A DNA stretch of 64,000 nucleotides from contig NZ_QQAW01000006.1 in the NCBI RefSeq assembly GCF_003350405.1, positions 124,001 to 188,000 of the forward strand, in the 5' to 3' direction. The DNA is from Gluconacetobacter liquefaciens. Its GTDB lineage: Bacteria; Pseudomonadota; Alphaproteobacteria; Acetobacterales; Acetobacteraceae. This document shows positions 1 through 64,000 of the stretch, piece by piece. Under the pieces are notes generated by a model. That model was not told the DNA's origin, made no database searches, and saw nothing but the letters and a program-made list of their open reading frames with translations. Both the position numbers and the translations under genes were made by a program. Positions within the stretch are counted from its first letter, which is position 1. Each line of letters opens with the position of its first letter.

Positions 1-305
1 GTCGTGCCGAGGAGACGCAGCGCCTCTTCGATTTCCGGAAAATCCTGTCTCAGAAAAGGCAAGGCATGAAAGGTCGCATCCGCTTCCTCGAGCGGCACGA
101 CACCCGCTGGGGTCCAGTGCTCGTCCACCCGCACCAGCCGCCCCACACCCGGCAGGCCGGCGTTGAAGCTGTATTCATACCGCACCAGCAACGCCAGGCT
201 CAGAAACACGCCGATCCCCAGCGCCAGCCCCAGAAGATCGAGCCCGACATAAACCGGGTGCCGCCGCGCCTGCCGCAGGACACCGCGCACGATGGTCATC
301 AGCAT
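1..305 (-). CDS. MacB/FtsX-type ABC transporter permease, N-terminal fragment (3' end off the window)
   Basis: Reading the minus strand from an ATG at 305 gives about 101 residues with no stop before the window edge. They start MLMTIVRGVLRQARRHP, have one strong hydrophobic segment (about residues 20-42), and then an extracytoplasmic stretch (PGVGRLVRVDEHWTP). This is the usual start of a MacB/FtsX-family permease: a short cytoplasmic arm, TM1, then a large periplasmic domain. It lies 33 bp downstream of the ATPase gene and follows the adaptor gene, so the three form one exporter operon. A second ATG two codons later (299) is an alternative start. The substrate cannot be read from the sequence; relatives export peptides, macrolides or lipoproteins. 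Confidence 0.75.
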   Translation of the reverse strand, partial: MLMTIVRGVLRQARRHPVYVGLDLLGLALGIGVFLSLALLVRYEYSFNAGLPGVGRLVRVDEHWTPAGVVPLEEADATFHALPFLRQDFPEIEEALRLLGT

Positions 306-338
306 CGCCGACACTCCCCTGATCCTGACGGAGACCGC

Positions 339-1022
339 TCAGATCGCATTACGGACCGAGATCACGACCTGCCCGTCCAGCATGTCCACGCGGCGCTTCG
401 CCAGGTCGGCATGGCTGGGCGAATGGGTGACCATCACGATGGTCGCCCCCTCGTCATTCAGGCGCTGGAGAATATCCATCACCTGCGCGCCGTTTTCGGT
501 ATCGAGGTTACCGGTCGGTTCGTCCGCCAGGATCAGGCGCGGCTCACCGACGATGGCACGGGCAATCGCCGCGCGCTGCTGCTGGCCGCCCGAAAGCTGC
601 GAGGGATAATGCCGTGCCCGATGGGCAATCCCCACATGGTCCATGGCATGCGCCACCCGCCGCCGCCGCTCGGCCTTGGGCATCCGGCGATAGATCAACG
701 CCAGCTCGATATTCTCCTCGATCGTCAGTTCGTCGATCAGATTGAAACTCTGGAAGACATAACCCAGGTTTTCGCGCCGGAACGCCGCCAGTGCCGCCTC
801 GCCCAGTTCGGTCAGTTCCTGCCCGCCGAAGGAATAGGAGCCCCCTGTCGGCCGGTCGATGGTGCCGAGAATGTTCAGCAGCGTGGACTTGCCGCAGCCC
901 GAAGGCCCCATGATGGCAACGAATTCGCCCGCCTCGATACCAAGCTCGATATCGAGCAGCGCCGTCGTCTCCACCTCGTCGGAGCGGTAGAGGCGCTGGA
1001 TGTGGGAAAGGGAAATCAGCAT
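339..1022 (-). CDS. ABC transporter ATP-binding protein, MacB/LolD type
   Basis: The 227-residue protein is a stand-alone ABC ATPase that would power the neighbouring permease from the cytoplasmic face. Walker A (GPSGCGKST, residues 39-47), the signature LSGGQQQR, Walker B LILADEP followed by TGNLD, and the switch His (VMVTHS) are all intact. The DEPTGNLD wording is typical of the LolD/MacB/FtsE (type VII) group. It sits 34 bp downstream of the HlyD-type adaptor gene and 33 bp upstream of the permease. Adaptor, ATPase and permease are separate genes here, unlike E. coli MacB, where ATPase and permease are fused. Confidence 0.88.
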   Translation of the reverse strand: MLISLSHIQRLYRSDEVETTALLDIELGIEAGEFVAIMGPSGCGKSTLLNILGTIDRPTGGSYSFGGQELTELGEAALAAFRRENLGYVFQSFNLIDELTIEENIELALIYRRMPKAERRRRVAHAMDHVGIAHRARHYPSQLSGGQQQRAAIARAIVGEPRLILADEPTGNLDTENGAQVMDILQRLNDEGATIVMVTHSPSHADLAKRRVDMLDGQVVISVRNAI

Positions 1023-1056
1023 GTCCGTTGCATTCCGTTCGTTCGGTGGCCGTTGG

Positions 1057-2379
1057 TCAGTGAATCGAAAGATGATTGAAATTCTTGTAGGAATTGTAGG
1101 ACGAGACGATCACGCGGTCCCCCGCGTGCAGCCCCCCCGTAATTTCCACCTGCTCGGGGTTACGCCGCCCGGACGTAATCGTCGCCCGGTCGGCACCATG
1201 CCCGTCCGGCGTCATGACAAAGGCCGCCGACCCGCCCCCGGCTTCCAGCCAGGCGCCGTTGGGCAGCACCAGCGCCGGATGCGTCTCACCCAGCGTAATC
1301 CGCACATCCACGCTCTCGCCCCGCCGCAACCCGGCCGGCATCGCCCCGTCGAAGGTCAGTTCGGCGCGGAACTGCCCGTTCGTCACCTGCGGATGCACGC
1401 GCGCCACCGTCATCGCCACTTTGGCGTCGCCGATCTCGGCATCCGCCCGCTGTCCGACCGAGACCCGGCCCAGATAGAACTCGTCGATATCGGCATCGAG
1501 GCGATACTGGCCTTCGCTGTCGATCTGCCCGATCCGGTCACCCGCCTTCAGCGACTGCCCCGGCTGAAGGTCGAAATTCGTCAGCCGCCCCGCCACCGGC
1601 GCACGCAGCACCAGCGCGTTCAGACTGTCCTCCACCACTTCCAGATTGCTGCGCAGGCGCTGCGCCTCACGGTCGATCTCATCACTTTGCCGGGCCGCGA
1701 CCGCCATGTCCTGCGTCCGCGCTGCATCCAGCCGAGCCACACGGTTCGCGTCATAGTCGGCTTCGTCGCGATAGCTTTGCAGATTGGCGTCCGATTCGAA
1801 CCCCTGGCCATGAAGCTGTTCGTGAATCTCCAGTTCCCGCTGGGCTTTCAGCAGATTATAGCGCGCCTCGCCAAGCTGGCTTTCCTCGCTGGTCCGCGTC
1901 TGCTGCAATGCCAGACGCTGTGCGCTGACCGTGCCCAACTGGCTGGCGATCTGCGCCTCGCGGGACGTGACGTCGAGCTGGAGCTGCGGGTTGGTCAGCC
2001 GCACGAGAATATCGTCCCTGGCCACCAGCGCGCCGTCGCGCGCCACCACCTCCGCCACCTCGCCACCCTGCACCGCGCCCACATAGGTCACATGCAGCGG
2101 CGCCACGCTAGCGCGAACGGGAAGATAATCGAGAAACGGCGCCGAGCGGACGGTCTCGATCGTCAACTGGTCATTGCGTACCGACAGCGTGCCGGAGGCC
2201 GGCACCATCCGCCACACGACCACACCGGCCACCACCACGGCCACGGCCGCCCCCCAACGCACGGCACGCCGTACCAGCACGTGGTGGCGCGGACGACGCA
2301 CCGTCCGATCCATCCCGCCACCGGGGACCGGACGTGCTGGCGACGGCACGGCGTCGGGGGATGAAATCGGTCGGTCCAT
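1057..2379 (-). CDS. HlyD/MacA-family periplasmic adaptor (membrane fusion) protein
   Basis: The 440-residue protein has a basic N-terminus and one membrane anchor (about residues 38-58, GAAVAVVVAGVVVWRMV). A lipoyl/barrel segment follows (HVTYVGAVQGGEVAEV and ARDGALVARDDILVRL), then a long alpha-helical hairpin rich in Q, R and E (about 125-240), the second lipoyl half (VLRAPVAGRLTNFDLQPGQ), and beta-barrel and membrane-proximal domains. This is the architecture of tripartite-pump adaptors that link an inner-membrane ABC transporter to an outer-membrane channel. The ATG at 2379 has a GAGGGAAA-type ribosome site. It is the first gene of the exporter operon and is divergent from the response regulator. 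No outer-membrane channel gene is visible. Confidence 0.85.
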   Translation of the reverse strand: MDRPISSPDAVPSPARPVPGGGMDRTVRRPRHHVLVRRAVRWGAAVAVVVAGVVVWRMVPASGTLSVRNDQLTIETVRSAPFLDYLPVRASVAPLHVTYVGAVQGGEVAEVVARDGALVARDDILVRLTNPQLQLDVTSREAQIASQLGTVSAQRLALQQTRTSEESQLGEARYNLLKAQRELEIHEQLHGQGFESDANLQSYRDEADYDANRVARLDAARTQDMAVAARQSDEIDREAQRLRSNLEVVEDSLNALVLRAPVAGRLTNFDLQPGQSLKAGDRIGQIDSEGQYRLDADIDEFYLGRVSVGQRADAEIGDAKVAMTVARVHPQVTNGQFRAELTFDGAMPAGLRRGESVDVRITLGETHPALVLPNGAWLEAGGGSAAFVMTPDGHGADRATITSGRRNPEQVEITGGLHAGDRVIVSSYNSYKNFNHLSIH

Positions 2380-2474
2380 GCTCTGTTTCCCTCGTTCGCA
2401 AACAGTGTATGGTACCCAAACGGATTTTTATCCCATTGTAAGAAAACGATGTTTTTCGGATCATCCCCTCCCTC

Positions 2475-2509
2475 TGTCCGCCATCGGACAAACTGTCCGG
2501 AACCGGACA
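2475..2509. promoter_or_regulatory. Tandem palindromic operator (TGTCCG-N4-CGGACA twice)
   Basis: Two 16-bp inverted repeats of the same design, TGTCCG-CCAT-CGGACA (2475-2490) and TGTCCG-GAAC-CGGACA (2494-2509), lie 3 bp apart between the divergent adaptor and response-regulator genes. Their centres are 19 bp apart, close to two helical turns. A further half-site, CCGGACA, lies at about 2537-2543. The arms are perfect and the spacers differ, as expected for protein binding rather than a hairpin. The obvious candidate binder is the response regulator encoded next door, which ends in a Fis-type helix-turn-helix. The binder is inferred; the repeats are seen. Confidence 0.7.
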
Positions 2510-2573
2510 GCCGGGCAGGCCTGTCAAGACGGATATCCGGACAACCGCGAAACGAATCGGGAGCACCCACGCC

Positions 2574-3776
2574 ATGACGGACCCGGCCGGCCAGCCAACG
2601 GTCCTCTTCGTCGACGACGATACCGACATCCAGTCCGCCGCCCGCCTGCTGCTGACCCGACGCGGCTTTCGCGTACTCGCGGCCCACGACGCGGCGGAGG
2701 CCCTGACCCGCGTCGCCGCCGACGCGATCGACCTGGTGCTGCTGGACCTGAACTACGCGCCAGGCGCCACCACCGGGGCGGAAGGGCTGGCGCTGCTGCG
2801 CGACCTGCACGCGCTCCGCCCCGCCCTGCCGGTCATCGTCGTCACGGGCCATAGCGGGGTTGCCATCGCCGTCGCCGCCATGCGCGAGGGCGCCACAGAT
2901 TTCGTCATGAAGCCATGGAATAACGAACGGCTGGTCACCCTGCTGCACGACACGCTGGACCGCCTGCGACGCGAAGCCGGGCCGGCCGAGGCGGATTCCG
3001 AAACCGGCGAGCCGGTTCTGATCGCGGTCTCCGGCCCGATACGCACAGCCGTCGCCCTCGCCGACCGCATCGCGCCCACCCGCGCGCACATGCTGCTCTC
3101 CGGCTCGCCCGGCAGCGGCAAGACCCTGCTCGCCCGCCGCATCCATGCACGCTCCGGCGACACGGCACCACCGGTCATGCTCGACGCGGAGGGCCTATCC
3201 ACCCTCCCTCCCGGACGCGGCACCTGGATCATACGCGGGATCGAATCCCTGCCGCCTCCACTCCAGCGCACCCTTGCCGACCGGCTGGACGGCACCGCCC
3301 CGCCACGCATCCTCGCCCTCTCATCCCTGGGGGTGGAGGAGCTTGCCGCCCGCCTGCCGCCGCGCCTGTGGCTGCCCCTCGAAGCGGTGCGCGTCACGCT
3401 GCCGCCGCTGGCCAGCCGCCAGGACGACATTCCCGCACTTGCCACACATTTCCTGCATTATTTCGCTATCCGCCACGGCCTGGCCGAACCCGCGCTGGAC
3501 ACAGCGTCTCTCGACGCCCTGCGTCTGCGCCCCTGGCCGCAGAATATCCGCGAACTGCGCGCGGCAATGGAACGGATGGTCGTCCTGGGCGACGCAGCCG
3601 CTCCCCTTCCCGGCGACAGCACACATACGCAGGATGCCCCCACACTGGCCCAGTCCGAACAGGCGCTGATCGAAGCCGCGTTGCGCCGCCACGGGTTCAA
3701 CGTCTCGCATGCGGCGCGCGACCTCGGGCTCACCCGTCCCGCCCTGTACCGCCGCATGGCACGCTACGGCCTGTAA
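2574..3776 (+). CDS. Response regulator of NtrC-like layout lacking the GAFTGA loop (receiver, reduced AAA+, Fis HTH)
   Basis: This is a 400-residue two-component regulator. The receiver domain (about 9-125) has the acidic pair VDDD, phospho-acceptor Asp58 (VLLDLN) and Lys113 (VMKPW). An AAA+-like domain (about 147-345) has Walker A GSPGSGKT at 177-184. The C-terminus (about 360-400) is a Fis-type helix-turn-helix (NVSHAARDLGLTRPALYRR). The GAFTGA loop that contacts sigma-54 is absent, and the segment between Walker A and the WIIRGIESLP strand is shortened. It is therefore unlikely to work as a classical sigma-54 activator. Its stop overlaps the kinase start (TAATG). The divergent exporter and the palindromes between them suggest that it controls the exporter operon. 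Confidence 0.85.
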   Translation: MTDPAGQPTVLFVDDDTDIQSAARLLLTRRGFRVLAAHDAAEALTRVAADAIDLVLLDLNYAPGATTGAEGLALLRDLHALRPALPVIVVTGHSGVAIAVAAMREGATDFVMKPWNNERLVTLLHDTLDRLRREAGPAEADSETGEPVLIAVSGPIRTAVALADRIAPTRAHMLLSGSPGSGKTLLARRIHARSGDTAPPVMLDAEGLSTLPPGRGTWIIRGIESLPPPLQRTLADRLDGTAPPRILALSSLGVEELAARLPPRLWLPLEAVRVTLPPLASRQDDIPALATHFLHYFAIRHGLAEPALDTASLDALRLRPWPQNIRELRAAMERMVVLGDAAAPLPGDSTHTQDAPTLAQSEQALIEAALRRHGFNVSHAARDLGLTRPALYRRMARYGL

Positions 3777-4978
3777 TGCGCGCCATCCGCAGCTTCGCGG
3801 TCTGCATCGTCGTGGTCGCGGGCGCCTGCCTGCTGGCGCCGCGCGCGCTGGCCGCTGGCCTCTATGCCACCGCCACCCTGCTGACCCTGGCCGCACTGGC
3901 GGCGACGCTGGTCCATGTCGCGCTGCTGGCCGGCCTGGCCCGGCGCCCCGTGCGGGTGGAAAGCGCCATCGTCCGCCCGTCGGACCGGGAGCGGCTGCGC
4001 AACCGCGCCCTGCTGGACCATGCTCCCATCCCCCTGCTCTACCGCACGGGCGACGGTGCCTTCCACGCCGCCAACCGCGCCGCCCGCCGCCTGTTCGGCA
4101 CCGAGGACCGCCTGCCCGCCGACACGGCCGCCCTGCTGGGCACGCCGTCGCCGGAACGCCGCGTCGTGCGCATTCCCACAATGCAGGATGCCCCACCGCG
4201 CACCTTTGCCCTGGCCGTCGCGCAGGGCAGCGGTTCAGGCGGCGTCACGCATTTCCTGGCCCTGACCGATATCGAGGCGGAACTGAACGCCGCCGACGCC
4301 CGTACCCTGCGCGACCTGCTCCAGATCCTCGGCCACGAGATCATGAATTCGCTCACCCCGATCATCTCGCTGGCCGAAACGGCGCACGAACTGGCCGCCC
4401 CCCCGCTGGACCCGGCAGCGGCGGAGACGATCCGCGACGCCCTGGGCACCATCCTGCGCCGCACCCGCGGGCTCGACCGCTTCGTGCAGGGCTATCGCGA
4501 CCTGGCGCGCCTGCCGCCGCCCGACCCGCGCCCGACTGACCTGCACGACCTGCTGCGCGGACTGGGCGCGCTGTTCCACGCCCGCTGGGATCACCGCGTC
4601 CGTCTGGATACCACCATGCCGCCCCGCCGCGTCATTGTGCGCCTCGACGTGGCGCAGATGGAACAGGCCGTGCTGAATCTTCTCACCAACGCGGCGGAAG
4701 CGGCCCTCGCCACCACCGATCCCGCCGGCCCCACCGTCTGGCTTCAAGGCCACGCCACATCGACCGGCATGGTCATCGCCATCCGCGACAATGGCACCGG
4801 CATCGCAGAGACCTACCGCGACGCGGTCTTCCGCCCGTTCTTCTCGCTGAAGCCCAACGGCAGCGGCATCGGCCTCAGCCTTGCCCGCCAGATCGCCCTG
4901 GCCCACGGCGGCTCGCTCACCCTGGAGGCACCCAGGCCCGACACGCCATGGCGCACCGCATTCCTCCTCAGCCTGTAA
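3776..4978 (+). CDS. Sensor histidine kinase (NtrY/PrsK-like), partner of the upstream regulator
   Basis: The start ATG overlaps the regulator's stop codon (TAATG), which gives a 400-residue protein; longer open sequence upstream lies inside the regulator gene. Two hydrophobic segments (about 8-28 and 33-55) anchor it in the membrane with almost no periplasmic loop. A small PAS-like domain follows (about 75-170, DHAPIPLLYRTGDGAFHAAN). The H-box is GHEIMNSLTP with His187. The ATPase domain has the N-box NLLTNAAEAA, G1 DNGTGI and G2 GSGIGLSLAR, all intact. The GHEIxNSLTPI wording is typical of NtrY/PrsK-type kinases. Having no sizeable periplasmic sensor, it probably senses the membrane or a cytoplasmic cue. 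Confidence 0.87.
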   Translation: MRAIRSFAVCIVVVAGACLLAPRALAAGLYATATLLTLAALAATLVHVALLAGLARRPVRVESAIVRPSDRERLRNRALLDHAPIPLLYRTGDGAFHAANRAARRLFGTEDRLPADTAALLGTPSPERRVVRIPTMQDAPPRTFALAVAQGSGSGGVTHFLALTDIEAELNAADARTLRDLLQILGHEIMNSLTPIISLAETAHELAAPPLDPAAAETIRDALGTILRRTRGLDRFVQGYRDLARLPPPDPRPTDLHDLLRGLGALFHARWDHRVRLDTTMPPRRVIVRLDVAQMEQAVLNLLTNAAEAALATTDPAGPTVWLQGHATSTGMVIAIRDNGTGIAETYRDAVFRPFFSLKPNGSGIGLSLARQIALAHGGSLTLEAPRPDTPWRTAFLLSL

Positions 4979-5024
4979 TGCTGTAAATCGCATGGTGCGT
5001 CGCAGATTTCCGCAAGGTCCCTTC

Positions 5025-7316
5025 ATGAAGCGTCATTCGATCCTGTACTGTCTGTCCGCTACGCTGGTGCTCGCCCTTCCGTCCGGCCGCGTGCTTGCTG
5101 CCACCGAGATGGACAGAGGTCCCGCCGCCATAGTCGACCCGCGCATCGGCACCGGCGGCCCGGGCCACACCTTTCCGGGGGCAACGGTTCCCTTCGGCAT
5201 GATCCAACCCTCTCCCGACACCGCGATGCCGGAATTCCACCACGCCTATGACTGGGCCGGCGGCTACCAGTACAATGATCCTACCATCATGGGCTTCTCC
5301 CACACGCACTTCTCCGGCGCAGGGCATTCCGACCTGGGCGACGTGCTGCTCATGCCCATCTCCGGCGATGTCAGGATGGAACCGGGCGACCCGGCGAAAC
5401 CGCAGAGCGGCTATCGCTCCCGCTTCAGCCATACGACAGAGGTGGAGCATCCCGGATATTATGCCGTCACGCTCGATGATTACGCCGTCCGCGCCGAACT
5501 CACGGCCGGCCCGCGCGTCGGCTGGCACCGCTACACCTTCCCCACCGACAAGCCCGCCCATGTGCTGCTGGATCTCCGGCCCAGCATCTACGATTATCCG
5601 GGCAAGGTGCTGTGGGCGCGGCTGCGCGTGCGCGAGGACGGCACGGTAACCGGCTGCCGCACCACGCGCGGCTGGGCACCGGGGCGCACACTTTGCTTTG
5701 CAATGCGCTTCTCCCGCCCCACGACCAGCCGCATGCTCTACAACCGGGAAACCAACGTTCCCTATCGTGGCTTTCGCGGGCCGGGCAACGCGCCAACAGA
5801 TCAAAATGTGCAAAACGGCCGCGCGGTCGAAGCAGTCTTCAATTTCGGCAAGCTGAATGGCCCGCTGGAAGTAAAAGTCGCGATCTCCCCCGTCAGCGAG
5901 ACGAACGCAATCGCCAATCTCGATGCCGAAGGCCAGGGCTGGAATTTCGATGCCCGCCGCGCGGACGCCACCGCAGCATGGAACCGTGCCCTATCGGTCA
6001 TCGACGCCTCCGGCACGCCGGATCAGCAGACGCAATTCTACACCGCGTTATATCACGCCATGCTCGCCCCGACCCTGAGCATGGACGCCAACGGGGAATA
6101 TCGTGGCCCGGATCAGGAGATTCACAAGGCGCAGGGCTTCGGCTTCTATTCCACATGGTCCACCTGGGATGTCTATCGCGCCCAGCAGCCACTGATGGCA
6201 CTGCTCCGCCCGGACATGAGCACGCAGTTCGTGCGGTCGCTGATCGCGGCCCAGCAGGCCAGCCCGGTGGGCGTCCTGCCGGTCTGGTCATACCAGGGGC
6301 TGGAGACATGGTGCATGACCGGCTACCACGCCGTGCCGATCATCGCCGACGCGTATCTCGCCGGTGTGCGCGGCTTCGACGCCGAGGCCGCCTTGAATGC
6401 AATGGTCGCCTCCGCCAGATCCCCCGTCTACGGCGACCTGACGGACTACATCAAGCTGGGCTACGTCCCGATCGACAAGGAAGCCGAAGCCGGCTCCAAG
6501 ACACTGGAATACGCCTATGACGACTGGTCCCTTGCCCGGATGGCCCGCGCGATGGGCAAGACGCGTATTGCAGAAGAATTCGAAAAACGCTCCGGCAACT
6601 GGCGCAACGAGTGGGACCCGAAGGCCGGCTTCCTCCGCGCGCGCCTGAGCACCGGCGCATTCCACACGCCCTTCGACCCCACCGCCGCAGCCTATGGCAG
6701 CGACTATACCGAGGGCAATGCCTGGCAGTATGTCTGGTTCGTACCGCAGGATGTCCCCGGCCTGATTGCGACCATCGGCGGCAACGCGACCTTCATCGCA
6801 AAGCTGGACGAACTGTTCGATACGAAAGTCGATCCCGCACAATTCAAAAATGTCGAGGATATCAGCGGCCTGATCGGCTGGTACGCCCACGGCAACGAAC
6901 CCAGCCACCATATCGCCTATCTCTATGACTATGCCGGCGCACCATGGAAGACCCAGCAGCGTCTACACCAGATCATGGAGAGCCAGTACAACGCCCGTCC
7001 CGACGGCCTGGCCGGCAATGACGATCTGGGCCAGACATCGGCATGGTACCTGTTCACCGCACTCGGCTTCTACCCCGTCGCCCCGGGCAGCAACGATTAC
7101 ACGATCGGCCGCCCGTTCGTGTCAAAAGCGGCGATCCACCTGCCCAACGGCCGAACCTTCACCATAACGGCCGAACATCTGGATGCGGACCATCCCTATG
7201 TCGCATCCGTAACCCTCAACGGCAGGCAGCAGGACCTGCAGCACCTGCGACATGACGACATCCTCAAGGGCGGCGAACTGCATTTCGTCATGCAGGCCGA
7301 ACCGAAACAGCATTAA
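5025..7316 (+). CDS. Secreted glycoside hydrolase family 92 alpha-mannosidase
   Basis: From the ATG at 5025 the product has 763 residues. An in-frame ATG at 4992 is possible but would spoil the signal peptide. The N-terminus is a clean signal peptide (MKRHSILYC..., cleavage after VLA at about residue 25). The family 92 start motif DPRIGTGGPGHTFPGATVPFGMIQPSP follows in spaced pieces, as does MGFSHTHFSGAGHSD; the carboxylate-bearing GNDDLGQTSAWY is near residue 665. GH92 enzymes are calcium-dependent exo-alpha-mannosidases acting on mannans and N-glycans; the linkage cannot be predicted. Its 3' end overlaps the convergent ATPase gene by 29 bp. It may process yeast or plant mannose polymers. 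Confidence 0.9.
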   Translation: MKRHSILYCLSATLVLALPSGRVLAATEMDRGPAAIVDPRIGTGGPGHTFPGATVPFGMIQPSPDTAMPEFHHAYDWAGGYQYNDPTIMGFSHTHFSGAGHSDLGDVLLMPISGDVRMEPGDPAKPQSGYRSRFSHTTEVEHPGYYAVTLDDYAVRAELTAGPRVGWHRYTFPTDKPAHVLLDLRPSIYDYPGKVLWARLRVREDGTVTGCRTTRGWAPGRTLCFAMRFSRPTTSRMLYNRETNVPYRGFRGPGNAPTDQNVQNGRAVEAVFNFGKLNGPLEVKVAISPVSETNAIANLDAEGQGWNFDARRADATAAWNRALSVIDASGTPDQQTQFYTALYHAMLAPTLSMDANGEYRGPDQEIHKAQGFGFYSTWSTWDVYRAQQPLMALLRPDMSTQFVRSLIAAQQASPVGVLPVWSYQGLETWCMTGYHAVPIIADAYLAGVRGFDAEAALNAMVASARSPVYGDLTDYIKLGYVPIDKEAEAGSKTLEYAYDDWSLARMARAMGKTRIAEEFEKRSGNWRNEWDPKAGFLRARLSTGAFHTPFDPTAAAYGSDYTEGNAWQYVWFVPQDVPGLIATIGGNATFIAKLDELFDTKVDPAQFKNVEDISGLIGWYAHGNEPSHHIAYLYDYAGAPWKTQQRLHQIMESQYNARPDGLAGNDDLGQTSAWYLFTALGFYPVAPGSNDYTIGRPFVSKAAIHLPNGRTFTITAEHLDADHPYVASVTLNGRQQDLQHLRHDDILKGGELHFVMQAEPKQH

Positions 7317-8031
7317 GTCCGTACAGGTCTGCAATCGCCTGTGCCGACAGCATCTCGGCGGCCGGCCCGTCAGCGACGATCCGGCCCTCTCGCATCAGGA
7401 TCGCGCGACTGAAAATCCGCGCGGCCCGCAGCGGGTCGTGCGTCGTAGCCAGAATGCCGTAGCCCTCGGCCGCCAACCGGCGTAGCAGATCGGACAGGCG
7501 CTGCTGCTGCCCGTAATCCAGGCCCGTCTCGGGTTCATCCAGTACCAGAAGGCGCGCCCCCTGAACCAGCGCCCGCGCGATCAGAACCGCCTGCCGCTCC
7601 CCCCCGGAGAGCGCGGCATAGGACCGATCCGCCAGATGCCCCACGGCCAGCCGCGCCAATGCCTGTTCGGCGGCCTCACGATCCGCCGCCGGCACAACCG
7701 GCGCCAGCATCGCTCCACCGGCCAGCCGCCCCAATGCCACCACATCGCGCACCCGATAGGGAAAGACGACTCCATGCCCCTGCGGCACATACGCCAGATG
7801 GGTCGCCAGGGCGCGTCGTGTCATGCCCGATATGGACCGCCCGTCAAGCAGCACCTGCCCCGACCGAGGCTGCAACAGGCGGAGGACCAGCCGCAGCAAA
7901 GTGGTCTTACCTGCCCCGTTCGGCCCCAGCAGCGCGACCATCTCGCCCCCCCTGATCGCGAACGAAATCCCCTCCAACACCCCTCGTCCACCCCGCGCGA
8001 ATGACAGGCGATCGACCACCAGTTCGGTCAT
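7288..8031 (-). CDS. Iron-siderophore/cobalamin-type ABC importer, ATP-binding subunit (FecE/BtuD-like)
   Basis: The start is set at the ATG at 8031, which overlaps the permease stop (ATGA) and gives 247 residues beginning MTELVVDRLSF. Upstream in-frame sequence lies inside the permease gene. Walker A GPNGAGKTT, signature LSGGERQ, Walker B LLVLDEPE and the switch His in ATTHDP are present. The pattern is that of ATPases serving FecCD-family permeases (Fe3+-siderophore, haem or vitamin B12). It is the last gene of a tightly overlapping three-gene operon (binding protein, permease, ATPase). Confidence 0.87.
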   Translation of the reverse strand: MTELVVDRLSFARGGRGVLEGISFAIRGGEMVALLGPNGAGKTTLLRLVLRLLQPRSGQVLLDGRSISGMTRRALATHLAYVPQGHGVVFPYRVRDVVALGRLAGGAMLAPVVPAADREAAEQALARLAVGHLADRSYAALSGGERQAVLIARALVQGARLLVLDEPETGLDYGQQQRLSDLLRRLAAEGYGILATTHDPLRAARIFSRAILMREGRIVADGPAAEMLSAQAIADLYGLNAVSVRPA

Positions 8032-9044
8032 TCCGCCCACCCACGCCGGATCAACCGCAACACACAGAGAAAGACACAGACCCCAAGCAGATCCGCAACC
8101 AGCCCGACAGGAATTTCCTCCACCGACACACACCGTGCCAGATCATCGCAAATCAGTAGAAACCCGCCCCCCAGACAGGCACTGAGCGGCAGAACACGGG
8201 CGTTGCACGGCCCCGCCAACAACCGCGCGACATGCGGCACGATCAACCCGATCCAACCAATCATCCCCGCCACGGAAACCGTCACCGCCGACAACACGGT
8301 CGCAACCGCGATCACCCCATAACGCAACACATCAACTGGCACGCCAAGAGTCCGCGCTTCGTCATCACCCATGGCCAATGCATCCAGCATCCGCCCACAA
8401 AGCGTAAGTCCCACAACGCCGATCGCGACCGGAACCGCCATCATGCCTACATCGGTTTCCGTCACCTGCGTCAGGCTACCTAGCAACCAAAAAACGATAT
8501 CAGGCAATTGCTTATCAGGATCTGCCACATATTTCAGCAACGACAGCAACGCGGTAAACAGGGCCGTACTGACCAACCCGCCAAACACGAGCATCAGCAT
8601 CGACGCCGCATCAAACAGCCGCGCCACCCCCACCGCCGCAGCAACGGCAACAGCCCCCCCCACGAACGACAGCAGATGCATGCCCATAGGCGAAGCCCCG
8701 GCCACAATCCCGAGCGCAGCCCCGAACCCGGCCCCCGCCAACACCCCCAGCAGCCCGGGCGACACCAGCGGATTACGGAATACGGCCTGAAAACCCGCCC
8801 CCGAAACCGACAAGGCAGCCCCCACAATCACCGCACCGGCCACCCGTGGCAAACGCGTCGCGAACAGAATGGAATGCAACAGAGTCCGCCGCGCCTCGGG
8901 CATCGCCCCGTCACGGTCCAGTAGCACCGTCATCAGTTCACCCTGCGGCACTCGGTACCGACCAAGTCCCAGTGACACCACGACAAGTACCAGCAATCCC
9001 CCCAGCGCCACCCCCCACAGCGCGCGCTCGCGCCATACATTCAT
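8028..9044 (-). CDS. FecCD-family ABC importer permease
   Basis: The 338-residue, very hydrophobic protein has about nine to ten predicted transmembrane helices. Diagnostic pieces include LGRYRVPQGELM, ATRLPRVAGAVIVGAALSVSGAGFQAVFRNPL and GWIGLIVPHVARLLAG, which match FecCD/BtuC permeases. Like other members it would form a homodimeric channel for a metal-chelate or corrinoid. Both junctions are ATGA overlaps, with the binding-protein gene upstream and the ATPase gene downstream, so the three are translationally coupled. Confidence 0.88.
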   Translation of the reverse strand: MNVWRERALWGVALGGLLVLVVVSLGLGRYRVPQGELMTVLLDRDGAMPEARRTLLHSILFATRLPRVAGAVIVGAALSVSGAGFQAVFRNPLVSPGLLGVLAGAGFGAALGIVAGASPMGMHLLSFVGGAVAVAAAVGVARLFDAASMLMLVFGGLVSTALFTALLSLLKYVADPDKQLPDIVFWLLGSLTQVTETDVGMMAVPVAIGVVGLTLCGRMLDALAMGDDEARTLGVPVDVLRYGVIAVATVLSAVTVSVAGMIGWIGLIVPHVARLLAGPCNARVLPLSACLGGGFLLICDDLARCVSVEEIPVGLVADLLGVCVFLCVLRLIRRGWAE

Positions 9045-10060
9045 GGTGTGCTATCAGGTCCCTTGGCCGCCAGGATGCGCGCCGCATCGGAGGCAGGCAG
9101 GTCATATCCAAAAAAATCATGATAAAATCTGACCGTTTCAGATATCATATCGATCTTCGCGAAACGATCCGGATATAGGATTTGCGCCGTCCACAGAAGC
9201 TGGAGCGGAAATTCCACTCCATAGCGGTCCCATGGAAACACCCCCGCCGGATTGCGATAGACCCGCTCCCCTCGCACCGCGCGCAGCCCGACCCATTGGG
9301 CAGCGGCTGGATCAAACACGCCAGCATCGCTCCCCAGAATGATAATGTCTGGATCCCATACCGCGATCTGTTCAACGGAAACTGGATGCATATTGCCAGA
9401 AATATCGGCCGCGTTCCGCCCGCCAGCCCGTGTGATCCACTCGTCGATAATCGTGTGTGTACCGTCAATCTTCAACGGAACCAACGACTGGATATGCAGC
9501 ACACGCGGACGGCGGGACTGCGGTATGTCAGTCACCGCCGATGCCACCCGGTCCCGCGTCGCATCCAGCATCGCCACATAGCGCCCGGCAATCTCATGAG
9601 CGCGCGGATCACCCAGTACCTCCGCCGTCAGCGCCACCGCCTGCCGCAACGACGCCTCATCGGTAAATCCCGCCTGCACCACCGGCAGCCCGATCCGCCG
9701 CATCGGCCCCAAAGCCGGTGAACCACTGGAGACGAACGCGACATCCACACCGGCATGGCGCAACATCTCCACATTCGGCACCACCCCGACCACACCCATC
9801 GCGCGATGCAATCCCGGCGCCACGCGATACATCCACGGCCGCGTCTCCGGCAGGTCGTTGGTCACGGCGATGCGCCCGCCCGCACCCAACATGATCGTCA
9901 CGGCATTGTGCGCAAACCACAGATCGGCGATCCGGACTGGGTGATCCGGCGCAAGCACACTCCGCCCCACCATATCCACGACTGTCCGTCCCTGCCCGAT
10001 CGCAGGCCAGACAATGCACGAAGCCACAGCAAGAATCCGCAAGCTGGCACATGGTCTCAT
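9041..10060 (-). CDS. Periplasmic substrate-binding protein of the FecCD-type importer
   Basis: The 339-residue protein starts with a signal peptide (MRPCASLRILAVASCIVWPAIGQG). Features of the helical-backbone (class III) binding proteins for siderophores or B12 follow: VDMVGRSVLAPDHPVRI near the N-terminus, RRIGLPVVQAG, and EQIAVWDPDIIILGS near residue 235. It would hand the ligand to the permease encoded next. A purine-rich site (GAGGGCCGGAA) precedes the ATG. Its upstream region is short because an IS5-family remnant ends about 90 bp away. A TonB-dependent receptor gene, often upstream of such operons, is not seen. Confidence 0.85.
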   Translation of the reverse strand: MRPCASLRILAVASCIVWPAIGQGRTVVDMVGRSVLAPDHPVRIADLWFAHNAVTIMLGAGGRIAVTNDLPETRPWMYRVAPGLHRAMGVVGVVPNVEMLRHAGVDVAFVSSGSPALGPMRRIGLPVVQAGFTDEASLRQAVALTAEVLGDPRAHEIAGRYVAMLDATRDRVASAVTDIPQSRRPRVLHIQSLVPLKIDGTHTIIDEWITRAGGRNAADISGNMHPVSVEQIAVWDPDIIILGSDAGVFDPAAAQWVGLRAVRGERVYRNPAGVFPWDRYGVEFPLQLLWTAQILYPDRFAKIDMISETVRFYHDFFGYDLPASDAARILAAKGPDSTP

Positions 10061-10118
10061 TTCCGGCCCTCTATTTGACAGTGGACTATATCCCGTCAGA
10101 TAGATTCGTCACCCCACG

Positions 10119-10816
10119 TTAATCTGCGGCAGTCGGATGCCTGAACCTTAGAGCCTGAATCAGAAAGTGGTTTGATTGATTTTTTTGCAGAACTCTGCGG
10201 ATATGAGCGATCATCAGCCACGCGTGTGATGAGGAGATTGTTGCCTCGACATCCCTCGTGAGGCGGCGGCAGCGTCCGAGCCATGCAAAGCTACGCTCCG
10301 CGATCCAGCGTTTTGCTAGGACGGCGAAGCCTTCGGCCCGATCGCTACGCTTGACGATCTCGATCATCCATCGGCCGAGTTCAGCCAGCGCAGCACGCAA
10401 CTTCTCGCCCGCATATCCCCCGTCACCGATCAGATGGCGAAGCCAGGGGAACAAGGAGCGTATCCTGGCCGCTTCCAGCGGCGCACCGTCACAATCCTGA
10501 ACGTCGACGGGATGCACGACAGCCGCCACGACATGATTCAGCGTGTCGGTCGCGATATGCCGCTTGCGTCCCTTGATCTTCTTGCCCGCGTCATAACCGC
10601 GTGGGCCGCCATTTTCAGAGGTTTTAACTGACTGGCTGTCGATAATGCCCACCGAAGGTGTCGCGTCCCACCGTCCTGCTCACGCGACAGGATCACGAGA
10701 ATATGGTTCATGGCCTCCCATCGTCCCTCGCTGATCCAACGTTAGAAATAGCCCTGTACGGCCGTGAAGGCGGGAAAGTGACGTGGCAATTGTCGCCACT
10801 GGCAGTCCGTGGTGAC
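10119..10816 (-). pseudogene. IS5-family transposase, broken
   Basis: The OrfB-like part (10119-10652, 177 codons from a GTG) carries IDSQSVKTSENGGPRGYDAGKK, the block GGYAGEKL and WIAERSFAWL, which belong to the DDE domain of IS5/IS427 transposases. Its last 11 codons run past the inverted repeat. Upstream in another frame is recognisable OrfA sequence (CQWRQLPRHFPAFTAV, then RWISEGRWEAMNHIL). OrfA is interrupted by an in-frame TAA at 10744-10742 where relatives have Tyr, and it has no start. The OrfA-to-OrfB shift at about 10670 is a -1 change. This family uses programmed frameshifting, so the shift alone is not damage, but the stop and the missing N-terminus are. Confidence 0.75.
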
Positions 10817-10828
10817 GATTCAGAACTC
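10151..10828 (-). mobile_element. Degenerate IS5-family (IS427-like) insertion sequence remnant
   Basis: The left boundary is placed at GAGCCTGAATCAGAAAG (10151-10167). A weak inverted match, GATTCAGAACTC (10817-10828), marks the likely right end. Between them on the minus strand lies transposase sequence from the middle of OrfA to the end of OrfB. The N-terminal part of OrfA is missing, so the element is internally or terminally deleted. No clear target duplication is seen. IS5-family copies of this type are common in acetic acid bacteria. It separates the iron-importer operon from gloA. Confidence 0.7.
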
Positions 10829-10868
10829 TCAGAAAAATACACCTGTAGTGCTAAAGTATTGAGCACTT

Positions 10869-10901
10869 GACTCGGAGAGCGCATGAAACATGCGCAGAGT
10901 C
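10869..10901. other. Hairpin between IS remnant and gloA
   Basis: GCGCATG-AAA-CATGCGC (10879-10895) is a perfect 7-bp stem with a 3-base loop, framed by GACTC (10869-10873) and GAGTC (10897-10901). It lies 24 bp downstream of the gloA stop as read on the minus strand, but no T-run follows on that strand, so it is a weak candidate for a rho-independent terminator. It could instead stabilise the 3' end of the lpx-gloA message. Confidence 0.4.
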
Positions 10902-10924
10902 GCTACCTGCCCGCGTTTTTGGAC

Positions 10925-11320
10925 TCAAACTCGGGGTCTCTGAATCAGTTCGATCTTGTACCCGTCAGGGTCTTCAACAAAGGCAATGACGGTAGTGCCA
11001 AATTTCACGGGTCCGGCCTCGCGGGTAATTTTACCGCCACCTGCCCGCACCGCTTCAACCGTCGCCGCAACATCCGGTACGCCGACCGCAAAATGACCGA
11101 ATCCAGTGCCGACTTGGTATCCGTCATCTTCACCCCAGTTATAGGTCAGTTCAATTTCTGCCTGGCCTGCCTCGTTGTCAGCATAACCGATGAAGACCAA
11201 GGTATATTTACCCTCGGGTACGTCGCGTCGGCGCAATTCATGCATACCGAGGAGCTTATAGAAAGCGATGCTAGTATCGAGATTATGGACACGCACCATT
11301 GTGTGCAGATAGGTAGCCAT
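10925..11320 (-). CDS. gloA: Lactoylglutathione lyase (glyoxalase I)
   Basis: The 131-residue enzyme isomerises the hemithioacetal of methylglyoxal and glutathione to S-lactoylglutathione. The metal ligands of the E. coli type are all present: His6 (YLHTMVRV), Glu in IELTYNWG, His in GFGHFAVGV and Glu in GYKIELI. The conserved [21 protein letters not shown] region is intact. The start at 11320 is chosen because AGGAG lies 7 bp upstream; an ATG two codons earlier (11326) lies too close to it. It is the last gene of the lpx block, just after lpxI. Confidence 0.93.
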
Positions 11321-11330
11321 CGTCATTCTC

Positions 11331-12203
11331 CTATGTGGTTGGCATACCCGCCGCCCCTTCATCAATCCCCATCAGGAACAGGCCGGCTTCGTCGGCAGCA
11401 GCAATGCAGGCCGCCGAATCGATCATCAGAGTCGCACCTGCTTGAAAGGCAATGCCACGCAGTCCAACCTCTGCAGCACGCCGGACGGTATCCGATCCAA
11501 TCGTCGGCAGATCGGCGCGGAAATCCTGCCCAGGTTTGAGCATCTTGACTAGAACACCACCTGGCCGGCCCGGTTGCCTGCATTCTCCCGCCCGAAGCAG
11601 CATCCGATCAGTACCTTCCATTGCCTCGACGGCCAGCACCAAACCATCCTGCACCACGCAACCCTGCCCGATGTCCAGCCGCCCGATCGCTTCGACGACA
11701 TCCTGACCGCGACGGATGTCGGCCAAGGCTCGCAAATCGGGCTGGATACGCCCCAATACGCCAGAACGCCCAACTGAGCCCGAAAGAAACTCGTGGGCAC
11801 CATGAATAACAAAGCCCTCTTCGGTCAGCACACGCATGATCGCCGCGAGCAATCCATCATCACCTGAGAACAGCGCCCGTCCGATTCGTCCCATGATCCG
11901 CACACCCGCAGCATCAGGGCGAAGATCGGAAAAAGACGGCCGACGCACTGGTCCGATCAAGACCAAGTCTCGGCACCCTTCCGCTCGCAGACAGGACAGG
12001 ATCTCACCGGCAGCAGCCAGCCTGATATACCGGTGCGGCCAAGGTTCGATCACGCGAGGTTCGGCAAAATCCTGAAACCCAACGATGAAGACGCGACACC
12101 CAAGCCCTTCCACAGTACGCGCTATCTGCCCCGGCAACGGCCCCCCTCCGGCCAAAATGCCCAAGCAGCTTCCGGCGAGTCTCGGGCCGCCACCGACAAC
12201 CAT
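11331..12203 (-). CDS. lpxI: UDP-2,3-diacylglucosamine pyrophosphatase LpxI
   Basis: The 290-residue protein (DUF1009/LpxI family) cleaves UDP-2,3-diacylglucosamine to lipid X and UMP, the fourth step of lipid A synthesis, in bacteria that lack LpxH. The N-terminal half has [16 protein letters not shown] and [18 protein letters not shown]; the C-terminal half has [34 protein letters not shown] in pieces, and [22 protein letters not shown]. The length matches the family. It follows lpxA by 24 bp and is followed by gloA. The expected next gene, lpxB, is not here. Confidence 0.92.
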
Positions 12204-12227
12204 TACCGATGCCCTGTCCGCGCCCTA

Positions 12228-13082
12228 TTATACCCCGTCAGATTCGATCGATGCGGCACCACCACCAGCGACTCGCACTAATCCGCGATGACTTGGAGCT
12301 TCGATGAAGGTTAAAATCTCAGCCACCTTCGGCTCATCACTATATTCCGTCCGTACCGAAGCCATACGCTGGCTGAACGCCGTCGAGTTTTCTTCCATCG
12401 CGCGGGGGTAGAGGGCGCGGAACGCACGCCGCAAGCGATGCATCTCTTCGGCTTGCACGCCATTACGCTTTAGCCAAATCCAATGCAGCCCGACCAAGCG
12501 GGCTCGATTTCCCAACACACTGCCATAGGGAATAACATCAGCCTCGACACCGCAGACGCCGCCGACCAGCGCCGCATGACCGATACGCACGAACTGATGC
12601 AGTGCCGCCGCCCCCATGATACGCGCGTGGTCACCGATTGTGACATGCCCTCCCATGACAACATTGTTCACGATGATCACACTGTTCCCCAGCAAGCAGT
12701 CATGCGCAACGTGAGAATTGGCCATGATCAGACAATCGTCACCCACGCGTGTCACGCCGGTGCCGGTCGCAGTGCCACGATGGATAGTCACATGCTCGCG
12801 GATCACGGTTCGTGCTCCGATGATACAGCGTGTCGCCTCACCTCGGTATTTCAGGTCCTGAGGTGCCATGCCGATCGTAGTGAATGGATAACAGACCACT
12901 TCGGGGCCAATCCGCGTATGACCATCGACGATCACGTTGGCGATCAAATGCACACCATCTTCGATCACAACATCGGGACCAATCGAACACCATGGACCAA
13001 TCCGGACCCCATGCCCAATCACAGCCCCGTCCGCGACGATCGAGGAAGGATGTATCTCTGCGGCTCGGCTTACTGAGTCCAT
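12228..13082 (-). CDS. lpxA: UDP-N-acetylglucosamine O-acyltransferase LpxA
   Basis: The 284-residue enzyme transfers a 3-hydroxyacyl chain from ACP to UDP-GlcNAc, the first step of lipid A synthesis. Hexapeptide repeats of the left-handed beta helix run from IHPSSIVADGAVIG to about residue 190. The catalytic His lies in VTIHRGTATG, and the C-terminal helical domain starts at GLHWIWLKRNGV. The ATG at 13082 fits the usual distance to IHP, but its ribosome site is poor. A TTG at 13100 has GGGAGAG just upstream and is a real alternative. The frame stays open further upstream to a GTG at 13232, without family resemblance. Confidence 0.92.
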   Translation of the reverse strand: MDSVSRAAEIHPSSIVADGAVIGHGVRIGPWCSIGPDVVIEDGVHLIANVIVDGHTRIGPEVVCYPFTTIGMAPQDLKYRGEATRCIIGARTVIREHVTIHRGTATGTGVTRVGDDCLIMANSHVAHDCLLGNSVIIVNNVVMGGHVTIGDHARIMGAAALHQFVRIGHAALVGGVCGVEADVIPYGSVLGNRARLVGLHWIWLKRNGVQAEEMHRLRRAFRALYPRAMEENSTAFSQRMASVRTEYSDEPKVAEILTFIEAPSHRGLVRVAGGGAASIESDGV

Positions 13083-13289
13083 TTGTGCCAAATCGGTCAA
13101 TATGCTCTCCCACAGCGGGGCTCGGCCCAGAACCGCCTGCGTGTCGATGCCTCGGTTCAGCCTGCGTTCATCTTTAGCGCGGCAATCTCTCGTCAAGCAC
13201 CGCATACCAACGAACCGGATATCGCATTCCACGCTAGGAGGAAACTATTGCCCCGCAACGGAACGTTTCAAGCCGACTCAGCGGCAGCT

Positions 13290-13778
13290 TCAGCCCATAA
13301 TCATCGCACTGAATGTCGCCTCGGCCACTGATACGCCATCCACTCGTGCAATGCCCTTGAATTTCCAGACATTAGCACGGCTGCGTTCCTTCTCGACATG
13401 GATCCGCAACTGATCGCCTGGTTCCACCGGGCGGCGGAACTTGGCTCCGTCGATGGTCATGAAATAGACCAATTTACCTTCAAAGGCCGCCCCTAAGGTC
13501 AATACGACGAGAGTCGCCGCCGTCTGTGCCATCGCCTCGATTATCAGCACACCGGGCATTACAGGGCGGGATGGAAAATGCCCCTGGAAATGCGGTTCAC
13601 TTGCGGTAACATTCTTGATGCCTACAGCGGAAGAACCCAGAATTATATCGACCATTCGATCGATCAACAGGAACGGATAGCGATGAGGAATCGCCTCCAT
13701 AATCCGCATCACGTCGATCGACTCAATACTCGTCGTCGGGCTATCGCCCCCCGCGGGAACCTCTACTTCTTTATTCAC
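13290..13778 (-). CDS. fabZ: 3-hydroxyacyl-ACP dehydratase FabZ
   Basis: This hot-dog-fold enzyme dehydrates 3-hydroxyacyl-ACP and competes with LpxA and LpxD for the same substrate. The core starts at [21 protein letters not shown], with catalytic His in PHRYPF and Glu in [22 protein letters not shown] and [11 protein letters not shown] follow. No good ATG exists near the expected N-terminus. The GTG at 13778 gives 162 residues and the GTG at 13820 gives 176; neither has a strong ribosome site. It lies between lpxD and lpxA, the standard order. Confidence 0.9.
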
Positions 13779-13872
13779 GTCGTCCGACCATATTTTGCTC
13801 AGGACGGCAGGTCCAAGCACCTTTTCATACGAACACCCACCTATCCCGGTTGAATTCCGGGGGCCTGCTGTC

Positions 13873-14946
13873 TCAGGCCTCTCCTCCACCGTCGCGCGGC
13901 GTCTTTTTCGCCAAGCGCCGCAACACTGCCACATTCCGAAAAAACTCCCGGAATGGCATCGCGGGACTGCCGATAACATCAGCCCCAGCCTCCACGTCCG
14001 ACATCACTCCACATTGCGCACCGATCCGGGCTTTGGTGCCGATACGAATATGGCCAATCAAGCCAGCCTGGGCGGCAACGGTAACGAAATCGCCGAGTTC
14101 CGTAGATCCTGATATCCCCGCCTGAGAAACCACGATACAGCAGCGACCCAAGCGCGCATTATGACCAATCTGCACCAGATTGTCGAGGCGCGAGCCTGCG
14201 CCGATAATAGTGTCTTGTGACGAGCCACGGTCTATCGTGGAGTTTGCCCCGACTTCGACCCCATCCTCCAAGATCACACGCCCCAATTGTGGAACAGTCT
14301 CGAAACCGTCAGGACCCACAGCAAAACCAAATCCTTCCTGACCGATTCTTACCCCTGCCAGCAACGTCACCCGATCACCCAAAAACGCATGTGATACGCA
14401 GGTATGGGCGCCCACTCTACATCGCTCACCAATCCTTACTCCTTCACCGATCACCGCGTGCGAATCGATTCTGGTCTCTGCCCCGATGGATGCTCGCGCT
14501 CCGATCACAACGAAGGGACCGATCTGCGCCGAAGGATCGACGACAGCCTCCGTTCCCAACAACGCCGTCGGATGAATGCCTGGAACCACGGCTGGCGCCG
14601 GATGAAACAGGCTAGCCACCCGTGCCCATGCTAGATAGGGCGCCTGACAGACCAACCCGACCGTATTCTTGGGCAATCGGTCGACAAAAGCCTGACCCAG
14701 AAGCACTACACCGGCGCGCGTCTGCTCCAGCAACGGTGCATAGCGGCGATTATCCAAGAAACTGACATCCTGTGGGCCAGCCGATTGCAGCGGCGCTATA
14801 CCGACATACAGTCTATCGGAATCAACGCCGTCATCCCCAACGATTTGAGCACCCGCACATTCCGCCAGCTTCTGGAGCGAAAACGGGCCGTTTCGCTCGA
14901 AGAATCGCTCATCACCCGGCAGGGCGGCGTCGACCTGCCCTTTCAT
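13873..14946 (-). CDS. lpxD: UDP-3-O-(3-hydroxyacyl)glucosamine N-acyltransferase LpxD
   Basis: The 357-residue enzyme adds the second 3-hydroxyacyl chain to the glucosamine nitrogen in lipid A synthesis. The N-terminal uridine-binding domain has [32 protein letters not shown] and GIHPTALL. The hexapeptide-repeat helix covers about 115-300 and contains [21 protein letters not shown] in pieces, [10 protein letters not shown] and the catalytic His in [10 protein letters not shown]. The short C-terminal helix ([14 protein letters not shown]) is complete. It is 15 bp downstream of the skp-like gene. Confidence 0.94.
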
Positions 14947-14961
14947 TCCCAGCTGCGCCCC

Positions 14962-15870
14962 TCAGTGATGTGCCGCCGCGGGCGCAGCCGCGGCAGGAGT
15001 TTGAGGTGACGCTACCGGGGCCGGGGCCTCCTGCTGCTGACGTTCGACATCGGCGGTGGTGGGCATCGTGCCTGACTTTGCCAACACTTCGGGATCGACA
15101 TTGGCCGCCGGGATAAACACCGTCGGCAATACCTTGTTCAGTTGATCGGCAACTTGCTGGGTTATGTCCAACCCGTCTTGGCTTAGAGCCACCTGCTCGC
15201 GATGCAGGATCAGGTTCATTCCCCGACTGCTCGCCACCTGACGAATGATCTGAACCAGTTCACGCTCAATCTGCCCCAGCGAGACCTGAGCCGCTTCCTG
15301 AACCACGCGATTGCGGTTACGGAAATCACGCTGGGCGCTGATTACACGCTCCTGCAGATGACGCTCGCGCTGCTGAATCTGATCAGAAGCCATATTCTTC
15401 GCCTGAGCCTGCAGCTTCTGCTGCTCGTCTCGCCAGCCGGCTTGCTCCTTCTGCGCATCGCGCGCCAGTTCATCACGCCGCCCCCCCAGCACGCGCTCAG
15501 CCTGCTGCGCGGCACTGGAAAGGCGCATTACGTCGGGCACGCTGATCACGCCAATCACAGGTACTGGCGGTGCGACGCCACGCGGAATATCGGGCGACGG
15601 CGGTACAGGCGGTAGCGGCAGCACAGGCGGTGTCTGGGATTGGGCCTCATCCCCGTCGGCAGGGGAAGCAGGCATCGGAACCGGCGCAGTGCGAGCCGGG
15701 CTACGGGGAGCCGACGCAGCCGGGCCGGGCTGGGCAGTCTTGGGAACGAACCAACCGGCATTTCCACCGGAAGCCGCTGCCCCCTGCGCCCATGCCGGAA
15801 CACAGGCCGTGCCACCGTATGACAGCACCACAGCCGCGACCAGAGCGGATACGCCACGTGAACGAAGCAT
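14962..15870 (-). CDS. Skp/OmpH-family periplasmic chaperone, with extended proline-rich flanks
   Basis: The ATG at 15870, preceded by GAGGTG, gives 302 residues with a signal peptide ending at about AWAQG. After a proline-rich linker (about 35-100), the OmpH-like part starts at IGVISVPDVMRLSSAAQQAE. A long charged coiled coil follows (QEQAGWRDEQQKLQAQAKN-type, about 130-200), then MNLILHREQVALS and DITQQVADQLNKVLP. The tail is Ala/Pro/Gln-rich. Skp holds unfolded outer-membrane proteins, and its position between bamA and lpxD is the conserved one. At 302 residues it is nearly twice the E. coli protein; the extra length is in the linker and tail. Confidence 0.85.
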   Translation of the reverse strand: MLRSRGVSALVAAVVLSYGGTACVPAWAQGAAASGGNAGWFVPKTAQPGPAASAPRSPARTAPVPMPASPADGDEAQSQTPPVLPLPPVPPSPDIPRGVAPPVPVIGVISVPDVMRLSSAAQQAERVLGGRRDELARDAQKEQAGWRDEQQKLQAQAKNMASDQIQQRERHLQERVISAQRDFRNRNRVVQEAAQVSLGQIERELVQIIRQVASSRGMNLILHREQVALSQDGLDITQQVADQLNKVLPTVFIPAANVDPEVLAKSGTMPTTADVERQQQEAPAPVASPQTPAAAAPAAAHH

Positions 15871-15877
15871 TGTCACC

Positions 15878-18298
15878 TCAGAATTGCTGGCCGAAGCCGA
15901 AGCGGAACAATTGGGTCCGGTCATGTTTCTGCTTCAGGACCGGAATACCAAGGTCGATATTGATCAGGCCGAATGGGCTTTTCCACGCGAAACCTACGCC
16001 AGTACTGACACGGGGCGTCAACGTGTCACCATAAACCGGCGTATAACGGGGCATGTCTTGCGGATAGGCAGTATAGCGATTCCGCACACGGAGACCGTCC
16101 AAACCACCCATATCTACGAAATAACGGCCGCGTATCCCCATATCCGCCCCGAAAGGCATAGGGAAATTAAGGGTAGCCGAGGCGGTATAGAGGAAGCGGC
16201 CGCCGACGAAATCCTCCTGCGAATGCATCGCATAGGACTGGCCGTTCCAAGTATAAGCTGGAATACCCATGCTACGTGGCCCGGCACCACCGTCCAAGAA
16301 GCCGCGCAGTGTATTGCCGCCTAGATAGAAGTTGTCGATGATGTCACTACGGCCACCACCCCAGTTGGCTATCTCGCCCGCACCAGCCGTCAACGCCAGT
16401 GTCCAGTCATGGTTACCCGTGAGGTCGTCCATCGGAATATAGTAACCAAGATCCACCTTGCCGCGCACATATCGTTCGTTACCGCCCAAACCAGCGAAAT
16501 CACCGCCAAGTCTTACGACGTAGCCGCTATGTGGCTGCATGCGGTTATCTCGTGTATCGTACGTGATGGTCGTGCTGAGTTGGGACAGCAGCGACCAGCC
16601 GGTCTGGTCGAGAACATACCATGATGCATCGCTGTACGCGTTATCAACGTGACGATCTGTCAGCGTGTAACTCCAAGACTGCGACAGACGGTTAGTGTAT
16701 GCATACCCCATCCTCAGCGTTATACCGTAGCGCCCTTCCGAATAGTTCTGGTAAGTCTGGTAATTATTCTCAATGACGAACAGATCGACACCAGCAACCA
16801 AGTTACGGTTCAGGAAATATGGATCGCTGACCGACACGTCCGCCTGCCGCTGGTAATAGGCCATCGTCCCGGAAATTCCAGCATCGACGCCCGATCCCAG
16901 CAGATTATGCTGCTTCAGTCCAATATTACCGAGAATCCCCACATCGGTCGAATAGCCCCCCCCCAGCGAGAATTCGCCTGTTGGCTTCTCGACGACATTA
17001 ACCGCGACGTTCGTTCGATCTGGAGCAGAGCCCGGTGTCTGGTCAACCGAAACGGTACTGAAGAAACCCAGATCCTGCAGGATTGCCTTGGTGTATTTCC
17101 GCTCGGTGGGAGTGTAAGGGTCACCTTCAGACATCGGGATCTGGCGACGGATCACCGAATCCTGGGTAATCGTGTTGCCATTGATATCGATCCGCTCAAC
17201 ATAGGCTCGTGGCCCTTCGCTCACATCGAACAGAAGGTCCACAACGCGCTTTTCAGGGTTGCGGGCTATTTCTGGCCGAACCATCGCAAACGGGTATCCC
17301 TGTCCCTGCAAAATCTCCTGCATGTCAGTCGCATTATGCTGCACTGCGCTGCCGTCGTACCATTGGTTCGCAAACAACTCGATATATTTGCGCATTGATA
17401 CCGCGCTGACATGCTTCAGCGACGAGCGAATATTTACCTTGCCTAAGCGGTAGCGCGGCCCTTCATCCACCGTGAAGGTCACATAGAATGATTTGCGATC
17501 AGGCGAGAGTTCGCCCGTCTGGTTGCGCACCTGGAAATCGACGAATCCATTGCGGAGGTAAAATCGGCGCAATAGCTCAGAATCATACCGGATACGCTCG
17601 GGATTATATTCATCGGACGAGGCGAAGAAACGATACCATGCTGTCTCCTTCGAGGATATGACCTGAGCCAGACGGGCCTCGCTGAACGCCTTGTTGCCAA
17701 CGAATGAAATCTTGTGTATTAGCGTCTGTTGGGCTTCATTGATCTGGAAGACCACATCAACCCGATTATGAGCCAGTCGGATAATCTGCGGTGTTACCGT
17801 TGCAGCATACCGGGCCTTGCTGGCGTAGACCTCCAGGATCTTCTTGCGATCGGCCGCCGTGATCTGGGTGGAGAACACCGCGCGCGGACGCAACGCAATC
17901 ACCTTACGCAGATCCTCGTCCTTCGCAGCATGGTTGCCCTCAAAAGCAATGCGATTGACAATCGGATTCTCGGCCAAACGTACTTGAAGCACATCACCCG
18001 CACGATGCAATGTTACGTCCCGGAACAGACCGGTAGCATACAATGTCTTCAGCGAACGATCGAGTTGGTCCTGATTGAACGGATCCCCAGGCTGCACCAC
18101 CATATAAGACAGCACGGTACTGGTCTCGATCCGGTCATTACCGGTGACCTTTATTGCTTCGATAATGCCGCCGGATCGAGCCGTGTGTGCCGCCGGAGCA
18201 TGATCTGCCGCCACTCCTCGCCGAGCCTCGGCGGACCCGGCAAGAAACAACGGTACGAGGCAGACCGACGCAAGAAGCGTTGAACGTTTAGTCGGCAA
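15878..18298 (-). CDS. bamA: Outer membrane protein assembly factor BamA
   Basis: BamA inserts beta-barrel proteins into the outer membrane. Five POTRA domains fill about residues 45-400, starting with IIEAIKVTGNDRIETSTVLSYM in pieces. A 16-strand Omp85 barrel follows, with TGEFSLGGGYSTD at its start, LRGF (the VRGF/Y lid motif) and the C-terminal FRFGFGQQF ending in Phe. No ATG is near the start. The TTG at 18298, with GGGGGAAG 6 bp upstream, gives a clean signal peptide (PTKRSTLLASVCLVPLFLAGSAEA) and 806 residues. A GTG at 18349 is also open. The gene is 7 bp upstream of the skp-like gene. Confidence 0.94.
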   Translation of the reverse strand: MPTKRSTLLASVCLVPLFLAGSAEARRGVAADHAPAAHTARSGGIIEAIKVTGNDRIETSTVLSYMVVQPGDPFNQDQLDRSLKTLYATGLFRDVTLHRAGDVLQVRLAENPIVNRIAFEGNHAAKDEDLRKVIALRPRAVFSTQITAADRKKILEVYASKARYAATVTPQIIRLAHNRVDVVFQINEAQQTLIHKISFVGNKAFSEARLAQVISSKETAWYRFFASSDEYNPERIRYDSELLRRFYLRNGFVDFQVRNQTGELSPDRKSFYVTFTVDEGPRYRLGKVNIRSSLKHVSAVSMRKYIELFANQWYDGSAVQHNATDMQEILQGQGYPFAMVRPEIARNPEKRVVDLLFDVSEGPRAYVERIDINGNTITQDSVIRRQIPMSEGDPYTPTERKYTKAILQDLGFFSTVSVDQTPGSAPDRTNVAVNVVEKPTGEFSLGGGYSTDVGILGNIGLKQHNLLGSGVDAGISGTMAYYQRQADVSVSDPYFLNRNLVAGVDLFVIENNYQTYQNYSEGRYGITLRMGYAYTNRLSQSWSYTLTDRHVDNAYSDASWYVLDQTGWSLLSQLSTTITYDTRDNRMQPHSGYVVRLGGDFAGLGGNERYVRGKVDLGYYIPMDDLTGNHDWTLALTAGAGEIANWGGGRSDIIDNFYLGGNTLRGFLDGGAGPRSMGIPAYTWNGQSYAMHSQEDFVGGRFLYTASATLNFPMPFGADMGIRGRYFVDMGGLDGLRVRNRYTAYPQDMPRYTPVYGDTLTPRVSTGVGFAWKSPFGLINIDLGIPVLKQKHDRTQLFRFGFGQQF

Positions 18299-18451
18299 AT
18301 TCAGCTTCCCCCAAACCAGACGCTCTGCGAACTCATAACCGCACCACACAAACAGAGTCGTAGTGCACGGGGTTGATCATATCCGCTTGGCGGACGTATC
18401 CGAAATCGCCCCCCTCGCGCAAGCACCCGCATGCTCGAATATGCGAGCGCG

Positions 18452-19555
18452 TCAACCGTTCAAGGACGCAACCCAGCGAAACAGGCCGAAATGTGACAGG
18501 TCATTAAATGTGGAAAAGAGAAATAGTCCCGCGATCACGGCAAACCCCGCCTGGAAACTGATATCGCGCACACGGCGCGAAACCGGACGCCCGAGCAGCG
18601 CCTCCAGCCCGTAGAACACTAACCTCCCGCCATCCAGTACAGGAATCGGAAACAGATTGATCAACCCCAGATTGACGGACAGCAACGCCATGAACGACAC
18701 GAGACTGGCTACCCCGTACTGTGCCACTTGGCCCGACATCTGAGCGATGCGCAGGGGACCACCCAAGTCCTTCGCGCTGTGTTGCCCGATCAGCATCTGC
18801 CACAACCCGCCGAGCGTCTGAATTATGAGGCGCCATGTCTCCAGCACGGCTGCGCCCACCGCCTCCATGGGTAACATCGGTTTGCCGACTGTCGCAGTAA
18901 ACATCACCCCAAGCTGTCCGGTTCTGGCGCCACTCTTATCCGTCACGGTCCCCACAGTCACGGGCAGCGTCACAACCTGACCACCGCGCCGAACGCCCAG
19001 TTCGGTGTGCGCCCCAGGTTCCGCAATAATTCGAGCCTGAATATCCGCGACATCCGAGACCGTATGATCCCCGATCCTGACAATCACGTCATCCGGTTTC
19101 ACTCCAGCGGCTTCGGCTGCACCGCCGGCCACCACCTGTCCCACGACATTGCGGACCTCCGGCCGACCAGCGAACATGAACAGGCCCGCAAACAGCACGA
19201 TAGCGAGCAGAAAATTGAATATCGGCCCAGCGGCAATGACGATCGCCCGCGAGAGCACAGGCTTGTCATGAAAGGTTCGTCCTGGCAGCCAAGCCGCCAT
19301 CTGTTCCGGCGTCGCCTCATCAGGTCCTTCGAACCCATGTGGCTTGACGTATCCCCCCAGCGGAATCGGACATAGTCGCCATTCCGTACCGACACGATCG
19401 TGCCAGCGCAGCAGGGGGCGCCCGAAGCCAATCGAGAAGACCTCGACATGCACGCCCCGCCAGCGGGCGGCCAGATAGTGGCCCAACTCGTGAATAAAGA
19501 CCAACACACCCAGCACCAGGGCGAAGGCAAGAAGGGTCCGAAGCAACTCGGGCAT
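18452..19555 (-). CDS. rseP: Site-2 intramembrane metalloprotease RseP
   Basis: The 367-residue zinc protease cuts membrane-anchored anti-sigma factors and remnant signal peptides within the membrane. TM1 holds the zinc motif HELGH at 22-26, a PDZ domain follows TM2 (about 115-200, VGQVVAGGAAEAAGVKPDDVIV), and the third ligand region is NLFPIPVLDGGRL near the C-terminus. There is one PDZ domain instead of the two of E. coli RseP, as is common in alphaproteobacteria. It lies between dxr and bamA, the standard order in the envelope-biogenesis cluster. Confidence 0.94.
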   Translation of the reverse strand: MPELLRTLLAFALVLGVLVFIHELGHYLAARWRGVHVEVFSIGFGRPLLRWHDRVGTEWRLCPIPLGGYVKPHGFEGPDEATPEQMAAWLPGRTFHDKPVLSRAIVIAAGPIFNFLLAIVLFAGLFMFAGRPEVRNVVGQVVAGGAAEAAGVKPDDVIVRIGDHTVSDVADIQARIIAEPGAHTELGVRRGGQVVTLPVTVGTVTDKSGARTGQLGVMFTATVGKPMLPMEAVGAAVLETWRLIIQTLGGLWQMLIGQHSAKDLGGPLRIAQMSGQVAQYGVASLVSFMALLSVNLGLINLFPIPVLDGGRLVFYGLEALLGRPVSRRVRDISFQAGFAVIAGLFLFSTFNDLSHFGLFRWVASLNG

Positions 19556-19592
19556 AATGATGGATCAGCTCCTCATAACGATATCGCTGAGG

Positions 19593-20750
19593 TCAGGCAG
19601 CGAGGGATGTCGTGCGCAGACGGGCAGCGCGACGAGCTTCCTCGTCCCAATGCAGCACTTCTTCAAGCGAATCAGAACTCTGGCGCCCGAGAGCCAGCAT
19701 CACGCCCTCCACCACCCGCGCAATGTCGAGGAACCCTATGGAGCCGCCCAAGAAGGCCTCGACCGCGATCTCATTCGCTGCTGACAGAATAGTGGGGACA
19801 GCACCGCCGACACGCAAGGATTCACGCGCCAAACGCAGGGCGGGGAAACGTACCTCGTCCGGTTCCTCGAAATCCATTCGTCCAAGCGCAGCAAGGTCCA
19901 GCCGCGGCGAGTTCGTCGCCATGCGTGCTGGCCAGGCTAGGGTGTGCGCGATGGGAATACGCATGTCAGCCGAGCCCATCTGTGCCACAATGCTGCCGTC
20001 ACTATACTGGACGAGCCCATGCACGACTGATTGCGGATGAACCACAACGCCGATTTGGTCCTCGGTCAGCGCGAACAGGCGCGCGGCTTCGATCACTTCC
20101 AGACCCTTGTTGAACATGGTGGCCGAATCGATGGTGATCTTGGCGCCCATTGTCCATGTCGGATGCTTCAGCGCAGCTTCCAGCGTGGCCTTTTCCATCT
20201 CGGCCAGCGTGGCCCGGCGGAATGGCCCCCCCGAGGCGGTCAGCACAATTTTTTCCACCTCGGCAACCTGACGGTCGGCCATCGACTGGAAAATCGCATT
20301 ATGCTCGGAATCGACCGGTAGCAAGGTTGCCCCGGCCTGTTCGACGGCACGCAGCATGACGTCACCTGCACAAACGAGAGCTTCCTTGTTCGCCAGCGCG
20401 ACAAAACCACCATTCCGAACTGCCGCCAGGGTGGGTTCCAGTCCAATTGCCCCGGTAATGGCGGCCATGGTCCAGTCTACCGGACGCGCAGCCGCTTCGA
20501 TCACCGCCAAGCGGCCGCCCGAAGCCATAATGCCCGTGCCCGCCAACAGCGCGCGCAGTTCCGGCAGACAAGCCTCATCGGCGATGACGGCTTGCTCGGC
20601 CCGCAGCGCCCGCGCCTGCTCGGCCAAGCGCTGGACGTTACGGCCGCCAACCAGCGCCACTACACGAAAACGCTCCGGTGCCTGCAGTAGCAGATCGACC
20701 GTGGAGCACCCGATACTGCCGGTGCTGCCCAGAACGGTGACTGACTTCAT
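19593..20750 (-). CDS. dxr: 1-deoxy-D-xylulose 5-phosphate reductoisomerase
   Basis: The 385-residue NADPH enzyme converts DXP to 2-C-methyl-D-erythritol 4-phosphate, the committed step of the MEP isoprenoid pathway; these isoprenoids feed UppS next door, and quinones and hopanoids. The ATG at 20750 follows GAAAAAGG. The NADPH fold starts with VTVLGSTGSIG. ALANKEALVCAG, PVDSEHNAIFQ (metal and substrate) and LTASGGPFR are intact, as is HPTWTMGAKITIDSATMFNKGLE in pieces. The upstream neighbour cdsA ends 43 bp before it. Confidence 0.95.
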   Translation of the reverse strand: MKSVTVLGSTGSIGCSTVDLLLQAPERFRVVALVGGRNVQRLAEQARALRAEQAVIADEACLPELRALLAGTGIMASGGRLAVIEAAARPVDWTMAAITGAIGLEPTLAAVRNGGFVALANKEALVCAGDVMLRAVEQAGATLLPVDSEHNAIFQSMADRQVAEVEKIVLTASGGPFRRATLAEMEKATLEAALKHPTWTMGAKITIDSATMFNKGLEVIEAARLFALTEDQIGVVVHPQSVVHGLVQYSDGSIVAQMGSADMRIPIAHTLAWPARMATNSPRLDLAALGRMDFEEPDEVRFPALRLARESLRVGGAVPTILSAANEIAVEAFLGGSIGFLDIARVVEGVMLALGRQSSDSLEEVLHWDEEARRAARLRTTSLAA

Positions 20751-20793
20751 GCCTTTTTCTTCCCTGCCGTTCGGCGTCGACACGCCATCATTC

Positions 20794-21699
20794 TCATTCG
20801 ACCGTATGCCCGCCACGCGCCATAAGCGGCGTATCCGTGTACGTCCCGAACAGGGCGGAAAGCAAACCAGTGGGCGTCACATACCAAAATGCCCCAGCCC
20901 CCGCCGCCCCCAGAGACAACAGGGCTGCCAGCGGCGCCGCGACCAGCAGCCCGTCGAATCGATCCAGTAGTCCACCATGCCCCGGAATGATCGCACCGGA
21001 ATCCTTTACCCCGCGCGCCCGCTTCAGCGCACTTTCCGCCAGATCCCCAATTTGAGCTGCCACGGCCATTATGCCACCGAATATCACTCCATGCCCCCAG
21101 GCACCCGAGCCGGAGACAAGCGCGCAGATTACGCTGCCGGCCACCATGGCGCAGCCCAATCCCCCCAGCGATCCCGACCATGTCTTAGCGGGTGAGATCG
21201 CCGGAGCCAGCTTGGGGCCACCGATCAGGCGGCCGATCAGATAAGCCCCGCTGTCGCTAACGGCGACACAGGTGATGACGAACAGCACGACACCTGCGCC
21301 TGGCACTGTCATCAGGCGCAGCCACAGCAACGCCAGGCCGGCGCAGCCAATCACCATCTGGCCGCTCCACAGCGCTGGTCCGAAAACGAATGCACCGCCG
21401 ATCACCAGAAATGATTCCAGCCAATGTCCGCCTAGCGCCGCAGCCATAACGGCAACCGGCCACACGACATAGAGCGCACCACGCCAGGACCGGAGATTGA
21501 GCCCGAACAGGCGCCCCCATTCCATCGCCATGCCTGCGCTGGCCAGCAGGACCAGCAGCGCATAGGCCACTCCGCCCACCCAAATACACAATGCAGCCAC
21601 GGGAACCAGAACCGCGGCAGAGATCAGACGCGCACGCAGATCTTTCCAGTTCCTGCCTCCGCGCGGAATGGCGGAAGGCTCAGAGCGTGGGTCGGGCAC
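20794..21699 (-). CDS. cdsA: Phosphatidate cytidylyltransferase CdsA
   Basis: This polytopic membrane enzyme (about seven to eight TM segments) makes CDP-diacylglycerol from CTP and phosphatidate. The signature near the C-terminus is present as SDSGAYLIGRLIGG, SPAKTWSGSLGG and DSGAIIPGHGGLLDRFDGLL. The N-terminus lies inside the end of uppS. GTG codons at 21699 and 21714 are the plausible starts; 21699 gives 301 residues and a 20-bp overlap with uppS. Longer open sequence upstream is the uppS coding region in another frame. Confidence 0.92.
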   Translation of the reverse strand: MPDPRSEPSAIPRGGRNWKDLRARLISAAVLVPVAALCIWVGGVAYALLVLLASAGMAMEWGRLFGLNLRSWRGALYVVWPVAVMAAALGGHWLESFLVIGGAFVFGPALWSGQMVIGCAGLALLWLRLMTVPGAGVVLFVITCVAVSDSGAYLIGRLIGGPKLAPAISPAKTWSGSLGGLGCAMVAGSVICALVSGSGAWGHGVIFGGIMAVAAQIGDLAESALKRARGVKDSGAIIPGHGGLLDRFDGLLVAAPLAALLSLGAAGAGAFWYVTPTGLLSALFGTYTDTPLMARGGHTVE

Positions 21700-22486
21700 C
21701 GAAACGCCTTTCACGCCGCGCGAACATGTCCAACGCCGCGTCGAAATGCTGTTCATTGAAATCCGGCCACAGAGTGTCCAGAAACACCAACTCCGCATAG
21801 GCCGACTGCCAGAGCAGAAAATTGGACAGCCGGCATTCACCGCTGGTCCGAATAATCAGGTCGGGATCGGGCAGATCGGCCGTGAGCAGAAAACGGCCGA
21901 ACAACGATTCATCGAGTTGTGCCGGGTCCAGTGCGCCATCACGCACCGCCAAAGCCACCTGCTTCGCGGCCTGCATGATATCCGCCCGCCCACCATAGGA
22001 CAGTGCCAGCACCAACGTGAGCCGGCGGTTTGCGGACGTTACGTCCTGCGCCCGTTTCGCTTCGGCCCGTACATCGTCGTCAAAGCGCGACAGATCGCCG
22101 ATGATGCGGATCCGCACCCCTTCGCGCGATAATTCGGCCACCTTGTGGCGCAGATAATAGCGAAGGAGCGACGTCAGGTCCGCCACCTCGTCTGGGGTAC
22201 GGCGCCAATTTTCAGACGAAAATGCATATAAGGTCAGATAACCGACCCCGCGCCTGATCGCGGCCTGAACACAGCGCCGCACGGCCTCCGCGCCCGCGCT
22301 GTGCCCAGCGGCGCGGGGCAGTCCGCGCGCCATGGCCCAGCGGCCGTTGCCATCCATGATCAACGCCACATGCCCCGGCGGAGCCGGCACAGCGCCACCA
22401 TTCCTCCGCCCCACTACATCGAGAGGGGTCTTGGGGGGTGTCTGCGCGTCTGTTGTCCCGGCCGCCGGGCCAGGTACGGAGCCCAT
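21680..22486 (-). CDS. uppS: Undecaprenyl (polyprenyl) diphosphate synthase UppS
   Basis: This cis-prenyltransferase makes the C55 carrier used for peptidoglycan and surface polysaccharides, including any capsule of this organism. HVALIMDGNGRWA contains the catalytic Asp. YAFSSENWRR, LSYGGRADI and DLIIRTSGECRLSNFLLWQ are intact, as is the terminal WPDF. The ATG at 22486 gives 268 residues; a GTG two codons upstream (22492) is possible. An N-terminal extension of about 40 residues rich in Pro and Thr precedes the catalytic core. It starts 13 bp downstream of frr. Confidence 0.94.
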   Translation of the reverse strand: MGSVPGPAAGTTDAQTPPKTPLDVVGRRNGGAVPAPPGHVALIMDGNGRWAMARGLPRAAGHSAGAEAVRRCVQAAIRRGVGYLTLYAFSSENWRRTPDEVADLTSLLRYYLRHKVAELSREGVRIRIIGDLSRFDDDVRAEAKRAQDVTSANRRLTLVLALSYGGRADIMQAAKQVALAVRDGALDPAQLDESLFGRFLLTADLPDPDLIIRTSGECRLSNFLLWQSAYAELVFLDTLWPDFNEQHFDAALDMFARRERRFGARPTL

Positions 22487-22499
22487 GGTCACAGCGAGG

Positions 22500-23066
22500 T
22501 CAGACCTGCTTGATCTCGCGTTCCTTCTCCGCGAGCATGTCGTCGATCCGCTTTACATACTGGTCGGTCAATTTCTGGATCGCCTCGGACCAGACTTTTA
22601 CGTCGTCCTGGCTGATTTCGCTCTTCTTCTCGAACGTCTTCGTCTGGTCCATGCCGTCGCGCCGCACCCCGCGCACCGCGATCTTGGCATTTTCGGAATA
22701 TTTGCCGGCCGTGCGCGCCAGGTCGTTGCGACGCTCTTCGGTCAATTGCGGAATCGGCACCCGCACTGTCTGGCCATCGGCCGCCGGGTTCAACCCCAGC
22801 CCGCTATCGCGAATCGCACGCTCCACAGCGCCGACCAGCGAACGGTCCCACACCTGCACCGTCAGCATCCGGGCTTCCGGCACTGCGATCGACCCGACCT
22901 GCGTCAATGGCACTTCACCGCCATAAGCTTCCACACGCACTGGTTCGATCAGGGCCGGGCTGGCCCGCCCCGACCGCAATCCGGCGAAATCGCGGCGCAG
23001 GCTTTCCAGCGCGCCGTCCATCCGGCGGACAAGGTCATCCAGCAGTGTCTTCTGATCAGCAGCCAC
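22500..23066 (-). CDS. frr: Ribosome recycling factor
   Basis: The 188-residue factor splits post-termination ribosomes together with EF-G. The family blocks are LRSGRASPALIEPVRVEAYG, MLTVQVWDRSLVGAVERAI, the hinge NPAADGQTVRVPIPQLTEERR in pieces, and the C-terminal helix ending KEREIKQV. A GTG start at 23066 is chosen because GGAGGG lies 5 bp upstream and it gives the usual length; the frame continues five codons further to another GTG. It is between pyrH and uppS as in most alphaproteobacteria. Confidence 0.95.
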   Translation of the reverse strand: MAADQKTLLDDLVRRMDGALESLRRDFAGLRSGRASPALIEPVRVEAYGGEVPLTQVGSIAVPEARMLTVQVWDRSLVGAVERAIRDSGLGLNPAADGQTVRVPIPQLTEERRNDLARTAGKYSENAKIAVRGVRRDGMDQTKTFEKKSEISQDDVKVWSEAIQKLTDQYVKRIDDMLAEKEREIKQV

Positions 23067-23159
23067 AGTGGCCCTCCACACTCAAGCAGGGCGGCCGCCG
23101 GAGCGGTCACCCGTCATACACATCATACTCGCCACAGGAACGTCGGACCGCCCTGACTG

Positions 23160-23900
23160 TCAGGACGCCTCGACGATCTTGGTATACAGCCCCTCGCCCC
23201 GCATCACCTGGGGAAACGCGCCCGGTGCGTGGATATTGAACACGAGGATTGGCAGCCGGTTCTCACGCGCCAGACTGATGGCGGCGGCATCCATCACATG
23301 CAGGTCGCGCGCCAGCACATCGAGATAGGTCAGCGTCTCGAAACGGGTGGCGTCCGGCACCTTGCGCGGATCGGCCGAATAGACGCCATCGACCTGCGTG
23401 CCCTTCAGCAACGCATCGCAATCCATTTCAGCAGCACGCAACGCGGCCGCCGTATCCGTGGTAAAGAACGGATTACCCGTCCCTGCCGCAAAAATGACGA
23501 CCCGGCCCTTCTCCATATGGCGGACCGCCCGCCGGCGGATATAGGGCTCGGCCACCGATGACATATGGATCGCCGACATCACGCGCGTCGGCACGCCATG
23601 GCGCTCCAGGGCATTCTGCACCATCAGGGCGTTGATCACGGTCGCCAGCATACCGGCATAATCGCCCTGCGCCCGGTCCATGCCGCGCGCAGCAGCGGCA
23701 ACACCGCGGAAGATGTTGCCGCCACCGATCACCAGACAGACCTCGACCCCGGTCTGGGCCACGGTCGCCACGTCTGCGGCGATGGTGTCCACCATTTCAG
23801 GGTCGATGCCATACGAGCCGTCGCCCATCAGGGCCTCGCCCGAAATTTTCAGCAGGACACGGCGGTAACCCTGAACGTCTTGTGCTTCACGATCCGTCAC
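23160..23900 (-). CDS. pyrH: UMP kinase PyrH
   Basis: The 246-residue hexameric kinase phosphorylates UMP to UDP and is regulated by GTP and UTP in relatives. Motifs seen: [57 protein letters not shown] and GVYSADPRK. The GTG at 23900 has GGGGGA 4 bp upstream; the ATG/GTG further up (23960) would add residues not found in the family. It is followed by frr, with era upstream of it after a 134-bp spacer. Confidence 0.94.
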
Positions 23901-24034
23901 GAGGTCCCCCGATTGCTTATATGATGACTCCTCACGGGGAATGCTCCCCGCCTGGACCACACTTACGCCGACCCTCTTAATCCCCCTGATGACCGGTCAC
24001 AAGCACACTCGTCATTCCAAACTCAATCCTCCCG

Positions 24035-24928
24035 TCAGGAGGCGTCGTCCAGTCCGAGTGCGCGCAGGCGGGCCTTCTCCTCATCCCAGCCGGCGCGTTC
24101 CTTCACATTCAGAAACAGATGGCACGTCCGGCCCAGCAGACGCGACAGATCCTTGCGCGCCTTCTCGCCGATCGCGCGAATCCGGCTGCCTTTTTCGCCG
24201 ATCAGGATCGCCTTGTGCCCGGCGCGCGCCACATAGATCGTCACCTCGATCCGCACCGAGCCATCGGGTTGCTCGCGGAAGCTCTCGGTTTCCGCAGTGG
24301 CGGCGTAGGGCACTTCTTCGTGCGTCTGGAGAAAGATCTGTTCGCGCACCAGTTCAGCCGCCAGCAGGCGATCGGGCAGATCGGTCAGGTCGTCCTCGGG
24401 ATACAGGTACGGTCCCTCGGGCAATGCCGCGCCCAGCGCATCCAGGAGGTCGTCAACCCCGTCACCGCTCCGCGCGCTGACCATGTAGACGTGCTCCACA
24501 TCCAGCAAGCCGGACAACTCAGCCGTCAGCGGAAGCAGGGCCTGGCGATCCACGAGGTCGGTCTTGTTCAGCACCAGCCAGACGCGGCGGCGCGTCTTGG
24601 CCAACTGCTCGATAATGGGGCGCACCGTGTCACATAGGCCGCGACGTGCGTCGATCAGCAGCAGTGTGATGTCTGCATCCTCGGCACCGGTCCAGGCCGC
24701 CGCCACCATGGCGCGGTCCAACCGACGACGCGGCTTGAAGATGCCCGGCGTGTCCACCAGCAGTATCTGGCTGGCGCCGCGCATCAGAATACCCAGCACG
24801 CGAAAGCGGGTCGTCTGTGCCTTCGGACTGACGATGGACAGTTTCGCCCCCGCCATCCGGTTCAGCAAAGTCGATTTCCCGGCATTCGGCGCACCGACGA
24901 TGGCGACAAAGCCGCAGCGGGTGGTCAT
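24035..24928 (-). CDS. era: GTPase Era
   Basis: This GTPase binds the 3' end of 16S rRNA and helps 30S maturation. The G-domain has G1 GAPNAGKST, G2 region KAQTTRFRVLGI, G3 DTPGI and G4 NKTD; the KH domain has ILIGEKGSRIRAIGEKARKDL. The ATG at 24928 with GGAAAGGG upstream gives 297 residues. A second ATG at 24979 overlaps the rnc stop (ATGA), would add 17 residues and could provide translational coupling. Position just after rnc is the widely conserved rnc-era pair. Confidence 0.94.
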   Translation of the reverse strand: MTTRCGFVAIVGAPNAGKSTLLNRMAGAKLSIVSPKAQTTRFRVLGILMRGASQILLVDTPGIFKPRRRLDRAMVAAAWTGAEDADITLLLIDARRGLCDTVRPIIEQLAKTRRRVWLVLNKTDLVDRQALLPLTAELSGLLDVEHVYMVSARSGDGVDDLLDALGAALPEGPYLYPEDDLTDLPDRLLAAELVREQIFLQTHEEVPYAATAETESFREQPDGSVRIEVTIYVARAGHKAILIGEKGSRIRAIGEKARKDLSRLLGRTCHLFLNVKERAGWDEEKARLRALGLDDAS

Positions 24929-24975
24929 GTCGTGTACCCTTTCCGGCGAGGTCGTCCCCTCGCCACAATAATCCG

Positions 24976-25725
24976 TCATCCGATCCGCCGCAGCAGGTCT
25001 GCCGCCGCAGCACTTTCGGCCGCACGCTTGCTGCCCGCCTCCCCTTCGCCCGACTGGCCACCAGCCGTCACCGCGATCACGAACCGGGGGGCATGCGACG
25101 GCCCGTCGACCAGTACCGTCTGATAGGACGGCAGCGGCTGCCCGCGGGCCAACACCCACTCCTGCAAGGCGGTCTTGGGGTCCTTGGGCGGGCGGGCCTG
25201 GGCGATGATCGCTTCGTTCCAGGCCGAGCGCACGAAGCGGCGCGCGGGTTCCAGGCCGCCATCCAGATACATCGCACCCAGAATCGCCTCGACCGCGTCA
25301 GCCAGCACGTTGGCGACCTGACGTACGCCGGCGCGGGCCTCGTGCTCGGCCACATCCAGCGCCTGCGTCAGGTCCATCGTCGCCGCGATGGCCGCCAGGA
25401 TCGGGCGCGAAACCAGATGCGCATGGCGTGGCCCCAGCGCGCCTTCCTGCTCATCGGGAAAGCGCTCCAGCAGCCATTCGGCCATCAGCAGACCCAGGAC
25501 GCGGTCACCGATGAATTCCAGCCGTTCGTTGGAGCCGGCGCCGCGGCGGGATGCGGGCTGACGGCCGCGGCGGCCCGTTCCGCCGCTGCGCTGGTGGGCG
25601 GCGGAGCGATGGGTCAGGGCTTCACGCAGCAGGTCGGTGCGGCGGAAATGATAGCCTAACCGGGCCTCGACCGCCGCCACGTCGCCACCGGGCGCGACAT
25701 CTTCCACGGCGCCTTCGGCACTCAT
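24976..25725 (-). CDS. rnc: Ribonuclease III
   Basis: The 249-residue enzyme cuts double-stranded RNA such as rRNA precursors. The signature ERLEFIGDRVLGLLMAE is intact, as are the second-metal residues in DAVEAILGAMYLDGG. The C-terminal dsRNA-binding domain starts at DPKTALQEWVLARGQPLPSYQTV in pieces. A Gly/Arg-rich insert (SGGTGRRGRQPASRRGAGS) sits just before the signature and is unusual. The ATG overlaps the lepB stop (ATGA). Confidence 0.94.
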   Translation of the reverse strand: MSAEGAVEDVAPGGDVAAVEARLGYHFRRTDLLREALTHRSAAHQRSGGTGRRGRQPASRRGAGSNERLEFIGDRVLGLLMAEWLLERFPDEQEGALGPRHAHLVSRPILAAIAATMDLTQALDVAEHEARAGVRQVANVLADAVEAILGAMYLDGGLEPARRFVRSAWNEAIIAQARPPKDPKTALQEWVLARGQPLPSYQTVLVDGPSHAPRFVIAVTAGGQSGEGEAGSKRAAESAAAADLLRRIG

Positions 25726-26534
25726 TTCACGCCCATGAAGAGGCGGTTCCAGCGGATTTCGGCCGGCCACATCCAAAATTCCCACACCGGATAGCGCGTA
25801 TCGAGCGACAGGAAGATCCATTTGGCCTGGCCGATCAGGTTTTCCATCGGCACGAAGCCGAGATCTTCCGGATCGTCGCCCATGAAGCGGCTGTCGGCGC
25901 TGTCGTCGCGATTATCGCCCATCGCGAAAAAATACCCCTGCGGCACGACATAGACCGGGGTATCGTTCTGGAAGCCCTCGTTGGTCAGCTTCAGGATGTC
26001 GTGCCGGACCGTCGGCGCGCCGGCGCTGCCCGGCAGATCTTCTTGAAAACGCTGGCCTTCCATGCGGGTACGGTGCTCGTCCACCGCTACGTAATCGCCC
26101 TTCGACACGCGGGGGACCAGCACGTCGTTGAGATAGAGTTCGCCGCCGCGCACCTGCACGCGGTCACCGGGCAGGCCGATGATGCGCTTGATGTAGTCGA
26201 TCGACGTGTCCTTGGTGAAGCGGAAGACCGCGACGTCGCCGCGATGAGGCGTGCGCTCGAAGATGCGCCCGCTGAACAGGTCGGGCGAGCGCGGCAGCGA
26301 GAAATGGGAGTAGCCGTAGCTGTATTTCGCGACCCAGAGATAGTCGCCGACCTGCAAGGTCGGGATCATGGACCCGGAGGGAATATTGAACGGCTCGAAC
26401 AGGACGGTGCGCACCCCGATCGCCAGCGCGCCGGCGATGATGATGGTGCGGGCCATGTCCCAGGCGCCGCGCAAGGCCGGAAGAACGCCCCCTGACGAGA
26501 GGGGTGATGTATGGGTCTTGTGCGGGTCATCCAT
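25722..26534 (-). CDS. lepB: Signal peptidase I
   Basis: The 270-residue membrane protease removes signal peptides from exported proteins. It has one N-terminal TM segment (about 27-45). The catalytic Ser is Ser55 in IPSGSMIPTL and the general base is Lys116 in DYIKRIIGLPGDRV. The box MGDNRDDSADSR is intact. The start at 26534 is an ATG; the frame stays open upstream to 26618 but adds Pro/His-rich residues unlike the family. It is followed directly by rnc and preceded by acpS. Confidence 0.93.
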   Translation of the reverse strand: MDDPHKTHTSPLSSGGVLPALRGAWDMARTIIIAGALAIGVRTVLFEPFNIPSGSMIPTLQVGDYLWVAKYSYGYSHFSLPRSPDLFSGRIFERTPHRGDVAVFRFTKDTSIDYIKRIIGLPGDRVQVRGGELYLNDVLVPRVSKGDYVAVDEHRTRMEGQRFQEDLPGSAGAPTVRHDILKLTNEGFQNDTPVYVVPQGYFFAMGDNRDDSADSRFMGDDPEDLGFVPMENLIGQAKWIFLSLDTRYPVWEFWMWPAEIRWNRLFMGVK

Positions 26535-26645
26535 AGGTATGATGTCTGAATCCGGAAGGTGATGCGGGGGCCGCCCGTGGGGCCAGCGGATGAAGCCGGG
26601 GGGACCATCCCCTGTCAACCGGCGCGCGATCTTATTAGCCCGATC

Positions 26646-27056
26646 CTAACCCACGGGGCCAGCGTCGATCATCACCTGTGCGAACGCATAGGGATATTCG
26701 TCGGTCATGGTCAGGAGAATGCGGGCCGTGGCGCCGGGCGCCAGCAGCGCGTCGAGCCTTGCCCGCGCGCCGCCGGTCAGCACCATGACGGGCTGGCCGG
26801 TCGGCAGATTGTCCACCCCCAGGTCTCGGTGGAACACGCCGTGGGAAAACCCCGTCCCTAACGCCTTGGCGCACGCTTCCTTGGCCGCCCACCGCTTGGC
26901 ATAGGCCCCCAGGCGCGCCTGCCCGTTGCGCCGGTCGGCGCGTCGCCGTTCGGCTTCGGTGAATACCCGGTCCAGGAAGCGTTCGCCATGGCGGCCCAGC
27001 GCGCGCTCGATGCGGCGGATGTCGCAGAGGTCGGAGCCGATACCGAGCAGGTTCAT
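26646..27056 (-). CDS. acpS: Holo-[acyl-carrier-protein] synthase
   Basis: The 136-residue enzyme moves 4'-phosphopantetheine from CoA to [16 protein letters not shown] carries the magnesium-binding Asp, and [14 protein letters not shown] carries the catalytic Glu. Its ATG overlaps the rsh stop (ATGA). It is the only phosphopantetheinyl transferase visible in the window, so it or a Sfp-type enzyme elsewhere would have to activate the ACP of the large polyketide synthase at 52.9 kb. Confidence 0.93.
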
Positions 27057-29401
27057 CCCTTCGCCCGCTCCACCTGGACGACGCTGCTGGCCGCACGCAT
27101 CGCCGCGATCAGCGATGACAGGTGGCGCAGGTCGCGTACTTCGATATCCGCCAGGATCTCCATGAAATCGAGTTGGCGATTGACTATGCGCAGATTGACG
27201 ATGGTGCCGTCATGCTTGGAGGCAACATTGGTCAGGGTGGCGAGGATGGAAGGCTCGTTGGCGGCGACGATGCTCAACCGCCCGATATGCGGCTCGCCAT
27301 GACCGCGACCGATCACGTCGTAATCCCAGTCCACATCCATGAAGCGCTCGGGCGTGGCGGCGAAGCTTTCCAGCGTCTGGCAGCCGGCGGTATGGATGGT
27401 GATGCCCTTGCCGGTCGCGACGATACCCACGATGCGGTCGCCCGGCAGGGGATGGCAGCACCCCGCGAAATGAACCGCGATGCCTGGCCCGATGCCGGCC
27501 AGCGCCATGCCGCCGCCCGACCTGGCCTTTGCGGTGCGCGCGGGCGCGCGCATGGGGATGCCGGGGACCATGCGCGGCGCGCGCGGCGTCTGGCGGAGTT
27601 CGGGATAGGCGGCATGCACCACGTCGCGCGGCCCGATATTGCCGTTGCCGACCGCGACGTACAGATCTTCGACCGACGCCTGCTTGAGATCGGCGAGAAT
27701 GCTCTCCAGCACCTTTTCCGACCCATCCACGCCCTCCTGCCGGAAGGCCTTGGCCAGTGCGGCGCGGCCGCCATCGACATGGGCTTCGCGCTGCTGGGCC
27801 GCCACATGGCGGCGGATGCGCGCCCGTGCCTTGCCGGTGACGACGAATCGCTCCCACGACGGTGACGGCGTGCCGCCGCGCGCCGTCATGATCTCGACCT
27901 GATCGCCGTTCTGCAATTCGTGACGCAGCGGCATCAGCCGCCCGTTGATGCGCGCGCCCACGCAGGTATCGCCGACCTGGCTGTGCACCGCGTAGGCGAA
28001 ATCGACCGGCGTGGCGCCGCGCGGCAGCGAGATCAGTTGCCCCTTGGGCGTGAAGCAGAAGACCTGATCCTGGTAGAGTTCGAGCTTGGTGTTTTCCAGG
28101 AACTCGTCCGGGGCCGCCGAATCCTCCAGGATGTCCAGCAGATCCTGCACCCAGCGCAGGCCGGTGACGACCTGCCCTGCTCCGCCCGCACCGGGCAACT
28201 GCTTGTACATCCAGTGCGACGCCACACCGTTTTCGGCGATGTCGTGCATCTCGGCGGTGCGGATCTGCACCTCGATCTTCTGGTTGCGCGGATAGCGCAG
28301 CGTCACGCCCGTATGCAGGCTCTGGTAGCCGTTGGCCTTGGGGGTGGAGATGTAATCCTTGAACCGGCCGACAATGACCGGGAAGGCCGCATGAACCGCG
28401 CCCAGGGCCACGTAACAGGCCTCGCGGGTCGGCACGAGGATGCGGAAGGCCATGATGTCGGAAAGCTGCTCGAAGGCGACATTGCGCTTCTGCATCTTCT
28501 CCCAGATCGAGAAGGGCGATTTTTCGCGCCCCGATACCTCGACCTCGCCCAGGCCGGCCTCACGGCAGAGCCGGACCAGATCGCGCCGGACCTCTTCGAT
28601 CACATCCGCGCCCTGGCCGCGCAGGTAGTTGAGCCGCGCGCGGATGGTGGTGTTGGCTTCCGGCTCCAGTTCCGCGAATGACAGGTTCTGGAGTTCGGTC
28701 TTGACCTTGTCCATGCCGATGCGCCCGGCCAGGGGCGCATAGATTTCCATGGTCTCGCGGGCGATGCGCTGGCGCCGGTCCAGCCGCTGCACGTAATGCA
28801 GCGTGCGCATGTTGTGCAGCCGGTCCGCCAGCTTGACGATCAGGACCCGGATGTCCTTGGACATCGCGAGCACCAGCTTGCGGAAATTTTCGGCCTGCTT
28901 GGTGCGGTCCGACTGGAGTTCCAGCCGGGTCAGCTTGGTGACGCCGTCTACCAGATCGGCAATCGCCGGGCCGAATTCGGCGCGCAGACGATCGTGCGTG
29001 ACGCCGGTATCCTCGATCGTGTCGTGCAGCAGCGCGGTCGCGATGGAGGCCGGGTCGAGATGGAAGCCGGCGAGGATGCTGGCGACAGCCAGCGGATGGG
29101 TAATATAGAGGTCGCCGTTATCGCGGACCTGCCCGGCATGGGCCTCCTGCGCGACGGCGAAGGCGCGGCGGATCAGGTCGAGATCGGCATCCGGGGCATA
29201 GGCACGGACACGCCGCACCAGCCCTTCGCAGGAAATGACGCGGGCGGGCGGTGGCTCGGGCGCCACATTCCCTCCCGCATCTTCAGGCATGGTCGAAGCA
29301 GCGGAAACCAGCCCCCGGCCATCGCCCGACGCGGGCGAGGCCGGTGCCTGGGCGGTGACATCGACGACCGTGTCGGTCGGGCCGGCCGCATCCGCTGCCA
29401 T
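27053..29401 (-). CDS. rsh: Bifunctional (p)ppGpp synthetase/hydrolase (RelA/SpoT homologue)
   Basis: The 782-residue stringent-response enzyme has a 55-residue variable start. The HD hydrolase domain follows (about 75-225, with [21 protein letters not shown] and [11 protein letters not shown]), then the synthetase domain (about 290-400, [17 protein letters not shown] and [15 protein letters not shown]). The TGS domain has [26 protein letters not shown] in pieces, and the C-terminal ACT domain completes it (about 700-780). Both catalytic halves keep their key residues, so it is probably the single bifunctional Rsh of alphaproteobacteria. It lies 4 bp after rpoZ. Confidence 0.93.
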
Positions 29402-29405
29402 GGGC

Positions 29406-29801
29406 TTATCGCCGCGAACGGCCGCCCAGTTCGGCCTCGATCGCGGCCTCCAGCTCTTCGGCCGACATGCCGGCGCCGTGGGCGGCCTCTTCCTCGGCCG
29501 AGACGTCCTGAAGACCGAAGATATTCTGTTCGGTCGGGATCAGGTCCATCACTTCCTCGTCGGCCGGCTCGGGCTCCGGCGCGCGGGCCAGCGAGCGGAC
29601 CAGATCGGTGCGGATCTGTTCGAGTTCGATCGTCTGGTCGGCGATTTCCCGCAGCGCGACGACCGGGTTCTTGTCGTTGTCGCGGTCGATCGTCATCTCC
29701 TCGCCACGCGACAGGCCGCGCGCGCGCTGCGCCGCCAGCAGAACCAGCTCGAAGCGATTAGGAACCCGTTCAACGCAATCTTCGACGGTGACGCGAGCCA
29801 T
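29406..29801 (-). CDS. rpoZ: RNA polymerase omega subunit
   Basis: The 131-residue protein starts [28 protein letters not shown] and contains [16 protein letters not shown], the standard omega core that clamps the beta' C-terminus. The acidic C-terminal tail (about 75-131) is typical of alphaproteobacteria. rpoZ directly upstream of rsh is a widely conserved pairing that links polymerase and ppGpp metabolism. Confidence 0.93.
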
Positions 29802-29873
29802 AAGGCAAGCCTCCGGTATTTACATTATTAAAAAAACGATTTTATCCACAGTGCGGCGCAAACGCAAGGCCGG

Positions 29874-29905
29874 GTTTGGTGGGTTGCCCGTTTGGTGGGT
29901 TGCCC
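29874..29905. repeat. Perfect 16-bp tandem duplication
   Basis: GTTTGGTGGGTTGCCC occurs twice in a row (29874-29889 and 29890-29905) immediately downstream of the folK stop as read on the minus strand. With only two copies it looks like a recent slippage or local duplication in a non-coding spacer. No function is evident. Confidence 0.85.
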
Positions 29906-29907
29906 TA

Positions 29908-30405
29908 TCACGCACCGTCCAGCCGGCGGATCTCCTGCACCGGGAGGGCTGCGATCGCCTCCCCGACACGATGCCCCGTGCGGGGATTGCGCCAGTCTGG
30001 CGCCACATCGCGCAGCGGGAGCAGGACGAACGCCCGGTCCTCTGCCCTGGGATGCGGCAGGATGGGATCGGGCGCGTCACGCACGCAAGAGCCCATCGCC
30101 ACGATATCGAGATCCAGCGGCCGCGCCGCGTTGGCGACCGTCCGCCGCCGCCCTGCCTCGGCCTCGATCGCCTGCAAGGCGGCCAGCAGCGCGGCGGGGT
30201 CGATCTCGCCCGCCACGTTCACCACCCCGTTTACATAAGGCGGCTGGCCCGAGGGGGGAACCGGCGCGCTTTCGTACCATGGCGAGACAGCGACCACCCG
30301 CAGGCCGGGAATGGCGGTGATGCGCCCGACGGCCCAGCGACAGGTCTCGCGGGGCGTGCTGCCCCCTTCACGCGGCAGATTGGCCCCGATGGCGATGAGA
30401 ATCAT
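29908..30405 (-). CDS. folK: 2-amino-4-hydroxy-6-hydroxymethyldihydropteridine diphosphokinase
   Basis: The 165-residue enzyme transfers pyrophosphate from ATP to the pterin in folate synthesis. ILIAIGANLP opens the protein, SPWYESAPVPPSGQPPYVNGV is the substrate region, and the diagnostic RPLDLDIV and LPHPRAEDRAFVLLPL are present. The ATG at 30405 starts the fold directly. It is separated from rpoZ by about 105 bp that contain the 16-bp tandem repeat and an A/T-rich stretch, so it may be a separate transcript. Confidence 0.93.
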   Translation of the reverse strand: MILIAIGANLPREGGSTPRETCRWAVGRITAIPGLRVVAVSPWYESAPVPPSGQPPYVNGVVNVAGEIDPAALLAALQAIEAEAGRRRTVANAARPLDLDIVAMGSCVRDAPDPILPHPRAEDRAFVLLPLRDVAPDWRNPRTGHRVGEAIAALPVQEIRRLDGA

Positions 30406-30627
30406 GGCAACTGCCTCGCGGACGATAGGATCGAAACCTTCTGAAACATGGAATATCCAATTGATTTTTTATATTTTCGCCCAGAAACGTCCTATACATT
30501 CCGTTTCGACCGTATCAATTTGTCCGCGACGGTTCTAATCTGACGTTTGATGGGCTTATTGTTCAGGTGCGGCATTTCATCCGCACGACTTTTCAAGTTC
30601 AGGCGATTTTACAAGGATTCATAGCCC

Positions 30628-31245
30628 ATGTTTTTTCAACCCGACGAACGTACTTGTCTTTTCATCGACGGCTCAAGTCTCTACTCGGCCTCGCGTCATC
30701 TGGGGTTCGATGTCGATTACCGCAATCTGCTGACGTTCTTTCGCTCAAAATGCCATATCATCCGTGCCTATTACTATTCGGCAATTCTGGAAAGCGAGGA
30801 ATATTCCCCCCTTAAACCGCTAACCGACTGGTTGGTCTATAACGGCTACTCGCTCGTCACCAAGACGGCGCGCGAGTTCGTCGACCAGAACGGGCGCCGA
30901 CGCGTGAAGGGCAGCATGGATATCGAACTGGCCGTCGACATGATGGAGATGGCCCCGAAGATGGACCATGCCATTTTGTTCAGCGGTGATGCCGATTTCC
31001 GCCGCCTGCTGGAAAGCGTACAGCGCCAGGGCGTGCGGACCACGGTCATTTCGTCCGTGCGTACCTCGCCGCCGCTGATCGGCGACGACCTGCGGCGGCA
31101 GGCCGACCAGTTCGTCGATCTGGCCGATATCGCGTCGCACTTCACCCGGCGCCAGGGCGAGGCACGGGTGGCACGCCAGCAGCAGGCCCCGATCCGCCAC
31201 CCCGCCGACCAGTTCAGCGAACTCGACCACGACGACGAAGACTGA
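30628..31245 (+). CDS. NYN-domain (LabA/DUF88 family) protein
   Basis: The 205-residue protein has the NYN PIN-like nuclease fold: Asp in LFIDGSSLY, then YYYSAILESEEY, KGSMDIELAVDMMEMA and LFSGDADFRRLLESVQRQG, with the acidic residues expected at the metal site. LabA/DUF88 proteins are proposed RNases; none of the close alphaproteobacterial members has a defined substrate that I can name. The last 40 residues are polar, probably disordered. The 222-bp region upstream is A/T-rich, unlike the surroundings, and probably holds divergent promoters for this gene and folK. Confidence 0.83.
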   Translation: MFFQPDERTCLFIDGSSLYSASRHLGFDVDYRNLLTFFRSKCHIIRAYYYSAILESEEYSPLKPLTDWLVYNGYSLVTKTAREFVDQNGRRRVKGSMDIELAVDMMEMAPKMDHAILFSGDADFRRLLESVQRQGVRTTVISSVRTSPPLIGDDLRRQADQFVDLADIASHFTRRQGEARVARQQQAPIRHPADQFSELDHDDED

Positions 31246-31302
31246 CATCCGGCACCGCCGGGCGGGGCGCCATGCGCCCTCCCCGGCCGAGACGCGCGGA
31301 CT

Positions 31303-32799
31303 TCAGCTTTCGAGTTGCAGGCTGCGCGTCGTGCGCTCGTGCACCTGGGCGCAGAGTTCGGGCCGGTCGGCCAGCGGGGCGCCGTAGGACGGGATCATTT
31401 CCCGCAGCTTCGCGTCCCAGCGCGGCAGTTCGCTGGGGAAGCATTTGCTGATCACGGTCAACATGATCGAAACGGCGGTCGAGGCCCCAGGCGACGCGCC
31501 GAGCAGTGCCGCGACCGTGCCGTTGGCCCCGGTGACGACTTCGGTGCCGAATTGCAGCACGCCGCCCTTTTTGGCGTCCTTCTTGATGACCTGCACGCGC
31601 TGGCCGGCGGTGATCAGTTCCCAATCCTTCGCCTGGGCGTTCGGTACGAAATCGCGCAGGGCATTGAGGCGCGTCTCGTTGGATTGCAGCACCTGCTGCA
31701 CCAGGTAACGGGTGAGCGGCATGTTGTCGCGCGCCACCGCCAGCATGGCGCCGAGATTGTCCATGCGAATGGATTTCGGCAGGTCCCACAGCGAGCCCTG
31801 CTTGAGGAACTTGGTCGAGAAGCCGGCATAGGGGCCGAACAGCAGCCCCTCCTTGCCGTCGATCACGCGGGTGTCGAGATGCGGCACGGACATCGGCGGC
31901 GCACCCACCGACGCCTTGCCGTAGACCTTGGCATGATGGCGGGAGACGATATCCGGGTTGGTACAGCGCAGGAACTGGCCGCTGACCGGGAAGCCGCCGA
32001 CGCCCTTCGATTCGGGGATGCCCGTCTTCTGCAACAGCGGCAGCGCGCCGCCGCCGGCACCGATGAAGACGAAGCGCGCGCCGACCGACACCGTGGCGTT
32101 CGACGTGAGATCGCGCACCGCCAGCCGCCAGGAACCGGAGGCGTCCTGCTTCAGATCCTCGACCTCATGCGACAGTTTGAGGTCGAAACCCGGCTGACCG
32201 GAGAGGAAATTGACCAGCAGGTGCGTCAGCGCGCCGAAATTGACGTCGGTGCCCGCCGCGATCCAGGTCGCGGCCAGCTTGGTGCCGGCGGTGCGGCCTT
32301 CCATCACCAGCGGCATCCATTGCGCAAGCTGCGCCGGGTCGGTGGAGAAGCGCATGCCGCTGAACAGCGGATGATCCTTCAGGGCTTCGTACCGGCGGCG
32401 CAGATAATCGCAGTTTTCGTCGCCCCAGACGAAGCTCATGTGCGGGATCGGATTGAGGAACGCGCGAGGCGAGGCAATGACGCCCGATTCGACCAGATAG
32501 GCCCAGAACTGGCGCGAAAGCTGGAATGCCTCGTTCACGCCGACCGCCTTGGAAATGTCGATCGTGCCGTCGGCGCGCGATGGGGTGTAATTCAGTTCGC
32601 ACAGCGCGGAATGGCCCGTGCCGGCGTTGTTCCAGGCGTTGGAGCTTTCCTTCGCCACGTCGTCCAGCCGTCCGAACATCCCGATCGACCAGTCCGGCTG
32701 CAGGAGCTTGAGCAGCGCGCCGAGCGTCGCGCTCATGACCCCTCCGCCGATCAGGACGACGTCATAGGCGGATTCGGTTCGGGTCGTATTCGAGGTCAT
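31303..32799 (-). CDS. mqo: Malate:quinone oxidoreductase
   Basis: The 498-residue FAD enzyme oxidises malate to oxaloacetate and feeds electrons to quinone on the inner face of the membrane. The dinucleotide fold is DVVLIGGGVMSATLG, and family blocks include ESSNAWNNAGTGHSALCELNYTP in pieces, NPIPHMSFVWG, GAGGGALPLLQKTGIPE and MLTVISKCFP. The ATG at 32799 follows GGAGAA. The frame continues open upstream for about 139 codons without family resemblance, so the longer form is not used. It is convergent with the NYN gene. Confidence 0.94.
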   Translation of the reverse strand: MTSNTTRTESAYDVVLIGGGVMSATLGALLKLLQPDWSIGMFGRLDDVAKESSNAWNNAGTGHSALCELNYTPSRADGTIDISKAVGVNEAFQLSRQFWAYLVESGVIASPRAFLNPIPHMSFVWGDENCDYLRRRYEALKDHPLFSGMRFSTDPAQLAQWMPLVMEGRTAGTKLAATWIAAGTDVNFGALTHLLVNFLSGQPGFDLKLSHEVEDLKQDASGSWRLAVRDLTSNATVSVGARFVFIGAGGGALPLLQKTGIPESKGVGGFPVSGQFLRCTNPDIVSRHHAKVYGKASVGAPPMSVPHLDTRVIDGKEGLLFGPYAGFSTKFLKQGSLWDLPKSIRMDNLGAMLAVARDNMPLTRYLVQQVLQSNETRLNALRDFVPNAQAKDWELITAGQRVQVIKKDAKKGGVLQFGTEVVTGANGTVAALLGASPGASTAVSIMLTVISKCFPSELPRWDAKLREMIPSYGAPLADRPELCAQVHERTTRSLQLES

Positions 32800-33255
32800 G
32801 ACATTCTCCGGAACGAGGCGCGCAGGCCGAAGCCTGTGAATACGGTCTGGGCCGCCGGTCCCATCGCGGCGGACCGAAGGCGGGAAAGAGTGGTCGTCCA
32901 AGGACCGGACGAACCTGAACCGGGTGGCATGCGGGCCGTATCGTCGCGGACAATTCGCCCATCGCACAAACGGGATCGCAGAGCCATAACCCGGTCCGGT
33001 CCTCCGGAACGCCCCAACCTCTTGCCATCTGAACCGGCATTCCGAGACATCATCTCTGCGCGAGCCGATCCTGACCCGCTCCATCGGGCGCGGCAAGCGG
33101 GGGGAGAAGACCGATCCGGCCTGTTCCTTCTTATTGCTTCCATTTTCTGGAGTTCCCCGGCGGAATCGCGGGTCTTTCCATTCCGGCAGCGCATGACTGT
33201 CAGGCTTTTCCCGCATCGTGGCAAGGGAACCATCACCGAAATCCTGATGGCCGGT
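32800..33255. other. 456-bp gap between msrQ and mqo, no gene seen
   Basis: No protein with recognisable features is encoded here. The minus-strand frame leading into mqo stays open to 33216, but its product is basic, low in hydrophobic blocks and unlike any mqo N-terminus, which in GC-rich DNA is expected by chance. The region must hold the mqo promoter and the 3' end of the msrPQ message. I see no clear terminator or repeat. Confidence 0.5.
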
Positions 33256-33867
33256 TCAGGCTGGCGGCGGCTTCGCCCGCCGGGACAGGGCCCGCCAGAC
33301 CCGGAAGGCCAGCAGGCCGGCCACGACCCCGCCATAGAGCAGCGTTTCCGCCCGGATCACCTTGAAAGACAGGATGAAATGGATGGCGGCGCAAATCGCG
33401 GCCGCATAGGCCAGGCGATGGAGCACCTTCCAGCGCCTGCCCAGCCGGCGGATCGACCAGCCGTTCGATGTCGCGGCCAGCGCGGCCAGAATGGTGAAGG
33501 CGACCATGCCGAGGATGATGAAGGGTCGTTCGGTCACGTCGGCCAGCAGGGTGTGCAGGTCGAACCCCTGGTCCAGCGCCACATAGGCCGACAGGTGGAA
33601 GAGCGCGTACCAGAAGGCCAGCAGCCCCAGCGCCCGCCGGTAGCGGAGAACATTGATCCCGGTCATGTCCCGCAGCGGCGTGACGCACAGGGACAGGATC
33701 AGGAACCGCAGGGCCCACAGGCCCAGCGTGCGCTCGAATGTATTGACCGGATCGGCGCCCAGCCGGTCGGTCGCCCCCAGGACGAACGATACCGCCGCCG
33801 GAAGCAGCCCGAAACCATAGAGGGCCAGCCGGATCAGGCCGGCGGGCCTTGCGTGCCGTGCCGCCAT
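33256..33867 (-). CDS. msrQ: Haem-binding membrane subunit MsrQ (YedZ)
   Basis: The 203-residue protein has about six TM segments. It belongs to the ferric-reductase-like family: LSLCVTPLRDMTGINVLRYRRALGLLAFWYALFHL in pieces, with haem-ligand His in the LFHLSAY and LHRLAYAAAICAAIHF segments. MsrQ passes electrons from the respiratory chain to MsrP for repair of oxidised periplasmic proteins. The ATG overlaps the msrP stop (TGATG), so the two are coupled. Confidence 0.92.
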   Translation of the reverse strand: MAARHARPAGLIRLALYGFGLLPAAVSFVLGATDRLGADPVNTFERTLGLWALRFLILSLCVTPLRDMTGINVLRYRRALGLLAFWYALFHLSAYVALDQGFDLHTLLADVTERPFIILGMVAFTILAALAATSNGWSIRRLGRRWKVLHRLAYAAAICAAIHFILSFKVIRAETLLYGGVVAGLLAFRVWRALSRRAKPPPA

Positions 33868-34823
33868 CAGAAATCGCGCCGCAGGTCCATACCGGCATAG
33901 AGGCCGGCCACCTGTTCGCCATAGCCGTTGAACGGCAGGGTGGGCTGACGGGCGGCACCGAAGAACCCGCCGCCGGCACCGATGGGCCGCTCGCTGGCCT
34001 GGCTCCAGCGCGGATGGTCCACGGCCGGATTGACGTTGGCGTAGAAACCGTATTCGTCGGACGCGCGGAGGTTCCACGACGTGCGGGGCTGCCGGTCGGT
34101 CAGGCGGATGCGCACGATCGACTTGATGCCCTTGAACCCGTATTTCCACGGCACGACCAGCCGGATCGGCGCGCCGTTCTGGTTGGGCAGCGTCTGGCCG
34201 TACAGCCCGACCGCCAGGATCGTGAGCGGGTGCATGGCCTCGTCCAGGCGCAGCCCCTCGACATAGGGCCAGTCGAGCACCGGCAGGACGCCGCCCTGCC
34301 CCGGCATCTCCGACGGGCGCACCACCGATTCGAAGGCGACATATTTCGCGCTGCCCAGCGGCTCGACCTCGGCCAGCAGGTCGCGCAGCGCGAAGCCGAT
34401 CCAGGGGATGACCATCGACCACGCCTCGACGCAGCGCATGCGGTAGATCCGCTCTTCCAGGGGGCGGGTCAGCAGCGCGTCGATGTCGTAGGTGCGGGGC
34501 TTGGCCACCATGCCGTCGACCTGCACGGTCCAGGGGCGGGGGTGGAACGCGCCGGACCGTTCGGCCGGGTCGGTCTTCTCCAGTCCGAATTCGTAGAAAT
34601 TATTGTAGTGCGTCACGTCGCGCAGGGGCGTGGGCTTGAGCCCCGTGCCCGACAGGGCGCCCGGATGGGCCGCCAGGTCCGCCGCCCCGGCCGGGCGTGG
34701 CGGCATGATCATTCCCGTCAGGCCGGCGCCGGCCGCGGCGGCCAGCATGTTGCGCCGCGACAGCCACAGAGCGTGTGGCGTGATGGCGGAGGATGGCGGT
34801 GCGGGGTAGCGAAAGACACGCAT
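33867..34823 (-). CDS. msrP: Protein-methionine-sulfoxide reductase catalytic subunit MsrP (YedY)
   Basis: The 318-residue periplasmic molybdoenzyme carries a twin-arginine signal ([17 protein letters not shown], cleavage near AGA). The molybdenum-ligating Cys is in [17 protein letters not shown], with further cofactor contacts in [12 protein letters not shown]. It reduces methionine sulfoxide in periplasmic proteins damaged by hypochlorite or other oxidants. The start at 34823 places the Tat motif about 30 residues in; upstream frame to 34916 is not needed. Confidence 0.93.
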
Positions 34824-34933
34824 GCGGGGCCTTCTTTCCTGAGTCGCGGCACGTGCCGGGCAGAGGGCGTGACACCGCCGGGATCGTCCGGCACCTTGCC
34901 GGGAACGGGACGGCAATGAAAAGGAGCAGGACC

Positions 34934-35830
34934 ATGACCGATTCCTCTGATCACGGCACGGCAGGGACTGTCGGCTTTATCGGCTTTGGCGCGATGGCCA
35001 GCCGCATGGGCCGGAATCTTGAAGCTTCCGGCTATCAGATCGTAGCCTATACCCCATCCGGCAAGGGTGGCGACGGCACGACCCGCTTCCTGCCCTCGCC
35101 CCGCCAGTTGGCCGAAGCCTCGGGCGGGACCGTCATTCTCTGCGTCCCCGATGACGAGGCGCTGGCCAGTGCCGCCTATGGCCCCGACGGCGCGCTGGCG
35201 GGCATGGCGGCCGGCACGCTGCTGATCAATACCAGTTCGGTGTCGCCGGAAGCCTCGCTGGCGCTGGCGGAAGCGGCCGGCGAACGGGGGATCGCCGCCC
35301 TCGATGCCCCGGTTTCGGGCAGCACGCCGGAAGCAGAGGCCGGCACGCTGGTGGTGCTGGTCGGCGGAGAGGTGGAGGTTGTGGCGCGGGCCCAACCGAT
35401 TTTCGACATTATCGGTCAGACGACGATCCATGCCGGGCCGGCCGGCTGTGGCTCGAAGCTGAAGCTGGTGATCAACGGCATTATGGGTGTGGGGCTGGCG
35501 GCGGTTGCCGAGGGCTTCTGTTACGGCGTGGCCGCCGGGCTGGACCGGGACATGCTGTTCGAGGCGCTCGATTCGGTCGCGGTGATCTCGCCCCATCACA
35601 AGCGCAAGCTCAAGGCGGCCAGGGCGGGCGATTTCCGGCCGCAATTCCCCACCCGCCTGATGCAGAAGGACATGCGGCTGTTGCTGGACGCCGCCGCCCG
35701 TGTCGCCGCCCCGGTGCCGACCATGGCGACCACCACCCAGCTTCTGTCGCTGACGCGGCGGGGGCATGCGAACGACGATTATTCCGCGCTGTTCGCGGTG
35801 CTGGAAAGCATGGTGGCCAATACGCCGTAA
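34934..35830 (+). CDS. NAD(P)-dependent beta-hydroxyacid dehydrogenase (3-hydroxyisobutyrate dehydrogenase family)
   Basis: The 298-residue protein has the Rossmann start [16 protein letters not shown], the substrate loop [16 protein letters not shown], the region [15 protein letters not shown] with the catalytic Lys, and [10 protein letters not shown] near the C-terminus. The family includes 3-hydroxyisobutyrate, tartronate-semialdehyde, 6-phosphogluconate-like and succinic-semialdehyde reductases, and the specificity cannot be read here. AGGAG lies 7 bp upstream of the ATG at 34934. It is divergent from msrPQ. Confidence 0.85.
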
Positions 35831-35843
35831 GGCGTGCCGGCCG

Positions 35844-36692
35844 TCAGCCGAATGCCATTGCGGCCATGACGGCCAGCCGGTCGCCGAGGCCCCGTGGCGC
35901 CGGGTCGGCCCCACGGGCGAGGTCGCGCCGGGCCAGCACGCCCGGCAGCGCAGTCGCCCTGGCCGGGCGCGGCAGGCGCCGGCGGCCGGCCTCGGCCAGG
36001 AATGCCTGCCCTTCGCGGCACAGGGCGGCGCGCAGCGCCCGCAGGATGTCCGGCGTCAGGGTCGCGCCGTCGCGAATCGTGTCGCCCGACAGGCCGGATT
36101 CGGCCAGCGCGGAATCGGGCACCGGGCATCGGCCGCTGGCCAGCACCCGTTCCAGATGCCGCACCAGGCCGCCCGCGCCGTAGGCGGCGCCGTGCGATTC
36201 GACGGCTTTCAGCAGGTCCGGGTCCGTCACGCCGGCTGCCTGGGCGATGGCGACCTGTATGCCGCCCGCGCCGCCGCGCATCGCCGTGCGCCAGGCGGGC
36301 CAGTCCGCCAGCCCGTCCAGTTCGGCCTCGCGGGCGTCGAGGATGCCCAGCAGGGTTTCGGGCTTCACGCGGCCCTGGGCGATCAGCGCGCGGATCGGGT
36401 CGGCGATTTCGTGCGGGTGGGGGGCGCCCTCGATGATTTCGCGCCACCATTGCAGGCGGATCAGCCCCGCCATCGGCCCCGCGACGGCGCGGGACTGCAT
36501 GCCGCCGAGGGCGCGAACGGTTTCGTGATTGAAGGCGAGCAGGGGGAACGCGGCCTCGCGCGCCGCCGCCGGCAGGAACAGCGCGCACAGGAAGCGGTCG
36601 GGGTCGGCGCGCCGGGCAATGGCGGCGCCGGGGGAAACTCCGGCGGCGGCGGCGCGTCTTTCCGGGGGGGCCGTCGTGGCAGTGCGTGTCAT
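35844..36692 (-). CDS. Squalene/phytoene synthase-fold protein, NDUFAF6-like (probably non-catalytic)
   Basis: The 282-residue protein begins the fold at ADPDRFLCALFLPAAAREAAFPLLAFNHE in pieces. GLIRLQWWREIIEG and GAAYGAGGLVRHLERVLASGR are the best blocks. They match the NDUFAF6-like branch of the squalene/phytoene synthase family. The two aspartate-rich motifs that bind the diphosphate in real squalene or phytoene synthases are absent, so prenyl transfer is doubtful; NDUFAF6 is a complex I assembly factor. In many alphaproteobacteria this gene follows yajC-secD-secF. Here yajC is 2.7 kb away and secDF are missing. Confidence 0.75.
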   Translation of the reverse strand: MTRTATTAPPERRAAAAGVSPGAAIARRADPDRFLCALFLPAAAREAAFPLLAFNHETVRALGGMQSRAVAGPMAGLIRLQWWREIIEGAPHPHEIADPIRALIAQGRVKPETLLGILDAREAELDGLADWPAWRTAMRGGAGGIQVAIAQAAGVTDPDLLKAVESHGAAYGAGGLVRHLERVLASGRCPVPDSALAESGLSGDTIRDGATLTPDILRALRAALCREGQAFLAEAGRRRLPRPARATALPGVLARRDLARGADPAPRGLGDRLAVMAAMAFG

Positions 36693-36780
36693 GACAATGG
36701 CTTGCCGCGCGCAACGGCGTGGCGCAAGAGTTTCGGCCGGCGGGTCGGCCGTCCCTGTTCCGTCACTTGACGCCCCTTCC

Positions 36781-36817
36781 CCGCCCTCATAGCTCTGACG
36801 GGCGGCGTTTTCGCCGC
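36781..36817 (+). promoter_or_regulatory. Overlapping hairpins in the sodB leader
   Basis: CCGCCC (36781-36786) can pair with GGGCGG (36800-36805), and GCGGCG-TTTT-CGCCGC (36802-36817) forms a second perfect 6-bp stem. The two stems share bases 36802-36805 and so exclude each other. The second ends about 10 bp before the AAGGAG ribosome site of sodB. This could be a simple leader structure or the end of a terminator/antiterminator pair; regulation is inferred only. Confidence 0.4.
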
Positions 36818-36839
36818 TGCAATTCCAAGGAGAACGTCC

Positions 36840-37448
36840 ATGGCTTTCGAATTGCCCACTCTTCCGTTCCAGACCAACGCGCTGGCGGCGCGCGGCATGT
36901 GCCAGGAAACGCTGGAGCTGCATCACGGCAAGCACCACCAGGCCTATGTCACCGCGCTGAACGGCTTCGTCGAAGCCAAGCCCGAACTTCAGGGCAAGTC
37001 GCTGGATGAAATCATCCTGGCGGTCAAGGGTGATGCCGCCCTGGCGCCGGTGTTCAACAATGCCGGCCAGCATTGGAACCATATCCTGTTCTGGCAGAAC
37101 CTGTCGCCGACCGGCGGGGTGATCCCCGACGCGCTGGCGGCGAAGATCGCCGAGGATTTCGGCAGCGTCGACACGTTCAAGACCGACTTCAAGGCGGCTG
37201 CGACCTCGCAGTTCGGCTCGGGCTGGGCGTGGCTGGTGCTGGGTTCGGACGGCAAGCTGAAGGTGACCAAGAGCGCCAACGGCTCCAACCCGCTGGCCGA
37301 AGGCCAGGGCAAGGTGCTGCTGGGCCTCGATGTGTGGGAGCATTCCTACTATCTCGACTTCCGCAACCGTCGCCCCGACTACGTGACCAACTATCTGGAC
37401 AAGCTGGCGAACTACGAGTTTGCCGAGGCGCAGCTGAAGGCCGCCTGA
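36840..37448 (+). CDS. sodB: Superoxide dismutase, Fe type
   Basis: The 202-residue enzyme dismutates superoxide in the cytoplasm. Metal ligands are His28 (LELHHGKHH), His in QHWNHILFW, and Asp and His in LGLDVWEHSYYLDF. The AGQHWNHILFWQNL wording and the overall sequence (MAFELPTLPF...) match iron rather than manganese enzymes. AAGGAG lies 7 bp upstream of the ATG, and a strong terminator follows 30 bp after the stop. Confidence 0.95.
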   Translation: MAFELPTLPFQTNALAARGMCQETLELHHGKHHQAYVTALNGFVEAKPELQGKSLDEIILAVKGDAALAPVFNNAGQHWNHILFWQNLSPTGGVIPDALAAKIAEDFGSVDTFKTDFKAAATSQFGSGWAWLVLGSDGKLKVTKSANGSNPLAEGQGKVLLGLDVWEHSYYLDFRNRRPDYVTNYLDKLANYEFAEAQLKAA

Positions 37449-37478
37449 ACGGCCGACGGTACCGCGTGACCTGGAATG

Positions 37479-37504
37479 CCCGGCCCCTTTGGGGCCGGGT
37501 TTTT
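37479..37504 (+). terminator. Rho-independent terminator of sodB
   Basis: CCCGGCCCC (37479-37487), loop TTT, GGGGCCGGG (37491-37499) is a perfect 9-bp stem followed directly by TTTTT (37500-37504). The T-run touches the stop codon of the convergent transporter gene. On the opposite strand no T-run follows the stem, so it works for sodB only. Confidence 0.93.
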
Positions 37505-38967
37505 CATGTACGGCCGCCGGAGAGCGGGCCGGCGCGCCCGATATCGCGCAGCCTGACGCCCGTAGCGAGGTCCCGCTCGATCCGCTCCAGCGTCAGGCCC
37601 TTGGTTTCGGGCACGAACAGCGCGACCACCAGCACGAACAGCGCGTTCAGCCCCGCATAGAGCCAGAAGGTCGCGGACAGGCCCAGGCGGTCCATCAGCG
37701 ACAGGAACGACACGCCCACGATCATGTTGGCGATCCAGTTGGCGGCGGTGGAGCAGCCCACGCCGAATTCCCTGCCTTGGAGCGGCTGGATTTCCGCGCA
37801 CAGCACCCACGTCACCGGCCCGGCTGAAAAGGCGAATCCGGACACGAAACAGATCATGCCGCCGATGGCCAGCGCCCGCGCCGTCGTCTCGCGCACTTCG
37901 GCGGAGGGCGAATAGCCCAGCAGCGCCATGCCGATGGCCATCACGACCAGGCCGCAGATCAGCAGCGGGCGGCGGCCCCAGCGATCGACCAACCCGATCG
38001 CCACGAAGGTGGCGGCCACGTTCACCGCGCCCACGCTGACGGTGCCCCACAGCCGCGCATGGTCGATGAAACCGGCCAGGCCGAGGATGCGCGGGGCGTA
38101 ATACATGACCACGTTCATGCCGGTGAATTGCTGGACAAGCTGCAACGTCACCCCCAGCGCCACCGAGCGGCGGAAATTCCGGTCCTTGCGCAAGAGTGCC
38201 CAGCCTGAGGTGCGGACATGCAGGCGGGCATCGATCTCGCGCAACTCGCGGGCGACACTCTGGCCCTGGCCGCGCAGGTCCTGCAACGCGCGCCGCGCGG
38301 CCTCCCGCTTGCCGCGCATCATCAGCCAGCGCGGGCTGGCCGGCAGGAAGGCGACGCCGATCATGAAGACGATGCCGGGAAATGCCACGATGCCCAGCAT
38401 CCAGCGCCATGTGTCGAAATAGGAAAACAGCGCGTTGGAGACGAACGCCGCCATGATGCCGATAGTGATCATGAGCTGATAGATCGCGACCATGGCGCCC
38501 CGATGCCGGGGATCGGCGATCTCGGCGATATAGAGCGGCGCCGTGAAGGTGGAGATGCCGACTGCAAGGCCCATCATCACCCGGCCCGCGATCAGCGTGC
38601 TGACCGAGCCGGCCACGGCGCAGAACAGCGACCCCACCACGAACAGAGCCGCGCCGATCAGCAGCGTGTGCTTGCGCCCCCAGCCGAAGGAGAGCCGCGC
38701 CGCGATGGGCACGCCCAAGGCCGCGCCCACCATCATGGCCGCGACGATCCATTCCTGAAGGAGGCGGCCGGCGTGAAATTCGCGCGCGACCGGGCCGAGT
38801 GCGCCGGAGATGACGCCGATATCGAGACCGAACATCAGGCCGGCCACCGATGCCAGGCCCGAGGCCACGCCGGCCTGGCCCCGCACGGAGGCGGGCTGGA
38901 ACCGTTCGGCCCCCCGGTCGGTTCCCCGCTCGGCCCTGGTTGCGTCGATCTCTCCGTACAGCGTCAT
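37504..38967 (-). CDS. MFS sugar porter (GalP/XylE-like)
   Basis: The 487-residue, twelve-TM transporter carries the sugar-porter signatures GLDIGVISGAL in TM1, the loop-2 motif SFGWGRKHTLL, GRVMMGLAVGISTFTAPLYIAEIADPRHRG in pieces, QQFTGMNVVMYYAPRI in TM7, DRWGRRPLL and the C-terminal PETKGLTLE. These indicate a proton-coupled hexose or pentose importer. The exact sugar is unknown. It sits between sodB and yajC, where many relatives carry secD and secF. Confidence 0.9.
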   Translation of the reverse strand: MTLYGEIDATRAERGTDRGAERFQPASVRGQAGVASGLASVAGLMFGLDIGVISGALGPVAREFHAGRLLQEWIVAAMMVGAALGVPIAARLSFGWGRKHTLLIGAALFVVGSLFCAVAGSVSTLIAGRVMMGLAVGISTFTAPLYIAEIADPRHRGAMVAIYQLMITIGIMAAFVSNALFSYFDTWRWMLGIVAFPGIVFMIGVAFLPASPRWLMMRGKREAARRALQDLRGQGQSVARELREIDARLHVRTSGWALLRKDRNFRRSVALGVTLQLVQQFTGMNVVMYYAPRILGLAGFIDHARLWGTVSVGAVNVAATFVAIGLVDRWGRRPLLICGLVVMAIGMALLGYSPSAEVRETTARALAIGGMICFVSGFAFSAGPVTWVLCAEIQPLQGREFGVGCSTAANWIANMIVGVSFLSLMDRLGLSATFWLYAGLNALFVLVVALFVPETKGLTLERIERDLATGVRLRDIGRAGPLSGGRT

Positions 38968-39040
38968 GCCCCTTCCCCCCGGAGAAGGGTTAACGGCCGG
39001 CGAAGCAGGCGGTTCGCCGGCTGCCCCGGCCGGGTGCGGT

Positions 39041-39421
39041 TCAGTCGGCCTTGGGAGCCGCGTCGTTGGCGGGCTTGGCGGTGCTGGTGACGACCGAGGT
39101 CAGGGTCTCGCGCACCACCGTCACGCGGACGTTGGGGGCGATTTCGATCTCGATCTCGTTCGAATCGTCGCGGATCTTCTGCACCACGCCGATGATGCCG
39201 CCGGCCGTCAGCACCCGGTCGCCGCGACGGATCGCCGCGAGCTGGGCGCGCAACTGCTTCTGCTTCTGCTGCTGCGGGCGGATCAGGAGGAAATAGAAGA
39301 TCGCGAACATCGCGACATAGGGGAGGATCGACATCAGGCCGCCGGCGCTCAGGAGACCTCCCTCGCCTCCGGCGCTCTGGGCATATGCCGGGGTCACAAG
39401 GAAATCTGAAAGTGCAGTCAT
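39041..39421 (-). CDS. yajC: Sec translocon accessory protein YajC
   Basis: The 126-residue protein has one TM segment (about 33-52, ILPYVAMFAIFYFLLIRPQQ). The conserved QQQKQKQLRAQLAAIRRGDRVLTAGGIIGVV follows in pieces, then a short acidic/Thr tail. YajC associates with SecDF and the SecYEG holotranslocon. The start at 39421 is preceded by GGAAAC; an ATG seven codons upstream (39442) is possible. It is divergent from the DUF815 ATPase gene. Confidence 0.92.
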   Translation of the reverse strand: MTALSDFLVTPAYAQSAGGEGGLLSAGGLMSILPYVAMFAIFYFLLIRPQQQKQKQLRAQLAAIRRGDRVLTAGGIIGVVQKIRDDSNEIEIEIAPNVRVTVVRETLTSVVTSTAKPANDAAPKAD

Positions 39422-39561
39422 TGTCGTGTTTCCGGCCGTCATTTAGTGGGTTGCGGGCTGAGGCAGTGGACCATAGTTTTCGTCCGTTTCCCGTCAAGGC
39501 GTCGGTTTGCCCTCCGCCGCGCTCCGGGTCCGATCGCGCCTTTCCAGCCACAGGACCGACG

Positions 39562-40476
39562 ATGGAGTCTCACCCTCTCCTGCCCTTTCTCGACCGTATC
39601 GCACAAGCGCTGGAGCGGCTGTCGCCTCCGCCGCCGAGCCTGGCCGGGCTGGATGCCGCCGATGCCTTCGTCTGGCACCCCGCGCGGGGGCGCCTGGAGC
39701 CGGTGGCCCATGTGGCGCATGTCGATATCGACCTGCTGCGCGGCGTCGAGATCCAGCGCCGGCTGGTGCTGGACAATACGCTGCACTTCGCCCGTGGGCT
39801 GCCGGCCAACAACGTCATGCTGTGGGGCGCGCGCGGCATGGGCAAGTCCTCGCTGGTCAAGGCCGCCCATGCGCAGGCCAACCTGACGGCGGAGGGCGTG
39901 CCGGCAGCGCCCGGCCAGGGCCGTCTGGTGCTGATCGAGATCCAGCGCGAGGACCTGTCCACCCTGCCCGATCTGCTGGCCCTGCTGCGCACCAGTGCGC
40001 GCCGCTTCGTCGTCTTCTGCGACGACCTGTCGTTCGAGAGCGAGGATGCCGATTACAAGGCGCTGAAATCGGTGCTGGATGGGGGAATCTCGGGCCGGCC
40101 GGAGAACGTGCTGTTCTACGCGACCTCCAACCGGCGGCACCTGATGCCCCGCGACATGATCGACAACGAGCGCTCCACCGCCATCAATCCCTCCGAGGCG
40201 GTCGAGGAGAAGGTCTCGCTGTCCGACCGGTTCGGGCTCTGGATCGGCTTTCATAACTGCGCGCAGCATACCTTTCTGGACATGGTGCGGGCCTATGCCG
40301 CGACCCGGAACCTGGCGATCGGGGATGAGGAACTGGCGCGGCGCGCCAATGCCTGGTCGGTTGCCCGTGGCGGGCGCTCGGGGCGCGTCGCCTGGCAGTT
40401 TATCGAGGACCTGACCGCCGAACTCGCCGCCGCGCCGCATGGTGGGGAGCCCGTTGGGGAATCGACACGTCCTTGA
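39562..40476 (+). CDS. DUF815 family AAA+ ATPase
   Basis: The 304-residue protein has Walker A GARGMGKSS (about residue 92), Walker B FVVFCDDLSFE, and sensor region VLFYATSNRRHLMPRDMIDNE in pieces; EKVSLSDRFGLWIGFHNC is diagnostic of DUF815. Its biochemical role is not established. Next to yajC it keeps an alphaproteobacterial neighbourhood. The ATG at 39562 starts a sensible N-terminus; upstream frame to 39385 overlaps yajC on the other strand and is not used. A perfect FNR-type box covers its stop codon. Confidence 0.87.
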   Translation: MESHPLLPFLDRIAQALERLSPPPPSLAGLDAADAFVWHPARGRLEPVAHVAHVDIDLLRGVEIQRRLVLDNTLHFARGLPANNVMLWGARGMGKSSLVKAAHAQANLTAEGVPAAPGQGRLVLIEIQREDLSTLPDLLALLRTSARRFVVFCDDLSFESEDADYKALKSVLDGGISGRPENVLFYATSNRRHLMPRDMIDNERSTAINPSEAVEEKVSLSDRFGLWIGFHNCAQHTFLDMVRAYAATRNLAIGDEELARRANAWSVARGGRSGRVAWQFIEDLTAELAAAPHGGEPVGESTRP

Positions 40477-40486
40477 TCAGAATCAA
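40473..40486. promoter_or_regulatory. FNR/FixK-type box upstream of the Rieske oxygenase gene
   Basis: TTGAT-CAGA-ATCAA is a perfect match to the consensus TTGAT-N4-ATCAA bound by FNR/Anr/FixK regulators, and the symmetry extends to CCTTGAT/ATCAAGG (40471-40488). It covers the DUF815 stop codon and lies about 207 bp upstream of the Rieske gene start. A promoter near 40530 would put it at a position usual for activation (about -41), but no transcription start is visible. It could also be chance; the perfect match argues against that. Confidence 0.55.
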
Positions 40487-40693
40487 GGCCCGTGACCGGT
40501 GTCATGCCTGATATCATGAGGGCTTGCAGCCTGACCGGCGGGATAGAGAAACCAGGCCTTTGCCGCTGTTGGGCAATGACATGGATTATCAATTGCGCGA
40601 CAGGATGAGATGCCTCTTTAATGCGTGCGGCTTCTGTCATGATGCCGCGCGACCCACCGGACAGCCGCAGGCGACCGAGCGCATAGAGAGACG

Positions 40694-41779
40694 ATGAACC
40701 AGATCTTTTCGACGGATAGCATGCCCCGCCCGACCCTGACCCTGGGGGAGGATCTGCGTCGCATCCGCTGTGATCCCGATTTCTGGTATCCCGTGGCCTG
40801 GTCACGCGAACTCAAGGCCGGCAAGACCATCGGCACCCGCTATGCCGGCTTGCCGATCGCGCTTGTTCGCCCCGTCGAAGGCGAGGTCTTCGCGCTGGAG
40901 GATCGCTGCGCCCATCGGCAGGTGCCGCTGAGCAAGGGCACGGTGAAGGGCCAGGCGGTGCAGTGCTGCTATCATGGCTGGGCCTACGGCCGCTCGGGCC
41001 GCTGCATCGACGTGCCTTATCTGGGCAAGGGCAAGCTGCCCAACGGGGTGAAGACCTATCCCTGCCGCGAGCAGGACGGGCTGATCTTCATCTTCCCCGG
41101 CGACCCGGAGAAGGCCGAGACCGTGCCGATGCCCCGGCTGTCGCAGGTCGCCAACCCCGACTACAAGACCCGCCGCTTCGGCCGGCATGTGAAATGCCAT
41201 TACAGTTTCATGCATGAGAACCTGATGGATATGAACCATCAGTTCATGCACATGAAGCAGATGGGCCAGATGAAGCCCCGCTTCCTGGGCCAGGATCGTG
41301 CCCCCGGCATGATCGAGGCGCGCTATACCTTCGCCCGCACCGGCGGCAAGCAGCCGATCGGCGAGGCGCTGGTCTTCGGGCAGAAGCGCGACAACAGCGC
41401 GAAATTCGCCCATCGCGACGTCATGACCATCCGCACCGAATATCCTTACCAGACGCTGAAGATCGAGCCGACCGGCGGCGAAGCGGTGATGGATCTGTGG
41501 ATTGCCTACGTGCCGCAGGACGAAGAGCAGTTGACCAACCGGGTCTTCGGGCTGCTGTCGATCAAGCGCCCCAAGCTGCCGGGCGTGCTGGACCTGGCAT
41601 GGCCGTTCCTGGTCGCGTTTACCGAGCGGATCTTCCGCGAGGATCGCGAGATCGTGGAACTGGAGCAGAATGCCTGGAACGAACTGGGAGGCGACCATAA
41701 CCAGGAAGTGTTCCCGGTGATTCGCGACCTGCGCCAGCTTCTGGCCGAATGCGGCATTCCCGCGCCCGAAGCCGGCTGA
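40694..41779 (+). CDS. Rieske non-haem iron oxygenase, alpha-subunit type
   Basis: The 361-residue protein has a Rieske [2Fe-2S] domain with Cys72, His74, Cys91 and His94 (RCAHRQ and CCYHGWAYG). The catalytic domain has NLMDMNHQFMHMK, giving Asp179, His182 and His186 as likely iron ligands. The spacing between the two His is three residues, where most ring-hydroxylating oxygenases have four. Closest in layout to the vanillate demethylase/phthalate oxygenase class. Substrate unknown; no reductase or ferredoxin gene is adjacent. An FNR-type box lies upstream. Confidence 0.83.
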   Translation: MNQIFSTDSMPRPTLTLGEDLRRIRCDPDFWYPVAWSRELKAGKTIGTRYAGLPIALVRPVEGEVFALEDRCAHRQVPLSKGTVKGQAVQCCYHGWAYGRSGRCIDVPYLGKGKLPNGVKTYPCREQDGLIFIFPGDPEKAETVPMPRLSQVANPDYKTRRFGRHVKCHYSFMHENLMDMNHQFMHMKQMGQMKPRFLGQDRAPGMIEARYTFARTGGKQPIGEALVFGQKRDNSAKFAHRDVMTIRTEYPYQTLKIEPTGGEAVMDLWIAYVPQDEEQLTNRVFGLLSIKRPKLPGVLDLAWPFLVAFTERIFREDREIVELEQNAWNELGGDHNQEVFPVIRDLRQLLAECGIPAPEAG

Positions 41780-41806
41780 GGGTTTCGCCAGGTCCATGCC
41801 AGTTCC

Positions 41807-42808
41807 ATGATCGACGAACGGACGGATACCACCCTGCAGGCCGGCCCCTTCCGGCTGCGGGCGCTTCTGTCGTCGGACGCGGGCGCGATGCACCGGCTGG
41901 TCAATGACTGGAGCGTGATCCGGATGCTCAGCCGGGTACCGTTTCCCTACCCGCGCGGGCTGACGGATGAATGGATCGCCTCCACCACCGAACTGGCCCG
42001 GCGGGGAGCGGCCTATCATTTCGCCATTACGCACCCCGAATCGGATACGCCCGATTCGCTGATTGGCTGCATCGGGTTGCAGGTCGATCGGGGCCGCCGG
42101 TCGGCCACCGTGGGATACTGGGTCGGCCGCCCCTACTGGAACCGCAAGGTCGCCACCAGCGCGGTGGGGCGGATTGCGCGCTGGGCGTTGGCCAGCATGC
42201 CGGTGGACCGCGTGGCCGCTGCCGTCGCGCATGATAACCCGGCCTCGATCGCCGTGCTGCGGAGGCTGGGGTTTCGCGAGACCGGGACCGGACACCAGGA
42301 ATTCGTCTCGCGCGGCGGGGAGCATCCGGTGTTGCTGTTCGAGGCGAATCGGGAGGATATGGCGATGGATGCGTCGTCCGACGTCTTGACCACTCAGGCC
42401 GGAGAGCGGAAGCGTGTGGTGCTGGTGGCCGCCGTTGCGCTGATCGATACCGATGGCCGCATCCTTCTGGCCCGTCGGCCGGAAGGCAAGCCGATGGCGG
42501 GCCTGTGGGAATTTCCCGGCGGCAAGGTCGAGGCCGGAGAAACGCCGGAAGTGGCGCTGATCCGCGAACTGGACGAAGAGCTTGGCCTGGATGTCAGCCG
42601 TTCGTGCCTCGCGCCCTACACGTTCGTATCACACGATTACGGGCATTTTCATCTGCTGATGCCCGTCTATGTCTGCCGACGCTGGAAGAATGTTCCCCGC
42701 CCGCGTGAGGGACAGACGCTGGCGTGGGTTCGGGGGGACGATCTTTCGACCTATCCGATGCCGGAAGCGGATCTGCCGCTGGTGCCTCTGCTGCGTGATC
42801 TGGTGTGA
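41807..42808 (+). CDS. Fusion of GNAT acetyltransferase and MutT-type Nudix hydrolase
   Basis: The 333-residue protein joins two enzymes. Residues about 10-180 are a RimJ-like GNAT domain (FRLRALLSSDAGAMHRLVND, VGYWVGRPYWNRKVATSAVGR and AHDNPASIAVLRRLGFRETG in pieces). Residues about 200-333 are a MutT-like domain with a full Nudix box (GGKVEAGETPEVALIRELDEELGL in pieces) and the 8-oxo-dGTPase-type opening VVLVAAVALIDTDGRILLARRPEGKPM. MutT cleans 8-oxo-dGTP from the nucleotide pool; what the GNAT half acylates is unknown. No stop or frame change separates the halves. It starts 27 bp after the Rieske gene. Confidence 0.87.
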   Translation: MIDERTDTTLQAGPFRLRALLSSDAGAMHRLVNDWSVIRMLSRVPFPYPRGLTDEWIASTTELARRGAAYHFAITHPESDTPDSLIGCIGLQVDRGRRSATVGYWVGRPYWNRKVATSAVGRIARWALASMPVDRVAAAVAHDNPASIAVLRRLGFRETGTGHQEFVSRGGEHPVLLFEANREDMAMDASSDVLTTQAGERKRVVLVAAVALIDTDGRILLARRPEGKPMAGLWEFPGGKVEAGETPEVALIRELDEELGLDVSRSCLAPYTFVSHDYGHFHLLMPVYVCRRWKNVPRPREGQTLAWVRGDDLSTYPMPEADLPLVPLLRDLV

Positions 42809-42825
42809 GAGACGGCGACTGCCCT

Positions 42826-43734
42826 CTATAGAGCGAATGGTGCGTCGAGCGTGAAGGTGGCCTGTTTCTGGCCGGCGATGCTGGTGCCGAAGGCGAACAG
42901 GCTGCCGCTGAGGGGCTGGTCCACGAGTTGGCGGGCCGACAGGCCCTTGCGGGCGGTGGTGACGAAGACGGTGCGGTAATCGGCGCCGCCGAAGGCAACC
43001 TTGGTGACGTTGCGGGCCGGCATGGGAATGGGCTCGACCCTGGTGCCGTCGGGGGCCAGACGTTCGATCCGCCCGCCGTCCCATACGCCGATCCAGAGGA
43101 AGCCTGCGCTGTCGACCGCGACGCCGTCGGGGTAGCCGTCCTGCAGGGTGGCGAAGACCCGGCGGTTCGACAGGGTGCCCTCGGGCGACACGTCGAAGGC
43201 GTAGACGGTCCGGGCGGGTGAGTGGTTGTGGTAGAGCGTGCGGCCGTCAGGCGACAGAGCCGGGCCGTTGCTGACCACGTAGCCCGTATCTTCGCGCCGG
43301 ATCGACAGCGCGCCCCGGTCCTGACGCACGGAATAGAGCGAACCGGTGGGGTCGGTCTCGGCATCGTGCATGGTGCCGAACCACAGGCGGCCGAACCGGT
43401 CCACATGGCCGTCATTGATCCGGTTGCCGGGCTGGTCGGGCTCGACGGGCAGGTCGAGACCGAATCGGCCGGTGGCGGGGGAAAACCGGTGCAGCCCGTC
43501 GCGCAGGCCGCACAGGAAGGTGCCGTCGGCGAGCGGCACCAGGAAGCCGGGCCGGTCCGGAGCGGGCCACGACGTTCGCTCGCCGCTTTCCGGCCGGTAG
43601 CGGTGGATCGCCTTTCCCACGATATCGACGAAATAGACGGCCTGTTCGGCTTCCGACCAGACGGGGCCTTCGCCCAGCATGGCTGGAAGATCCCACACGC
43701 AGCGCGGCACGCCGCACATCGGTCCTTCCCTCAT
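42826..43734 (-). CDS. SMP-30/gluconolactonase family protein
   Basis: The 302-residue six-bladed beta-propeller has LGEGPVWSEAEQAVYFVDI with the metal Glu near the N-terminus, NDGHVDRFGRLWFGTM with the Asn/Asp pair, SNGPALSPDGRTLYHN and DGVAVDSAGFLWIGVW. These match SMP-30 lactonases that hydrolyse sugar lactones such as gluconolactone, a plausible task in an acetic acid bacterium that oxidises sugars. ATG codons at 43734 and 43719 both have purine-rich sites. It is divergent from the CinA-like gene and has no signal peptide, so it is cytoplasmic. Confidence 0.85.
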   Translation of the reverse strand: MREGPMCGVPRCVWDLPAMLGEGPVWSEAEQAVYFVDIVGKAIHRYRPESGERTSWPAPDRPGFLVPLADGTFLCGLRDGLHRFSPATGRFGLDLPVEPDQPGNRINDGHVDRFGRLWFGTMHDAETDPTGSLYSVRQDRGALSIRREDTGYVVSNGPALSPDGRTLYHNHSPARTVYAFDVSPEGTLSNRRVFATLQDGYPDGVAVDSAGFLWIGVWDGGRIERLAPDGTRVEPIPMPARNVTKVAFGGADYRTVFVTTARKGLSARQLVDQPLSGSLFAFGTSIAGQKQATFTLDAPFAL

Positions 43735-43816
43735 CGCCCCATTCCCTCCTGTCTGGCCGGAAGCGGATTCCGGGCTCATAATGCAATTCCATGCCATTGG
43801 ACGGGAACCCGCCATC

Positions 43817-44572
43817 ATGAACCCGACAGCCTGCATCCTGGTCATCGGCAACGAGATTCTTTCGGGCCGGACGCAGGACGTCAACGTGCAATATCTCGCA
43901 CGGCGCCTGTCCGAACTGGGGATCACGCTCGCCGAAGTGCGGATCATCCCCGATCGCAGCGAGGTGATCGTGACCACGCTGTGCGATGTGCGGGCGCGAT
44001 TCGAGCATATCTTCACCACCGGCGGCATCGGGCCGACCCACGACGACATTACCGCGCCCTGCGTCGCCGAGGCGTTCGGGGTGCCGTGGGTCGTCCATCC
44101 GGAGACCTTCCGGCTGCTGGAGGCGCATTTTCGGCCAGGCGAGTTCAATGCCGCCCGTCAGCGCATGGCGACCCTGCCGCAGGGGGCGACCCCGATAACC
44201 AACAGCGTTTCGATCGCGCCGGGATTCAGCATCGGCAATGTCCATGTGCTGGCCGGCGTGCCGCGCATCATGCAGGCAATGTTCGAGGCGGTGGCCCCAA
44301 CCCTGCGACATGGCACGCCCGTGACCTCGCGAAGCTGGTACGCGCTGGGCCTGTTCGAAGGGACGCTGGCCGCCGGCCTGTCGGAGATTCAGGACCGTTA
44401 TCCGGACCTCGATATCGGTTCCTATCCGTTCGGACGGCCGGATGGACGGCGGGGCGTGGCCCTCGTCTGCAAGGGGCTGGATCGCGGCGCCGTGCTGGCG
44501 GCGGCGCAGGCGACGCACGACCTGATCGCGCAGTTGGGCTTTACGCCACAGGAAGGCGAGCCGCCGCCCTGA
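43817..44572 (+). CDS. CinA-like, molybdopterin-binding fold protein
   Basis: The 251-residue protein is the N-terminal (COG1058, MoaB/MogA-like) domain only: ILVIGNEILSGRTQDVNVQYLA in pieces, TTGGIGPTHDDITAPCVAEAFG in pieces, and VHVLAGVPRIMQAMF. The PncC-like nicotinamide-nucleotide amidase domain of full-length CinA is missing. Members of this short class are thought to hydrolyse ADP-ribose or related pyrophosphates. The ATG at 43817 starts the fold directly. It is convergent with the GH3 gene. Confidence 0.85.
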   Translation: MNPTACILVIGNEILSGRTQDVNVQYLARRLSELGITLAEVRIIPDRSEVIVTTLCDVRARFEHIFTTGGIGPTHDDITAPCVAEAFGVPWVVHPETFRLLEAHFRPGEFNAARQRMATLPQGATPITNSVSIAPGFSIGNVHVLAGVPRIMQAMFEAVAPTLRHGTPVTSRSWYALGLFEGTLAAGLSEIQDRYPDLDIGSYPFGRPDGRRGVALVCKGLDRGAVLAAAQATHDLIAQLGFTPQEGEPPP

Positions 44573-44598
44573 CCTGGGGAGCCTGCAACGCCGGAGTC

Positions 44599-46542
44599 TC
44601 AGCCGCCTTCGGCATCGGGCAATGCGCCGGAGATGTGCATCTCCGGCAGGTGCAGCGTCATCTGCTGCCCCAGATTGGCGGCGTGCGCGCCCAACGACAC
44701 GCCGTACTCGCCGGCCGGCACCACCCATTCCAGCGTCACCGGATTCCAGTGGCCCAGCATGCGCGCGTCGATCCCCACCGCCAGGCGCGCGGCCTGTCCG
44801 GGGGTAAGCTGCACGGTCCGCCAGCCGATCAGGCGCTTGGGGGCGTCGGCGCTTCCTTCGGGGAGGTCGAGATAGATCTGCGGCACGTCGCGACCGGCCA
44901 TGGCCCCGCGATTGGACACGCTGAAGGCGACCAGCAGCCGTGAGCCGTCCCGCGTCACCTTCAGATCGCCATAGGTGAAACGCGCGCGGACCGAGAGCCC
45001 GTATCCGAACGGGAACAGCGGCGCGACATGCGCCCGGTCGAATGCCTTGTATGCCGCCAGATGCGGATGGGGCGGCGCGGCGCCGCCGGTAAAGGTGACG
45101 GGCAGGCGTCCGGAAAAATCGCGCTGGCCGGTCAGCAGGTCCGCCAGCGCGTCGCCGCCGCCCTCGCGCCACGACCAGGCCTGCACCACGCCGTCGACCT
45201 GATCCAGCCACGGCATGGAGCGGGCGGGATCGTCCGACAGCAGGACGACGAGAACATGCGCGCCCGTGTCGGCCACCGCGCCGATCAGGCGGTCGTCCTC
45301 GGGGCCGGCGGAAAAGAAGACGATATGGCCGGCCTGGGCGATATAGGGCGGCAGGGGGCCTTCCGCCGGCGCATCGGCTGCCCGGCGCGCGACCTGCCCT
45401 GCCCGACCCAGGGCGTCGGCCATGATATCCGCGGCCTCCCGTGCCGCCCCGGTGCCCAGGACGAGGATGGGCTCGGCGGTGGTGCCGGCCAGGGGCAGGA
45501 TCGCGTTTTCGTTGCGCAGCAGCACCGTGCCTTCGGCGACCACGTCTTCCGCCAGCGGATCGCGATAGAGCGCGGGGGCGCGCAGCGCGCCGAATGGCGG
45601 CGGATTTTCGATCACGCCGGCGTCGTCCATGGACTGCATGACGTGGGCGGCCATGCGGTCCAGCCGGGCGGGCGGTAGGAAGCCCCCCTTCATGACCGCC
45701 TGCCGCAGCGACACCCCGAACAACGCCGTATCGGCGGTCCCGGGCTCGCCCTCCACGTCGATGCCGGCCGCGAGTGCCGACAGCAGTATCGGACGGCGGG
45801 CCGCCGGGTCGTCCGGTGTCGGGCGGTCCGCCAGCAGGGCGATCATGCCGCCATAATGCCATCCGTCGCGCAGCGTCCGCTCCATGCCGTCCAGCGCGCC
45901 GCATGGCCGCGCGTCCACGACCGTGACATGGCAAAGCATGCCCGCCCCCCTTGCCTGCTCCAGGGCGACATGGAGGGCCTGCATACGGTCCTCGGACACC
46001 GCGTCGGCGCCGGGCTGGCCGCGGCCGCCGAACAACGGCAGCACATGGCCGGCGATCAGCCCGGATGCGACCGCGCCCATCATCCGGCCGGCCAGCAATG
46101 GGTCCTCGCCTTCATAGGCGCGGCCGGCCGGCAGGGGGCCGACCCCGCCGACCGCCGTGATCGCCCGGCCGCCGGCCCGGATCGCGCGGGCCCGGGCCTG
46201 CCCCGCCCGCCGGGCCAGATCGCGGTCCCAGGTCGCCATCAGCGCCAGCGGCGAGCGCTGCCCCGCGCCATCATCCAGCAGGGCCATGCGCAGGGCCGGC
46301 AGGCCGGCCCGCGGCACGCCGGGCAGCGTGACGATCGACACGCCGGCGACCGGGCCGGCCATGATCTCCGCCCGCACCAGGGTGAGTTTCTCCGTCTGGG
46401 TCAGGCGGGCGGCGGAGGCTGTCCGCGCCGGACGGTCGGCCGCGCCGGCCGAGGGGGCGGACAGTGTCAGGGCCGCCAGCAGGGCCATGCCCCGCCACGG
46501 CCCGCCGGCCCGCCTTGCCCCCCTGCCCGCGATGCCTGCCAC
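44599..46542 (-). CDS. Secreted, divergent glycoside hydrolase family 3 protein
   Basis: A GTG at 46542 with GGAGGGG 7 bp upstream gives 647 residues and a signal peptide (arginine-rich start, MALLAALTLSAPSAGA). The order is N-terminal GH3 barrel (about 40-330, GVPRAGLPALRMALLDDGAG and YEGEDPLLAGRMM), C-terminal alpha/beta domain (about 350-500, EGTVLLRNENAILPL and FSGRLPVTF) and a fibronectin III-like domain (about 540-647). The Lys-His pair that normally follows the GEDP segment is absent. The nucleophile region reads IALLADRPTPDD where typical enzymes have SDW. The Asp may be kept, but activity on beta-glucosides is uncertain. Confidence 0.8.
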   Translation of the reverse strand: MAGIAGRGARRAGGPWRGMALLAALTLSAPSAGAADRPARTASAARLTQTEKLTLVRAEIMAGPVAGVSIVTLPGVPRAGLPALRMALLDDGAGQRSPLALMATWDRDLARRAGQARARAIRAGGRAITAVGGVGPLPAGRAYEGEDPLLAGRMMGAVASGLIAGHVLPLFGGRGQPGADAVSEDRMQALHVALEQARGAGMLCHVTVVDARPCGALDGMERTLRDGWHYGGMIALLADRPTPDDPAARRPILLSALAAGIDVEGEPGTADTALFGVSLRQAVMKGGFLPPARLDRMAAHVMQSMDDAGVIENPPPFGALRAPALYRDPLAEDVVAEGTVLLRNENAILPLAGTTAEPILVLGTGAAREAADIMADALGRAGQVARRAADAPAEGPLPPYIAQAGHIVFFSAGPEDDRLIGAVADTGAHVLVVLLSDDPARSMPWLDQVDGVVQAWSWREGGGDALADLLTGQRDFSGRLPVTFTGGAAPPHPHLAAYKAFDRAHVAPLFPFGYGLSVRARFTYGDLKVTRDGSRLLVAFSVSNRGAMAGRDVPQIYLDLPEGSADAPKRLIGWRTVQLTPGQAARLAVGIDARMLGHWNPVTLEWVVPAGEYGVSLGAHAANLGQQMTLHLPEMHISGALPDAEGG

Positions 46543-46868
46543 GCCGCCGCCCCTCCGAATCTTTCGTCCCGTCGCGCGGCGACTCCCCGCGCGGCCCGGT
46601 CTGATGGGTCTTTTCAAACCGGCCGGACCCGTGAAGGCAAGGCTCGGGATGTCCTTGCCGATGGTCCGTTCCTGCCGGGACGTGGGCGACCCGCGCATGT
46701 GGCGGGGAGAAAATCACCGCCCGGCTTGGCGGGGATGGCGCACCGGGATATGAAGACGGCAGTGAAACCGGCTGAACCGTGGTCCGACCGCCGGCCCCGG
46801 ACGGGCAGGAACCGCCACGGCCGCCGATCCATCAGCGGGGCCAGACCCGAGGGGACCACAGGGGCAAC
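46543..46868. other. 326-bp divergent promoter region between GH3 and DUF3576 genes
   Basis: The spacer between two divergent genes shows no convincing reading frame: the minus-strand frame that extends the GH3 gene to 46698 is Arg/Pro-rich, has no signal peptide and lies before a good ribosome site. Promoters for both genes must lie here; I do not see a strong match to -35/-10 elements or an operator. Confidence 0.45.
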
Positions 46869-47390
46869 ATGACCGTTCGACCGCCATCCGCCATTCGCCG
46901 CCTTTCGCCATCGGCCCGCCTGCTGGGCGTGCTGGCCCTTTCCCCGATTCTGGGCCTGACCGCCTGTTCCTCGTCGCGCCGCGCGGACGCGGGGCTGGCG
47001 ATGCCGCAGAACCATCTGATCACCCAGGACCGCTCCGCCAACGGCGGCGACGACCAGATCGGCAAGAGCGGCGTGAACGCCTATCTGTGGCGCGGCGCGA
47101 TCGACACGCTGTCGTTCATGCCCTTCGCCTCGGCCGATGCGATCGGTGGCGTGATCCTGACGGATTGGTACACCCCGCCGGCTACCAAGAACGAACGCTT
47201 CAAGATCACGGCCTATGTGTTGTCGCGCAACCTGCGGTCGGACGCGCTGCGCGTGTCGGTCTTCCGCCAGGCGTTCACGGACGGCCAGTGGGTCGATACC
47301 CCGGTCGCCCCGAACACGGTGTCGGACATCACGACGCGAATCCTGACCCGGGCGCGGCAGCTTCGCGCCGATAATGGCGGCGGCAAGTAA
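46869..47390 (+). CDS. DUF3576 lipoprotein
   Basis: The 173-residue protein has a signal peptide ending in a lipobox (ILGLTAC, Cys about 33), so it is a lipoprotein. The body contains IGKSGVNAYLWRGAIDTLSFMPFASADAIGGVILTDWY in pieces, then RFKITAYVLSRNLRSDALRVSVFRQ, which is the DUF3576 domain. No biochemical role is known. It sits before leuS-lptE-holA in alphaproteobacteria, next to LPS-assembly lipoprotein LptE, which hints at an envelope function. The product may be anchored to the outer membrane, since no Asp follows the Cys. Confidence 0.87.
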   Translation: MTVRPPSAIRRLSPSARLLGVLALSPILGLTACSSSRRADAGLAMPQNHLITQDRSANGGDDQIGKSGVNAYLWRGAIDTLSFMPFASADAIGGVILTDWYTPPATKNERFKITAYVLSRNLRSDALRVSVFRQAFTDGQWVDTPVAPNTVSDITTRILTRARQLRADNGGGK

Positions 47391-47422
47391 GCCCCTTCCC
47401 CCGGCGTTCCGGCGCCGGGGAC

Positions 47423-47446
47423 GATGCCGGGCCGTTGCCCGGCATC
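47423..47446 (+). terminator. Hairpin terminator after the DUF3576 gene
   Basis: GATGCCGGGC (47423-47432), loop CGTT, GCCCGGCATC (47437-47446) is a perfect 10-bp stem 32 bp after the stop, followed by a pyrimidine tract (CTTCTGCTT) rather than a clean T-run. A smaller GC-rich stem (CCCCGGCG/CGCCGGGG) lies just before it. Probably a terminator that separates DUF3576 from leuS. Confidence 0.6.
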
Positions 47447-47512
47447 CTTCTGCTTCGTATCGGCCGGTCGTGACAGACCGTGACGTTCCGGCCCATGCTC
47501 CTGGACCCTGAC

Positions 47513-50140
47513 ATGACTGAAATGACCCCCGCTTCCTACGATTTCCGCACGGCCGAACCGCGCTGGCAGGCCGAGTGGGAGCGGGCGGGCGCCTTCGACG
47601 TGCCCGACGTGCCGCCGGCCGACCGCCCCAAATATTACGTGCTGGAGATGTTCCCGTATCCGTCGGGGCAGCTTCATATGGGGCATGTGCGCAACTACAC
47701 GCTGGGCGACGTGGTGGCGCGCTTCAAACGGGCCAAGGGGTTTTCGGTGCTGCATCCGATGGGCTGGGATGCCTTCGGCCTGCCGGCGGAAAACGCGGCG
47801 CGGGAACGCGGCGTGCATCCGCAGACCTGGACGCTGGACAATATCGCCGCCATGCGCGGCACGCTGAAGCGGCTGGGTTTCTCGTTCAACTGGGATCGGG
47901 AAATCGCGACCTGCCTGCCCGAATATTACGGCAAGCAGCAGAAGCTGTTTCTGGACATGCTCCAGGGCGATCTGGTCGAGCGGCGTGAAAGCTGGGTCAA
48001 CTGGGACCCGGTGGACCACACCGTGCTGGCGAACGAACAGGTGGTGGACGGGCGCGGCTGGCGTTCGGGCGCGCTGATCGAGAAGAAAAAGCTCTCGCAG
48101 TGGTTCCTGCGCATCACCAAATTCGCGCCCGACCTGCTGGAGGGACTGTCGCATCTGCCGCGCTGGCCGGAGCGGGTCCGCGTCATGCAGGAGCGCTGGA
48201 TCGGTCGTTCGGTCGGCGCGCGCGTGCGCTTCGGGCTGCATAGCCCGCCACAGGGGTTCGATACCGACCTGGATTCGGTCGAGGTTTATACCACGCGGCC
48301 CGACACGCTGTTCGGCATGGCGTTCCTGGCCGTTGCACCCGACCATCCGCTGGCCGCCAAGGTTGCGCGCGACAATGCGGACGCTGCCGCCTTCATCGCC
48401 GAATGCCGCCGCCTCGGCACCTCCGAGGAAGCCATCGAGAAGGCCGAGAAGCGCGGGTTCGATACCGGCCTGCGTGTGTCGCATCCGTTCATGCCCGACC
48501 AGAGCTTTCCGGTCTGGATCGCCAATTTCGTGCTGATGGATTACGGCACCGGCGCCATTTTCGGCTGTCCGTGCGGCGATCAGCGCGATCTCGATTTCGC
48601 CAACGCCTATCACCTGCCCTTCCGCCCCGTCGTTCTGCCGCCGGGCGAGGATGCATCGACCTTCGCCATCACCGCCAAGGCGTGGGACGGTGACGGCACG
48701 ATGATCAATTCCGGCTTTCTGGATGGGCAGGACACCAAGGCGGCGCGGGCCGGGGCCATCAGCCGCCTGGAAGGGCTGGGCGTCGGCCGGGGCGTCGAGA
48801 ACTGGCGGCTGCGGGACTGGGGCATTTCGCGCCAGCGTTACTGGGGTTGCCCGATCCCGGTCATTCATTGCGCCGCCTGCGGCCCGGTGCCGGTGCCCGA
48901 CGACCAGTTGCCTGTTACCCTGCCCGAGGACGTGACGTTCGACCGGCCGGGCAACCCGCTGGACCATCATCCGACCTGGAAGCATGTCGCCTGCCCGCGC
49001 TGCGGCGCCGACGCCACGCGCGAGACCGACACGTTCGATACTTTCGTGGACAGTTCGTGGTATTTCGCGCGCTTTACCGCCCCGCACGCGGCCGCGCCGA
49101 CCGTGCGCCCGGCGGCGGATGGCTGGCTGCCGGTCGACCAGTATATCGGCGGGATTGAGCATGCGATCCTGCATCTGCTCTATGCCCGCTTCTTCACGCG
49201 GGCGATGCGGGAAACGGGGCATCTGGGGCTGGACGAGCCGTTCGACGGCCTGTTCACCCAGGGGATGGTCAATCACGAAAGCTATCGCGATACCGATGGG
49301 CTGTGGCTGTATCCCGAGGAGGTCGAGCGGCGCGGTGATGGCGCGGTGCATCGGGAAACCGGTGCGCCGGTGACGATCGGCCGCGTCGAGAAGATGTCCA
49401 AATCCAAGCGCAACACCGTGGCGCCGGTGGCGATCATCGAGCGGTTCGGGGCCGATACCGCGCGCTGGTTCGTGCTGTCGGACAGCCCGCCGGAACGCGA
49501 CATGGAATGGACCGAGGCCGGCGTGGCCGGTGCGGCGCGCTTCCTGCAACGGCTTTATCGCGTGGTGCGGATCGTGGCCGAGACCGTTCCGGTCGCCGCG
49601 GCCCCGGAGGAGGCACCGGAGACGGTGCTGTCTGAAGCCGCCGACACGCTGCGCCGCGCCACCCATCACGCCATCGCGGCCGTGAGCGAGGCCTTGGAAG
49701 GCTTTGCGATCAACGTGGCGGTGGCGCGCCTGCATGAACTGACCTCCGCCCTGGCGGATGCCGAGCGCGCGGCCGACGATGCCGGCATGGCTTATGCCCG
49801 GCGTGAGGCCGCGCTGAGCCTGTGCCTGCTGGCAGCGCCGATGGTGCCCCATCAGGCGGAAGAGATGCTGGCCCTGCTGGAGCCCGACAAGGCACCGGCC
49901 GTCGATCGTCCGTGGCCGGTGGCCGAGCCGGAATTGCTGGTGGCGCGCGAGTTGACCATCGCGGTCCAGATCATGGGCAAGCTGCGTGGGACCGTGGCCG
50001 CGCCGCCCGATGCGCCGGCCGAGACGGTGATCGCCCTGGCCGAAAACGAGCCCAATGTGGCGCGGCTGCTGGAGGGCAAGCGCATCGTCAAGCGTATCCA
50101 TGTGCCCAACCGCATCGTCAATTTCGTGATCGCGGGCTGA
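47513..50140 (+). CDS. leuS: Leucyl-tRNA synthetase
   Basis: The 875-residue class I synthetase charges tRNA-Leu. The HIGH motif is HMGH in [18 protein letters not shown], the CP1 editing domain fills about 230-410 ([19 protein letters not shown] and [17 protein letters not shown] with the editing Asp), and KMSKS is complete in [12 protein letters not shown]. The anticodon-binding helical domain and C-terminal extension are present. The ATG at 47513 is used; another ATG three codons on is possible. It is followed 4 bp later by lptE. Confidence 0.96.
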
Positions 50141-50144
50141 TCGG

Positions 50145-50894
50145 ATGTCGCATCTGCCCTGTCCCGACGCGCCCCATTCGTATCGCCCGCTGCGCCGGGC
50201 CGTGCTGATGGCCATGGTGGCGATGCTGGGCGGGTGCGGCTTTCAGCCCCTGTATGGATCGCCGGCCGGCAGCACTGTCGCGGGCGGGACGATCCCCGAC
50301 CAGTTGCGCCAGATCTACGTGGCCAGTATCCCTGAACGCTACGGGCAGGAATTGCGGCTGTTCCTGCAACAGAATCTGGCCGGAGCCGAGCAGGAAGACC
50401 CGACCGGCTATACGTTGCGCGTCAATTCCTATGTGATGAACGAAGCGATCGACATCCATTCGGACAACACGACCGGCCGGACCCGTGCCACCGCCCACGC
50501 GCACTGGATGCTCTACACCGTCGCGCCCACCCCGATGCTGGTGACCCAGGGCGATACGCAGGTCATGGACGGCGAAAACGAGACGTTCGAGCAGTATTTC
50601 GCCCAGAACCTGAACCAGACCGCACTGGCGCGCCGGGTGGCCCAGGCCGTTGCCGACCGCATTACCCAGCAGCTTGCAATCTGGTTCAAGACCCATGCCG
50701 CCCCCGCCCAGCGGACGGTGACGCCGCAGGCAACTTATGTCGACCCGAACGTGATGCCCAATTCCAGCACCGAAATTCCGCGTCAGTCGGTCGGTGAGGA
50801 TGGCCTGCCGGGCATGGCCATCGGCCGGTCCTCGCCTGATCCGTCCGGCACGGCGGGCAGCGATCCGGGCAACGGAACAGTCAACAACCAGTGA
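50145..50894 (+). CDS. lptE: LPS-assembly lipoprotein LptE
   Basis: The 249-residue lipoprotein has the lipobox LGGCGFQPLYG (Cys about 31); CGFQPLYG is typical of LptE. The core includes IPDQLRQIYVASIPERYGQELR in pieces and a C-terminal helix (ARRVAQAVADRITQQL). LptE plugs LptD in the outer membrane during LPS export. A 60-residue Pro/Ser/Asn-rich tail follows the core, longer than in E. coli. It overlaps holA (GTGA), keeping the conserved leuS-lptE-holA order. Confidence 0.9.
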   Translation: MSHLPCPDAPHSYRPLRRAVLMAMVAMLGGCGFQPLYGSPAGSTVAGGTIPDQLRQIYVASIPERYGQELRLFLQQNLAGAEQEDPTGYTLRVNSYVMNEAIDIHSDNTTGRTRATAHAHWMLYTVAPTPMLVTQGDTQVMDGENETFEQYFAQNLNQTALARRVAQAVADRITQQLAIWFKTHAAPAQRTVTPQATYVDPNVMPNSSTEIPRQSVGEDGLPGMAIGRSSPDPSGTAGSDPGNGTVNNQ

Positions 50895-51907
50895 AGATCG
50901 ATGCGCGCTCGGTCGCCCGGGTCCTGCGCGAGCCCGGTGCGCTAAGGGCCATTCTGCTGCATGGCGAGGATACCGGGCTGATCCGCGAGCGGGCTCGTCA
51001 GGCCGCGACCGCTATTGCCCCGCAACTGGACGACCCCTTTCGCGTCGCGGTGCTGGACCGGGATGCAGCGGAGCGGCTGGAAGAGGAAATCTTCTCTCTT
51101 TCCCTCAGGGGCGGGCGGCGGGTCGTCTGGGTACGCGACGGGGGGGACAGTCTGACGGCGCCGTTGAAGGCCAGCCTGGCCCGCGAGTCCGATACGCTTG
51201 TCATCATCGAGGCCCCCGGCCTTGCCAGTCGCTCGCGCCTGCGCGCGCTGGTCGAAGCCCAGGCCAGTTGCGCGGCCATCGGCTGTTATCCCGAGGAAGG
51301 CCGGGCGCTAGAAGGCACGATTCGCCAGAGCCTTGGGGAAGAGGATATCCGCATCGACGCCGATGCGCTGGCGTGGTTCGCCGGGTTGCTGGGGCCCGAT
51401 CGGGCCGCGATGCGGGGCGAGGTTGAAAAGCTGGCGCTCTATGCTGGGCGTGGCGGGCATCTGACGCTGGACGATGTGCGTACCTGCATCGGCGATGCTG
51501 CCGGCGTGTCGCTGGAAGATGCGGCGTTTGCCGCCACCGCCGGTGATCGGGCCGGCGCCGATACCGCGATCGAGCGGGCGCTGGCCGAAGGCACCAGCCC
51601 GATCGCCGTTGCGCGGGCGCTGCTGTCGCACCTGCACCGGCTGAGGCGCGCGCGGATCGCGATGGATTCGGGGCAGAGCCGGGCGGATGCGATGCGGGGA
51701 TTGCGGCCGCCCGTGTTCTTCAAGCGGACCGAATCCTTTGGCCAGGCGCTGTCGCTCTGGAGCGCCGAGCGTCTGATGGATGCCGCCGAACAGACCCAGG
51801 CGCTGGAGAAGGACTGCAAGCAGACCGGGTCGCCCGACCTCGCATTATGCCGGCGGCATATCGCGCGGCTGGCCGCGACCGCGGCGATACTGCGCCGCGA
51901 CCGCTGA
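50891..51907 (+). CDS. holA: DNA polymerase III delta subunit
   Basis: The 338-residue clamp-loader subunit starts with a GTG that overlaps the lptE stop. ILLHGEDTGLIRERARQ opens the fold, followed by VWVRDGGDSLTAPLKASL and ALVEAQASCAAIGCYPEEGR in pieces. The C-terminal collar domain contains AVARALLSHLHRLRRARIAMDSG. Delta opens the beta clamp during loading. The Walker motif is degenerate, as is normal for delta. The tRNA gene follows 64 bp after the stop. Confidence 0.92.
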   Translation: MKIDARSVARVLREPGALRAILLHGEDTGLIRERARQAATAIAPQLDDPFRVAVLDRDAAERLEEEIFSLSLRGGRRVVWVRDGGDSLTAPLKASLARESDTLVIIEAPGLASRSRLRALVEAQASCAAIGCYPEEGRALEGTIRQSLGEEDIRIDADALAWFAGLLGPDRAAMRGEVEKLALYAGRGGHLTLDDVRTCIGDAAGVSLEDAAFAATAGDRAGADTAIERALAEGTSPIAVARALLSHLHRLRRARIAMDSGQSRADAMRGLRPPVFFKRTESFGQALSLWSAERLMDAAEQTQALEKDCKQTGSPDLALCRRHIARLAATAAILRRDR

Positions 51908-51971
51908 AGCGCCTTCCGGCCGCCGGGGACGCTTGCCCGAATCCCTGTGCTCGGCTAGAAGCAGAGCATGT

Positions 51972-52276
51972 GTCCGCGTAGCTCAGCAGGATAGAGCACA
52001 GGATTCCTGGTTTTCAAATTGGGCGTTATGGCGGGAAACCTCATGACGGATCCGCTCAAATTCGGGGAACGCTCTGACACCGTGTGTCGTGCCGATCCCG
52101 AGCCAAGCCCGGCCTTGCCGGGAAGGTGTAGAGACTGGACGGGCGGCACCTGTCGGCCTTCGGGCCCAGGGTGAAGGGACAGTCCAGACCACGAACGCCA
52201 TTTTCGGATGGCGGCGGTGAAAGCCGAAGTGGGATGAATCCTGGGGCCGTGGGTTCGAATCCCGCCGCGGACACCA
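51972..52276 (+). tRNA. tRNA-Arg(CCU), interrupted by a group I intron
   Basis: 5' exon 51972-52008, 3' exon 52237-52276. Spliced, the 77-nt product folds fully: acceptor GTCCGCG/CGCGGAC, D stem GCTC/GAGC, anticodon stem CAGGA/TCCTG, loop TTCCTAA with anticodon CCT, variable GGGCC, T stem GTGGG/CCCGC with loop TTCGAAT, discriminator A73 and an encoded CCA. The intron lies directly after the third anticodon base. The tRNA reads AGG arginine codons. Unspliced, the gene cannot form an anticodon loop, so a standard scan without intron modelling would miss it or call it a pseudogene. Confidence 0.95.
52009..52236 (+). ncRNA. Self-splicing group I intron (IC3-like) in tRNA-Arg(CCU)
   Basis: The 228-nt intron starts after the exon U of the anticodon and ends in G (omega-G). 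P1 forms from exon CCU and intron GGUUU, closed by UC, with AAAUU and GGG; the splice-site U pairs with G as required. Core blocks match bacterial tRNA introns: GGGAAACC, TCAAATTCGGGGAA, GAGCCAAGCC, GGAAGGTGTAGAGACTGGACGG in pieces and GGGTGAAGGGACAGTCCAG. P7 is GACTG (52133-52137) with CAGTC (52180-52184). It encodes no endonuclease. Relatives are the introns of Agrobacterium tRNA-Arg(CCU) and Azoarcus tRNA-Ile(CAU). Confidence 0.93.
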
Positions 52277-52920
52277 TATTGCGCCGGGATGCATTGCACG
52301 CTCCCCGCCCCGATCTCCCGGCATGTCTGGCGAGCGGGACACTGATATGTCTTCCACGCGCCTGCACGGAGAGGGTCGTTTCGGCCCTCGGTCGCCAGAA
52401 GACATAAAAAGAACACAGATATAAAGAATTTGTACCTGTAGAGCCCGATATGTGGCTGGTCGGCGTGCCTGTTCGTTTTACCGGCGGCGCTACCGAAGAA
52501 GAAAAGTACGGGGATCGCCTGAAGGCCGGCCAGACGATGCCAGACTGTCGTAAAGCGTTGCATGGCTGCCAATCGCCGGGAATGGGCAGCCAGATGCTGG
52601 CACCGCCGGTCAGGCTCGATGCCCGGGCGCGCATGGCTCCTGTCGGGCAAGCACGGCAGATGCCGTTTCAATAGGCGATAGTATGACTAAAATTTAGGCA
52701 AAACGTGATAGCCGGCAGTCGCTGGAAATCTGAAGTTCGTATTCCGCCATATACTTACAGCAGAAGACCATCGCCTGTTCCGACATTGACGCCTTGTTTA
52801 CGGGCGAGGGAAGCACATGAAACGCGCCGAACTATTTTTTCAACGCCGATATGGCTTTTCCCTCCGACCCGACCGCGTTACATCGTAATCCGATCATCGC
52901 ATTGGGGCACATATCTCTTC
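52277..52920. other. 644-bp non-coding region between tRNA-Arg and the PKS gene
   Basis: No convincing gene is seen on either strand. The region turns A/T-rich towards the PKS (around 52390-52430 and 52680-52700), unlike its surroundings, and should hold the PKS promoter. A small stem, GAGGGTCG-TTT-CGGCCCTC, lies near 52371-52389 without a T-run. No integrase gene or obvious repeat of the tRNA 3' end is visible here. The PKS frame is open from 52705, but the stretch before 52921 does not resemble a KS N-terminus. Confidence 0.5.
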
Positions 52921-55900
52921 ATGCATAACAGTTCGACGTCCGAGCCCAAGACCACTACTCGGGATGAGCCCATCGCCATCATCGGCGCATCCTGCCGCCT
53001 TCCCGGGGCGCCGGACGTTAACAGCCTGTGGCAGCTGCTGGACGAGGAACGCGAAAGCGTGCGGCCGATCCCGGAGAATCGCTTTCCATTACGGGATTAC
53101 TGGCATCCTCGTCGCGGCGAGACGGGCAAGTTCTATGCCACCCGTGCCTCCACCCTGGACGAGATTGAACTGTTCGATGCCGCCTTTTTCGGCATTTCGG
53201 CCCGCGAGGCCCGACAGATGGACCCGCAGCAGCGGCTGTTGCTGGAACTGGCGTGGGAAGCCCTGGAAGACGCCGGCACGACGGCGGAGCGCGTCGCGTC
53301 GGCCGGTGTGTATGTCGGTGCGTCGGGCCTGGAATATGCCAATCTGCGCCTGACCGACCCCTCGTCGGGCAATGCCTATTTCATGCCCGGCAACACGCTG
53401 AGCATCTTCTCCAATCGCGTGTCGTACGCGCTGGGCCTGCATGGGCCGAGCATGACCATCGATACGGCGTGCTCGTCGTCGCTGTTCGCCCTGCATGAGG
53501 CTTGCGAGGACCTGCGCGCCGGCCGGACGAGCGTGGCGCTGGTCGGTGGTGTCAGCATGCTGCTGACGCCCTATCCCTTCATCGGGTTCTGCGCGGCGAG
53601 CATGCTGTCCCCGACCGGGCGCTGCCACGCCTTCAGTGCCGATGCCGATGGCTATGTCCGTGGCGAGGGTGGCGTCATGCTGCTGCTCAAGCCGTTGTCG
53701 GCGGCGCGGCGGGATGGCGACGATGTCCGCGCGGTCATCATGGCCAGCGGGATCAATGCCGATGGACGGACGCCGGGGCTGACCTTCCCCAGCGCCCAGG
53801 CCCAGGCCGACCTGTTGCGCGAGGTTTATGATCGGGCCGGCGTCTCGCCGGATCAGATCGCCTTCGTGGAGGCCCACGGCACCGGCACCCAGGCGGGAGA
53901 TCCGGTCGAGACGACGGCGCTGGGCAAGGCCCTGGGCCAGTTGCGCGCAACGGCGCTGCCGATCGGCTCGATCAAGACCAATCTCGGCCATCTGGAACCG
54001 GCATCGGGCCTGGTCAGCATGTTGAAGGCCATGCTTGCGCTCCAGAACCGACGCCTGCCGGCCTCGCTGCATTGCGCGAACCCGAACCCGGCCATTCCCT
54101 TCGCCGAGCTTAATCTGGAAGTCGTCACCGAGGCGCGTCCGCTTGACGATGGCCCGCTGATTGCCGGTGTCAATAATTTCGGTTTCGGCGGCGCCAATGC
54201 CCATGTGGTTCTGGCCAGCGCGCCGATCGAACCGGCAGACGCGCCGGTCGCCGTGCCGGCGTCGGACGATGCTGTGCCATTGCTGCTATCCGCGCGCTCC
54301 GAGGCTGGTCTGGCCAGTCTTGCGCGGGTCTGGTCCACGCGGACCTGGACCGATTCCGAACTGCGCGGCCTGGCGACCCGACGCGCCCACCTGCCGCATC
54401 GTCTGGGTGTTCCTGGCGGGGATGCGGCGGAGATGCGCGCGGCGTTGGCGACGTGGGTGGAGACCCGCGCCCAGACCGATGTCGTCACCGGACAGGCCCT
54501 TGCACAGGCGCGCACCGTCTTTGTCTTTTCCGGCAATGGCAGCCAGTTCTCGGGCATGGGGCAGGATCTGCTGGAAATCAGCCCCGTTTTCGCCGCCGGG
54601 GTGGCGGAGGCGGATGTGGCATTGCGTCCGCATCTCGGCTGGTCGGTTCTGGAGGCGATGCGCTCGGGCGACTGGTCGGCCGATCCGGCCGATGTTGCGC
54701 AGCCGATGCTGTTTGCGTTCCAGATCGGCGTTCTGCGCGGGTTGGAACGGCAGGGACTCAAGGCCGACATCGTCGTTGGCCATAGCGTCGGGGAAATCGC
54801 GGCCGGGGTGCATGCCGGCATGCTGGAGATGGACGAGGCCGCGCGCATCGTTGCTCTACGCAGCCGCCATCAGGCGACCGCGCCCGGCGGTGGCATGATC
54901 GCGCTCCATGGCGATGCCGAAGAGGCACGGCGGCTTCTGGCCGAAGCCGGGCCGACGCTGGAGATTGCGGCCTTCAATGCACCCAACGCGCTGGCGGTGG
55001 CCGGCGAGGCCGACGCGCTGGACCGACTGGAGGCGGCGAAGGGCAGCTCGTCGCTGCTGATCCACCGCCTGAAGGTGGGGTATGCGTATCATAGCAGCCA
55101 CATGGACCGGATTGCCGAGGCGCTGATCCGCGATCTGGGTGCGATCACCGCACGCCAGCCTGAGCGGCTGATGATCTCGACCGTGACCAGCCAGCCTTTC
55201 ACGGTGCTGCCCGATGCCGATTACTGGTGGCGGAATGTCCGCGCGCCGGTGCTGTTTGCGGAATCGGTGCGTCAGGCGTCGGCCGAAGGGGGCTCGGTCT
55301 TTATCGAGATCAGCCCCCGTCCGGTCCTTCAACATTATCTGCGCGACATTCTGCGCGGTGGCGATACGCAGTCGCGCGTGATGCCGGCCGTGCCGGCCAA
55401 GATTACCACCGACCCGTTCCCGCGCACCGCGCTGGCATGTTTTGCGGCGGGCTGCGACATTCTGTCCGCGGCGCATTTCGCAGGACCTGCCCATGTGCGG
55501 GGCCTGCCCGGCGTGCAGTGGCAGCGCGAGCGGCATTGGTACGAACCGACCGAGGAAGCGCTGGCGGTGCTGTGGAACCAGCAGGGTACGCATCCCCTGC
55601 TGGGCGGCCATGGCAAGACGGATGCCAGCGAATGGACCGCGCATCTGGATGGAGCGGTGCAGCCCTGGCTGGCCGACCACAAGGTGGGCGAGACGATCGT
55701 TCTGGCGGCCGCCTGCCTGATCGAATTCGCCTTTACCGCCGCGCGGGCGACGTGGCCCGAGGCCGAGATTCTGGAATTGCGCGATTTCCAGATCCTGCGT
55801 CCGGTGATCATCGAACAGACGCAGTTGCGCGAGATTCGGGTGCGATTGGGGGCAGACGGCGCTGTGACCATCGACAGCCGGCCCCGGCTGTCGCAGGCGG

Positions 55901-58900
55901 TCTGGACGCGCCATGCCACCGCCCGTGCCGGCCTGTCGCCGGTCGCGCCTGCGGCCCTGCCGGCGGCCGCGACCGATACCGACATGACCGGTGATGCGCT
56001 CTATGCCATCGCGCGTGCTGCCGGACTGGCTTATGGACCAGCCTTCCGCCGTGTCGGTGCGATCTCGATGGCCGAGGGGCGGGTCGAGGCGACCCTGACG
56101 GGCGCGGCGCCGCTCGACGGGCTGACCCTGGACCCGACGGCGCTGGACGGGACTTTCCAGGCGCTGGTCGGGTTGGCGGTCAACCATGCCGATGCGGCCG
56201 AAGCGCCTCTGCCGCGCAAGTTCGGCGTGATCCGGCTGGACCTGTCGGCCGGGCCCGCTGCCCGGGGACAGGCTGCCGTTACAACGTCCGGCCCGCGCGA
56301 GACCGAGGCCGATATCGTGATGCTGGATGCTACCGGCCGCGCCGTGCTGTCGGCAACCGGCTGCTGGTTTACCCGCATGCCGGGCGAACGGCCGGTGCCG
56401 GTCGCCGAGCGCAGTTTCCACGAGATCTGGCTGCCGTCTCCCGTGGCGTCGGCTCCGCTGTCCGACGAGCGGTTCCTGGCGCTGCGCCCGGCCATGGAAA
56501 CGCCGGCCGGCGATGCGGACGACAAGGATGCCGGGCTGCTGGCTCATACGATCCTGTCTGGTCAGTCTTCGCCGACCGGGGATGCTCCGGATACCGCGCG
56601 GTTGTGGCAGACGCTTTTCCTCGACCTGCCGCAATGGCTGCCGGCGGCGTTGCTGCTGGCGTGGATCGACGAGCGGAAGAATGCGGCGGTCGCCGCCGAC
56701 GATGCGTTCCCCGACGTGGCGTTCCGGCAGTTGCTATCCGGCCGCAGTGTGGAACTGGCGGCCGAGCAGATCGCGACCACCATCGCGGCCTATGCGCAGG
56801 ACTGGCCGCAGGACCGCCCGCTGCGCGTGCTGGAACTGCACGCCGACCGCGCCGCGCTGACGCGGCAGCTTTTGCCGCGTCTGGCAGACCTGCCGGGCCG
56901 GCTGGACTACACGATCCTGGAGCCGAACCGCGAGCGGCAGGCGCGGTTGCGGCCGACCGTGCTGGCACATCTGCCCGGCATCGTCATGGCCGAGACCGTG
57001 CCGGCGGGCGCGTATGACGTGCTGGTTGCCTATGCACCCGGCCTGCACGGCCAGGTGCCGGCGGCGACGCTGGCCCATGCCGATCGTCTGGCGCCGGGCG
57101 GCCTGATCCTGGTGGTGGAAGCCGCCGAGGATGCCGGCTGGGCCACGTTGCGCGACCTGTCGCCCGAGCCGCTACTGACGATCGGAGCCTGGCGCGACCT
57201 GCCGCACCGCCTGCGCGCGGTGGCGGAAAGCGTGCCCGCCCAGGCGCCCTTCCCGCTCGCCCTGCTTGCGGCGGTCGCGATCGACGCAGAAGAAGCCGAG
57301 GTTGAAGCCGTCTCGGCGGCGCCGGTGATTCGCCTGTCGCATGCTCCCGGGCAGGCTGCCGGGGATGACACCGCGCGGACCGCCCAAGCGATGCTGGCCC
57401 TGGCCCGTGACGCCCGTGCCGCCGCCGAGGCCGGGGAGTGCCTCGCAATCGTGACCCGCGATGCGGCGACCACGCCGCATGAGGCCGCACGTGTCGCGCT
57501 GGGCCGGACGATCGCCAACGAGTTCCCTGCCCTGCGCTGTCGCCGGATCGACCTGTCCGCCGGCCTGTCGGAGACGGCGGTTGCGGCGGCGCTGGACGCG
57601 GAGCGCAATGCGACCGATGACGAGCGCGAAGTGCGCTGGACGGCAGACGGACGCTTTGTGCGCCGCCTGCGCGAGGGCCTGCCGGCCCGCGCCGCTGGTC
57701 CGAAGGAAGATGTTCGACTGATTCAGCCCGTGCCCGGCCCGCTGGACCGGCTGTGCTGGATGCCCGAGCCCAGGGTTGAACCCGGCCCGCGCGACGTGGT
57801 GATCGACGTGCAGGCCAGCGGCCTGAACTATCGCGATGTGCTGTCGGCCATCGGCATGTTGCCCGACGAATTGCTGCTGGACGGTTTTGCCGGTGCCACG
57901 CTGGGCATGGAATGCGCGGGGACCGTGCTGGCGGTGGGTGCGGAGGTGACCGACCTTGCCCCCGGCGACCGGGTGATGGCGCTGGCTGCCGCCGCCCATG
58001 CCAGCCGGGTGGTGACCGACCGGCGCAGCGTCTTCGCGCTGCCGGAATGGTTGTCTTTCGCGGCGGGTGCGACCATCCCCGTGACGTATCTGACCGTGCT
58101 CTATGCGCTGGAGACCGTTGGCCAGTTGCGGGCCGGCGAGACGATCCTGATCCATGGCGCGGCCGGCGGTGTCGGTCTGGCGGCCATTCAGTACGCCAGC
58201 CATGTCGGCGCACGCATCATCGCCACCGCCGGCTCGCCCGCCAAGCGGGCGGCCCTGCGCGAACTGGGGATCGAGACCGTGCTGGACAGCCGGTCGCTGC
58301 GCTTCGGGGCCGATGTGCTGGCCGCGACCGGTGGGCAGGGCGTGGATGTGGTGCTGAATGCCCTGAGCGGCGAGGCCATGGAGCGCAGCCTGGAACTGGT
58401 GCGCCCGTTCGGCCGCTTCCTGGAACTGGGCAAGCGCGACTTCCTGGCCAATACGCGCGTCGGCATCGGCCCGCTGCGACAGAATGTCAGCTACCATGCG
58501 ATCGACGTGGATGCGCTGGTGCGGCACCGGCCGGACCTGGTTTCGACCGTGACCGACCGCCTGCATACGCTGCTTGAGGACGGGGCGATCGGGCCGCTGC
58601 CCTATACCGCTTTCCCGGCCTCGGCCGCGACGGATGCGTTTGCGCTGATGCGGACCTCGGCGCATGTCGGCAAGATCGTGCTGACGATGGGGCCGGTGCA
58701 TGTGCCGCCCGCGCTGGATGTGCCGGCCGACCGCACCATGCTGGTGACGGGCGGGACCGGCGGCTTCGGCGCACGGGCCGCGCGGTGGCTCGTGACCCGT
58801 GGAGCGCGCCATCTGGTGCTGGTGAGCCGGCGTGGACCGGCGGCCGAAGGTGTGGCGGCGTTGCGCGAAACGCTGCTGGAGGCCGGCGCCCGGACCGTGG

Positions 58901-59943
58901 AGGTGCGGGCCTGCGACGTGACCGACCATGCGGCGCTGGCGGCGCTGATTGCCGAGATCCGCGCGACCATGCCGCCTCTGGGCGGGATCGTGCATGCCGC
59001 CGTCACGGTGGCGGACGGGCTGGTGGCGACGCTGTCCGAGGAACAGGTGACGGCTTCGGTGCAGGCCAAGCTGGCCGGCGCGCTGTCGCTGGACGCACTG
59101 ACGCGGGATGATCCGCTGGCGCTGTTCCTGGTCTTCTCGTCCGCCACCATCACGCTCGGCGCGCCGGGCCAGGGTGCCTATGTGGCGGCCAATGCGGCGG
59201 TCGAGGCGCTGATCCAGCGCCGGCGCGATGCGGGGCTGCCCGGTTGCGCCGTGCGCTGGGGGCCGATCGGCGATGCCGGCTTCCTGGAACGCAACGAAGC
59301 GGCGCGCGAGGCGCTGGACCGGCGGCTGGGCGCGCGCTCGATGCGCTCGATGGCCGCGCTGGATGCCCTGCCCGACCTGCTGGCTTCCTCCGACCCATGG
59401 CCGGTGCTGGCGGAAATGGACTGGCAGGCCACGGGCAGCCTGCCGATTCTGAGCGAACCGTTGTTCGGCGCCGTGGCGCGGCGCCGGGACGAGGACGGCG
59501 ATAGCGGCGACCTGATGAGCCTGCTGGCCACGGCCACCGAGGAACGGCGGGAAGAGATCGTCGCCGACCTGATCCTGGGTGAACTGACCCGCATCATGCA
59601 GACCGACCGCGAGGCCCTGCCCCTGGACCAGCCGCTGGCTGAACTGGGCATGGATTCGCTGACGGCGGTCGAACTGGCGCTGGGGCTGGAACGCCGGCTG
59701 GGCGTGTCGCTGCCCGGTTTTGCCTGGCAGGAAATGACGGTGCGGCGCGTTGCGCGCCAGGTCTCCACCCTGCTGGGCAACAAGGGGCAGGAAACCGCCG
59801 CCACCACGCCGGACGAGGCGGTGATGGCGCGCCATCTGGCCTCGGACGAGGAACGGAACGTGGTGGTCGAGGCCGGCGAGGTTGCCGAAGGGACCGGGAC
59901 GCCCGAGCCCGTGTTTTCGAACGAAGAAGAAGCGACTCGATGA
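52921..59943 (+). CDS. Iterative highly reducing type I polyketide synthase (RkpA-like)
   Basis: From the ATG at 52921 the protein has 2340 residues. KS (about 15-440): Cys184 in DTACSSS, His319 in EAHGTGT, His357 in KTNLGHLE. AT (about 535-830): Ser622 in GHSVGEI, and YAYH at the specificity motif. DH (about 890-1160): His920 in ADHKVGE, Asp1076 in LDPTALDGTF. Degenerate methyltransferase region (about 1230-1420). ER (about 1605-1925): GAAGGVGLAA near 1746. KR (about 1935-2170): TGGTGGFG, Ser and Tyr in VFSSATITLGAPGQGAYVAAN in pieces. ACP: Ser2246 in GMDSLTAVEL. There is no thioesterase. A full reducing loop means a saturated fatty-acid-like chain. It overlaps the alpha-oxoamine synthase gene (ATGA), the likely release enzyme. 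Confidence 0.92.
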   Translation: MHNSSTSEPKTTTRDEPIAIIGASCRLPGAPDVNSLWQLLDEERESVRPIPENRFPLRDYWHPRRGETGKFYATRASTLDEIELFDAAFFGISAREARQMDPQQRLLLELAWEALEDAGTTAERVASAGVYVGASGLEYANLRLTDPSSGNAYFMPGNTLSIFSNRVSYALGLHGPSMTIDTACSSSLFALHEACEDLRAGRTSVALVGGVSMLLTPYPFIGFCAASMLSPTGRCHAFSADADGYVRGEGGVMLLLKPLSAARRDGDDVRAVIMASGINADGRTPGLTFPSAQAQADLLREVYDRAGVSPDQIAFVEAHGTGTQAGDPVETTALGKALGQLRATALPIGSIKTNLGHLEPASGLVSMLKAMLALQNRRLPASLHCANPNPAIPFAELNLEVVTEARPLDDGPLIAGVNNFGFGGANAHVVLASAPIEPADAPVAVPASDDAVPLLLSARSEAGLASLARVWSTRTWTDSELRGLATRRAHLPHRLGVPGGDAAEMRAALATWVETRAQTDVVTGQALAQARTVFVFSGNGSQFSGMGQDLLEISPVFAAGVAEADVALRPHLGWSVLEAMRSGDWSADPADVAQPMLFAFQIGVLRGLERQGLKADIVVGHSVGEIAAGVHAGMLEMDEAARIVALRSRHQATAPGGGMIALHGDAEEARRLLAEAGPTLEIAAFNAPNALAVAGEADALDRLEAAKGSSSLLIHRLKVGYAYHSSHMDRIAEALIRDLGAITARQPERLMISTVTSQPFTVLPDADYWWRNVRAPVLFAESVRQASAEGGSVFIEISPRPVLQHYLRDILRGGDTQSRVMPAVPAKITTDPFPRTALACFAAGCDILSAAHFAGPAHVRGLPGVQWQRERHWYEPTEEALAVLWNQQGTHPLLGGHGKTDASEWTAHLDGAVQPWLADHKVGETIVLAAACLIEFAFTAARATWPEAEILELRDFQILRPVIIEQTQLREIRVRLGADGAVTIDSRPRLSQAVWTRHATARAGLSPVAPAALPAAATDTDMTGDALYAIARAAGLAYGPAFRRVGAISMAEGRVEATLTGAAPLDGLTLDPTALDGTFQALVGLAVNHADAAEAPLPRKFGVIRLDLSAGPAARGQAAVTTSGPRETEADIVMLDATGRAVLSATGCWFTRMPGERPVPVAERSFHEIWLPSPVASAPLSDERFLALRPAMETPAGDADDKDAGLLAHTILSGQSSPTGDAPDTARLWQTLFLDLPQWLPAALLLAWIDERKNAAVAADDAFPDVAFRQLLSGRSVELAAEQIATTIAAYAQDWPQDRPLRVLELHADRAALTRQLLPRLADLPGRLDYTILEPNRERQARLRPTVLAHLPGIVMAETVPAGAYDVLVAYAPGLHGQVPAATLAHADRLAPGGLILVVEAAEDAGWATLRDLSPEPLLTIGAWRDLPHRLRAVAESVPAQAPFPLALLAAVAIDAEEAEVEAVSAAPVIRLSHAPGQAAGDDTARTAQAMLALARDARAAAEAGECLAIVTRDAATTPHEAARVALGRTIANEFPALRCRRIDLSAGLSETAVAAALDAERNATDDEREVRWTADGRFVRRLREGLPARAAGPKEDVRLIQPVPGPLDRLCWMPEPRVEPGPRDVVIDVQASGLNYRDVLSAIGMLPDELLLDGFAGATLGMECAGTVLAVGAEVTDLAPGDRVMALAAAAHASRVVTDRRSVFALPEWLSFAAGATIPVTYLTVLYALETVGQLRAGETILIHGAAGGVGLAAIQYASHVGARIIATAGSPAKRAALRELGIETVLDSRSLRFGADVLAATGGQGVDVVLNALSGEAMERSLELVRPFGRFLELGKRDFLANTRVGIGPLRQNVSYHAIDVDALVRHRPDLVSTVTDRLHTLLEDGAIGPLPYTAFPASAATDAFALMRTSAHVGKIVLTMGPVHVPPALDVPADRTMLVTGGTGGFGARAARWLVTRGARHLVLVSRRGPAAEGVAALRETLLEAGARTVEVRACDVTDHAALAALIAEIRATMPPLGGIVHAAVTVADGLVATLSEEQVTASVQAKLAGALSLDALTRDDPLALFLVFSSATITLGAPGQGAYVAANAAVEALIQRRRDAGLPGCAVRWGPIGDAGFLERNEAAREALDRRLGARSMRSMAALDALPDLLASSDPWPVLAEMDWQATGSLPILSEPLFGAVARRRDEDGDSGDLMSLLATATEERREEIVADLILGELTRIMQTDREALPLDQPLAELGMDSLTAVELALGLERRLGVSLPGFAWQEMTVRRVARQVSTLLGNKGQETAATTPDEAVMARHLASDEERNVVVEAGEVAEGTGTPEPVFSNEEEATR

Positions 59944-61226
59944 CAGGACCGAAATTCGGCCGACGGCTGGGCGAACGCATCAAGCTGCTGGCCAGCCTGT
60001 CGGGCAGCGCACCGGCGGAGAGCAGCACGCGCGGCTGGTCGCTGCCGGGCGTGGAGGAAATGGAGTTCATCGCCAAGCGGGCGGCGGCGCTGGGCGTCTC
60101 CGACCCGTTCTTTCGCCAGCATGACGGGTTGGCCGCCGCCACGACCCTGATCGACGGGCGGGAATACATCAATTTCTCGTCCTACGATTATCTGGGGCTG
60201 AATGGTGATCCGCGCGTCATCGCCCAGGTGGAAAAGGCCCTGCACCGCTACGGCACGACGGTTTCCGCCAGCCGCATGGTCTCCGGCGAACGGCCGTTCC
60301 ATCGGGAACTGGAGCGGGCGCTGGCCGACTGGCATGGTGCCGAGGATTGCGTGGTGATGGTGTCGGGCCACGCGACCAACGTGACCACGCTGGCGCAGCT
60401 GATGCGGCCGGGCGACCTGATCATCCATGATGCGCTGGCTCATAACAGCCTGATCCAGGGCGCGATCCTGTCGGGCGCGCGGCGCATTGCGTTTCCGCAT
60501 AACGACGTGGCGGCGGCGCGCGAGCAATTATGGATGCACCGCAGGGCGCACAAGCGCGCGCTGCTGGTTCTTGAAGGCCATTACAGCATGGATGGCGACA
60601 TCCCTGATCTGGCGGCGTTCGTGGAGCTGGCCCGCGAGTTCGACTGCATGACGCTGGTGGACGAGGCGCACTCGACCGGCGTGCTGGGCGCGCGCGGGCA
60701 TGGCATTGCCGAAGAGACCGGTGTGCCGCCCGACTCGATCGATCTGTGGATGGGCACGCTCAGCAAGAGCCTGATCTCGTGCGGCGGCTACATTGCCGGC
60801 CGGGCCGATATCATTACCTACCTGAAGCGCACCGCCGCGGGCTTTGTCTATTCCGTCGGCCTGCCGCCGACCAATGCGGCGGCCTCGATGGCGGCGCTGG
60901 ACATTATCCGCGAGGAACCCTGGCGCATCGCGCGCCTGCGCGAGAACGCGACGCTGCTGCTGCGTCTGTTCCGCGAGGCCGGTTTCGATACCGGGACCTC
61001 GGAAGGCTACGGCATCGTGCCGCTGGTCACCGGCAGTTCGCTGCTGGCCGGCCGGCTGTCGCAGGCGCTGTTCGAACGCGGGCTGAATGTCCAGCCCATC
61101 ATCCACCCGGCCGTGCCGGAGAAGGCGGCCCGGCTGCGCTTCTTCGTCAGCGCCTCACACACGTCCGGGCAGATCGAGCAGACGGTCTCGATCGTGACTC
61201 AGGCGCTGCGCGCCCTGTCGGAATAG
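59940..61226 (+). CDS. Alpha-oxoamine synthase (AONS/SPT family, RkpG-like)
   Basis: The 428-residue PLP enzyme belongs to the family of 8-amino-7-oxononanoate synthase, 2-amino-3-ketobutyrate ligase and serine palmitoyltransferase, which condense an amino acid with an acyl thioester with loss of CO2. NFSSYDYLGLNGDPRV, SRMVSGERPFHRELE, LVDEAHSTGVLG and the PLP Lys in GTLSKSLISCGGYI are intact. It has an extra N-terminal stretch of about 55 residues. Translational coupling to a thioesterase-less PKS suggests that it releases the polyketide chain as an amino-ketone. The amino acid used cannot be told. A biotin role is unlikely, as no other bio genes are near. Confidence 0.88.
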   Translation: MTGPKFGRRLGERIKLLASLSGSAPAESSTRGWSLPGVEEMEFIAKRAAALGVSDPFFRQHDGLAAATTLIDGREYINFSSYDYLGLNGDPRVIAQVEKALHRYGTTVSASRMVSGERPFHRELERALADWHGAEDCVVMVSGHATNVTTLAQLMRPGDLIIHDALAHNSLIQGAILSGARRIAFPHNDVAAAREQLWMHRRAHKRALLVLEGHYSMDGDIPDLAAFVELAREFDCMTLVDEAHSTGVLGARGHGIAEETGVPPDSIDLWMGTLSKSLISCGGYIAGRADIITYLKRTAAGFVYSVGLPPTNAAASMAALDIIREEPWRIARLRENATLLLRLFREAGFDTGTSEGYGIVPLVTGSSLLAGRLSQALFERGLNVQPIIHPAVPEKAARLRFFVSASHTSGQIEQTVSIVTQALRALSE

Positions 61227-62419
61227 GCTGACAATATCCGCCGCACCGAGCCCTCGACCGCGAGGGCTCGCCCCTCGGGGGTGAAGAAATCGCCTTCGAC
61301 CAGGACTTCCTGGATCAGCATGCGGCAGAACGCATCGAGCAGTTCGGCATCGGGCCTGCTGGCCTCGCGCCAGAAGAGATCCAGCGGTTCCTGGAACGTC
61401 AAGCCCGGAACGTCGTAGATCGCTTCGCCCAGAATCTTGACCGGGCGGTTGCGCCGCAGGGCGAGCAGCCCGACCGTGCTGTTGACCGTGACGATCCCTT
61501 CGCTGGCGTCCAGCACGGGTTCGAGCAGGCCCTCGGCCATGAAATAGACCCGTGCCGCAATGCCCAGAGCGCGCGCGCGCTGGGTGATCAGCCCTTCCCA
61601 GTCCATCAGGCGCGGATCGAGCGGATGGCGGCGGACGACCAGGGAGAGCGTGTCGGGCGCATGCGCGGCGAAGGAGGCCAGGATCTGTTCCAGTGCCTCG
61701 GCCATGCCGCGAAACGGCGAATGGACCCGCAACTGGTAGTCGCCATCCAGTTGCATCGGCACCAGCATGAACGGCCCCTGGGGCAGGATCGCGTCCTTGG
61801 GCTTGCGCACAAGGCGCCCCGTCCAGTCCCGCAGCCACCCTGCATATTCCACGAACGGACTGACCGCCGCATGGAAACGCGCGTGGGGAAACAGCGCCGT
61901 CATGGCCACGCGCAGGCCGTGATAGGAGACATCGTAGACCGCGCGCCGCAGGAAATCGGAATGAGGCTCGTAATGCATGGGGGGCCACGGTGCCTGGCCC
62001 CGTTCGCGGATATGCGCGGCATCGCGCGGCAGGGCCGAAAAGCCGTTGACGCCATGGGGCTCCAGCGTGATCCAGCCGGGCCTGAGATAGCCTTCCTCGA
62101 ACACCCAGATGGCGATGCCGTGCGCGCGCGCGATTTCGGTTGCCACGAGATGAATCGGGCGGCAGTCGCCGAACAGGATGATCGCATCCGGCTTGTCGGC
62201 GGCGATGATCTTTTCGAGGAAGGCAGGCAGGGCGCGCTCGCGCCCGCGAAACCATGTGACATCGTGCGAAAAGACGACGTCGCCGCCATTGAAAGCAATG
62301 CGGCGGACATGATGGCCGGCAGCCCGGAGCGCAATCGCCAGTTCGGAAAAGAACGGCGTGGCATTCCCTTGCAGCATCAGAAAACTTAGCAAACCGTTCC
62401 CACCTTCCCCATCCGTCAC
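61199..62419 (-). CDS. kpsS: Capsule polysaccharide biosynthesis protein KpsS (RkpJ-like)
   Basis: The 406-residue protein (Capsule_synth family) contains LMLQGNATPFFSELAIAL, RRIAFNGGDVVF, VFEEGYLRPGWITLEPHGVNG in pieces, FMLVPMQLDGDYQLRVHSPF, VVRRHPLDPR and VTVNSTVGLLAL. KpsS starts the beta-Kdo linker on the lipid anchor of group 2 type capsules; KpsC extends it. The start is a GTG at 62419 with a weak site; a TTG about 8 codons later after GGAAGGTGGG is possible. Its 3' end overlaps the convergent alpha-oxoamine synthase gene by 28 bp. Confidence 0.9.
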   Translation of the reverse strand: MTDGEGGNGLLSFLMLQGNATPFFSELAIALRAAGHHVRRIAFNGGDVVFSHDVTWFRGRERALPAFLEKIIAADKPDAIILFGDCRPIHLVATEIARAHGIAIWVFEEGYLRPGWITLEPHGVNGFSALPRDAAHIRERGQAPWPPMHYEPHSDFLRRAVYDVSYHGLRVAMTALFPHARFHAAVSPFVEYAGWLRDWTGRLVRKPKDAILPQGPFMLVPMQLDGDYQLRVHSPFRGMAEALEQILASFAAHAPDTLSLVVRRHPLDPRLMDWEGLITQRARALGIAARVYFMAEGLLEPVLDASEGIVTVNSTVGLLALRRNRPVKILGEAIYDVPGLTFQEPLDLFWREASRPDAELLDAFCRMLIQEVLVEGDFFTPEGRALAVEGSVRRILSAYSDRARSA

Positions 62420-62454
62420 ATGAACGCCCCATGGCGCGCCTGTCCGCGATACCG

Positions 62455-63699
62455 CTATGGCCCGTTTCCGCAGTCGATTACGGCCAGGGCGGCGAGGCCG
62501 GCCACCACCTGGGTCGGCCAGTCGGCGAATGACGGGGGTGCCTGGGCGGCCGCCCCCCTGTCATGCCCGCACCGTTCGCGGATCGCATGCCGCCAGCCGG
62601 GGCCGTCCAGAGGGTCGAGATAGACCGGCAGGTCCCCGGCGATTTCGCGAAAGACCGGCAGGTCGCTGCACAGGCACGGAACGCCCATTGCCAATGCTTC
62701 CAGCAGCGGAAGGCCGAACCCTTCGGCAAATGACGGGAACAGCAGCGCACGCGCACCCCGGACCAGCCCCGCCACGGCCTGATCGGATAACGTGGCATGT
62801 TCGTGTACGACCCCCTGCAAGGCGGGGCATCGTTCGATCATGTCCAGGATGTTTTCGTTTTCCCATCCGCGTCGGCCGATGATCACCAGATGCGGCAGGG
62901 GCGTGGCGCCGCCCTCCATCGCCATCTGGCGCCACAGATTCAGCAGCAGAAGGTGGTTCTTGCGCGGCTCGATCGTGCCCAGGATCACGAAATAAGGGGC
63001 GTCGGGCACCAGATTGCCCACCGATGCCGGAACATTGGATGGGACAAGGCAACCGTGATGCACAACGCCGACCGGCGGACAATGCCCGTGGGGCGCCAGA
63101 TAATCCCGCAATGCCTCATCGACCGGCCGGGAGGGTACGATCACGCGCTCCGCCAGCCGCCCCACGGTATCCATGCGCCGGCGATGGCGGTCGGGTTCGG
63201 TCGGGCGGGCATATTCGGGGTATTCGATCGGGATCAGGTCGTGGACCATGACCGCCATCGTGGCATCGGCCCGTTTCAGAAAAACCTCGATCACGTCGTC
63301 GCGCATCAGGTGATGATGCGAAAGCAGCAGATAGGTCCGGCGGTGTTTCGCACGGCCAGCGGCCCCGAGGGCCGCAGCCTGCAACAGCAGCCCGGCCAGC
63401 AGCGACGCCGTGCGCGACGGCCGCGTGCCGCCCGCCCAGGCCCGTGCGAGGATGCGCAGGAAACGATCGGTCAGCCGGCGCGGCAGGAGGCCGATGCGCC
63501 CGACCGGATGAAAGGCCACGAACATGACCTGGGACGCGGGAAAGCGCATGAGATACAGCGCATATTCCAGTTCCACACGGTCGATCCCCGTCGGCACGGC
63601 GCTGCCGGCGCGCGACAGCAGACGGGAGATATCCATCAGAACCGGACGGGGCAGTATCTCGGCCGGCCGTCGCGAACCGTGCACCACACTGCCGCTCAT
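62455..63699 (-). CDS. Glycosyltransferase family 4
   Basis: The 414-residue protein has the two-domain GT-B layout: MVHDLIPIEYPEY in the N-terminal half, then YFVILGTIEPRKNHLLLLNLW at the domain junction and SFAEGFGLPLLEALAMGVPCLCSDLPVFRE in pieces, with the Glu-x7-Glu donor-sugar motif. This resembles mannosyl- and other hexosyltransferases of surface polysaccharides. The ATG at 63699 overlaps the kpsC stop (ATGA), so it is coupled to kpsC; open frame further upstream lies within kpsC. It probably adds a sugar to the capsule repeat or linker. Confidence 0.88.
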   Translation of the reverse strand: MSGSVVHGSRRPAEILPRPVLMDISRLLSRAGSAVPTGIDRVELEYALYLMRFPASQVMFVAFHPVGRIGLLPRRLTDRFLRILARAWAGGTRPSRTASLLAGLLLQAAALGAAGRAKHRRTYLLLSHHHLMRDDVIEVFLKRADATMAVMVHDLIPIEYPEYARPTEPDRHRRRMDTVGRLAERVIVPSRPVDEALRDYLAPHGHCPPVGVVHHGCLVPSNVPASVGNLVPDAPYFVILGTIEPRKNHLLLLNLWRQMAMEGGATPLPHLVIIGRRGWENENILDMIERCPALQGVVHEHATLSDQAVAGLVRGARALLFPSFAEGFGLPLLEALAMGVPCLCSDLPVFREIAGDLPVYLDPLDGPGWRHAIRERCGHDRGAAAQAPPSFADWPTQVVAGLAALAVIDCGNGP

Positions 63700-64000
63700 G
63701 CGGGGCGGGCCGACCGGACGCGCGCCCATGCCTTGCGCAGCGCCGTCTGCGCGGCCAGCGCGCGCATCCATGGCGTGGGGCGCCACAGGCCGGGGGTTTG
63801 CAGACGGTCGATCAGAACTTCCGGGCCGCAGGGCAGTCGCGTAACCGGGTCGAGATAACGCGGAAACAGAATCAGCACTCCGGCAACGAGGTCTTCCAGG
63901 GTCAGGCGCCGTGTCCGGCGTGCGGGAACATCCCCCAGGTCGACCGTCAGCCCCCACCCCGCATAGAACGGCGCGCCATAGGTCACAACCCGCCGTCCGC
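63696..64000 (-). CDS. kpsC: Capsule polysaccharide biosynthesis protein KpsC, C-terminal fragment (5' end off the window)
   Basis: About 101 codons are open from the window edge to the stop at 63696. They read GRRVVTYGAPFYAGWGLT near the edge, then RRTRRLTLEDLVAGVLILFPRYLDP, PEVLIDRL and a basic C-terminus. This is the end of the second glycosyltransferase module of KpsC, a dual beta-Kdo transferase that extends the Kdo linker of lipid-anchored capsules. No start belongs to it in the window. It leads a run kpsC, GT4, kpsS. Confidence 0.85.
   Translation of the reverse strand, partial: GRRVVTYGAPFYAGWGLTVDLGDVPARRTRRLTLEDLVAGVLILFPRYLDPVTRLPCGPEVLIDRLQTPGLWRPTPWMRALAAQTALRKAWARVRSARPA

Follow-up and report, generated by a model that had tools for sequence, protein, structure and literature searches.

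A polyketide synthase–alpha-oxoamine synthase pair converging on capsule genes in Gluconacetobacter liquefaciens is a member of the RkpA/RkpG class and probably makes a lipid for a Kdo-linked capsule

The closest described relative of the locus that we analyzed is the rkp-1 region of Sinorhizobium meliloti (rkpA-G-H-I-J), which serves the K-antigen capsule. According to the accessible part of a review, rkp-1 mutants are KPS-deficient and secretion of poly-Kdo in S. meliloti 1021 needs rkp-1 (PMC4881576). Rhizobial papers have long assumed that RkpA and RkpG make a lipid, which the accessible portions of two of them call a carrier or anchor (PMC3557214, PMC4881576). The idea of a lipid carrier is thus already in print for rhizobia, and we found no report of the structure of this lipid in the open-licence literature. 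Two other capsule systems are relevant. The wcb clusters of Burkholderiales, whose likeness to our locus we take from a published description instead of a sequence comparison, have been termed orthologous to rkp, with a type I polyketide synthase (PKS; wcbR/rkpA) and capsule genes, in the accessible text of PMC3908369. The group 2 capsule of Escherichia coli is built on (lyso)phosphatidylglycerol, as far as the accessible part of PMC10148158 goes.

We analyzed a stretch of 64,000 nucleotides from G. liquefaciens (hereafter, the window), in which a PKS and an alpha-oxoamine synthase (AONS) form a pair at 52921-61226 (+) that converges on kpsS-GT4-kpsC. The features are as follows.

52921..59943, + strand: mono-modular type I PKS of the RkpA/WcbR class, KS-AT-DH-degenerate MT-ER-KR-ACP, with no TE
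59940..61226, + strand: AONS, a PLP enzyme of the RkpG class, 428 aa, sharing an ATGA overlap with the PKS
61199..62419, - strand: KpsS-type beta-Kdo transferase homologue (PF05159, 251 bits), convergent with the AONS
62455..63699, - strand: GT4 glycosyltransferase, its start overlapping the kpsC stop (ATGA)
63696..64000, - strand: 3' end of kpsC, the last ~100 codons lying in the window

The PKS reading frame is open from a GTG at 52705 (52705-59943, +, 2412 aa), while the ATG at 52921 gives 2340 aa; the GT4 start codon was picked from the ATGA overlap with the kpsC stop, and the 3' ends of the AONS and kpsS genes overlap over 28 bases (61199-61226). An earlier sequence-only reading had described a reducing PKS lacking a thioesterase, coupled by ATGA to an AONS and facing kpsC-GT4-kpsS, and both the open reading frames and Pfam bear this out. 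The entire kpsC (L038:1697-3373, 558 aa, PF05159) reaches 65372 in window numbering, an RkpI homologue lies behind it, 4 kb beyond the window and ~7 kb from the AONS, and kpsTMED is found on a separate contig (C3). When compared to Gluconacetobacter diazotrophicus, the genes of the locus are under purifying selection (dN/dS of 0.13-0.20). In the complete genome of G. diazotrophicus PA1 5, the genes for PKS, AONS, KpsS, KpsC, and RkpI are all together (L062). This strain, a plant endophyte, makes the lipid question directly testable.

We then compared the two enzymes with their rhizobial counterparts. Pfam detects KS, AT, DH, ER, KR, and ACP domains in the PKS and no thioesterase, and all the catalytic motifs that we looked for are kept. 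The PKS aligns with S. meliloti RkpA, the reference in this comparison, in two stretches, of 1200 aa (37% identity) and 737 aa (43% identity), while the AONS is 48% identical to RkpG over 405 aa. The likeness to RkpA/RkpG that had been proposed from the sequence alone is therefore real, and, judged by sequence, the pair is a member of this known class. The glycine-rich SAM motif is gone from the MT region of the window PKS, and likewise from the commonest variants when 89 PKS sequences are compared (the eight commonest were listed for each motif), which led us to reject a methyl-branched product.

The AONS conserves Lys276/Asp241/His244 and shares PLP AONS chemistry with the canonical bacterial serine palmitoyltransferase (SPT) pathway; its best PDB matches are SPTs, and the CAI-1 synthase is also among these matches. 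Unlike in the SPT pathway, the AONS falls in a separate clade, grouping with RkpG apart from ALAS, SPT, and BioF (98/97) in a tree with three reference rows, all of them long-branched, and its chain would come from a dedicated PKS. It stays below the NCBIfam equivalog cut-offs for serine palmitoyltransferase (303/640, 270/500, and 219/670 bits). A different gene (C4:3874-5163; NF047599, 635 bits, cut-off 500) encodes the genome's SPT, and ALAS and a BioF-like gene are also present, making the window AONS a fourth gene; we therefore ruled it out as the SPT, ALAS, or BioF of this genome. Since a canonical SPT is encoded elsewhere, the pair would make an additional amino-lipid, which supports the earlier suggestion of an amino-lipid besides conventional sphingolipids. 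Coupling to the PKS is common: of 80 named loci, 74 have an AONS that overlaps the PKS reading frame or starts no more than 262 bases after it, the overlap being exactly 4 bases in 44 of the 80.

In addition to PKS domain order and the coupled AONS, the locus shares with rkp-1 a KpsS homologue (RkpJ, 39%) and an RkpI homologue (26-30%) in the same region, and a polysaccharide export gene in the genome. Unlike in rkp-1, the Gluconacetobacter pair points toward kpsS rather than leading it, GT4 and kpsC belong to the same convergent run, RkpI is placed behind kpsC, and no RkpH-type SDR is linked. For the latter, there was no match in the window or in L038-L040, and the best match in the genome (34% over residues 4-186 of 267) is unlinked. 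An RkpH-like SDR does lie within the PKS-AONS locus in 18 of the 80 named relatives. KpsS, KpsC, and KpsTMED homologues are shared with the E. coli group 2 capsule, but the window KpsS scores far under the cut-off of the E. coli-type equivalog NF050054 (231 of 600 bits).

How consistently does the pair travel with capsule genes? We surveyed 249 Acetobacteraceae genomes, using E <= 1e-65 for the AONS and PF05159 for the KpsC/KpsS family. The AONS is present in 80 genomes, PF05159 in 97, and both in 67, i.e., PF05159 occurs in 67/80 AONS-positive but only 30/169 AONS-negative genomes (odds ratio of 24, P of 5e-24, a value that ignores shared descent). A sample of 398 genomes across the phylum, with an AONS threshold of E <= 1e-100, gave a similar picture, with AONS in 17 genomes, PF05159 in 80, and both in 15 (P of 1e-9, shared descent again ignored). 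The co-occurrence with kpsC/kpsS that the sequence-only reading had proposed to survey thus holds well beyond this locus. Among the 95 strongest PF05159 matches listed, a PF05159 gene lies within 6 kb of the AONS in at least 56 of the 80 AONS-positive Acetobacteraceae genomes, which together with the purifying selection argues that the adjacency is not due to chance.

A closer inspection of the 80 named loci shows KpsS or KpsC in 30, with PF05159 elsewhere in the genome for 44 of the other 50. Betaproteobacteria among these 50 have kpsM/T/E-like genes, which were spotted by eye and then scored. Altogether, capsule genes are found beside the pair in 45 loci, while the surrounding DNA that the analysis covered has none in 35, of which 33 belong to genomes with PF05159 elsewhere. 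In three genomes of a single family that lies outside the class (L206, L208, and L209), PKS, AONS, SDR, RkpI, KpsS, and KpsC all fit inside 20 kb. There are exceptions in both directions. PF05159 is missing from 13/80 AONS-positive Acetobacteraceae genomes (eight with a completeness of 96% or more), 2/17 in the phylum sample, and 6/80 named genomes, and an AONS subclade (L054, L055, L214, and L215) lacks KpsS/KpsC next to the pair. Conversely, 30 of the 97 PF05159-positive Acetobacteraceae genomes have no such AONS, showing that the pair is dispensable for some of these capsules. The sequence-only reading had named pairs free of Kps genes and linked to a different pathway as evidence against it: Kps-free genomes do exist as a minority, some nearly complete, but no other recurring pathway was noticed beside the pair in an unsystematic look, in which clustering mostly returned wrong-frame reading frames.

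In the KpsS tree, carriage of PKS-AONS requires two changes as against a mean of 24 in shuffled labels (the shuffles ignore shared descent). A 99/96 branch has on one side all 37 rows from PKS-AONS genomes plus 20 others and, on the other, 14 rows whose genomes lack the AONS, E. coli KpsS not being among the rows. The Gluconacetobacter rows sit at an unresolved fork, and a single clade for all PKS-AONS KpsS is neither supported nor rejected (p-AU of 0.158).

RkpI resembles glycerol-phosphate transferases (LtaS/GacH), reaching no NCBIfam cut-off. Its residues E228, T269, H384, D436, and H437 are invariant in 13 rows and in register with GacH; we take the positions aligned to GacH/LtaP to be the Thr nucleophile and metal-binding sites. 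Hydropathy gives five segments for the protein of the window's genome and four in three relatives at the same threshold, and charge counts are ambiguous as to its side of the membrane. Catalytic domains of the LtaS type sit outside the cell membrane, which would conflict with RkpI making an acceptor for a cytoplasmic KpsS. Since 46 of 50 RkpI genomes have Kps and only 21 have the AONS, RkpI accompanies Kps with or without the pair and does not single out its lipid, and we rejected it as a specific partner of PKS-AONS.

We consider it probable that the pair represents the RkpA-RkpG module in Gluconacetobacter, its lipid serving the Kdo-linked capsule. The domains present suggest that the PKS iteratively assembles an acyl chain on its own ACP, fully reduced and probably without branches, and the class of the AONS suggests release through a decarboxylative condensation of the chain with an amino acid, so that the product would be a sphingoid-like, long-chain 2-amino-3-ketone. 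A reductase encoded elsewhere in the genome may convert it to the amino-alcohol. Co-occurrence, synteny, and published rkp-1 genetics point to a role for this lipid at the membrane end, whether as anchor or as carrier for export, of a capsule that KpsS and KpsC would start and KpsTMED would export; most likely, the product of the pair is an unusual amino-lipid by which the sugar chain of the capsule is held or carried. More weakly, RkpI might attach phosphoglycerol to the lipid or the exported glycolipid.

Alternatively, the capsule anchor may be ordinary (lyso)phosphatidylglycerol, on which E. coli KpsS works in the accessible parts of PMC10148158 and PMC11041684, and the product of the pair would be a membrane amino-lipid, free or with some other decoration, whose genes happen to neighbor those for surface polysaccharides. 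This is unlikely but deserves serious attention, as the exceptions in both directions (30/97 and 13/80) and PKS-AONS-SDR trios without adjoining Kps genes (L054, and L226 with its PKS judged by eye) favor it. It fits poorly with the strong kpsS co-occurrence and synteny in several classes, the placement of 37/37 PKS-AONS-genome rows on one side of the KpsS branch, and the KPS deficiency of rkp-1 mutants in the accessible text of PMC4881576. It is also possible, if rather doubtful, that the lipid is no permanent anchor: it would act as a carrier during export, or modify the polysaccharide or linker as an acyl group, and be removed from or absent in the mature capsule. This variant of the RkpA-RkpG module reading agrees with the rhizobial wording of carrier or anchor, and the accessible part of PMC11041684 notes that, for well-studied systems too, it is not known if the lipid remains in the inner membrane; against it, in the portion available of PMC10148158, the polysaccharide of E. 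coli keeps the glycolipid terminus on which the KpsS/KpsC class builds.

Very improbable is a small secreted or signaling amino-ketone (secondary metabolite or CqsA-like autoinducer) with no tie to the capsule. PKS-AONS release is known from fungal fumonisin-type chains, CAI-1 synthase belongs to the AONS enzymes, and the PKS matches several secondary-metabolite models, but every one of these matches is below cut-off and the AONS reaches 182 bits against an autoinducer synthase cut-off of 428. Capsule genes recur next to the pair as detailed above, with no other pathway noticed, and the AONS is present in the six Gluconacetobacter genomes that were listed.

Should the anchor of the RkpA-RkpG module prove to be of sphingoid type, a new chemistry would be added to the known anchors of Kdo-linked capsules, in alpha-, beta-, and gammaproteobacteria. 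A bolder version, which we offer as a speculation with the balance against it, is a capsule on a polyketide-derived sphingoid base with a phosphoglycerol head set by RkpI, i.e., a single-chain mimic of lyso-phosphatidylglycerol glycosylated by an adapted KpsS. This third Gram-negative class of capsule anchor would stand beside (lyso)phosphatidylglycerol and the Vi-type lipid and would come in PKS-fed (Gluconacetobacter and rhizobia) and FAS-fed (Acidisoma) versions. Acidisoma has the AONS, an SDR, and a fatty acid hydroxylase but no PKS. Elsewhere, PKS and AONS are fused as one reading frame in Planktothrix and in Streptomyces, and a relative on a Caballeronia plasmid (L137) has an LpxC-like deacetylase between the two.

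The PKS, the alpha-oxoamine synthase (AONS), kpsS, GT4 and kpsC genes named in the sequence-only reading are real by ORF coordinates and Pfam. The features below include capsule genes found elsewhere in the same genome.

52705-59943, + strand: PKS ORF, GTG start at 52705, ATG at 52921
59940-61226, + strand: AONS, with an ATGA common to its start and the PKS end
61199-62419, - strand: kpsS, facing PKS-AONS
62455-63699, - strand: GT4, facing PKS-AONS with kpsS
3' end only inside the window, - strand: kpsC, facing PKS-AONS
contig C6, 192023-193519, + strand, ~4 kb beyond the window end: strong, single homologue of RkpI
contig C3, 405901-409978: KpsT, KpsM, KpsE and KpsD, grouped together

The 3' ends of the AONS and kpsS genes overlap by 28 bases. 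The SDR closest to RkpH is unlinked to the pair, and its orthology is not clear. The cluster belongs to a class already described; it is well formed, and its gene order is rearranged. Behind RkpI, the flank (L038:7961-12963) carries genes resembling rmlB, rmlA and rmlD as well as an HldE-like PfkB-cytidylyltransferase gene.

Pfam detected KS, AT, DH, ER, KR and one ACP domain in the PKS and no TE. Its motifs hold KS Cys256, His391 and His429, AT Ser694, DH His992 and Asp1148, KR Tyr2159 and ACP Ser2318 (P0001 numbering, counted from GTG 52705), which we take to be the catalytic residues, and these motifs predominate across 89 PKS sequences (window included). The DH-ER interval resembles a methyltransferase remnant. 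Because the domain and motif set is kept and this remnant lacks the glycine-rich motif, the product chain is expected, from sequence, to be reduced and unbranched.

The top PDB matches of the AONS are serine palmitoyltransferases, and in an NCBIfam model scan it reaches no equivalog cut-off. Since ALAS (539 bits, cut-off 339), canonical SPT (635, cut-off 500) and a BioF-like protein (424, just short of the cut-off of 426) are encoded by separate genes in this genome, the AONS is a fourth enzyme. Its nearest named relatives are from Gluconacetobacter species (98% identity to G. dulcium), which places the window within that genus or beside it. Lys276, Asp241 and His244 are kept in 30/30 PKS-linked rows, where Trp270 is also invariant; the latter is Ile or Val in the six other rows. 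In a tree of 36 rows hand-picked from fetched loci, it groups with S. meliloti RkpG and betaproteobacterial, planctomycete, cyanobacterial and actinobacterial rows (98/97), and the same group includes three capsule-linked rows that lack a PKS, of which two are identical in sequence.

How tightly the two genes are coupled was assessed in the best 80 of 203 AONS relatives in named genomes, a set that therefore leans to close relatives. A PKS ketosynthase match is present in 75 loci. Of the five that lack one, four have their AONS start ≤3.1 kb from the end of the contig; the last is planctomycete L122. With longest-ORF starts, the PKS/AONS junction is an exact 4-base overlap in 44 loci, a longer overlap in 22, a gap of <100 bases in six and gaps of 109 and 262 bases in two, while a long PKS ORF is absent in six. 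PKS and AONS form a single ORF in Planktothrix and Streptomyces (L138:3569-11167, L139:6302-11134), loci with no match to KpsS, KpsC or RkpI. These overlaps and fusions support direct transfer of the PKS chain to the AONS. In L137 (Caballeronia, 10904-11830) and L219, an LpxC-like deacetylase gene lies between PKS and AONS, with an RkpI/LtaS-like gene adjoining.

The survey of co-occurrence with kpsC/kpsS that the sequence-only reading had proposed bore out the capsule link. Among 249 family genomes, an even draw from a larger group, 80 have the AONS (E ≤ 1e-65), 97 have PF05159 (KpsC/KpsS) and 67 have both (odds ratio 24, P 5e-24, kinship ignored). Using the 95 strongest PF05159 matches, one lies ≤6 kb from the AONS in at least 56/80 genomes, downstream in 56/56, on the same strand in 46 and on the opposite strand in 10, six of which are Gluconacetobacter genomes. 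Among 398 phylum genomes, 17 have the AONS (E ≤ 1e-100), 80 PF05159 and 15 both (P 1e-9, kinship ignored). KpsS or KpsC is found in 30 of the 80 named loci, and any capsule gene (KpsS, KpsC, KpsMTED or RkpI) in 45. For 44 of the 50 loci without KpsS/KpsC, PF05159 is elsewhere in the genome; of the remaining six, the loci of four (L067, L070, L078, L124) contain KpsMTED-like genes or RkpI, and L076 and L122 have no capsule genes in theirs. In L065 (G. tumulisoli), PKS-AONS is present with a divergent KpsS match on the strand opposite to that in sister species, and with no KpsC or RkpI match in the 10 kb flank.

The link is kept in 67 of the 80 AONS-positive family genomes and fails in the 13 from which PF05159 is absent. 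This absence may be real in G031, G056, G096 and G203, because they are 99-100% complete. AONS neighbourhoods were inspected in 12 of the 13. Two of these (G031, G128) are short contigs; KpsE/KpsT-like genes occur close by in G171, and the locus includes an SDR in G056, G096, G128 and G178. In the one left, G177, the contig that carries the AONS also has an RkpI match. In the phylum sample, PF05159 is absent from G466, only 71% complete, and from G310, which has two PKS-AONS pairs, one beside KpsE/KpsT-like genes. An AONS subclade (L214, L215 of G310, L054, L055) has pairs not adjoining KpsS/KpsC and may serve another surface polysaccharide.

The link also persists without the PKS. In Acidisoma (L140:8900-19022, on the replicon of L048) and G010 (L047), a same-clade AONS is accompanied by genes for RkpI, KpsS and KpsC and for an SDR and a fatty acid hydroxylase homologue, and a locus scan found no PKS; this speaks for a putative amino-lipid, rather than the polyketide, as what the capsule would require.

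PF00884 was found in RkpI of S. meliloti and three other homologues, and the RkpI profile matches the solved structures of GacH (E 3e-27), LtaP (E 3e-17) and LtaS (E 1e-9), and its Glu, Thr, His and Asp-His positions align with those of GacH. The seven top-scoring chains are glycerol-phosphate transferases; behind them come weak matches to three sulfatases and one protein of uncharacterised function. Of the 249 family genomes, 50 carry RkpI (E ≤ 1e-20), 46 of them with PF05159 and 21 with the AONS. In 16 fetched loci from family genomes with PF05159 and without such an AONS, KpsC, KpsS and RkpI are together in 13, and a fatty-acid-hydroxylase-like ORF is present in six, Pfam-confirmed only in L153. 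There (7707-14902, G228), KpsC, KpsS, GT4-like and hydroxylase ORFs lie in a row and RkpI is divergent; the capsule lipid of G228 may come from ordinary sphingolipid synthesis.

(Lyso)PG is described, in passages of PMC10148158 and PMC11041684, as the starting acceptor of E. coli KpsS, a protein that is not among the rows of our KpsS tree. The 71 rows of that tree, hand-picked from fetched loci, come from 37 PKS-AONS, two PKS-free AONS and 32 AONS-free genomes. The PKS-AONS label requires 2 changes versus a shuffled mean of 24 (71 rows, kinship not removed). KpsS from pair-less family genomes forms a separate group (18 rows, 94/95, plus the two PKS-free AONS rows). The window's KpsS clusters with the other rows from Gluconacetobacter (100/98), within a fork whose order the tree does not resolve; beyond the genus, the shortest paths lead to rows from Neoroseomonas genomes that carry PKS-AONS. 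Constraining all PKS-AONS rows to one clade gave p-AU 0.158, so the test does not reject that grouping, and the tree itself does not show it. The pattern fits a KpsS adapted to its acceptor, with kinship accounting for part of it.

The proposed amino-lipid anchor or carrier is plausible and agrees with the genes seen, but is not new. Passages of earlier papers state that rkp-1 mutants are KPS-deficient and rkp-1 is needed for poly-Kdo secretion in S. meliloti 1021 (a review, PMC4881576), that rkpA and rkpGHIJ seem to specify a lipophilic molecule, a possible carrier or anchor (a genome paper, PMC3557214), and that wcb and rkp clusters are orthologous (a sponge PKS study, PMC3908369). In the portions of open-licence literature consulted, no report named the lipid or called RkpI a phosphoglycerol transferase, and the main text of a 2025 capsule-attachment review (PMC12220298) contains neither "rkp" nor "sphingo". 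Its new details are the predicted AONS release of the PKS chain, the likeness of RkpI to phosphoglycerol transferases and the PKS-free versions. The locus is of moderate interest because it lets an old capsule-lipid question be tested in a tractable organism. In S. meliloti (L136, CP090106.1), the rkp-1 genes, with RkpI missing from the gene table, are located on a record of 3.7 Mb whose title is pSymB; a passage of PMC3557214 places rkp-1 on the chromosome, and the label is probably wrong.

Follow-up and report, generated by a model that had tools for sequence, protein, structure and literature searches.

In Gluconacetobacter liquefaciens, a gene for a one-module polyketide synthase (PKS) is coupled to a gene for an alpha-oxoamine synthase (AONS), and the pair faces genes for capsular Kdo transferases; judged from gene content and sequence kinship, the locus belongs to a type already known from rhizobia as rkp-1 (RkpA-G-H-I-J). 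We think it reasonably likely that the pair provides an AONS-made, N-capped and perhaps reduced sphingoid-like lipid, used by KpsS as the acceptor for the capsule.

A PKS-AONS pair of the rkp-1 kind

The window, i.e. the whole stretch of 64,000 nucleotides analysed, carries on its forward strand the RkpA/WcbR-type PKS gene (52921..59943, within a frame open from a GTG at 52705) and the RkpG-type, PLP-dependent AONS gene (59940..61226), which share an ATGA (59940-59943) comprising the stop of the former and the start of the latter. Convergent with them, on the reverse strand, are the gene for a KpsS/RkpJ-type Kdo transferase (61199..62419; PF05159, E 1.9e-74), which overlaps the end of the AONS gene by 28 bases, a GT4 glycosyltransferase gene (62455..63699; PF00534, E 3.4e-16, a score obtained with a longer GTG frame reaching 63957), and the 3' part of kpsC (63696..64000; PF05159), whose stop overlaps the GT4 ATG (TCAT on the forward strand, 63696-63699). 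Most of kpsC (63696-65372 in window numbering) lies past the window end and was taken from the same contig. Pfam matches and coordinates thus bear out the initial annotation, which had described a fully reducing type I PKS devoid of thioesterase, ATGA-coupled to an AONS and facing kpsC-GT4-kpsS. The PKS is a one-module type I enzyme. Pfam recognizes KS, AT, DH, ER, KR and ACP domains (KS-AT-DH-ER-KR-ACP) in the PKS, and no thioesterase at E<=0.001; the protein also contains a degenerate methyltransferase-like stretch. Intact catalytic motifs are present in the KS, AT, ER, KR and ACP domains. In the DH the histidine is conserved, but the proline of the usual motif is replaced by alanine, as in G. 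aggeris, and the description of the PKS as fully reducing is therefore likely, short of certain.

The kinship with RkpA, RkpG and RkpJ that had been proposed was upheld. The PKS matches those of five rkp-like loci at 36-43% (each aligned as two pieces), and the AONS matches theirs at 48-53%; KpsS matches KpsS-like proteins of five other loci at 39-41%, and the phosphoglycerol transferase of the GacH/LtaS type (LTA-type, RkpI-like) encoded beyond the window (C6:192022-193518, or L005:6023-7519) matches those of five other loci at 28-35%. The locus thus has a one-module reducing PKS without thioesterase akin to the rkp-like ones, an adjacent KpsS/RkpJ-like protein and an RkpI-like protein, as in the rkp-1/wcb type, but it lacks a linked RkpH-like SDR (tblastn at E<=1e-8 over the window and a further 17 kb retrieved none). 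With the Sinorhizobium rkp-1 region it has in common the large PKS/FAS, the AONS, the KpsS-like protein and the LTA-type protein; the gene order on pSymB of S. meliloti Ak57 is PKS-AONS-SDR-LTA-KpsS, LTA being located by tblastn. It differs from rkp-1 in the convergent orientation of its kps genes, the GT4 gene inserted among them, the single module of kpsC, and the distance of 7 kb to the LTA-type gene.

Other systems are related to various degrees. In the wcb capsule clusters, which have a WcbR PKS and occur in Burkholderiaceae and related bacteria, PKS-AONS pairs accompany an LTA-type gene and an SDR on Paraburkholderia and Caballeronia plasmids, together with a KpsS-like gene in the Paraburkholderia plasmid locus. 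Unlike the window, these plasmid loci place an LpxC-like deacetylase gene between those for PKS and AONS, and in the Paraburkholderia locus a small GNAT follows the AONS. The E. coli group 2 system, which to our knowledge has no PKS, AONS or LTA-type gene, resembles the present one in its KpsS and KpsC homologues and its Wza/KpsE/ABC export genes (here on contig C3). Its KpsC, however, has two modules, whereas that of the window has one, nearest to the beta-(2->7) type (PMC10148158, '... dismutans'). The window KpsS scores 231 bits with the NCBIfam KpsS equivalog model, under its cut-off of 600. The swf clusters of sponge symbionts, once filed with wcb and rkp, also have a mono-modular PKS/FAS, but its partners are a reductase/sulphotransferase and a radical SAM protein, and AONS is not among the swf genes listed in the abstract of PMC3908369.

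The AONS and its likely product

Residues H168, D241, H244 and K276 of the AONS, taken as catalytic by analogy with the family, are invariant among 10 aligned sequences, and this conservation of the PLP lysine, aspartate and histidines indicates amino-acid chemistry. Among chains of known structure, those closest to it are two serine palmitoyltransferases (3a2b and 8guh, 231 bits). The protein is not a serine palmitoyltransferase (SPT), as judged from its scores against curated cut-offs (303/640, 270/500 and 219/670 bits): the true SPT of this genome is a separate gene (624 bits for a cut-off of 500), and it falls outside the clade of PKS-linked AONSs with PLP residues in which the window AONS is found (SH-aLRT 95 for the clade, obtained by a quick method without bootstrap). 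BioF was likewise rejected (352 bits for a curated cut-off of 426), a better candidate on contig C9 reaching 418 bits, itself just below that cut-off. Curated cut-offs also exclude ALAS, and ALAS, SPT and BioF each have a gene of their own in the genome; KBL was rejected by score only. A further amino-lipid besides conventional sphingolipids, as initially suggested, is thus plausible, since the PLP residues are kept and a separate true SPT is present. The likeliest AONS product would be a long-chain amino-ketone.

The neighbours of AONS genes point in the same direction. Probing for formyltransferases, tandem GNATs and LpxC-like proteins revealed an amine-modifying gene within 4 kb of the AONS gene in 59 of 144 loci (50/135 without the nine loci that supplied queries) and none in 85; anywhere in the locus, the figure was 64/144. 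By contrast, none of the 49 kps-containing loci devoid of AONS had such a gene, whether counted within 4 kb or over the whole locus. In inspected loci the formyltransferase and GNAT genes adjoin the AONS gene, between it and kpsS. A 373-393-aa AONS-linked neighbour is predicted to fold as a tandem GNAT (pLDDT 93, 40 homologues), and the first 17 matches of this model in a fold search were GNAT acetyltransferases. Moreover, PKS-less loci of Acidisoma and of another genome (G010) have AONS, SDR, GNAT and sterol desaturase genes next to KpsC/KpsS. These neighbours and PKS-less loci inside kps clusters lend indirect support to the amine-bearing, sphingoid-like product that had been envisaged. As for G. 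liquefaciens itself, N-capping probes detected nothing in the window plus 17 kb or in the loci of three congeners, and SDR probes nothing in those congeners' loci (19-20 kb). An SDR encoded on contig C3 is 51% to the Acidisoma AONS-linked SDR and lies beside a GNAT gene whose product gave a single match, at E 0.27, in a phmmer search of solved chains; this C3 pair is a candidate only for reduction and N-capping, and there is a second SDR candidate on contig C1.

Could the PKS instead deliver an acyl chain of an uncommon kind, either very long or hydroxylated, to an otherwise ordinary lyso-phosphatidylglycerol anchor, the AONS-fold protein acting as an acyltransferase that hands the chain on? 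A phosphoglycerol with a hydroxy-C28 acid is the reported anchor of S. meliloti poly-Kdo. The poly-Kdo of strain 1021 reportedly bears a phospholipid anchor (Fraysse 2005), which would suit this alternative and may be an ordinary glycerolipid. The E. coli KpsS acts on phosphatidylglycerol (PMC11666461), and the products of rkp-1 are credited with the synthesis and modification of a lipophilic carrier (PMC3557214, PMC4881576). An acyltransferase, however, accounts poorly for the invariant PLP lysine, aspartate and histidines, for amine-modifying neighbours confined to AONS loci, and for PKS-less loci that retain the AONS with SDR and GNAT; we consider it improbable.

We are similarly disinclined to believe that the formyltransferases and GNATs modify amino sugars of the capsule and are uninformative on the AONS product. 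Among solved chains, the formyltransferase is indeed closest to the formyltransferase domain of ArnA and to a sugar N-formyltransferase, and several top matches of the GNAT fold act on glucosamine, but the genes sit by the AONS gene, also in PKS-less loci as regards GNAT, and are missing from all the AONS-less kps loci, whose capsules presumably contain amino sugars as well.

Association with capsule genes

The co-occurrence of the pair with kps genes in Acetobacteraceae, which the initial annotation had proposed to survey, was confirmed in 249 genomes of the family (80 with AONS, 169 without): PF05159, scored as KpsC/KpsS, is present in 66/80 of the former and 30/169 of the latter (Fisher p 4e-23, kinship being ignored and counts being clustered by ancestry). 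The AONS and PF05159 genes lie within 10 kb of each other in 56 of the 66 genomes, at 10.6 kb in one, and on other contigs or far apart in nine, among which four are clearly unlinked (G127, G011, G059, G006) and three end on short contigs (G047, G105, G115). PF05159 is missing from 14/80 AONS-containing genomes, five of them listed as 99-100% complete. A related PKS is found in 76/80 best AONS loci of named genomes (52/56 among loci of 15 kb or more), and the PKS-AONS pairing therefore exceeds chance. Kps, LTA-type or export genes occur in 45 of these 56 long loci.

The pair is not diagnostic for capsule, since an AONS subclade of the same family (G096, G128, G178, G203, G006) has PKS-AONS-SDR loci with kpsC/kpsS not adjoining. 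Together with the Streptomyces and Planktothrix loci, where the pair likewise has no adjoining kpsC/kpsS, this subclade corresponds in part to what had been named as evidence against a capsule role, i.e. the pair without Kps/Rkp genes. KpsS sequences themselves sort by AONS presence: on the KpsS tree the AONS-presence labels need 5 changes, versus 23.4 when shuffled, and the KpsS of G006, whose AONS belongs to the non-kps subclade, groups with those of AONS-less genomes. An alternative is that a free aminolipid, or an alpha-aminoketone signal, is the product of the pair and has an independent function in the envelope, the capsule genes being neighbours just because envelope genes cluster. This agrees with the loci just mentioned and with the 11/56 long named loci in which our probes found no capsule gene, but is quite unlikely given KpsC/KpsS in most AONS-containing genomes (clearly unlinked in at least four of them), the KpsS phylogeny, and rkp-1 mutants called KPS-deficient (PMC4881576).

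Proposed pathway and a possible phosphoglycerol step

From the genes, catalytic residues, gene-set conservation and co-occurrence observed, we infer the chemical steps and their order as follows. A long acyl chain would be assembled by the PKS while bound to the ACP of that enzyme. Because the PKS has no thioesterase, release would fall to the translationally coupled AONS, which would condense the chain, with PLP as cofactor, with a small amino acid (serine is our best guess) to give a 2-amino-3-ketone. In relatives, a formyltransferase or a tandem GNAT would cap the amine, and here possibly the GNAT beside the SDR on the other contig; the ketone would probably be reduced by an RkpH-type SDR. 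On the resulting sphingoid-like acceptor, KpsS and the one-module KpsC would set Kdo, the capsule would then be grown, and the Wza-KpsE-ABC machinery encoded on contig C3 would export it. In this subtype, the GacH/LtaS-type transferase just past the window may add phosphoglycerol, mimicking the lyso-phosphatidylglycerol end of the classical KpsS acceptor.

Release of a reducing PKS chain onto an amino acid by an AONS is known from fungi of the fumonisin type; the window pair differs in being bacterial, with a one-module PKS and a capsule context. The Caulobacter sphingolipid route (SPT, CerR, bCerS) has in common an AONS-family condensation from acyl-ACP, a reductase and a cytoplasmic N-acyltransferase, as outlined in PMC11324152 and PMC11087976, whereas the acyl donor here would be the PKS. 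The lipid-carrier idea is not new here, having been published for rkp-1, whose product is termed only a lipid carrier or lipophilic molecule in PMC3557214 and PMC4881576. The present comparison points to a concrete, testable product class and to candidate partners: an SDR, a phosphoglycerol transferase, and either an N-formyltransferase or a tandem GNAT. A literature search, from which most subscription literature was out of reach, found no sphingoid or AONS-made capsule lipid. Tentatively, one may conceive that the ABC-exported capsules of many Proteobacteria are anchored, instead of on phosphatidylglycerol, by a sphingoid-like base made by a PKS and then N-formylated or N-acylated. In one subtype a GacH/LtaS-type enzyme would add phosphoglycerol at the C1 hydroxyl, so that the base resembles lyso-phosphatidylglycerol, KpsS having evolved to match, and in acetic acid bacteria devoid of the pair the base would come from the ordinary SPT. 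If so, there would be a second family of capsule anchors beside phosphatidylglycerol, the acceptor choice of KpsS would depend on the clade, and sphingoid lipids would serve as capsule primers.

The LTA-type assignment comes from a profile, whose best match is GacH (E 9e-26), followed by LtaP and LtaS (5e-10 for LtaS), the single protein alone giving only 0.0019; E228, T269, D436 and H437, presumably with the roles generally known for LtaS, are invariant in nine sequences. Enzymes with the LTA fold work on the outer side of the inner membrane and KpsS on the inner side, which speaks against the pathway as regards the order of these two steps. An LTA-type gene was found nowhere at E<=1e-40 in 16 of the 21 AONS- and kps-containing genomes tested (the 16 chosen because their loci showed none), and the phosphoglycerol step is therefore not general. 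Nor is the gene a marker of AONS loci, being present in 24/29 kps-containing, AONS-less loci of the family. In the absence of AONS, capsule loci carry it almost only if the genome has an SPT (25/1/1/19, p 9e-11, uncorrected). Finally, the LTA-type gene does not exclude amine-modifying neighbours, since both occur in G104, G237 and G127 (formyltransferase) and in G028 (tandem GNAT).

The PKS–AONS locus

The window (positions 124001-188000 of contig C6, in a 4.17 Mb genome) carries genes for a type I PKS (52921..59943, forward strand) and an RkpG-like alpha-oxoamine synthase (AONS; 59940..61226, forward strand). The initial annotation had described a pair coupled by an ATGA overlap, a PKS devoid of thioesterase and a convergent KpsS gene, and all three features can be read in the sequence. 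The PKS comprises KS, AT, DH, ER, KR and ACP domains, no thioesterase match being found in it, and its motifs are intact (KS Cys/His/His, AT GHSVGE, ER, KR YVAAN, ACP GMDSL); the DH domain keeps its His, with the usual Pro replaced by Ala, and is separated from ER by a degenerate methyltransferase-like stretch. The ATGA overlap joins the PKS end and the AONS start, and AONS shares 28 bases at the 3' ends with the convergent kpsS (61199-62419). Outward from kpsS come a GT4, a one-module KpsC (kpsC and GT4 genes joined by a second ATGA overlap), an epimerase, a second GT4, a divergent PF00884 protein of the GacH/LtaS type (LTA-type) and rml-kind genes, the export genes Wza-KpsE-permease-ATPase lying away from the window (contig C3:405901-409978). 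The capsule part seems to have been exchanged within the genus, because the layout differs around a related PKS–AONS (AONS 75%) of Gluconacetobacter tumulisoli (L144, 2811-19745), where a KpsS-like gene (44%) and adjoining KpsE-ABC-Wza genes replace the convergent kps genes.

The window AONS shares 95-96% identity with its counterparts in Gluconacetobacter aggeris, takamatsuzukensis and tumulicola, and is the fourth paralogue in its genome, alongside an ALA synthase (C6:80656), a serine palmitoyltransferase (SPT) above the curated cut-off (contig C4:3988) and a BioF-like protein (contig C9:76963). The SPT gene belongs to a conventional sphingolipid-type cluster of its own, with an AMP-ligase, a DAGK-like kinase and an LptF/G protein encoded nearby. 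The solved chains nearest to the window AONS are SPTs (3a2b and 8guh, 231 bits); it scores below the SPT models, and its assignment as an SPT was rejected. Since SPTs of Proteobacteria work best with acyl chains on a carrier protein, according to an excerpt of PMC11324152, it is reasonable that AONS takes its chain from the PKS ACP. Such a hand-over fits the occurrence of AONS and all or part of a PKS in one reading frame in L026 (1683-10205; G178, Acetobacteraceae) and in L013 (5569-13167) and L012 (11311-16134), from Planktothrix and Streptomyces.

Association with KpsC/KpsS genes

The pair probably serves in making a capsule lipid. Among 249 Acetobacteraceae genomes, AONS (counted at >=294 bits, the next match scoring 216) was found in 80, KpsC/KpsS-family genes (PF05159) in 96 and both in 66 (Fisher p 4e-23, kinship not corrected for), so that the survey of co-occurrence proposed in the initial annotation bears out the association for 66 of the 80 AONS-positive genomes. 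The two lie within 10 kb of each other in 56 of these 66 genomes, at 10.6 kb in one, far apart on the same contig in two (G127, G011) and on separate contigs in seven, of which G047, G105 and G115 run into the ends of contigs 5-16 kb long. Several of the 14 AONS-positive genomes without PF05159 are fragmented; G096, G203, G056, G031 and G076 have a listed completeness of 99-100%, and export-type genes lie near AONS in G171 and G076. One AONS subclade (G096, G128, G178, G203 and G006 with loci L134 and L137; SH-aLRT 100) has no kpsC/kpsS beside AONS; L137 contains KpsE- and ABC-type genes, and the neighbours, six proteins scanned across four loci of the subclade, vary between loci. An LRR-Roc-COR-TIR protein is encoded near one such locus (L028 4496-7336, G203). 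In a phylum sample of 398 genomes, counted by eye, 23 had AONS, 59 PF05159 and 15 both.

A plasmid tblastn matched 374 records, and nine among the best were examined. The loci matching at 48-55% (Methylobacterium, Paraburkholderia, Caballeronia, Shinella, Pseudomonas and S. meliloti pSymB) have, partly as unannotated genes located by tblastn, a PKS, an RkpH-like candidate reductase (SDR) and an LTA-type gene in 6/6 cases and a KpsS-like gene in 5/6, none being found in the Caballeronia stretch examined. In S. meliloti Ak57 the order is PKS-AONS-SDR-LTA-KpsS, which we take to be that expected of rkpA-G-H-I-J, the record itself lacking these names. The Streptomyces and Planktothrix records show AONS as a fusion with parts of a PKS and carry no kps annotation in the vicinity. 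The best 80 of 586 AONS-encoding stretches from named genomes, which include Nitrosomonas europaea, Bordetella, Burkholderia lata, Ralstonia pickettii, Halomonas, Pseudomonas and many Methylobacterium, have a PKS in 76 cases; the 56 of them of at least 15 kb have PKS (52), Kps (30), LTA (14), SDR (15) and export genes (20), with Kps, LTA or export genes in 45.

A tree of 66 KpsS proteins required 5 changes among three labels, versus 23.4 in shuffles. KpsS of G006, whose AONS belongs to the subclade without kps neighbours, groups with KpsS of AONS-less genomes, which fits a matching of KpsS to lipid. Excerpts of PMC11666461 and PMC10148158 give phosphatidylglycerol as the starting lipid for KpsS and have KpsC alternating two linkages, while those of PMC3557214 and PMC4881576 describe rkp-1 as making and modifying a lipid carrier or anchor. 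The window's one-module KpsC is nearest to the beta-(2->7) enzyme, in agreement with the beta-(2->7)-linked, lipid-anchored poly-Kdo of S. meliloti (PMC5539429, excerpt).

Proposed nitrogen in the AONS product

That the AONS product is nitrogen-bearing and sphingoid-like is the better reading, and a moderately likely one; the proposed chemistry would be new, if confirmed. The best evidence for a free amine is the presence at AONS loci of amine-modifying neighbours that are absent from controls. The gene between AONS and KpsS, scanned in ten family loci, encodes a formyltransferase (PF00551) in five, a weak GNAT match in one and no match in four. Four of the ten loci share a family of 373-393-aa proteins, named GNAT by some sources; a relative from L147 has a predicted tandem GNAT fold (pLDDT 93.3; best fold matches 2wpw, 7q3a and 5kf1, TM 0.55-0.63). 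Probes (formyltransferase, tandem GNAT, small GNAT, LpxC-like protein and own-genome GNAT) matched within 4 kb of AONS in 25/40, 4/4, 5/20 and 25/80 loci, that is 59/144, or 50/135 without the nine loci that gave query sequences, against 0/29 and 0/20 within 4 kb of KpsS in control loci with kps genes and no AONS. Over whole loci, matches occurred in 31/44, 6/20 and 27/80 AONS loci versus 0 and 0 in controls; six pairs of loci with the same AONS stretch do not count as independent. No member of the set was found in the window's own locus. In Burkholderiaceae, an LpxC-like deacetylase is encoded between PKS and AONS (L007 13980-14894, L008 13904-14830, L127, L178, L179, L184, L219), followed by a GNAT in most.

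Loci of Acidisoma and G010, with AONS of a separate clade (SH-aLRT 99), combine AONS, SDR, GNAT, sterol desaturase, LTA, KpsC and KpsS, and no PKS was found in these stretches. In G105, a short contig holds AONS, SDR and GNAT, and a second one KpsS, KpsC and LTA; G056, which lacks PF05159, has the AONS-SDR-GNAT combination. The window's genome carries an SDR-GNAT pair of the same layout, without AONS, at C3:302877-305017 (SDR 51% to that of Acidisoma, GNAT 54% to that of G056), which we take as a candidate for the missing reductase and capping enzyme. A sterol-desaturase-family gene also lies inside 14/29 AONS-less kps clusters of the family (L081, L084, L087, L090, L091, L094, L100-L103, L105-L108); its product may hydroxylate the capsule lipid.

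Phosphoglycerol transferase and SPT

A phosphoglycerol-sphingoid anchor in the window's subtype is a tentative proposal. By profile, the LTA-type proteins match GacH (9e-26), LtaP and LtaS, and they keep E228, T269, D436 and H437. Among kps-positive loci without AONS, 24/29 within the family and 2/20 outside have an LTA-type gene, accompanied by an SPT above the cut-off in 23/24 (exception G132) and 2/2, respectively; among the 18 outside loci without LTA, one (G350) has SPT. G099 and G199, of one genus, have neither LTA nor SPT. The resulting 25/1/1/19 table represents few independent lineages and leaves out G009 (which has SPT), G074 and G087, all three short contigs that lack LTA. Speaking against a simple rule, the LTA-type gene is absent from 16/21 genomes with AONS and kps genes, these 16 having been chosen as their loci already showed none; in every one of the 16 the locus encodes a formyltransferase or tandem GNAT and KpsS belongs to the second clade, and formyltransferase/GNAT-type enzymes also occur in LTA-positive loci. 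The nine LTA-positive genomes among 55 tested all have kps genes plus AONS or SPT. SPT itself occurs in 14/80 AONS-positive genomes, 24/30 with kps genes and no AONS and 44/139 with neither, and SPT or AONS in 90/96 kps-positive genomes versus 58/153 others.
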